This document shows positions 1 to 22,617 of a stretch of DNA of 22,617 nt, in pieces. The stretch's first letter is position 1. Every line of letters begins with the position of its first letter. The notes beneath the pieces were generated by a model. The model was not told the DNA's origin. It ran no database searches and saw only the letters and a list, made by a program, of their open reading frames with translations. The translations under genes and the position numbers were made by a program. This stretch comes from a virus: the IMG/VR virus record IMGVR_UViG_3300038550_000094, positions 1 to 22,617 of that record, one strand, 5' to 3'.

Positions 1-602
1 CTGGCGCCAAGGAAGCTGTAGTTTGCAACTCATGCACCAATGCTATTCAGTTGGCGCTAATGTGGTATCGCTGGACGCATGGGCCAAAGATTATTGAGTT
101 ACCTGCGAAGACCTTCGTCGGGGTTGCCCATGCGGTGATCAATGCCGGGCACAGCTTGACGTTTCGCGACTATGAGTGGTGCGGAGCCTATGAGCTCAGT
201 CCCCTGCCGGTGTGGGACTCGGCCCGGCGCTTCACTTCGGGCATGTGCATTCCGGGGACCATGTGGTGCGTGAGCTTCCACATTTCCAAGATCCTGGGTG
301 TCGATCAGGGTGGCGCGGTGCTGCTTGACGATCATCATGCGGCCGAGTTCATGCGGCGGGCGCGGTTTGATGGGCGCACCGCGGGCGTACATCCAACGCA
401 AGACCGGTTCCGCGAGCCGGCCATGCATTGTTACATGTCGCCCAATGTGGCGGCGCAGATCCGCTGGAAGTTGAGCTTCCTGCCAGAACATAACGCCGAT
501 CTGCCGATGGATGATTATCCGGACTTGCGTCATGACAGCTGGTTTCAAAATCCGCTTCGGCAAATGCGATTGTCGCGGCGTAAGTCTGTGGAAAACTCCT
601 GA
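1..602 (+). CDS. Compact DegT/DnrJ/EryC1/StrS-type PLP aminotransferase (5' end cut by window)
   Basis: The frame is open to the left edge (codons from base 3), so the N-terminus is missing and the TTG at 51 is not the real start. The first visible residues, VCNSCTNAIQLAL, match the family's S-G-T-x-A-L motif. Later come the PLP-ring aspartate in VWDSARRF (Asp codon 216-218), the Schiff-base lysine in SFHISK (Lys codon 288-290), GGAVLLDD and RARFDGR. The family transaminates keto-sugars of nucleotide sugars. In pseudaminic acid pathways (PseC, SpsC) it makes the 4-amino sugar, and the genes downstream fit that role. The protein is short: between the FRD strand and the PLP aspartate there are only about a dozen residues where canonical members have about 60, and the C-terminal domain is also reduced. 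It is probably a phage-type minimal version. The exact substrate cannot be told. Confidence 0.85.
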   Translation, partial: GAKEAVVCNSCTNAIQLALMWYRWTHGPKIIELPAKTFVGVAHAVINAGHSLTFRDYEWCGAYELSPLPVWDSARRFTSGMCIPGTMWCVSFHISKILGVDQGGAVLLDDHHAAEFMRRARFDGRTAGVHPTQDRFREPAMHCYMSPNVAAQIRWKLSFLPEHNADLPMDDYPDLRHDSWFQNPLRQMRLSRRKSVENS

Positions 603-798
603 TAAGGCTATTGCACGGCCTGTGCAAATCAATGGACGATACGGAATTCCAAGCCCGATGCTATAGGGCAAGAGCGAACGGCAGACGCCCCGTACAACCG
701 GAACGCTGCCAAGTAGGCCGAAAGCGGCGCCACAGCGAGAGGGCCGCCTGGCGCCCGGGATAAAAACCCGGGCGTCGGTTCCAGGTTCGAGGGGTAGC
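603..798 (+). other. 196-nt non-coding gap with several strong hairpins
   Basis: No convincing gene is seen here. Just after the stop codon there is a 6-bp hairpin (611-616 with 622-627), without a T-run. Further on, GGCAG (680-684) can pair with CTGCC (706-710), GCCG with CGGC around an AAAG loop (717-728), and a very strong 10-bp stem closes at 750-776. GCGGC (724-728) can pair with GCCGC (743-747), and the palindromic GGCGCC at 726-731 can pair with 750-755, competing with the 750-776 stem. This looks like a folded leader for the next gene or an unrecognised small RNA. A tRNA was considered and did not fit. Confidence 0.45.
750..776 (+). repeat. 10-bp GC-rich hairpin upstream of the zinc-protein gene
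   Basis: Bases 750-759 pair with 767-776 over 10 bp (nine Watson-Crick pairs and one G-T), with the 7-nt loop ATAAAAA. No T-run follows, so it is not a standard intrinsic terminator. It ends 22 nt before the ATG at 799, just upstream of the GAGGGG ribosome binding site. It could be a translational control element, an mRNA stabiliser or part of a structured RNA. Confidence 0.6.
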
Positions 799-1032
799 AT
801 GTCGATCACACCGATGTCGGATCGGAAGTCCGGATCTGAGAATTTCCTGATCGAATGCGATGCGGTGGGATGCAGGAAGTGTCTGGACGCCATGAATATG
901 GACTTCATCCAAGCGGTGGAGCTGGCCAAATCGAAGGGCTGGAAAGTGCGCAAGGTGTCGCGAGCGTATCACCATTATTGCCCGGGATGCGCCGACAGGC
1001 TGTGCGGGCACTCCCCACGCAAAGGGTTGTAG
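799..1032 (+). CDS. Small zinc-binding phage protein (77 aa)
   Basis: The ATG at 799 follows GAGGGG at good spacing. The 77-residue product carries Cys20, Cys25 and Cys28 and, after a short helical stretch, His58-His59 and a CPGC pair (Cys61, Cys64). This pattern predicts one structural zinc site. Small proteins with two cysteine clusters around a Trp/Lys-rich middle are common in phages of GC-rich proteobacteria and usually have no assigned role. The gene overlaps the start of the cytidylyltransferase by 46 nt and so belongs to the same transcript. Function unknown; a nucleic-acid-binding or regulatory role is only a guess. Confidence 0.7.
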   Translation: MSITPMSDRKSGSENFLIECDAVGCRKCLDAMNMDFIQAVELAKSKGWKVRKVSRAYHHYCPGCADRLCGHSPRKGL

Positions 1033-1670
1033 TCATCATCCAGGCCCGTCTCGGATCGTCGAGACTGCCATGCAAGGTGCTGCTGCCGCTGCCGACGGGG
1101 CGGTCCGTGCTTGCCGAGGTCGTCTACCGGGCCCGCAAGATTCATGGCGTCGATGAGGTGGTTGTCGCCGTCCCGGACGGCCGGCGTGATGATATTCTGG
1201 CGCATCATGTTGAGCAGCTGTCGGTTCGCCTCTATCGTGGCCCCGAAGATGATGTCTTATCGCGCTATCATGGCGCCGCTGTGGCGACGAAGGCCGATGT
1301 GGTGATGCGCATCACGGCGGACTGTCCCCTGATCCATCCGCCGGTTTGCGCGGGCGTGCTGGCGACCTTCCGCCGTCCCGGCAATGGGTATGATTACGTA
1401 TCGAACACCATGCCGCGCACTTTCCCAAAGGGGCTCGATTGCGAGGTGTTCAGCGCTGACCTGCTGGCATTTGCGCAATCGCAGGCGGTTGCCCAGCCGT
1501 ATCGCGAGCATGTCACGCTGTGGATGCTGGAGTCCTGGAATCGTCCGAATATTGTGATCGGCAATTACGCCAATGACGTCGATTACTCGCATGAGAACTG
1601 GTCGCTGGATACACTTGACGATTACTGCAATATATGCAATATCTTCGGTAAGAAAGAAGTATTGGTGTAG
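987..1670 (+). CDS. spsF: SpsF-like cytidylyltransferase (sugar activation)
   Basis: The product of about 227 aa shows the motifs of the SpsF/CMP-KDO-synthetase-like cytidylyltransferase family in order: IIQARLGSSRLPCKV (nucleotide-binding N-terminus), GPEDDVLSRY, RITADCPLI (metal-binding Asp), YVSNTMPRTFPKGLDCEVF, REHVT and a C-terminal SLDTLDDY. Such enzymes load an acidic sugar with CMP from CTP; in Bacillus sps and Campylobacter pse pathways this gives CMP-pseudaminic acid. The frame stays open upstream to 855, but that stretch is a shadow of the zinc-protein gene. ATG 987 (or GTG 1002) gives the usual family length, although neither has a clear Shine-Dalgarno sequence, which suggests coupling to the upstream gene. 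All expected motifs are intact. Confidence 0.85.
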   Translation: MRRQAVRALPTQRVVVIIQARLGSSRLPCKVLLPLPTGRSVLAEVVYRARKIHGVDEVVVAVPDGRRDDILAHHVEQLSVRLYRGPEDDVLSRYHGAAVATKADVVMRITADCPLIHPPVCAGVLATFRRPGNGYDYVSNTMPRTFPKGLDCEVFSADLLAFAQSQAVAQPYREHVTLWMLESWNRPNIVIGNYANDVDYSHENWSLDTLDDYCNICNIFGKKEVLV

Positions 1671-1672
1671 GC

Positions 1673-2119
1673 ATGTGTCAGGTGAGGGTCATTCTTGAGA
1701 CGGTTGAGCCGGATGAGGGGATGGTGACGTTTCTCTACCGGTTGCTGGAACAGCGCGAGCCGCATGAGAATATCTCGCACCAGAAGATGCCCTCCATGGA
1801 AGAGCACCGCCGTTTCATTGATGGCTGGCGCGAAATTTATCTCGACTGGCTGATCATCTGCTTGCCGTATAGCAAGCAGAGGGCTGGCTCGATCTATCTG
1901 ACGCACCGGCGCGAAATCGGCGTTCATCTTGTGTCGGACTGGCGAAGGCGGGGCATCGGTAGCGCCGCCGTGAAGGCGCTGATGGCGAAGCACGGGGCCG
2001 GCGTTTATTTTGCCAACATTGCGCCCGGTAATTACCGCAGCCAGGATTTCTTCGAGCATCACGGGTTCCGCATCATTCAGTATACGTACAAACTGGATTG
2101 GAGCGGAGAGTTGTGCTGA
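1673..2119 (+). CDS. GNAT-family N-acetyltransferase (probable sugar acetyltransferase)
   Basis: The 148-residue protein has the GNAT core. A strand, EIGVHLVSD, is followed by the acetyl-CoA pyrophosphate loop WRRRGIGSAAV (Q/RxxGxG/A-type), a helix, and the C-terminal signature NIAPGNYRSQDFFEHHGFRI, like the N-x-x-S-x-x-x-(Y/F)-x-x-x-G-F end of RimJ/PseH/SpsD-type enzymes. It starts 2 nt after the cytidylyltransferase stop and overlaps the next gene by 7 nt. In this setting the likely job is N-acetylation of a 4-amino sugar nucleotide (PseH or SpsD role). GNAT specificity cannot be read from sequence by eye, so this is inferred from the neighbours. Confidence 0.8.
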   Translation: MCQVRVILETVEPDEGMVTFLYRLLEQREPHENISHQKMPSMEEHRRFIDGWREIYLDWLIICLPYSKQRAGSIYLTHRREIGVHLVSDWRRRGIGSAAVKALMAKHGAGVYFANIAPGNYRSQDFFEHHGFRIIQYTYKLDWSGELC

Positions 2120-3135
2120 TCGGCGGTAGGGTCACAGCGCGCAATTATGCGGCGCAAGCGCAGGCCGGACTTATGGGATCGGCCGCTGGCTTTCCTACGC
2201 TGGATCGGAGCGGTGTCGAGCTGCTTGCGGGGCTGATCGGCACGGCGGTGCATTTTGCGTTGCCTGATGATGGCAAGATCTTCGACGACGATCTGCGCGG
2301 GCTCGCCGGGCAGAAGCTTAGGCTTCCCTATAAGAGGGTAACGCTGGAATATTATTCCCCCTATGACGAGGCTAAGCCTGGTCCAGAAAACCCGGTCTAC
2401 TCGCCGCGGCGGGTGATCTATCTGGAGGAGATGGATCGCGAAAAGGTGCTGGCGCGCCGGGAGCCTTACCGTCAGGCTGACGATAAGGATGCCGCTTACC
2501 TCGCGCCGGTCCCGAATCCGGCTCGCCTCAATGGGGATAGCTTTATCCTGGCGATGGTCGCGGCGCAGATCGATGGGGTTTGGCGGGCAATGGGCGCCAC
2601 CTGGATGTTCCAGGCCGAGGGGTGGGACGAGGCTGCCACCGATCCGCGATATGTCGGCACCCTGTCAGCGCGCGGCGAGATGGGCATTTTGATGCCGAAC
2701 TACGCGGCCGATCTTGTGAAAAGGCTTGGTGTTGCCAGGGCGAGGCGCACCCTCGGCATTGATGTTGAGGGAGAGCTGCGAGCAGCGATGGAGTTCTTTG
2801 AGGCCGTCAGCTGCCAGAATGTGGTGACGAGCGTCGGCGAGCATGCGGCTCCGCCCAATGTGAATGCGCGTCGTGCGCGTGACGGCAAGCTGCCGATCAA
2901 CGAGACCAAGATCCTGGCGATCGATCCTGGCTGGCTCGAAAGGCATTACCGGTCCTCCGACGGGGCCTCCTCTGGCCTTCGGGCCTCGCCGCGTCAGCAT
3001 TTGCGTCGAGGTCATATCCGACGCGTTCACCTGGATACGCCGCAGCAATATCAGGTGTGGATCCCTCCCACCGTGGTTGGAGATGCCGAGCGCGGCAGGG
3101 TCGACAAGAGCTATCAGATGGGGCGCAGAGCGTGA
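2113..3135 (+). CDS. Phage protein with AcrVA2-like RRGH C-terminal motif (340 aa)
   Basis: I chose GTG 2113, which overlaps the preceding stop (GTGCTGA) with GGAG just upstream; TTG 2098 is an alternative. The C-terminal 48 residues (about 293-340) carry PRQHLRRGHIRR, then VWIPPTVVGD, RGRV and SYQM. This R-R-G-H / W / V-G-x-x-x-R-G pattern is found in many phage and mobile-element proteins. From memory it is also the C-terminal pattern of the Cas12a inhibitor AcrVA2, which carries IRRGHWHGYW before its end. The N-terminal part (LRLPYKRVTLEYY and onward) is unfamiliar but broadly fits that family's layout. Calling it an anti-CRISPR would be speculation. The gene is oddly placed inside the sugar operon, overlapping both neighbours. 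It has no signal peptide or membrane segment. Confidence 0.6.
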   Translation: MLIGGRVTARNYAAQAQAGLMGSAAGFPTLDRSGVELLAGLIGTAVHFALPDDGKIFDDDLRGLAGQKLRLPYKRVTLEYYSPYDEAKPGPENPVYSPRRVIYLEEMDREKVLARREPYRQADDKDAAYLAPVPNPARLNGDSFILAMVAAQIDGVWRAMGATWMFQAEGWDEAATDPRYVGTLSARGEMGILMPNYAADLVKRLGVARARRTLGIDVEGELRAAMEFFEAVSCQNVVTSVGEHAAPPNVNARRARDGKLPINETKILAIDPGWLERHYRSSDGASSGLRASPRQHLRRGHIRRVHLDTPQQYQVWIPPTVVGDAERGRVDKSYQMGRRA

Positions 3136-4208
3136 AGATTGTGGGATACGAGATTGGATCTGGCCATCGGCCCTTCATTGTCTGCGAGATCGGTGCGGCA
3201 CACAACGGCTTGCTCGACCGGGCCTTGACCTTGATGGAGCAGGCCAAGCGCTGCGGTGCCGATGGGATAAAAATCCAGGCATTCACGCCGGATACGATCA
3301 CCTTCCCCGGGACGCGGCCCGAGTTTACTATTCAGTCCGGTCCGTGGATGGGGCGCACGCTTTATGATCTCTACAGTGAAACGCACATGCCGCGCGAGTG
3401 GTATCCGGCGCTGTTCGACCGTGCCAGGGATTTGCAGATTCCTTTGTTTGCCTCGGTGTTTTCCCGTGAGGATTTGATCTGGATGGAGCGGATGAATTGT
3501 CCGGCCTACAAGATCGCCTCCTGCGAGGTGGTCGATGTCGACCTGATCGAGGCGGTTGGCTACACCCGCAAGCCGATCATCATCTCGACGGGGATGGCCA
3601 TTAGTGAAGAAATCGATGAGGCTATCGGCGCCTATTGTACGGGATTTACCTCTGGGGCGCTACCAATGCCAGGAATCCCGCTTCGCAACATTGCGATTTT
3701 GCATTGCGTATCGGCTTATCCTACTGATGTTCGCGGTGCGGGGTTGGGTGCTCTGGATAATATGCGAGAGCGATGGGGCGCGGTAGAGATTGCTTACGGA
3801 CTTTCCGATCACACGCTCGGCATTGCGGCGCCGATCGTGGCGACAGTCAAGGGCGCGGCCATCATTGAGAAGCATTTGACCCTGTCGCGCAAGGATGGCG
3901 GTCCTGATGACTTTTTCGCCTCGGAGCCGGATGAGTTTATCGCCATGGTCAGGGCGGTGCAGGATGCGCACAGCGCGCTGCGAATCGAAACCGACGTCGC
4001 CGAAATGGCGCATGTACCATTGCGTCGATCGCTTTATGTCGTCAAAGATGTTAAGGTCGGCGAGCGCTTTACGCGAAACAATTTGCGCTCGATCCGACCT
4101 GGCAACGGCCTTCCGGTAAAGCAATTGCCTGCCCTCCTGAACACGCGAGCAAGGGTGAATGTTCTGGCGGGCACGCCAATGTCGGAAGATTTTGTGGAGA
4201 GAGTATGA
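3132..4208 (+). CDS. pseI: PseI-type pseudaminic (nonulosonic) acid synthase
   Basis: NeuB-family synthases condense phosphoenolpyruvate with a 6-carbon amino sugar to give a nonulosonic acid. The 358-aa protein is full length. It shows FIVCEIGAAHNG (about 15-26), GADGIKIQ (42-49), ASCEVVDVDLI, IISTGMA, HCVSAYPT, GLSDHTLGI and IIEKHLTLSRKDGGPDD. A C-terminal SAF/antifreeze-like domain spans about 298-358 (RRSLYVVKDV, SIRPGNGL, GTPM). The segment GPWMGRTLYDLYSETHMP resembles the PseI branch (GKTLYDLYxEAxTPWEW) rather than the LegI or NeuB branches, so pseudaminic acid or a close stereoisomer is the best guess for the product. It starts at GTG 3132, sharing GTGA with the stop of the previous gene. 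The longer frame from 3057 is a shadow. Confidence 0.9.
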   Translation: MKIVGYEIGSGHRPFIVCEIGAAHNGLLDRALTLMEQAKRCGADGIKIQAFTPDTITFPGTRPEFTIQSGPWMGRTLYDLYSETHMPREWYPALFDRARDLQIPLFASVFSREDLIWMERMNCPAYKIASCEVVDVDLIEAVGYTRKPIIISTGMAISEEIDEAIGAYCTGFTSGALPMPGIPLRNIAILHCVSAYPTDVRGAGLGALDNMRERWGAVEIAYGLSDHTLGIAAPIVATVKGAAIIEKHLTLSRKDGGPDDFFASEPDEFIAMVRAVQDAHSALRIETDVAEMAHVPLRRSLYVVKDVKVGERFTRNNLRSIRPGNGLPVKQLPALLNTRARVNVLAGTPMSEDFVERV

Positions 4209-4233
4209 CGTTACGGCAGCGATGAGGATGCTC

Positions 4234-4335
4234 ATGCCAGACAGCGCTGGAATGAAGACCTATGCCGGTTCAAAGAAGAAGCCGGCGAAGGTCAAGAAGC
4301 CACCGAAGGTGACCCCAAAGAGGAAGTCCTCATGA
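4234..4335 (+). CDS. Tiny basic Lys/Pro-rich peptide (33 aa)
   Basis: A short frame runs from ATG 4234 (GAGG six bases upstream; in-frame ATGs at 4222 and 4228 are possible) to a TGA that shares ATGA with the methylase start. The peptide begins MPDSAGMKTYAGSKKK and is then mostly Lys, Pro and Val, with a strongly positive C-terminal half. It resembles no domain I know. The correct ribosome-binding-site spacing and the stop/start overlap support real translation, perhaps to couple the methylase to the upstream gene. Its charge would allow nucleic-acid or anionic-sugar contact, but that is not shown. Confidence 0.55.
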   Translation: MPDSAGMKTYAGSKKKPAKVKKPPKVTPKRKSS

Positions 4336-4970
4336 ACGAGCAGGAAGCCTTCTGGCGCGGCAGTTTTGGTGATGATTATGTTGATCGCCACGGAAATGCC
4401 GAGGTTGAGCCGCGGGTGATTTTTTGGGACCGGGTATTCGACTGGGGCTCCGTCGATGCGCCCTCCAGCGTCATTGAGTTCGGTGCCAATGCCGGGCTCA
4501 ACCTGCGGGCCATCCGGTTGTTGTTCCGCCAAGTGGAGCTGCCGCTCGGTGAGAATGATCTGTTCGGTGTGGAGATCAACGAGAAGGCGGCGGCTGAACT
4601 GGGGGAGCATGGGTTCCCGCATCGGGTCGGGTCGATGCTGGGGTTTGACCCTGGTGGGCGCCGGTGGGATCTTGCCTTCACCATGGGGGTGCTGATTCAT
4701 GTTGCCCCGCAGGATCTGCCTCGGGCCTACGAAGCGCTTGATGCGGCATCGGATCGCTATGTGCTGATGGCGGAGTATTATTCGAGCACGCCGCGCGAGA
4801 TTGAATATCGCGGCCATCGCGGCAGGCTCTGGGCAAGGGATTTTTGCTCCGGGTTCATGGAGCAGTTTTCCGGTCAGTATCAGTTGCGTGACTATGGGTT
4901 TGCCTATCATGGTGATCCGGAATGTCCACTCGATGACGTGACCTGGATGCTCATGGAGCGCTCGCTGTGA
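4332..4970 (+). CDS. Pseudaminic acid biosynthesis-associated methylase
   Basis: The 212-aa protein is a class I SAM-dependent methyltransferase. Motif I is VIEFGANAGLNLRAI (about 47-61), the acidic strand is FGVEIN, and FTMGVLIHVAPQDL follows. Its C-terminal half, with AEYYSSTPREIEYRGH, LWARDF and DDVTWMLMER, matches the family known as pseudaminic acid biosynthesis-associated methylase (TIGR03587 pattern: EYY...YRGH...L..RDF...DD.TW). Family members sit in pse clusters, and their methyl acceptor is generally taken to be the sugar. It is linked by ATGA to the small basic peptide upstream and by GTGA to the amidotransferase downstream. No key motif is missing. Confidence 0.85.
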   Translation: MNEQEAFWRGSFGDDYVDRHGNAEVEPRVIFWDRVFDWGSVDAPSSVIEFGANAGLNLRAIRLLFRQVELPLGENDLFGVEINEKAAAELGEHGFPHRVGSMLGFDPGGRRWDLAFTMGVLIHVAPQDLPRAYEALDAASDRYVLMAEYYSSTPREIEYRGHRGRLWARDFCSGFMEQFSGQYQLRDYGFAYHGDPECPLDDVTWMLMERSL

Positions 4971-6109
4971 CCACCTTTGTTCGTTGCTCCCGCTGCCTGA
5001 TTCCCACCACTCGTCCGTCGACGGAGTTCAGGGATGGGCTGTGCTCGGCTTGCATTTGCTACGATCGGCGCAAGCAGATTGACTGGGTTGAGCGCGAGCG
5101 ACAATTCATCGAGCTGATCCGCTCGGCGCCGAAGAATAACTCTGGCTATCATTGCATCGTGGCGAGCTCCGGGGGTAAGGACAGCCATGCCCAGGTGCTG
5201 AAGATTCTGGAGCTCGGCTTCAAGCCGCTGATTGTCACGGCACAAACCTGCTCATTGACGCCGGTCGGCCACATGAATATTGAGAATCTGCGCCGCTTCG
5301 CTCCGACCATTGTTTACGAATACGATATGGCGGTGCGCCGCAAGCTCAACATTCTCGGCCAGGATCTGGTAGGAGACCTGTCGTGGCCCGAGCACGTAGC
5401 GATCTTCTCGGCACCGTTCCGAGTAGCCAAAGATCTCGGCATTTCTGTGGTGTTGTACGGCGAGAATCAAAACGCCGAATATGGCGGCCCGCTTGATGTC
5501 GCCGGCGAGCACCGCATGACGCGCCGCTGGATCGCTGAGCATGGTGGCCATCTTGGTTTGCGGCCATCGGATATGGTCGGCATGGACAGCATCACTGAGG
5601 GCGACATGGAGCCATACACGCTTCCCGACGATGAGGCGATGGAGGAGATCCAGGCGCTGTTCATGGGGGCATTCTTTGCCTGGAACAGCCAGGCCAATGC
5701 CGAGGTAGCGCTGAAGAATGGCATGCAGGCGCAACTGCCGACGCGGGCGAACTGGTGGTTCTTTGAGAATCAGGATTGTTTTCTCACCGGCATCCACGAC
5801 TTTCTGGGTTTCTTGAAATATGGCTATGGCCGACTCTGTGCGCAAATCAGCGTCGATCTGCGCTATGGCGGCCTGATCTCCCGCGAGGATGCCTACCGTA
5901 AAGTGAAAGAGCGCGATGGTCTATTCCCGCTCAACTATATGGGCAAGGGCATCCTTGAGATTCTGGATGATCTCGGCGTTTCGCCGGGTTGGTTTCTCGA
6001 CAGCTGCAACCGCTTCATGAACAAGGAGCTGTTCGTCGAGGATCATCTGGAGTGGGGGCAGGATCTGACATTGCGGGAATTCGCTGAGTCAAGGATGGCG
6101 GCGGAATGA
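4967..6109 (+). CDS. N-acetyl sugar amidotransferase (WbpG/PseA/WbuX type)
   Basis: The 380-aa protein has the usual length and layout of the family. An N-terminal zinc-like site holds two pairs, CSRC (Cys7, Cys10) and CSAC (Cys26, Cys29). The ATP pyrophosphatase P-loop is SSGGKDS at about 67-73. WbpG in Pseudomonas O-antigen and PseA in Campylobacter convert a sugar N-acetyl group into an acetamidino group, activating the amide with ATP. WbpG receives ammonia from HisH2/HisF2. GTG 4967 shares GTGA with the methylase stop. A HisF2-like gene lies about 500 nt downstream in the same direction, which supports the WbpG-HisF2 pairing. Substrate here is inferred to be pseudaminic acid. Confidence 0.87.
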   Translation: MTTFVRCSRCLIPTTRPSTEFRDGLCSACICYDRRKQIDWVERERQFIELIRSAPKNNSGYHCIVASSGGKDSHAQVLKILELGFKPLIVTAQTCSLTPVGHMNIENLRRFAPTIVYEYDMAVRRKLNILGQDLVGDLSWPEHVAIFSAPFRVAKDLGISVVLYGENQNAEYGGPLDVAGEHRMTRRWIAEHGGHLGLRPSDMVGMDSITEGDMEPYTLPDDEAMEEIQALFMGAFFAWNSQANAEVALKNGMQAQLPTRANWWFFENQDCFLTGIHDFLGFLKYGYGRLCAQISVDLRYGGLISREDAYRKVKERDGLFPLNYMGKGILEILDDLGVSPGWFLDSCNRFMNKELFVEDHLEWGQDLTLREFAESRMAAE

Positions 6110-6151
6110 GGGTGGTCGATGAGATGGTCGCAAAGGAGATGGAGGTTTCGC

Positions 6152-6376
6152 ATGGGTGAACAGCGCTCTGTCGGCTCTGGCGCCGTGCCGCCAAAGTCGG
6201 CCGCATCCGACTGGATGGCCGGCAAGGTGAAGCCGGCCAGTGGGCCGACTCCGGAGCCGCAGAAGGGCGCCATTTCAGCGGAGGATGGCGGCACCGGCAA
6301 TTCGATGGAGCTGGGTGGCGGCAAGAAGAAGACCGTTCGCAAGGACGGCTCCGATATGCCTGGATATCAGCAATGA
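6152..6376 (+). CDS. Small low-complexity hypothetical protein (74 aa)
   Basis: ATG 6152 is preceded by GGAGG at good spacing; the longer frame from 6119 lacks such a site. The product is rich in Gly, Pro, Ser and Lys (AVPPKSAASDW, ELGGGKKKTVRKDG) and probably disordered, with no recognisable domain. It shares ATGA with the next small gene. A 17-codon leader frame (6106-6159) that begins on the amidotransferase stop as ATGA runs into it and may carry ribosomes across the gap. Small Gly/Lys-rich proteins of this kind are common near virion genes in related phages. Role unknown. Confidence 0.6.
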   Translation: MGEQRSVGSGAVPPKSAASDWMAGKVKPASGPTPEPQKGAISAEDGGTGNSMELGGGKKKTVRKDGSDMPGYQQ

Positions 6377-6621
6377 GACTGGCGACGCCGAGCTATTTAG
6401 GGCAGAAGGATTTCTACGTCAACCTCGCCACCTATGAAGGCAAGGTTGGGTTTGCCGAAGGAGCTCGGGCCGCGCAGGATGGATTGCCGGCGACGGCCAA
6501 CCCTTATGTTTATCCAGATGGCACGCCGCTGAAGTGCTTCGTCAAAGTTTACAACGAATGGCATCGCGGCTGGCAGTCGATTGCCGGGCCGGCGGCGCGG
6601 ATGGTGCCTGAGGGGTGCTGA
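6373..6621 (+). CDS. Conserved-looking small phage protein (82 aa)
   Basis: ATG 6373 overlaps the stop of the previous gene (ATGA). The 82-aa product contains NPYVYPDGTPLKCFVKVYNEWHRGW, a compact aromatic-rich motif I have seen in phage hypothetical proteins but cannot name. There is no signal peptide or membrane span. The stop overlaps the GTG of the HisF2-like gene (GTGCTGA). The two small genes 6152-6621 therefore lie between the amidotransferase and its likely ammonia-supplying partner, an arrangement typical of phage mosaics rather than bacterial O-antigen clusters. Confidence 0.65.
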   Translation: MRLATPSYLGQKDFYVNLATYEGKVGFAEGARAAQDGLPATANPYVYPDGTPLKCFVKVYNEWHRGWQSIAGPAARMVPEGC

Positions 6622-7370
6622 AAACTCGCGTTATCCCGACTATTCTTCACCGCGGCATGCAGGCGATCAAGGGCCAGAAATTCGGTTCCTGGCGGTCGAT
6701 CGGCTCAGTTCGTCAGCAGGTTGAAATTTATGAGGCGCGCGGGGTTGACGAGCTGATAGTGCTCGAGATTGGCACGCCGTCAGAGCGGTTCGGACCTAAC
6801 TTCGCTTTGATCAGAGAGCTCACGGGCCGGTGCTTCATGCCAGTAACCATAGGCGGGGGATTTCGGCAGCCTGCCGATTTTCAGCTCGGCCTCGCGAACG
6901 GCGCCGACAAGATCTGCCTCTGTTATGGAGCGCTGTGGGTCGACCGGCTCATCGAGCGGGCCGCAGAAAAATGCGGCTCTCAAAGCGTTGTCGCATGCCT
7001 TGAGCATTTCGAGCATCGCCCGGTATGTCGGACTGGCGTCGAGAAGTTCCACCAGCTCGAAGGCAGCATTGCTGATTGGGTCAAGCGTCTCGCTGATCGG
7101 GGTGCTGGCGAGATCCTGCTCAACAGCATTGACCGCGATGGCATGCTCTGCGGCTATGATTTGCGGGCGATCGCTGAGGCGGCGCGGGCGGTATCGGTTC
7201 CGATAGTGGCGCTTGGCGGCGCGGGTGAACCGCTGCATTTTCTGGATGCGCTTCAATGTGGAGCTCATGCGTGTGCTGCCGGTGCGATTTTTGCGTTCAC
7301 TGAATACACCCCCAAAATTGTGGTAGAATTCCTGGCCGCCAAAGGCATTTCCGTAAGAATTGAGAAATAG
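6615..7370 (+). CDS. HisF2-like (beta/alpha)8 barrel subunit of the sugar amidotransferase
   Basis: The 251-aa protein aligns along its whole length with HisF: RVIPTILHRGMQAIKG at the N-terminus, MPVTIGGGFR, GADKI, AGEILLNSIDRDGMLCGYD and VPIVALGGAGE. The two catalytic aspartates of imidazole-glycerol-phosphate synthase (Asp11 and Asp130 in Thermotoga HisF) align to Leu11 and Glu130, so histidine synthesis is unlikely. The same loss at position 11 is typical of HisF2 proteins that channel ammonia to WbpG-type amidotransferases. GTG 6615 overlaps the upstream stop. No HisH (glutaminase) gene follows; the ammonia source is therefore open. It is the last sugar gene in the window, followed by a promoter-like gap. 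Confidence 0.85.
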   Translation: MLKTRVIPTILHRGMQAIKGQKFGSWRSIGSVRQQVEIYEARGVDELIVLEIGTPSERFGPNFALIRELTGRCFMPVTIGGGFRQPADFQLGLANGADKICLCYGALWVDRLIERAAEKCGSQSVVACLEHFEHRPVCRTGVEKFHQLEGSIADWVKRLADRGAGEILLNSIDRDGMLCGYDLRAIAEAARAVSVPIVALGGAGEPLHFLDALQCGAHACAAGAIFAFTEYTPKIVVEFLAAKGISVRIEK

Positions 7371-7527
7371 CGGCCAGGGTGCGTTTGCATTACCAGCTGC
7401 GTTCCGCTGCGCTTCGTTGGGCGGCGCTTGGCCTTGCTAAGGCAAATATTTGCCTAGCATAAATACTAAGCTTTGTCACGCGTAACTTCCTCCACAGCAA
7501 TAAGCACTTCAAGCAAAGGAGCATATC
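7371..7527 (+). promoter_or_regulatory. Intergenic promoter/operator candidate with 16-bp perfect palindrome
   Basis: This 157-bp gap separates the sugar operon from the virion genes. It holds a perfect palindrome, AGGCAAATATTTGCCT, at 7440-7455, nearly extended by GCTA/TAGC on both sides. An AT-rich patch follows (7456-7470, with TAAATA at 7460-7465) that could serve as a -10 region, and TTGCTA at 7434 is a weak -35. The palindrome would overlap the promoter spacer, as an operator does. The gap ends in a good Shine-Dalgarno, AAAGGAG, before the ATG at 7528. Promoter strength cannot be judged by eye. Confidence 0.4.
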
Positions 7528-7977
7528 ATGACGATTGACCATCACGGCAGTCGCATCAAGCATTCGATCTACGGGCGCAAGCTTGGGCTCGACCATAATG
7601 ACTTCCTGACCGTGTTCCTGGATGTGGTTCCGGCGACCGAGACGGTGACCGCGGCATCGACTTTGTCGAAGGGCGGCACATCGCTGCTTGCGGCAACGGC
7701 GGTGACGGTTTGGGAGTTGCCACCACCGGTAACCACATTGATTGGAGCGCGTAAGCGTCTGATCAATAATACCACTGGGCTGTCTCAGCTTGTCAAGCTA
7801 ACTGCCGGGAATTTCCAGGTAAACAGTGGAACGACGTATACCACCCTTACTCTGTCCGGGAAAGGAGTCGCCGTTGACCTGGAGTACATCTCAACAGCAT
7901 TGGTTGAGGTGGTAACGCCGTTTTCAACACTGACGACAGGCTTTGCTTCGTATTTCCAGCCGACGACCACAACGTAA
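7528..7977 (+). CDS. Putative virion-associated protein (149 aa)
   Basis: ATG 7528 follows AAAGGAG at 8-9 nt. The 149-residue product is rich in Thr, Val, Ser and Leu with alternating polar and hydrophobic stretches (TTYTTLTLSGKGVAVDLEYIS, TTGFASYFQPTTTT), as in beta-rich phage structural proteins. It has no cysteine, signal peptide or membrane span. It opens the virion module and is followed within 11 nt by another small gene. I cannot name its family. Decoration, head-fibre or tail-associated roles are possible but unsupported. Confidence 0.7.
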   Translation: MTIDHHGSRIKHSIYGRKLGLDHNDFLTVFLDVVPATETVTAASTLSKGGTSLLAATAVTVWELPPPVTTLIGARKRLINNTTGLSQLVKLTAGNFQVNSGTTYTTLTLSGKGVAVDLEYISTALVEVVTPFSTLTTGFASYFQPTTTT

Positions 7978-7988
7978 TCGGAGATTGC

Positions 7989-8108
7989 ATGACAGATTTT
8001 GTCAATCCATCACCCTTTAAGGTGATCTATCTGGAGGCGGCGGGTGATGACGCCGCCTCCGCAACGCAGATTCTGGCGCTGACATCACAGCATACAATCG
8101 GACGTTAA
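7989..8108 (+). CDS. Small hypothetical protein (39 aa)
   Basis: A 39-codon frame starts at ATG 7989 with GGAG five bases upstream and ends at TAA 8106-8108. It begins MTDFVNPSPFKVIYLEAAG. Spacing to both neighbours (11 and 27 nt) and the good ribosome binding site suggest it is real. No domain is visible. The coding stretch contains a perfect 10-bp inverted repeat (8033-8060), so it may double as an RNA hairpin. Confidence 0.5.
   Translation: MTDFVNPSPFKVIYLEAAGDDAASATQILALTSQHTIGR
8033..8060 (+). repeat. Perfect 10-bp inverted repeat inside the 39-codon gene
   Basis: GGAGGCGGCG (8033-8042) and CGCCGCCTCC (8051-8060) pair perfectly around an 8-nt loop. No T-run follows, so it is not a classic intrinsic terminator. 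It could slow translation, block exonucleases or act as a partial terminator ahead of the next gene. Confidence 0.6.
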
Positions 8109-8135
8109 ACGTCGCTTACACGAGGGAAATACTCT

Positions 8136-9239
8136 ATGAGGGCAGTGAAGAAAATTGCGGTTATGGGTTCGGCGCCGAGCAGCGTGCTATTGGCGCCGTT
8201 CGATGACCCGAGCTGGGATATTTGGGGGTGCAGCCCAGGGTTGTATCCAGTGGCGCGTCGTGTCTCAAAGTGGTGGGAAGTTCACCGTTGGGAACCCGGT
8301 AAGCCTTGGTTTACACAGGAATATATCTCCTGGATGGCGAGACTTCAGTGTCCGGTGATGATGATCGCCCCGGTCAAGGAGATTCCGAATTCGGTCGCCT
8401 ATCCGATCGGTGCCGTGCTGGATTATGTCTATGCGCGGCATTTGGTGCCGGTATTCGAGGGCATGGAGTTTGGTGGTGACACCAGCAAATACGTCTATGT
8501 TGGCGATCAGCCGCATGTCTGGGTGGACAAACGCTTCGATCGCAGCGACTTTTCTTCGACTATTGCCTGGATGTTGGCCCTGGCAATCATCGAGGGCGCC
8601 ACGGAGATTGGCCTCTGGGGTGTTGACATGTCAGCAATGGAAGAATGGGCCTGGCAGCGACAGGGATGTCAACATCTCATCGACGTTGCCAAGTCGCTCG
8701 GCATCAAGGTGACGGTGCCGCCCGAGAGCGATTTGCTGCGCCCGCCGCCGCTTTACGGCTTCTGTGAGATCGACCCGGCGCATGCCAAATATGTGGTGCG
8801 CCGCGACGAGCTGACCCAGCGTCGCAATAACGCCATCGTGCGCGGGCAGGCGGCGCAGCGAGAGGTCGACCATCTCAACGGCGCCATCGAGGATCTGGAG
8901 TATCACCGTTTCACCTGGATCGGCAATCCCTTCCATCTGTCGCAGAACTTCCACAGCGTCGCCGAGCCGATCGTCTTCAGCCCCTCGCCAGCGAACGCAA
9001 TGACGCCGGCTGAGCCGCCGGTCCCCGCCGTGGCCGCGATGCCGGTGCCCGATATCGCGCCGGCGGAGGACTGGCGCGATGCGGAGGACTGGCGCGATCT
9101 TGAAGCATCGCTGGCCAACCCCACTGTTGGCGTTCACAATGGTCCGGCGGTGTCCATTCCATCGACAACCCTCGCCGAGCTGTCAACCGCTCTGGCGGGG
9201 CTCGACAACGCCGCGGTGAATGGCGAAGCTCGTCCCTGA
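8136..9239 (+). CDS. Phage Rossmann-like protein resembling MptE/MAF-type domains
   Basis: The 367-aa protein starts at ATG 8136 after GAGGGA. An N-terminal strand-loop, IAVMGSAPSS, then WGCSPGL, a middle SSTIAWMLALAI, and GATEIGLWGVDMSAMEEW form a pattern seen in phage proteins annotated as 6-hydroxymethylpterin pyrophosphokinase MptE-like. This fold is related to the MAF (DUF115) domain of flagellin glycosyltransferases. The C-terminal third (from about residue 270) is Pro/Ala-rich and probably disordered, with a duplicated AEDWRD. It ends as TGATG on the terminase start. Proteins of this type often sit beside terminases, so a structural or packaging-related role is as likely as sugar transfer. 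Function is not established. Confidence 0.6.
   Translation: MRAVKKIAVMGSAPSSVLLAPFDDPSWDIWGCSPGLYPVARRVSKWWEVHRWEPGKPWFTQEYISWMARLQCPVMMIAPVKEIPNSVAYPIGAVLDYVYARHLVPVFEGMEFGGDTSKYVYVGDQPHVWVDKRFDRSDFSSTIAWMLALAIIEGATEIGLWGVDMSAMEEWAWQRQGCQHLIDVAKSLGIKVTVPPESDLLRPPPLYGFCEIDPAHAKYVVRRDELTQRRNNAIVRGQAAQREVDHLNGAIEDLEYHRFTWIGNPFHLSQNFHSVAEPIVFSPSPANAMTPAEPPVPAVAAMPVPDIAPAEDWRDAEDWRDLEASLANPTVGVHNGPAVSIPSTTLAELSTALAGLDNAAVNGEARP
9063..9098 (+). repeat. 18-bp perfect tandem duplication (2 copies)
   Basis: GCGGAGGACTGGCGCGAT occurs twice head to tail at 9063-9080 and 9081-9098. It duplicates the peptide AEDWRD in the disordered tail of the upstream protein. It is in frame, so the gene is not broken, and the identity of the copies suggests a recent slip. 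Confidence 0.9.
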
Positions 9240-10834
9240 TGCTCAATCCCGATCTGGCCAAGCGCCTCGCTGGGTTGAACCTCAGCGAGGCCGAGCAGGT
9301 CGAGATGAAACGATTTCTCACCGAGGAATCGGCAAAGTGGACACCCAATGCTGGACCTCAGCAACTTGCGGTATATAATCCTGCAGACACACTACTTTGG
9401 GGTGGTCAAGCTGGTGGTGGAAAGACGGACCTGCTGCTTGGGCTTGCGTTTACCCAGCATCAGCGCTCGCTGATCCTGCGCCGCAAATATGCGGATCTGA
9501 GCTCGATCATCGAGCGCACATTCGAGATCAATGGATCGCGCAAGGGATTCAATGGTTCGCCGCCGCCGAAATTGCGCACCATGGATGGCCGGTTGATCCA
9601 GTTCGCCGGCAATCAGTTCGAGGGTGACGAGCAGGACTGGGCCGGTCGGCCGTTCGATCTGAAAGGCATCGATGAGGCGACTCAACTACTTGAATCTCAA
9701 GTCAGATTTCACTTAGGGTGGATTCGCTCCGCCGACATCAAGCAGCGCTGCCGGGCGGTGCTGGCCTCCAACCCGCCGATCTCGGCGGATGGCGACTGGA
9801 TCATCGGCTTCTTCCGGCCCTGGCTGGATCTGACTCATCCCAATCCCGCCAAGCCTGGCGAGTTGCGCTGGTTCATTACCAACGAAGATGGGCGAGATGA
9901 AGAGGTTTCCGGTCCCGAGCCGATCGAGCGCGGCGGCGAAGTCTATCGTCCGAAGTCACGCACCTTCATTCCGGCCAAGCTGTCGGACAATCCCTATCTG
10001 GTGCGCACCGACTACCAGTCGACGCTCGATGCCTTGCCGGAGCCGATCCGCTCCGCGGTGCGCGACGGCAATTTCATGGCGGCCCGTGCCGACGATCAGT
10101 GGCAGGTGATCCCAATGGCCTGGGTGCTGGCTGCGCAGGCGCGCTGGACACCAGACGGCTATAAGAGCTTCGCCATGACGGCAATGGCGCTTGACCCGGC
10201 CGGCGGCGGCAAGGACGTTGAGGAGATCTGCTGGCGCCATGGCGGCTGGTTTTCCGAGATCGTCAGCCATCAGGGCAAGGGCACGGAGGGTTCCGGCCAG
10301 GCGGTGGTGGAGATCTTCCTGCACCGCGAGGACGGTGCGCCGGTGGTGATCGATGTTGGTGGCGGCTATGGCGGCGCTGCCTGCATGCGGCTCAACGATA
10401 ATGAAGTCCCTCATGTGAAATTCAATGGCTCACACGCCGGGTCCGGCCGGGCTGTCGGCACCAGCCAGCCATTCGAGAACCGCCGTGCCGAAGCCTGGTG
10501 GCGCATGCGCGAGGCGCTTGACCCCAATCAGAAGGGCGGCTCGGTCATCGCCTTGCCGCCTTGCCCGGAGCTGCGTGCCGATCTGACGGCACCGCGCTAT
10601 TTGCCCAAGGTGTTGCAGGAGCGCGGTGTCATCCAGGTCGAGCCGAAGGAAGATCTGCGCCGCCGTCTCGGCCGCTCGCCGGGCAAGGGCGATGTGGTGG
10701 TGATGTGCCTGTCGGCCGGTGCTTCGGTGATCAAGAAGGTGGTGCTTGAGGGCGGGCGCGGCGAGCTGGTGAAATTTGCCAGAAGCCGATCGACGGGGCC
10801 GCTGGCCCGTTATCGCAGCCATCGGCGGGCTTGA
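9239..10834 (+). CDS. terL: Terminase large subunit
   Basis: The 531-aa DNA-packaging motor has an ATPase domain with Walker A LLWGGQAGGGKT (about 52-63), Walker B DLKGIDEA (about 140-147, Glu146 as catalytic carboxylate) and the coupling motif ASNPP (176-180). A C-terminal RNase H-like nuclease domain follows, with MALDPAGGGKD (Asp319), VVIDVGGGYGG (Asp372) and a later acidic stretch around CPELRADL. It cuts concatemeric phage DNA and pumps it into the prohead through the portal encoded just downstream. The start overlaps the preceding stop as TGATG. No small terminase subunit is recognised with confidence in the window; the 114-aa protein at 15788 is one weak possibility. Confidence 0.93.
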   Translation: MLNPDLAKRLAGLNLSEAEQVEMKRFLTEESAKWTPNAGPQQLAVYNPADTLLWGGQAGGGKTDLLLGLAFTQHQRSLILRRKYADLSSIIERTFEINGSRKGFNGSPPPKLRTMDGRLIQFAGNQFEGDEQDWAGRPFDLKGIDEATQLLESQVRFHLGWIRSADIKQRCRAVLASNPPISADGDWIIGFFRPWLDLTHPNPAKPGELRWFITNEDGRDEEVSGPEPIERGGEVYRPKSRTFIPAKLSDNPYLVRTDYQSTLDALPEPIRSAVRDGNFMAARADDQWQVIPMAWVLAAQARWTPDGYKSFAMTAMALDPAGGGKDVEEICWRHGGWFSEIVSHQGKGTEGSGQAVVEIFLHREDGAPVVIDVGGGYGGAACMRLNDNEVPHVKFNGSHAGSGRAVGTSQPFENRRAEAWWRMREALDPNQKGGSVIALPPCPELRADLTAPRYLPKVLQERGVIQVEPKEDLRRRLGRSPGKGDVVVMCLSAGASVIKKVVLEGGRGELVKFARSRSTGPLARYRSHRRA

Positions 10835-10874
10835 ACGATGCAACTTAAACATTTTAACTGAAGGAGATACAACC

Positions 10875-11051
10875 TTGGGTGGTCTACTCGGAGGGGCGAA
10901 GGTTCCTAAGCAGCAGCCGCCGATCAGGATGCCGGTGCCCGATGACAATCAGGCTAAGGAGGCGGCGCAGCGCAAGCAGCAGGAATTGCTGGCGGCACGT
11001 GGCCGCCAGTCCACTGACTTGTCCGGCGAAAACGACAAATTGGGGCAATAG
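10875..11051 (+). CDS. Small MGG-type phage protein A (58 aa)
   Basis: The start is TTG 10875, supported by AAGGAG eight bases upstream; the frame from 10776 reads inside the terminase gene and is not used. The 58-residue product begins with Gly-Gly-Leu-Leu-Gly-Gly, continues PPIRMPVPDDNQAKEAA, and has a Gln/Lys/Ala-rich helix and an ARGRQSTDL end. This layout is a widespread small-protein type between terminase and portal genes in podoviruses, with no proven function. It resembles the next gene's product at both ends, which points to an old duplication. Confidence 0.7.
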   Translation: MGGLLGGAKVPKQQPPIRMPVPDDNQAKEAAQRKQQELLAARGRQSTDLSGENDKLGQ

Positions 11052-11052
11052 C

Positions 11053-11253
11053 ATGGGTGGTCTCTTTGGCGGTGGCAGTAAGAAGCCGCCGAGCAAGCCG
11101 GCTTCGACGACATCGGCGCCGGCGCCGGCCGCAAACAATGCGGATAAGCTTGCCGCATCGGGTAAGCCCGGCGGCAACATGCCGTTCGGGCGGCAGAAAT
11201 CGGTGACCGACCTCGCCACGGAGCAGGAAGGGGACGCATCCCTTGGCGGCTAG
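11053..11253 (+). CDS. Small MGG-type phage protein B (66 aa)
   Basis: ATG 11053 lies one base after the previous stop. The protein begins MGGLFGGGSKK, has a Pro/Ala/Ser linker and ends FGRQKSVTDLATEQ. The glycine-rich start and the GRQ-x-TDL-type end mirror the preceding gene. No membrane span is present. Its last 11 bases overlap the portal start. It may be a small head-assembly or virion component, but the role is unknown. Confidence 0.65.
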   Translation: MGGLFGGGSKKPPSKPASTTSAPAPAANNADKLAASGKPGGNMPFGRQKSVTDLATEQEGDASLGG

Positions 11254-13285
11254 CCCAACGGACAAATACAAGGCCAGGCGTGCGAAATCGCAGGTCGACC
11301 TCGGCAACAAGCTCTTCACCAAGAAGCGCGGCATCGACAGCCTCAATCAGGACATCGCAGAACAGTTCTGCCCGGATCTGGCCTCCTTCAACAGGGAGCT
11401 GGAGCTCGGCGAGGACTTTATGATGGACGTCATGGACAGCGTGCCGATCCAGGTTAGCCGTGAGTGCTCCAACGCCGTCGGCGCCAATCTGCGGCCGCAA
11501 GACCAGCTGTGGTTCCGCTCTACCACCATGGATGATGACGCCGACGCGGTGGAGGAAAACGCGCGCGGCCTGGAGAGCATCACTAAGCAGATGTGGTGCG
11601 GCATCTATCATCCGCGCGCCCAGCTGATCACCGCCACCAAGGAGGCGGACCGCTTCTATGTGAATTTCGGTCAGGCTGTCATCGGCGCCAATGAGGCGCC
11701 GACCCGCGATCATCTGCTGTTCAAGAACTATCACATCAAGGACTGCGCCTGGCTGGAGAACGATATCGGCGAGGTCGATCAGATGCACCGCCGGCAGAAA
11801 ATGTCGGCGCGCGCCATGGTGATGCGGTTCGGCGATAAGGTGCATGACAGCATCAAGAAATGCGCCACCAAGGATCCGGAGAAGGAATTCGAGGTCCGTG
11901 TCATCACCATGCCGTCCGAGGAATATGACGACATGGTCGATGCGAAGGGGGCGAAACGCAAGCTGCCCTTCGTCATGGTGCATATCGATGTCGAGCATGA
12001 CCGGGTGCTGCGCGAGGGCGGGCTGGTCGCTTTCAACTACATTGTGCCGCGCTGGCATCGCTTTGCCGGTTCGCAATATGCGTTCTCTCCCGCCGCGCTG
12101 ACGGCGCTCCCCGATGCGCGCATGGCACAGATGCTGTCGCAGATCCTGCTCGATGCCGGTGAGAAGGCGGTTGACCCGCCCATCGTCGCCAAGCAAGAGA
12201 TCGTCATTGGTGAGCCCAACATCATGGCGGGCGGCATCACCTGGGTCGACATCGAGCACGACAAGAAGCTGCGCGATGCCATCGAGGCGATGCAGATCAA
12301 TGTCGATATGCGGGTCGGCGTGGAGATGCGCAAGGATGTGCGCGAGCTGCTGTCCCGGGCCTTCTATCTCGACCGCATTCAGCTGCCCGAGGTTGCCGAC
12401 CGCACTACCGCTTTCGAGATCGCCCGGCGCCTTGAGCAGCATGCCCGCAATCTGCTGCCGCTGTTTGAGCCCATTCAGATCGATTACAATACCCGGCTGC
12501 TCGATACCGCCTTTGCCTTTCTGCAGAATATGAAGAAGATCGATTGGAGCAAGACCCCAAGCGGTCTCGCCAATACCGACTTTACCTGGGCGTTCGAATC
12601 ACCGATCCAGCAGGCGCGCTACCGCGTCATGGTCGAGCAGTTCCGCGACACGCTGCAGGTCGTGGCGGCTGCCAAGCAGATGGGCCTCAACGCTTCGCCG
12701 ATCCATCTCGATATCGCCACCCGCGATGCGGTGCGTGGCATCGATGGCCCGGCCACCTGGCGCAAGACCCAGGACGAGCAGGCGCAGGAGGCGCAGGAGA
12801 ATGCACAAAAGCAGCAGATGGCCGAGGCGATCGGCGCCTTGCATCAGGCCGGCGAGGCTGGCGCCAAGGTTGGCGATGCCGGCCAGAAGCTCGGCCTTAT
12901 TCCCAAGGGCGGCCCGATCGCGCCGAATGCCGAACAGGCCGTTCCGTCGGATTACGCGGTTCCCGCTTCCTACGACACCCAATCCCCTCACAACGCCATG
13001 CGCGCGCTCGATGATGCGATGCGCCAGCTTGGCGGCGGAACTGGAGCCGAACCCTCGCCGGCGCCAGGCCCTGGGGCGCCCGGCTCTCCCTCGGTCGGAA
13101 TAGCTGTGCCCCAGGGCAATTATAACGACACGGTCGCCATGCAGCGCAACATCCTTGCCAAGCTCGGCGAGCTTGAGCAGGCGCTGAAGGCTCCGCGTCA
13201 GATCAGCATCAATCGCGACAAGGGCGGCCGGATTACCGGCGCCAGCGCCGGCGGAGGCAAGCATGGCGGACGAAAAGCAGCCTGA
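11243..13285 (+). CDS. Portal / head-to-tail connecting protein
   Basis: The 680-aa product starts at TTG 11243, with AGGAAGGGG about ten bases upstream, inside the end of the previous gene. Its size, its place after the terminase and its sequence match the podoviral head-to-tail connector family: N-terminal FCPDLASFNRE, GANLRPQDQLWF (family usually has a G-L-T-S-P-x-x-x-W-F-like motif), long basic central part and YDRIQLPEV-like stretch (here FYLDRIQLPEV). The dodecameric portal forms the DNA channel at the capsid vertex. After about residue 510 comes a Gln/Ala/Glu-rich coil and then a Pro/Gly linker. The last 45 residues (NILAKLGELEQALKAPRQ, INRDKGGRITGA) resemble the small protein encoded next. 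Confidence 0.87.
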   Translation: MAASPTDKYKARRAKSQVDLGNKLFTKKRGIDSLNQDIAEQFCPDLASFNRELELGEDFMMDVMDSVPIQVSRECSNAVGANLRPQDQLWFRSTTMDDDADAVEENARGLESITKQMWCGIYHPRAQLITATKEADRFYVNFGQAVIGANEAPTRDHLLFKNYHIKDCAWLENDIGEVDQMHRRQKMSARAMVMRFGDKVHDSIKKCATKDPEKEFEVRVITMPSEEYDDMVDAKGAKRKLPFVMVHIDVEHDRVLREGGLVAFNYIVPRWHRFAGSQYAFSPAALTALPDARMAQMLSQILLDAGEKAVDPPIVAKQEIVIGEPNIMAGGITWVDIEHDKKLRDAIEAMQINVDMRVGVEMRKDVRELLSRAFYLDRIQLPEVADRTTAFEIARRLEQHARNLLPLFEPIQIDYNTRLLDTAFAFLQNMKKIDWSKTPSGLANTDFTWAFESPIQQARYRVMVEQFRDTLQVVAAAKQMGLNASPIHLDIATRDAVRGIDGPATWRKTQDEQAQEAQENAQKQQMAEAIGALHQAGEAGAKVGDAGQKLGLIPKGGPIAPNAEQAVPSDYAVPASYDTQSPHNAMRALDDAMRQLGGGTGAEPSPAPGPGAPGSPSVGIAVPQGNYNDTVAMQRNILAKLGELEQALKAPRQISINRDKGGRITGASAGGGKHGGRKAA

Positions 13286-13463
13286 TCTGCCGGAGCTGTC
13301 CGAGCTGATCATGCTGCAGCGGCGCACGCTGTCGGCACTCGACAACCTGGTCGACATCGTCACGGCACCGCGCCGGATCGAAATTCAGCGAGACGGCAAG
13401 GGCAATATTACCGGAGCGGTCAGCATGGCCGCCGATCAGCAACTCTCGGATTCAGGAGATTAA
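13263..13463 (+). CDS. Small protein homologous to the portal C-terminal tail (66 aa)
   Basis: ATG 13263, preceded by GGAGG, overlaps the portal's last 23 bases. The 66-residue product reads LQRRTLSALDNLVDIVTAPRR followed by IQRDGKGNITGAV. It lines up with the portal's own end (MQRNILAKLGELEQALKAPRQ, then INRDKGGRITGAS). The shared module is a short amphipathic helix followed by A-P-R-x-I-x-I-x-R-D-x-x-G-x-I-T-G-A. It may bind the same partner as the portal tail or extend a coiled coil with it. Function unknown. Confidence 0.7.
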   Translation: MADEKQPDLPELSELIMLQRRTLSALDNLVDIVTAPRRIEIQRDGKGNITGAVSMAADQQLSDSGD

Positions 13464-13466
13464 TCC

Positions 13467-13910
13467 GTGGCAGGAAAATCAGATAGTTTCGAATCGCAGC
13501 TGCTCGGGCTCATCTTCACGGGGGCGTCGATATCGCAGTTGGCCATCAACGCCAGCTCATCGCCGCTGACGGCGCTCTGGTTCAGCCTGCATACGTCTGA
13601 TCCAGGCGATAGCGGCACGCAGGGGACCAATGAGACGGCCTATACCGGCTACACCCGTATCGCCGTGACCCGCACCACCAACGGCTTCATCGTCTCCTCC
13701 AACAGCGGCAATGTCTCGCCGGCGGCCTCGGTTACCTTCCCGCAGGCGACGTCGACATCGACCGGCACGCTGACCCATTTCAGTATTGGGATGACCTCGG
13801 CCTCGACCAGCGGAGAGATTCTCTATGCGGGCTCAATCAGCCCCACCATAAATTTCGGACAGAATGTCACCCCGTCGTTGACTAGTGCGAGTTCTTTCAC
13901 GGAAGATTGA
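13467..13910 (+). CDS. Virion-type protein with LHTSDPGDSGTQ motif, copy 1 (147 aa)
   Basis: GTG 13467 follows AGGAG. After an amphipathic start (FESQLLGLIFTG) the protein has LWFSLHTSDPGDSGTQGTNE, YTGYTRIAV, a Ser/Thr-rich middle, and TGTLTHFSIG with GEILYAGSI. This LHTADPGD...TNE...YTGY pattern is common in phage structural gene sets, where the product is beta-rich and usually annotated as hypothetical or tail-associated. It is a clear paralogue of the gene at 13953. The function is not known; a role as a surface or decoration component is plausible. Confidence 0.75.
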   Translation: MAGKSDSFESQLLGLIFTGASISQLAINASSSPLTALWFSLHTSDPGDSGTQGTNETAYTGYTRIAVTRTTNGFIVSSNSGNVSPAASVTFPQATSTSTGTLTHFSIGMTSASTSGEILYAGSISPTINFGQNVTPSLTSASSFTED

Positions 13911-13926
13911 TCCTTGTACGGATCAA
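13907..13926 (+). repeat. 7-bp inverted repeat across the stop codon
   Basis: TTGATCC (13907-13913) and GGATCAA (13920-13926) pair around a 6-nt loop, and the stop codon 13908-13910 lies in the left arm. There is no T-run. It may shape translation between the two paralogues; it is not a good terminator. Confidence 0.5.
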
Positions 13927-13952
13927 GTGAGTCGATTCGAGCGGACTGAGCC

Positions 13953-14402
13953 ATGGGCCAGAAGAGTCTGAGCTTCGACAGGCAGCTGCTGGAGCTGATC
14001 TTCACGGCCAAGCCGATTGCGCAATTGGCAGATGATGCTGCCTCAGCGCCATCGACCAGATTGTGGATCGGGCTCCATACGGCGGACCCCGGAGATGCGG
14101 GCACACAGGGCACCAATGAGGTCAGCTATGCCGGCTACACTAGAATGTCCGTCGACAGATCGACAAATGGTTTCATCCTTACGACCGATGTTTCGCAAGT
14201 GTTTGTCGTTCTCGCATCAGGGATCACCTTTCCAAAGGTCGATTCGACCTCGACTGGAACGCTGACGCATGCGAGCATCGGCCTTAGCCAGTCTTCGAGT
14301 GATGGGGAGATTCTCTATTCCGGCGATCTGCTTACGGCCATCGACTTCTCGCAGGGCGTCGCCGCCGTCTTGACCACGGACAGCTTTGTCATTGAGCAAT
14401 AG
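13953..14402 (+). CDS. Virion-type protein with LHTADPGDAGTQ motif, copy 2 (149 aa)
   Basis: ATG 13953 begins a paralogue of the preceding gene. Matching blocks appear in the same order: SFDRQLLELIFTAKPIAQLA, GLHTADPGDAGTQGTNEVSY, GYTRMSVDRSTNGFI, STSTGTLTHASIGLS and GEILYSGDL. The copies have clearly diverged, so the duplication is not recent. The ribosome binding site is weak, suggesting read-through from the gene before. Likely beta-rich virion component; family function unknown. Confidence 0.75.
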   Translation: MGQKSLSFDRQLLELIFTAKPIAQLADDAASAPSTRLWIGLHTADPGDAGTQGTNEVSYAGYTRMSVDRSTNGFILTTDVSQVFVVLASGITFPKVDSTSTGTLTHASIGLSQSSSDGEILYSGDLLTAIDFSQGVAAVLTTDSFVIEQ

Positions 14403-14414
14403 GCGGGCAGCGTA

Positions 14415-15776
14415 ATGGCATCGGTCAGCTTCACCGATTTTGATAGCGATGGATCATCTGCGTCAAGCTATTCATTTACCTGCACCATAGGATCAGGCGA
14501 CGGCACAAGAACGGTTTTCGTGCTCGTGGAGGTCCGCCAGACCTCCGGTAATAACGTCACCATCTCCAGTGTCACCGCCGACGGTACGGCGATGACGGAG
14601 GTGATTCAGGTCACCACCAACAGCCCGTCGAACGGTTCGCAGGCGGTCGGCATCTTCAAGATCTCCGCCGCCTCGCTGACGTCGCCGACTGAGACCAGCA
14701 TGAGCGTGGTGGTGACGCCGTCGGCGACGGCTCGCCGGGCTGCTTGCGCCACGGCGGTGACGGCTGACAGCATCGATACGACGGCCTTCTCCACGGCGAC
14801 GGCCAGCGATGCCACGGCACCCTCGCCGCCCAAGACCTTCGATGTCAGCCTGAACACGCCGGCCAGCGGATTCGTGCTGGCCATTGTCGGCGCGACGCAG
14901 TTGACCGGGTCGGGCGGCGGGTTTGATTGGACCGGTCTCACCGAGAACAACGATACCAGCGCCATCTATCCGACCATCATCTCGACGGCGAGCGCATCGA
15001 ATGTCTCGGCGCAGACGCCGCGAACGGTTACGGTGGCGACGAATGCGTCATGGCCGAGCGCCGTGGTGGCCGGCGGAGTGGCGGCGGCAAGCTTTGCGCC
15101 GCACACGGCATCGAGCGCTGACGCTGCCTCGGATGGAGCATCCACCGCCACGGCGGTAGGTGCCGCCAGGATTGCGGCTGTAGCTTCGTCCACTGGCAGC
15201 TCCGACAATACCGCCGATGGCTCCGCCCTGGTTTCCACATCCTTTTTGATGGGTGGAGCCGGCGATGCCACGGCGGCTGGCGTTGGGATCATCAGCGCCG
15301 ACGCCTCCTCGGCCGGCACATCGACGGCGACTGCGGTCGGAAGCTTCGTCATCGGGTTGACGACGGCGGTTGCCTCCTCGGCCGGCACGTCGACGGCAAC
15401 AGCTGTCGGCCGATCGGCCGTCTCGGCCGCCGCGCTCGCTGCAGGGGCTGCGGATCTGTTCGCGGTAGGTGCCGGCGGCATTGACATCACGGCAATCGTG
15501 ACGCCGCCCGGCCGCGGCGGTTTGGGTGGCTCCTGGCCGATCAGCGAGGATGAATGGCCGGGCGTGCGCCAGCAGAAACGCCGGCGGCGCAAGCGCAAGA
15601 CGCATCTCATCCGCACAGGCGTGTGGCCGGATGAAGCGTCGCCGCAGGCAGCAGGGCGCCCGCAAGCTATGCCGGACAAGGAAATCGATTTCAGTCAGCT
15701 GGCTGACGATGTGGCGATCGACGCCAACAATGAAGAGGAGGCGGCGCTGGTGGCAATTCTGGCGCTTGCTGCTTAG
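14415..15776 (+). CDS. Repeat-containing virion protein (453 aa)
   Basis: The N-terminal 215 residues form a Ser/Thr/Val-rich beta-type domain (FTCTIGSGDGTRTVFVLVEV, ASGFVLAIVGATQ, TVTVATNASWPSAVVAGG). Then comes a low-complexity stretch (about residues 225-355) with degenerate 23-residue repeats carrying ASSAGTSTATAVG. A highly basic block, KRRRRKRK (about 394-401), and an acidic Ala-rich end (FSQLADDVAIDANNEEEAA) close the protein. Repeats of this kind are seen in virion proteins of rhizobial-type phages. The layout suggests a globular head, flexible stalk and charged tail. It may be a surface fibre, decoration or internal protein, and which one cannot be decided. Confidence 0.65.
   Translation: MASVSFTDFDSDGSSASSYSFTCTIGSGDGTRTVFVLVEVRQTSGNNVTISSVTADGTAMTEVIQVTTNSPSNGSQAVGIFKISAASLTSPTETSMSVVVTPSATARRAACATAVTADSIDTTAFSTATASDATAPSPPKTFDVSLNTPASGFVLAIVGATQLTGSGGGFDWTGLTENNDTSAIYPTIISTASASNVSAQTPRTVTVATNASWPSAVVAGGVAAASFAPHTASSADAASDGASTATAVGAARIAAVASSTGSSDNTADGSALVSTSFLMGGAGDATAAGVGIISADASSAGTSTATAVGSFVIGLTTAVASSAGTSTATAVGRSAVSAAALAAGAADLFAVGAGGIDITAIVTPPGRGGLGGSWPISEDEWPGVRQQKRRRRKRKTHLIRTGVWPDEASPQAAGRPQAMPDKEIDFSQLADDVAIDANNEEEAALVAILALAA
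15303..15410 (+). repeat. Two near-identical 39-bp copies at 69-bp period (23-aa repeat)
   Basis: The block starting GCCTCCTCGGCCGGCAC occurs at 15303-15341 and 15372-15410 with only a few base changes, encoding ASSAGTSTATAVG twice at a 23-codon period. A more degenerate copy (ASDGASTATAVG) lies upstream near 15127-15162. Confidence 0.85.
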
Positions 15777-15787
15777 AGGGAAAATTC

Positions 15788-16132
15788 ATGAGCTCAGAGA
15801 CTTTCTGGCTGCCCAAGGCCTTGCCCTGGGACGCGCCAGATCATGATGAGACAACGCTTTACGCCATCCGCGCCCTGGCGGCAGGGACCGCCAATGAGGG
15901 GCAGCAGAGGCGGGCCTGGGCCTATATTCTCTACGTTTCCGGCATCGATGACATGGAGTTCCGCCCCGAGGACAAGAGCGGCGAGCGCGCCAGCGCCTTT
16001 GCCGGGGGCAAGCGCTTTGTCGGCCGGATGCTGCAGAAGCTGCTGCTGCCGATCATGACGCCGAAGCCGCCGGCTGATCCGGTGCCGTCGCGCCGGCGCC
16101 CTGGCCAGAGAAAGGGACGCAAATCCACATGA
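15788..16132 (+). CDS. Conserved phage protein (114 aa), FAxGKRFVG type
   Basis: ATG 15788 follows AGAGGGA. The protein has DETTLYAIRALAAGTANEGQQ, RAWAYILYVSGIDDMEFRPE, AFAGGKRFVGRMLQKLL and a basic tail (RRRPGQRKGRK). This A-x-x-A-L-x-x-G-T-A-x-x-x-Q-Q ... F-x-x-G-x-R-F-V-G pattern recurs in podoviral gene sets upstream of scaffold genes and recalls Bbp19-like proteins. Its function is unproven. It is helical, and a small-terminase or head-assembly role would be guesswork. The next gene starts on its stop as ATGA. Confidence 0.7.
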   Translation: MSSETFWLPKALPWDAPDHDETTLYAIRALAAGTANEGQQRRAWAYILYVSGIDDMEFRPEDKSGERASAFAGGKRFVGRMLQKLLLPIMTPKPPADPVPSRRRPGQRKGRKST

Positions 16133-16332
16133 ACTATCACGGAGTTATGCCCATGGCATCGAATGGAAAAATGACGGCCGAGGAGAAAAAGCGCCAGGCC
16201 GAGTACCAGGCCGAATGTGATTTGGGTACGCTGATGGAGGCCGAGAGGGTCAAGCGCGATGGCGGCCGGATGAAGGCGGCCATGGCGATGCGGAAGAAGA
16301 AAATGGAAGCGCTCGACCAGATTGCTGGCTGA
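16129..16332 (+). CDS. Small charged helical phage protein (67 aa)
   Basis: ATG 16129 overlaps the previous stop (ATGA). ATG 16153, with GGAG eight bases upstream, is an equally good start and would give 59 aa. The product is almost wholly helical and charged (MTAEEKKRQAEYQAECDLGT, AERVKRDGGRMKAAMAMRKK). Similar short AEYQAE...TLM.AE-type proteins occur beside the preceding gene family in other phages as I recall them. Function unknown. Confidence 0.65.
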   Translation: MNYHGVMPMASNGKMTAEEKKRQAEYQAECDLGTLMEAERVKRDGGRMKAAMAMRKKKMEALDQIAG

Positions 16333-16355
16333 GCGGCGAGTGAAGCGAGGGACTT

Positions 16356-17609
16356 ATGCCGAACGACGGAATCATGACGCAAAAGGATTTGCAGCTACTC
16401 GATCATCTCGACGATGAGGGCAATGAGAAGAAGCCGGCCGCTGAGGTCGATAAGGGCGGTGGCGACAAGGTTGCCGACGAAGCCGGTGGCGACAAGAAGT
16501 CGGATGAGGAGAGCGGTAAGCGCGAGAAGTCTTACAAGGATAATGATCGCGGCGGCCTGTTCGACAATCTCGATGATGACGACGAAGGGGGCGACGACAA
16601 GGCGGCCGACACATCCAAGGATAAGGTCGATGAGAAGTCGGCCGACAGCAAAGCCGACGACAAGGGCGGCAAAAAGGAAGACGAGAAGCCGGCCGACAAG
16701 GATGAAAAAAAGTCTGACGATGGCGACGATAAGGCATGGCGCGAGGAGCTCGCCGATCGCCTGCTCAAAGGGCAGGAGGACAAGCTCACTGCGGCCAAGC
16801 TGGCCAAGGCCCGCGCCTCCATTTTGAATGACCTGTCCCGTTTCAAGACGCGCCTGGAATATGACGCGGCCGGCTTTCATGCCAGGCAGCGCATCCGCTC
16901 CGGCGAGTTGCGCAGCCCCAGGCCGCAAACCGAAGATGCGGCCGAGCTTGCGGCCTGGCGCAAGGCCAATGACATCCCGGAGAAGCACGATGCCTATGTA
17001 CTCCCAGAGGTCAAGGGGCACGATTGGACAAAGGAAACCTCCATCGACATCGTGCTTGGGGCCGCGCATGAGGCCGACGTTACCCAGAAGCAGATCGACC
17101 ATCTTGCCAAAGCCCTTGTCGATCACGGCAAGGCCGTCGAGCAGGACATGGAAGAGAAGATGCTTAGGCAGGACCGGGAGGATCGTGATGCCGTCGATGA
17201 CGATATTCGCGTCCGCCATGGTCTCGGCGAGTTCAAGGCGCAAAAGGCGGTGCTGCAGCGCTTGCTGAAGGATGATGAGGTCTTCCCCGACGGCGCCGGA
17301 GACACGCTTGCCCAGGCGCGCTATTATGATCCTGAGACTGGGCTATGGCGCAAGGTGCTCAATCATCCGACCATCGCCAATGCCATGCTGCTGCTGGCCA
17401 AGCACGAATATGGCGAGGGCGGCTTCGTCCCGGGCGAGCAGCTTGCCAAGGCCGATGGCCGCGTGGAGGATCTGGAGAAGCTGAAGGACAGCGATTACGA
17501 GGCCTTCATGCGCGTCGGCGCCAATGGTAAGTCGCCGGCGGATGAACTGCTTGAGCTGAAGCGCGAGAAGGAAGCGCGCGATGCTCGCCGCGGCCGGCGG
17601 GCCGCGTAG
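16356..17609 (+). CDS. Probable capsid scaffolding protein (417 aa)
   Basis: ATG 16356 follows GAGGGA. Residues about 25-128 are an Asp/Glu/Lys-rich, low-complexity segment with no hydrophobic core. The rest is helical, including ELAAWRKANDIPEKHDAYVL, a motif common in phage scaffold-like proteins, and a C-terminal charged helix (ELLELKREKEARDARRGRR). Scaffolds guide coat-protein assembly and usually sit just before the major capsid gene. Here the capsid gene follows after the small zinc gene and an inserted minus-strand gene. Length, charge and place all fit, but sequence alone is not decisive. Confidence 0.75.
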   Translation: MPNDGIMTQKDLQLLDHLDDEGNEKKPAAEVDKGGGDKVADEAGGDKKSDEESGKREKSYKDNDRGGLFDNLDDDDEGGDDKAADTSKDKVDEKSADSKADDKGGKKEDEKPADKDEKKSDDGDDKAWREELADRLLKGQEDKLTAAKLAKARASILNDLSRFKTRLEYDAAGFHARQRIRSGELRSPRPQTEDAAELAAWRKANDIPEKHDAYVLPEVKGHDWTKETSIDIVLGAAHEADVTQKQIDHLAKALVDHGKAVEQDMEEKMLRQDREDRDAVDDDIRVRHGLGEFKAQKAVLQRLLKDDEVFPDGAGDTLAQARYYDPETGLWRKVLNHPTIANAMLLLAKHEYGEGGFVPGEQLAKADGRVEDLEKLKDSDYEAFMRVGANGKSPADELLELKREKEARDARRGRRAA

Positions 17610-17620
17610 CGAGGCAGCAG

Positions 17621-17848
17621 ATGGCAGCTGAGATTTTTCCGTTCCGGCCACGGCCACGCCCCTCATCGCCGCGAGAGACTGGGGCGAGCGCCACCAATCT
17701 CTGGGTCAAGCGTGAGGAGCTGCGGCGTGAGGCGGATGAAAACCAGCTGATCTGGGTATGCACTTGCGGCTCGAAGGTATTCAACTGGTATCGCCAGCAC
17801 GGTCTCAAATGCCACTGGTGCGGTAAGAAAACGACGCCGCCGCGGTAA
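17621..17848 (+). CDS. Small zinc-ribbon-like protein (75 aa)
   Basis: ATG 17621 follows GAGG, 11 nt after the scaffold gene. The 75-residue protein has a Pro/Arg-rich start (FPFRPRPRPSSPRE), a charged helix and two cysteine pairs, CTC (Cys47, Cys49) and CHWC (Cys64, Cys67), as in a compact zinc ribbon. It is the last + strand gene before the atypical 17849-18639 region. Function unknown. Confidence 0.65.
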   Translation: MAAEIFPFRPRPRPSSPRETGASATNLWVKREELRREADENQLIWVCTCGSKVFNWYRQHGLKCHWCGKKTTPPR

Positions 17849-17874
17849 GGCAGTGATTGCTCGGAATATTGGAG

Positions 17875-18213
17875 CTATGATTTTTGCTTGGTTTGATGCA
17901 GCGTATGTTTTCGCTCTGACCAAAGTGATTTTATTTGCGCTCTGCGATCGGGTTGACCGCTACGGCCATAGCGCAGCCAGAGTCTGATATGCAATAGATC
18001 GATGATCGCTTCGTCGAGCTGTTCTGGAGTCAACTCGATATGGGCGCTCCCGATCGTCTTGCCATTACAACTCATCTCGATTTGCACAAGGCAGTACTCA
18101 GATTCTGCGGGATCTGTTTTACTGTGCTTTGCTGGAAATGCGTTAAAGGTATGGATTACCGCGTCCGAGTCTTTAACTTCTTCTGACTTCCACGGACTAT
18201 CTGACTTTGTCAT
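17875..18213 (-). CDS. Lone minus-strand hypothetical protein (112 aa), possible moron
   Basis: The frame reads from ATG 18213 (reverse) to 17875; an in-frame GTG at 18255 is less likely. The product begins MTKSDSPWKSEEVKDSD and contains IEMSCNGKTIGSAHIELTPE, EAIIDLLHIRLWLRYGRSG and a Lys-rich end. Its balanced composition and predicted helix (ELTPEQLDEAIIDLLHIRL region) look like a real soluble protein and not a GC-rich shadow. It runs against all other genes, between the scaffold and capsid genes, with lower GC than its neighbours. These traits fit an inserted accessory gene (moron). A possible reverse -10, TATAGA, lies just before the ATG, but no clear Shine-Dalgarno is seen. I do not recognise the family. 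Confidence 0.55.
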   Translation of the reverse strand: MTKSDSPWKSEEVKDSDAVIHTFNAFPAKHSKTDPAESEYCLVQIEMSCNGKTIGSAHIELTPEQLDEAIIDLLHIRLWLRYGRSGQPDRRAQIKSLWSERKHTLHQTKQKS

Positions 18214-18611
18214 CGATTTTTCTATATGTGAGATCAGGGCTGGCGCGGACGCCACTCCGGCTTCGTGTTTATCCGCCGCCTTGGCCCCAAGGCCGCCGGC
18301 TCATGATGGCGGGAGGGGCACTAAGGCGTAAGCTTTATAGGCTTACCGGCGGAAATGGCTCCCCGAGCTCAAGGGGCAGCCCGATCTGCCCATTCAATCT
18401 ATTGCGTTTTGTCACTTTTCACAAGTGTCAGTCCGGTCTTCGCGGCCACCCTGTGGATAACCGCAGCCCCGCATCATGAAGACTGACTTCCTTTTGCCTA
18501 CTGGAAAGCCCCGACAATCAGATGCTTTGCGGTCCCGGCTCGCCGGCCACCCCGCGCCACAGCGTTGCTGACGTCGGCCACCCTGACCGGACGGCTCGAA
18601 CCAAATCCCTC
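18214..18611. other. About 400-bp non-coding region with hairpins, short repeats and one DnaA-box-like site
   Basis: No gene is convincing here. Hairpins can be drawn at 18278-18293 (GCCTTGG with CCAAGGC), 18328-18346 (GTAAGC with GCTTAC) and 18357-18381 (GGCTCCCC with GGGG-C-AGCC). CGGCCACCC occurs three times (18443, 18544, 18575), twice as CGGCCACCCTG. TGTGGATAA at 18452-18460 is the reverse of the DnaA-box consensus TTATCCACA. The stretch lies between the lone minus-strand gene and the capsid gene, in a place where related phages have little or no gap. It may be debris of an insertion or a control region. Confidence 0.4.
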
Positions 18612-18641
18612 TTTACAAGTATTAGGAAGGTCTGCTATAAT
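18612..18641 (+). promoter_or_regulatory. Near-consensus sigma70-type promoter overlapping the capsid start
   Basis: TTTACA (18612-18617) and TATAAT (18636-18641) are separated by 18 nt, which is close to consensus in a GC-rich genome. The -10 overlaps the capsid ATG at 18640, so a transcript from it would begin inside the first codons and could not give the full capsid protein. The AGGAAGG ribosome binding site (18623-18629) lies in the spacer. Either a chance match or a promoter for the intron/endonuclease. Confidence 0.35.
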
Positions 18642-18761
18642 GGTAGATAGTGCATTCCAGGTACAATACAGAGAGGAGCATGTTGCGGCGTTCGAGCAGA
18701 ACTACAGCATGCTTCGAGTCTGTTGCGTACAGGAGGCAGTAATCAAGGGAAACCAAGCGGT
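18640..18761 (+). CDS. Major capsid protein, exon 1
   Basis: The first exon begins at ATG 18640 after AGGAAGG and encodes MVDSAFQVQYREEHVAAFEQ onward to EAVIKGNQA plus two bases of the next codon. This is the N-terminus of a phage coat protein family whose members continue FLVAGSGGATAVTRGVNG, exactly what exon 2 encodes. Without splicing the frame ends at a stop at 18787-18789, after nine extra residues. The last exon base is a T, paired as U-G with the intron guide sequence, as group I introns require. Joining 18640-18761 to 19803-20514 gives 834 nt, or 277 aa, in frame. Confidence 0.85.
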
Positions 18762-19802
18762 CGATGGCCGCGTAACTGGGATTGAATAGCGGGAAAACTT
18801 TCTATATAATAGAAAGCGACCCGACGAAAGGTGTTTCTCAACCAAAACAAAAGGTGTTGAGATTGTGAATGAATCGCTAGTGAAGTACCTGAGTGGGCTG
18901 CTGGATGCAGATGGTGCGCTATCCTTTCAGTTTGCCAACAAAAACAAGTCAGGTAGCTATAATTTATGCCTGTTGATTTATCTATGCGCTTCTGAGGGCA
19001 TAGATAAAAATGGGTTTGTCAAGGATTTACCCAATCTTACGGGGATGGGTCACACGAGTGTAATTTTCCCAAGGGATGTGGTAATCTGCGGCAAGCCGAC
19101 AGCGCAAAGGCATAAGATAAACGTTTGGCAGGTGACCAAGCGTGCCGACCTGGAGATGCTTCTCCCGCGTTTGATCAAACACATGGTGATCAAGGCTAAG
19201 CACTGGCAATGGCTGCTGGAGGTTTGGCGTGAAAAACGCGGCGACCGGGTGTCGGCGGAATTAAAGGAAGCTCTTGTCGTGGCAAGCAAGGAATCACGAC
19301 GCACTAATGTTGGTCCTGTTAAACCGAAAAATCGTCCAACTTGGGCGTGGCTCGCCGGCTATCTCGATGGGGATGGTAGCTATGTCTACTCTTCCAGTAC
19401 AAGGCGGGGACATACTGAGTGGACAATGTCGGTAAGCACTGTGGCTCACATTAATGATCGATGTGTCGTTGATTTTTTGCATCAGACTTTTGGCGGGGAA
19501 ATATACCAGAATAGCAAATCACCAGTTCTGCACTGGAGAAGGCTATTAGGGTATCAGAACCGCTCATTTGCAGAGCAGTTTCTTCCAAGCCTTGCCAAGC
19601 ATTCTCGTTTCAAGCGTGACAAGATCAATGCGATTCTTCACCACCATCGGCAACGACTGAGTATCCCGGGCCCAGAGCGTCAATTTTGCGAAGTGGAAGG
19701 CTGTGGCCGCAGAGTTAAGGGTCATGGCCTTTGTCAAATGCATTACTTTCGCAAACGACGCGCTAAGGTAAGCGACAGTCTGAACGCATAAATATGCGTT
19801 TG
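18762..19802 (+). ncRNA. Group I intron in the capsid gene (1041 nt)
   Basis: The self-splicing RNA core can be drawn. P1: exon GCGGU (18757-18761) with GCCGC (18767-18771), giving the U-G wobble at the splice site. P3: CUGGGAU (18776-18782) with AUCCCGG (19663-19669). P-element: GAAUAGCGGGAAAA at 18784-18797, close to the consensus AAUUGCGGGAAA. P4: CGGG (18790-18793) with CCCG (18820-18823). P5: CUUUCUAU (18798-18805) with AUAGAAAG (18809-18816). P7: GACUG (19655-19659) with CAGUC (19776-19780). P8: GCGUC (19677-19681) with GACGC (19757-19761). P9: AACGCAU (19783-19789) with AUGCGUU (19794-19800). The last intron base, G at 19802, fits the omega-G. P6 is unclear, and the endonuclease gene seems to sit in it. 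Confidence 0.85.
18865..19791 (+). CDS. LAGLIDADG homing endonuclease encoded in the intron (308 aa)
   Basis: Two LAGLIDADG helices are visible: YLSGLLDADG (residues 8-17) and WLAGYLDGDG (162-171). Each ends in the acidic residue that binds the catalytic metal, so this is the monomeric two-domain type. The C-terminus (275-308) adds Cys275, Cys280, Cys290 and His293, a zinc-finger-like unit often seen on phage endonucleases. The enzyme would cut intronless capsid genes at the insertion site and so spread the intron. GTG 18865 is the first usable start in frame, shortly after the P6-side hairpin 18836-18862 and with only weak upstream GAG. The last 140 codons overlap the intron's R, P3, P8 and S elements, and the stop lies in P9. 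Confidence 0.9.
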   Translation: MNESLVKYLSGLLDADGALSFQFANKNKSGSYNLCLLIYLCASEGIDKNGFVKDLPNLTGMGHTSVIFPRDVVICGKPTAQRHKINVWQVTKRADLEMLLPRLIKHMVIKAKHWQWLLEVWREKRGDRVSAELKEALVVASKESRRTNVGPVKPKNRPTWAWLAGYLDGDGSYVYSSSTRRGHTEWTMSVSTVAHINDRCVVDFLHQTFGGEIYQNSKSPVLHWRRLLGYQNRSFAEQFLPSLAKHSRFKRDKINAILHHHRQRLSIPGPERQFCEVEGCGRRVKGHGLCQMHYFRKRRAKVSDSLNA

Positions 19803-20514
19803 TTTCTTGGTTGCTGGCTCCGGCGGTGCAACCGCCGTCACGCGCGGTGTCAATGGGTACATCCCCTACGGCACCGTCTCCAACGTGCAGAACACATGCA
19901 CGCTATTGGAGTACCACGCCCCATTTGAACGCACAGGTTTTAATGTCTTTGCGTCTCAGGGTGACCAGCGCCGCATCATGCAGATGTCCTCGGTTGCGGT
20001 GCTCAACCGCAATATCGATCAGCTGATCATCAATCAGCTCGATACGGCGACCCAGACGACTGGGTCGGCGGTCAAGGCGTCTCTCAATCTTGTCGTCAAG
20101 TCCTTCACCATCCTGGGCAACCAGGAAGTGCCGGTGTGGGAAGAGGACAAGATGTTCGCCGTCGTCACTCCATCCTTCATTGGCTATCTGATGCAGGTGA
20201 CGGAGTTCTCCTCGGCCGACTATGTCGACGTCAAGCCGTTCGTTGGTCCGGCCAAGAAGATGCGCCGGTGGATGGGCATCAACTGGTTCACCCACCCGAA
20301 CCTGACCGGCGTCGGCACCTCTTCGGAGAAATGCTACATGTTCCATCGCGATTCGATGGGCCATGCGGCCAACTCCAAGGAGATGAAGGTCGAGGTCGAC
20401 TATGACCGCAAGCAGGATCTGTCCTGGTCGCGGGCGACGCTGTTCCACAACGCCAAGCTTCTCCAGTCCGCCGGCATCGTGCAAATGATTCATGATGGCA
20501 GCGAATATACGTGA
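19803..20514 (+). CDS. Major capsid protein, exon 2
   Basis: Exon 2 completes the split Val codon and encodes FLVAGSGGATAVTRGVNGYI, then NTCTLLEYHAPFERTGFNVF, a helix and loop region (SSVAVLNRNIDQLIINQLDT), FAVVTPSFIGYLM, FVGPAKKMRRWMGINWFTHP, and KVEVDYDRKQDLSWSRATLF to the end. This is the body of an HK97-fold-type coat protein of the Phage_capsid_2-like group, as I judge it from pattern and position after a scaffold gene. It forms the icosahedral shell. TTG 19807 at the head of this frame is not a real start, because it lies in the middle of a conserved capsid motif. Stop TGA is at 20512-20514. Confidence 0.87.
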
Positions 20515-20544
20515 GAAATCTGGCTAAGTGAAAGGAACATTATC

Positions 20545-20826
20545 ATGGCGTACTCAACGACCAATCCTCCTCACCTTCTCACCATTCCGCCGCTTGCCGG
20601 CGGTTTTGTGGTCGGCTCATCCGATGCCTGGGGTGGGGTCTGGGGATACCGTTCGACCGATGCGGTGGCTACCGTCCGGTCGAGCTATTTCACCAATGCC
20701 ACCGATCTCGGCATGAAGGTGGGCGATCCGGTGTTCGTTTACGACACCGGCACGCCAAACATGAGCCTCAACTGGGTCACCTCGATCACTTCGAATGTGG
20801 CTCAGCTGTCTCAGGTGACCACGTAA
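20545..20826 (+). CDS. Small virion-type protein after the capsid gene (93 aa)
   Basis: ATG 20545 follows AAAGGA. The 93-residue protein begins MAYSTTNPPHLLTIPPLAGG and has VWGYRSTDAVATVRSSYFT, LGMKVGDPVFVYD and a Ser/Thr/Val-rich end. It is beta-type, with no signal peptide. Genes of this size and style directly after the coat gene are frequent in phages and often encode head decoration or stabilising proteins. That role is inferred from place only. A terminator hairpin follows 22 nt after the stop. Confidence 0.75.
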   Translation: MAYSTTNPPHLLTIPPLAGGFVVGSSDAWGGVWGYRSTDAVATVRSSYFTNATDLGMKVGDPVFVYDTGTPNMSLNWVTSITSNVAQLSQVTT

Positions 20827-20848
20827 TCGCGTGACTTGCGTTTTGCGT

Positions 20849-20883
20849 CTGGTGGGCGGCAGGGAGCTGCCCACCAGTATTTT
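20849..20883 (+). terminator. Intrinsic terminator after the capsid operon
   Basis: CTGGTGGGC (20849-20857) pairs perfectly with GCCCACCAG (20869-20877), and TATTTT follows at once. The 9-bp GC-rich stem with a short T-rich tail fits a Rho-independent terminator, placed where phages often reduce expression after the very abundant coat protein. Confidence 0.7.
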
Positions 20884-20919
20884 CCCTCTCCCCAAGATAG
20901 AAGCAATCTGGAGACTTTC

Positions 20920-21495
20920 ATGGCCAAGCATCACCGCGCCGGCGCGTTCGGCGTGCAGGACCAGTCGCACTTCAAATACCAGTCCTATTTTACCCGGCTG
21001 CAGCCCGACACCCCATTCGAATGTCTTTTCGATCCGGTGTTCTGGGCGCATTCGCGCGAGCGGCTGGAGGTCAATGACATCATTCGCGCCCAGGCCTATG
21101 ACGGCTCCTTCGATGTCTTCATCACCGTGGCGAAGAAGTTCGATGGCGGCGTGCAGATGCGCTATCTCTACGGCGATCTCGGCCCCAATGTCAACCCGGC
21201 CGAACTCACGGGCCTCGTCGAAGAGCGCTGCGTTCCCCTTGACGCCGAGGGCAACCCCGTCGTGCGGGTGGATTTCGTGCCCGCTACCAAATGGCGCGTC
21301 ATTGGCCTCGACAACAAAGAGGTCATCCGCAATCTCGAAAGCGAAGCCGAGGCCATTGTCTATCGCGACAAGTACTTGGCTGAAATGCATATGCGCCTTC
21401 CGACCTCGGAGGAATCACAAGCGGGGAAAGAGGCCGGCGATGCCGCCGACGCGGCGCGCGCGGCCAGAACCAAGAAGAAACCTTCTACAGTCTAA
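20920..21495 (+). CDS. Conserved-looking phage protein, unknown role (191 aa)
   Basis: ATG 20920 has GGAG six bases upstream; the frame from 20836 includes the terminator and is not used. The protein shows FDPVFWAHSRERLEVNDIIR, AYDGSFDVFITVAKK and RVDFVPATKWRVIGLDNKEV, with an Ala/Lys-rich, probably disordered tail (about 162-191). This is a familiar phage hypothetical type between coat and tail genes, in which a small beta-barrel precedes a helical end. A head-completion or connector role would fit the position but is not supported by a named motif. Confidence 0.7.
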   Translation: MAKHHRAGAFGVQDQSHFKYQSYFTRLQPDTPFECLFDPVFWAHSRERLEVNDIIRAQAYDGSFDVFITVAKKFDGGVQMRYLYGDLGPNVNPAELTGLVEERCVPLDAEGNPVVRVDFVPATKWRVIGLDNKEVIRNLESEAEAIVYRDKYLAEMHMRLPTSEESQAGKEAGDAADAARAARTKKKPSTV

Positions 21496-21507
21496 AGGAG
21501 ACCGTCC

Positions 21508-22149
21508 TTGGCGGACAAGCTTTCCGTTTACAATCGCGCGCTTCAGCACCTTGGCGAAGCGCGCCTTGCTGCTTTGACCGACCTCCGCTCGGGGCGGCGG
21601 GAGCTCGATGCCGCCTGGGACGAGGCGCTGAAATTCATGCTTGAACAGGGCATGTGGAATTTCGGCTCGCGCGCGGTGTCGCTGTCGCCCGACACGACGG
21701 TGACGCCGCAATTCGGCTATACCTATGCTTTCATTCTTCCCGACGACTGGGTGCGCACCGTCAAAATCTCCGACAATGAGCGCTTTAACCCGACCCTGCC
21801 GGATTTCGAGATGTATCAGGGCTACATTCTCGCCGACGTCACTATCGTCTATCTGCTCTATGTTTCCAAGGGGCTTGCCTATGGCGCCGACCCCGGCAAA
21901 TGGAACCCGGCTTTCGCCGAGGGTCTGGCCATGGAGCTTGCCTATCGCACCGGCGCCACCATTGCCGGCAAAACTCAGGCCGAGCTTAACGACATGAAGA
22001 AGCACGCCGCCGGCGCGGAGACCGACGCGCGCGGCAAGGATGCCGTCAACCAGGCGATGTCAAGACTGCCACCCGGCCGGCTTTCGCGCTCGCGCGCCGG
22101 CAGTCGCGGCGGCATCAATGCCATGCGCAAAGCAGGATACCCAATCTGA
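21508..22149 (+). CDS. Tail tubular protein A-like (T7 gp11 type)
   Basis: TTG 21508 is set by AAAGGAG seven bases upstream. The 213-aa product has the family features of T7 gp11-like adaptor proteins: LSVYNRALQHLGEARLAALT near the start, then RRELDAAWDEALKFMLEQGM and WNFGSRAVSL. Next come FGYTYAFILPDDWVRTVKIS and LAMELAYRTGATIAGK, and a basic Gly/Arg-rich end follows. Such proteins form the ring joining portal and tail nozzle in podoviruses. The stop overlaps the next start as TGATG. This gene is the main evidence that the phage has a short tail. Confidence 0.8.
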   Translation: MADKLSVYNRALQHLGEARLAALTDLRSGRRELDAAWDEALKFMLEQGMWNFGSRAVSLSPDTTVTPQFGYTYAFILPDDWVRTVKISDNERFNPTLPDFEMYQGYILADVTIVYLLYVSKGLAYGADPGKWNPAFAEGLAMELAYRTGATIAGKTQAELNDMKKHAAGAETDARGKDAVNQAMSRLPPGRLSRSRAGSRGGINAMRKAGYPI

Positions 22150-22617
22150 TGGCTGATTCACTCGATCGCCTTTTGGGGCTGAACTCCAACTTTGGCACCA
22201 AGGCCCCGGTGGTGGCTGCCACCACCGGCAGCAATCTCACTTTGTCCGGCTTCCAGACCATCGACGGCGTGACCTTCGTTGATTCGACCTCGGAAGCGGA
22301 TTTGCGCACCCTGGTCAAGGACCAGACCGATGCTAGCCAGAACGGTGTCTATCAGCAGGCCTCCGGCGGCTGGTCGCGCACCGCCGATTTCGACGGCAAC
22401 ACCGACTTCATCCAGGGCACCTTGGTGCCGGTGGCGCGCGGCACGGCCAACGCTCATAAGCTTTACGCCGTCTCCTCCACCAATCCTCCTAATGTCGGCA
22501 CCGGCACCATCAGCTTCAGCCAAGTCGGCACCAACGGCACCAACGGCACCAACGGCACCAACGGGCTGTTTCTCGGCACCGAAGGCATCGTCACGGCGCG
22601 CGCCACCGATCTGGTCC
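22149..22617 (+). CDS. Tail fibre/adhesin-like protein, N-terminal part (cut by window)
   Basis: ATG 22149 opens a frame that stays open to the window end (156 codons seen). Early residues (SLDRLLGLNSNFG, ATTGSNLTLSGFQTIDGV) and then LRTLVKDQTDASQNGVYQQA with WSRTADFDGNTDFIQGTLVP form the V-K-D-Q-T-D-x-x-x-N-G-x-Y ... R-x-x-D-F-D-G module, a hallmark of phage tail-fibre and receptor-binding proteins. A collagen-like Gly-Thr-Asn repeat follows. It probably binds a host surface sugar. If the operon at the left alters host glycans, this fibre would be its natural counterpart, but that link is inference. Confidence 0.8.
   Translation, partial: MADSLDRLLGLNSNFGTKAPVVAATTGSNLTLSGFQTIDGVTFVDSTSEADLRTLVKDQTDASQNGVYQQASGGWSRTADFDGNTDFIQGTLVPVARGTANAHKLYAVSSTNPPNVGTGTISFSQVGTNGTNGTNGTNGLFLGTEGIVTARATDLV
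22527..22562 (+). repeat. Four 9-bp tandem repeats encoding (Gly-Thr-Asn)4
   Basis: GGCACCAAC is repeated four times without change, giving a short collagen-like Gly-X-Y run in the fibre protein. Such runs form trimeric stalks and vary in length by slippage. Confidence 0.9.

Follow-up and report, generated by a model that had tools for sequence, protein, structure and literature searches.

A compact pseudaminic acid-type gene module beside the packaging genes of uncultured phages and its possible use in virion glycosylation

Phage genes that act on capsular nonulosonic acids have been described: prophage epaA and epaB act on the pseudaminic acid of the Acinetobacter capsule (8-epipseudaminic acid) (PMC12053666), and phage O-acetyltransferases act on capsular nonulosonic acids (PMC6586298). 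For mycobacteriophages Che8 and Rita, which code for glycosyltransferases, glycosylated capsids have been reported (Freeman et al. 2023, cited in PMC11256854). No description of phage-encoded pseudaminic acid synthesis was found in the open-licence literature, subscription papers and preprints not being covered. A bacterial counterpart of the locus described here is present in Desulfovibrionales GWA2_65_9 (L128), in which PseC, methylase, PseG, PseI, PseF, WbuX, HisH, and HisF genes lie in a row; all except HisF score over their cut-offs, and a PseB-like ORF stands in front.

The window is the whole of an uncultured-virus record, a linear contig of 22,617 bases in which no tRNA genes were found. 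The GC content is ∼58 to 60% across most of the left part and similar elsewhere, except for a dip at 18 to 20 kb. From position 9239 rightwards the contig is phage, coding for a terminase, a portal, a GP4-like gp80 protein, a capsid, and a tail tubular protein; it is podovirus-like by its head and packaging genes, and the closest cultured phages by portal similarity are Pelagibacter phages (∼25% identity). The capsid gene (18565-20514) is split by ∼1 kb containing a LAGLIDADG/HNH-type endonuclease ORF (18865-19791). An Rfam search of this gap matched no intron family, and the same endonuclease family is inserted at a different position in the capsid gene of contig L082 (4326-6084).

The left part of the window (positions 3-7370) is a sugar operon (Table 1). 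Profile searches recover all seven gene types named by the initial annotation (a DegT aminotransferase, an SpsF-like cytidylyltransferase, a GNAT protein, a PseI-type synthase, a Pse-associated methylase, an N-acetyl sugar amidotransferase, and a HisF2-like protein), on the plus strand and where it had placed them. The overlapping genes and neighboring phage genes that it described are also present, with four gene pairs overlapping by a few bases each from GNAT through HisF (GNAT/orf2098, orf2098/PseI, methylase/WbuX, and orf6373/HisF), and with terminase, portal, capsid, and tail genes coming after the operon. The cytidylyltransferase start at 855 is probably wrong, with an ATG at about 987, picked by eye inside the ORF 855-1670, being preferred, and orf2098 had been left out. 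Orf2098 has no Pfam, NCBIfam, or PHROG match and no relative in the compared loci or in cultured phages; among the compared contigs it is unique to the window.

Table 1. Coordinates of the sugar-operon, candidate transferase and acceptor, and selected virion genes of the window.
Feature	Coordinates	Strand	Evidence or remark
Compact DegT/PseC-type sugar aminotransferase	3..602	+	PF01041 46.4 bits (cut-off 19.8); 5' end missing at contig start
SpsF-like cytidylyltransferase, candidate CMP-sugar synthetase	987..1670	+	PF02348 (CTP_transf_3) 66.2 bits (cut-off 22.6)
GNAT acetyltransferase, candidate PseH role	1673..2119	+	PF13302 31.8 bits (cut-off 25.4)
345-aa ORF (orf2098), function unknown, between GNAT and PseI	2098..3135	+	No family match
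PseI-type nonulosonate synthase with SAF domain	3132..4208	+	TIGR03586 346.5 bits (cut-off 340.25); NeuB and SAF domains
Pse-associated methylase	4332..4970	+	TIGR03587 184.1 bits (cut-off 112.05)
WbuX-type N-acetyl sugar amidotransferase	4967..6109	+	TIGR03573 211.9 bits (cut-off 203.2)
Two small ORFs (6119-6376, 6373-6621)	6119..6621	+	Conserved in L072 only
HisF/WbuZ-like protein	6615..7370	+	PF00977 (His_biosynth) 130.9 bits (cut-off 23.6)
Small protein rich in Ser/Thr, inferred to be a candidate glycan acceptor	7528..7977	+	Precedes 8136-type protein in almost every related contig
Candidate CMP-nonulosonate transferase, possibly with the sialyltransferase-superfamily fold	8136..9239	+	Foldseek; directly before terminase
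Terminase large subunit (TerL)	9239..10834	+	phrog_979 E 8.7e-23
Portal/head-tail connector	11243..13285	+	PF12236 190.4 bits
Major capsid protein, main part	19807..20514	+	phrog_3437 E 5.1e-40; N-terminal part within 18565-18789

Three enzymes of the contig, PseI, the Pse methylase, and WbuX, were observed to pass NCBI curated cut-offs, those of the same families (TIGR03586, TIGR03587, and TIGR03573) that the initial annotation had put forward for checking its assignments. In the PDB, PseI matches a pseudaminic acid synthase (8h2c, E 1.6e-62). The DegT, cytidylyltransferase, GNAT, and HisF-like proteins pass Pfam cut-offs but not pathway-specific ones. The PseC equivalog TIGR03588 (cut-off 423.5) is missed by both the 5'-cut DegT of the window (32.5 bits) and the complete DegT of L045 (54.3 bits), and the PseF cut-off TIGR03584 (205.7) is missed by the L022 homologue (182.4 bits). 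In place of PseF, the window carries the SpsF-like enzyme, which is below the KdsB equivalog cut-offs. The HisF-like protein is below those of WbuZ, AglZ, and HisF, scoring 197.3 bits against 299.7 for TIGR03572 (HisF2/WbuZ), although WbuZ is still its best NCBIfam match. PseH membership is supported in the contig only by a generic GNAT domain match, and GNAT adjoins PseI in most relatives. The PseB and PseF homologues of the phages have TIGR03589 and TIGR03584, respectively, as their best NCBIfam matches.

The phage DegT proteins are compact, with 194 to 241 aa compared with ∼380 for PseC, and alignment shows the loss of ∼45 middle residues and the C-terminal domain. The phosphate-loop NSCT, the Asp of WDxARRF(TS), and the Lys of SFHxSK are retained. 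The L045 homologue, modelled with AlphaFold2 (pLDDT 95.9, pTM 0.92), has sugar aminotransferases as its best PDB matches, among them PseC (2fnu, TMq 0.72), ArnB, and perosamine synthase. PseF-type proteins and several PseI proteins of the phages are also shortened.

Single-protein PseI scans of viral and genome contigs found no relative, and a scan with a PseI profile built from an alignment matched 64 viral contigs. The same near-complete module, defined by DegT, PseI, and at least five of nine pathway families, was observed in 38 distinct contigs, the window counted. It is usually organized in the order PseB, DegT, PseF (or SpsF-like), methylase, WbuX, HisF, GNAT, PseI, small proteins, the 8136-type protein, TerL, and portal. 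The window and its closest relatives (L045, L011, and L052) differ in that GNAT and PseI precede the methylase, and a second lineage (lineage B: L016, L019, L026, L036, and L050) has the same pathway in a different gene order. For the small ORFs between DegT and PseF (F32 and F41), neither a split DegT domain nor a short PseG is supported; these ORFs are missing from the window and the other SpsF-type contigs, and the two members tested have no Pfam match. In cultured phages, WbuX and the methylase have no match, and PseI has only three weak ones (25 to 29%).

Several relatives carry additional genes within the module. An HNH protein, weakly IscB-like, is located between WbuX and HisF in L072 (3169-3921) and L011 (4484-5749); the window has no such gene, two small ORFs taking its place. 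The divergent phage L044/L074 codes for a PhyH-type dioxygenase and a second methyltransferase (11608-13111), suggesting further tailoring of the sugar. Two phage contigs with the module and TerL, portal, or 8136-type genes (L126 and L127) have been assigned to MAGs, one betaproteobacterial and the other alphaproteobacterial, which is possibly a hint of the host or possibly bin contamination. Pelagibacteraceae single-cell genomes (L130-L137) have WbuX and HisF proteins 37 to 40% and 34 to 38% identical to those of the window, near PseB-, PseC-, and PseI-like genes.

The initial annotation correctly reported that the window has neither PseB nor PseG and proposed looking for both further left. 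For PseB this is borne out by the relatives, with matches in 21 of 23 contigs directly upstream of DegT (206 to 390 bits, below the TIGR03589 equivalog cut-off of 407.75), and for this reason the window's own PseB probably lies just beyond the left contig end. PseG (TIGR03590), in contrast, was detected in none of the 23 contigs searched, positive controls being detected, so the known pathway cannot be completed by the phage alone, and PseG activity is inferred to come from the host or from an unrecognised phage enzyme. The HisH glutaminase (PF00117) was likewise found in 0 of 23 contigs, again with positive controls detected. Bacterial clusters such as L128 have PseG and HisH beside the same genes, and other bacterial WbuX loci also have HisH.

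In Thermotoga maritima HisF, we take the ammonia gate to be R5, E46, K99, and E167, the HisH contacts to be D45 and D98, and D11 to be catalytic. A residue check of phage HisF shows that the gate-equivalent R5, E46, and E167 are retained wherever aligned, K99 is retained in all but one (Arg), and both HisH contacts (D45 and D98) remain; the cyclase residue D11 is lost in all, the window included. Judged from sequence alone, this pattern is consistent with a HisF that has given up formation of the imidazole product yet may still dock HisH, and because the phages are without their own HisH, that of the host is inferred to be the natural candidate partner.

Neither the 8136-9239 protein nor its homologues have a Pfam match pointing to a transferase, and no member matches the CST-I or MptE-like families; a PF06002 search gave no match anywhere and is hence uninformative. 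A Foldseek search of the PDB with the 8136-9239 model returns CstII (3.0e-5 and 1.8e-4, prob 1.00), then HPPK, ST8SiaIII, and Maf (5mu5), although the model is only moderate (pLDDT 69, with much of the core at 80 to 95, and a TM to CstII of ∼0.43). The protein is thus inferred to be a putative CMP-sugar transferase on a structural link only, without activity data. A profile-profile link to MptE-like proteins was no better than unrelated controls, PseB scoring higher, and is not used as evidence. A scan with the 8136-9239 protein alone matched 165 contigs, of which 80 were kept, and pathway genes are present in 27 of 29 contigs chosen by the 8136-type protein alone (with at least 6 kb upstream), some of which had already been found through PseI. 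Homologues are also located beside terminase without detected pathway genes in L160, L143, and Microcystis phage L007. The Ser/Thr richness of the candidate acceptor is likewise present in other virion proteins. In lineage B, all five contigs code for two to three MptE-like (PF01973) proteins over the Pfam cut-off; outside it, PF01973 proteins occur in 3 of 25 other PseI contigs (22 are without) and in none of 20 contigs not selected for PseI. MptE/Maf-type proteins of lineage B contig G021 are encoded between a major head gene and a tail gene, and the layout in G004 is the same by sequence; this capsid-tail placing rests on the two lineage B contigs examined.

The reading that we consider reasonably probable, without being secure, is that the phage makes a methylated and amidinated CMP-pseudaminic acid with the help of host PseG and HisH activities and links it to a protein of the virion; the identity of the sugar, the host supply, the transferase activity, and the virion acceptor are all inferred. 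By analogy with bacteria, PseB (beyond the left contig end but present in relatives) and the compact DegT would yield a 4-amino-6-deoxy-altrose nucleotide, which GNAT would acetylate. UDP would be taken off by a PseG activity undetected in the phages, PseI would join the sugar with phosphoenolpyruvate, and the cytidylyltransferase would give the CMP form. The methylase would add a methyl, and WbuX and HisF, using ammonia from host HisH, would add amidino groups. The 8136-9239 protein would then move the sugar onto a virion protein encoded nearby, most likely one such as 7528-7977, during particle assembly. The broader proposal remains tentative: the particles of two uncultured phage lineages would bear a coat of modified bacterial sialic acid, made by a reduced CMP-pseudaminic acid pathway that the host completes and attached by CMP-sugar transferases of the phages themselves. 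The pathway would rely on a DegT of ∼200 residues, about half the usual size.

The suggestion of the initial annotation that the phage makes a modified sialic-acid-like sugar is supported, but its choice between a virion coat and remodeling of the host is not settled. The virion is favoured because the transferase-like genes are placed in the packaging and head blocks, although there are no glycan data. The main rival, which we regard as unlikely, is that the sugar remodels the surface of the infected host (lipopolysaccharide, capsule, or flagellin) and thereby keeps out competing phages or alters receptors. In bacteria these enzyme families do serve surface glycans, prophage genes altering capsular nonulosonic acids are described (PMC12053666, PMC6586298), and integrase matches over cut-off, present in 7 of the 21 contigs, each of them from lineage A, indicate that some may be temperate. 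However, no integrase was found in the other 14, including all five of lineage B, and both the position of the module, on the same strand directly before the terminase and head genes, and that of the lineage B MptE-type proteins between capsid and tail (in the contigs examined) suggest late expression with the virion. It is more doubtful still that the enzymes jointly act on another substrate, either a different amino sugar or a non-sugar metabolite, with a product other than pseudaminic acid. The lack of PseG, the several members below equivalog cut-offs, and the potential of compact enzymes for new specificity are compatible with this, but PseI, the methylase, and WbuX are over their cut-offs, the PseB and PseF homologues match best to the pseudaminic acid families, and the gene set corresponds to that of the bacterial L128 cluster.

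There is very little left to recommend the explanation that host DNA is misjoined to phage DNA, or that the operon is a decaying recent acquisition, and for the family it is refuted. In its favor, the contig end truncates DegT, and the operon region of L072 diverges from the window more than the virion genes do. Nucleotide identity between the window and L072 is 94 to 97% for TerL and portal and ∼64 to 73% for 7528 and 8136. However, L072 is an independent near-relative (TerL 99%) with an operon-terminase junction identical in arrangement to that of the window, and the arrangement is common to the 38 contigs, which disposes of the misassembly that the initial annotation had left as an alternative. 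The dN/dS values between the window and L072 are well below 1 (0.13 for WbuX, 0.31 for HisF, and 0.15 for 8136), and these genes are under purifying selection. In the WbuX tree, 20 lineage A phages form one long-stemmed clade and lineage B another (SH-aLRT 100 for both), although the topology test leaves a single clade of phages possible (p-AU 0.14). Because of these clades and dN/dS values, the pathway genes are considered long-standing residents of the phages, and the candidate transferase-acceptor pair (8136/7528) is among the faster-changing parts.

If a virion coat is correct, these phages build and attach nonulosonic acids rather than only altering those of the host, offering a testable route to sialic-acid-like virion coats along with a naturally occurring series of half-sized sugar enzymes; the predicted recruitment of host HisH and PseG activities is testable protein by protein. 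The module resembles the bacterial pseudaminic acid pathway (PseB-C-H-G-I-F) with Pse methylase and WbuX-HisH-HisF, as in L128, in its enzyme families and close gene adjacency. It differs in the absence of detectable PseG and HisH, a DegT about half the size, shortened PseF-type and several shortened PseI proteins, a HisF without the cyclase base, and its location beside phage packaging genes. The 8136-9239 protein may, on its moderate model, be similar in predicted fold to Maf flagellin glycosyltransferases and CstII-type (GT42) sialyltransferases, without a significant sequence link for lineage A, whereas lineage B has MptE-like (PF01973) proteins. Che8 and Rita are alike in having phage genes proposed to glycosylate capsid proteins, but it is glycosyltransferases that are described there, whereas the present phages also carry a multi-enzyme nonulosonate pathway. 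Finally, epaA/epaB and the phage O-acetyltransferases are alike in being phage genes that act on capsular nonulosonic acids, but they alter a host-made sugar and do not build one.
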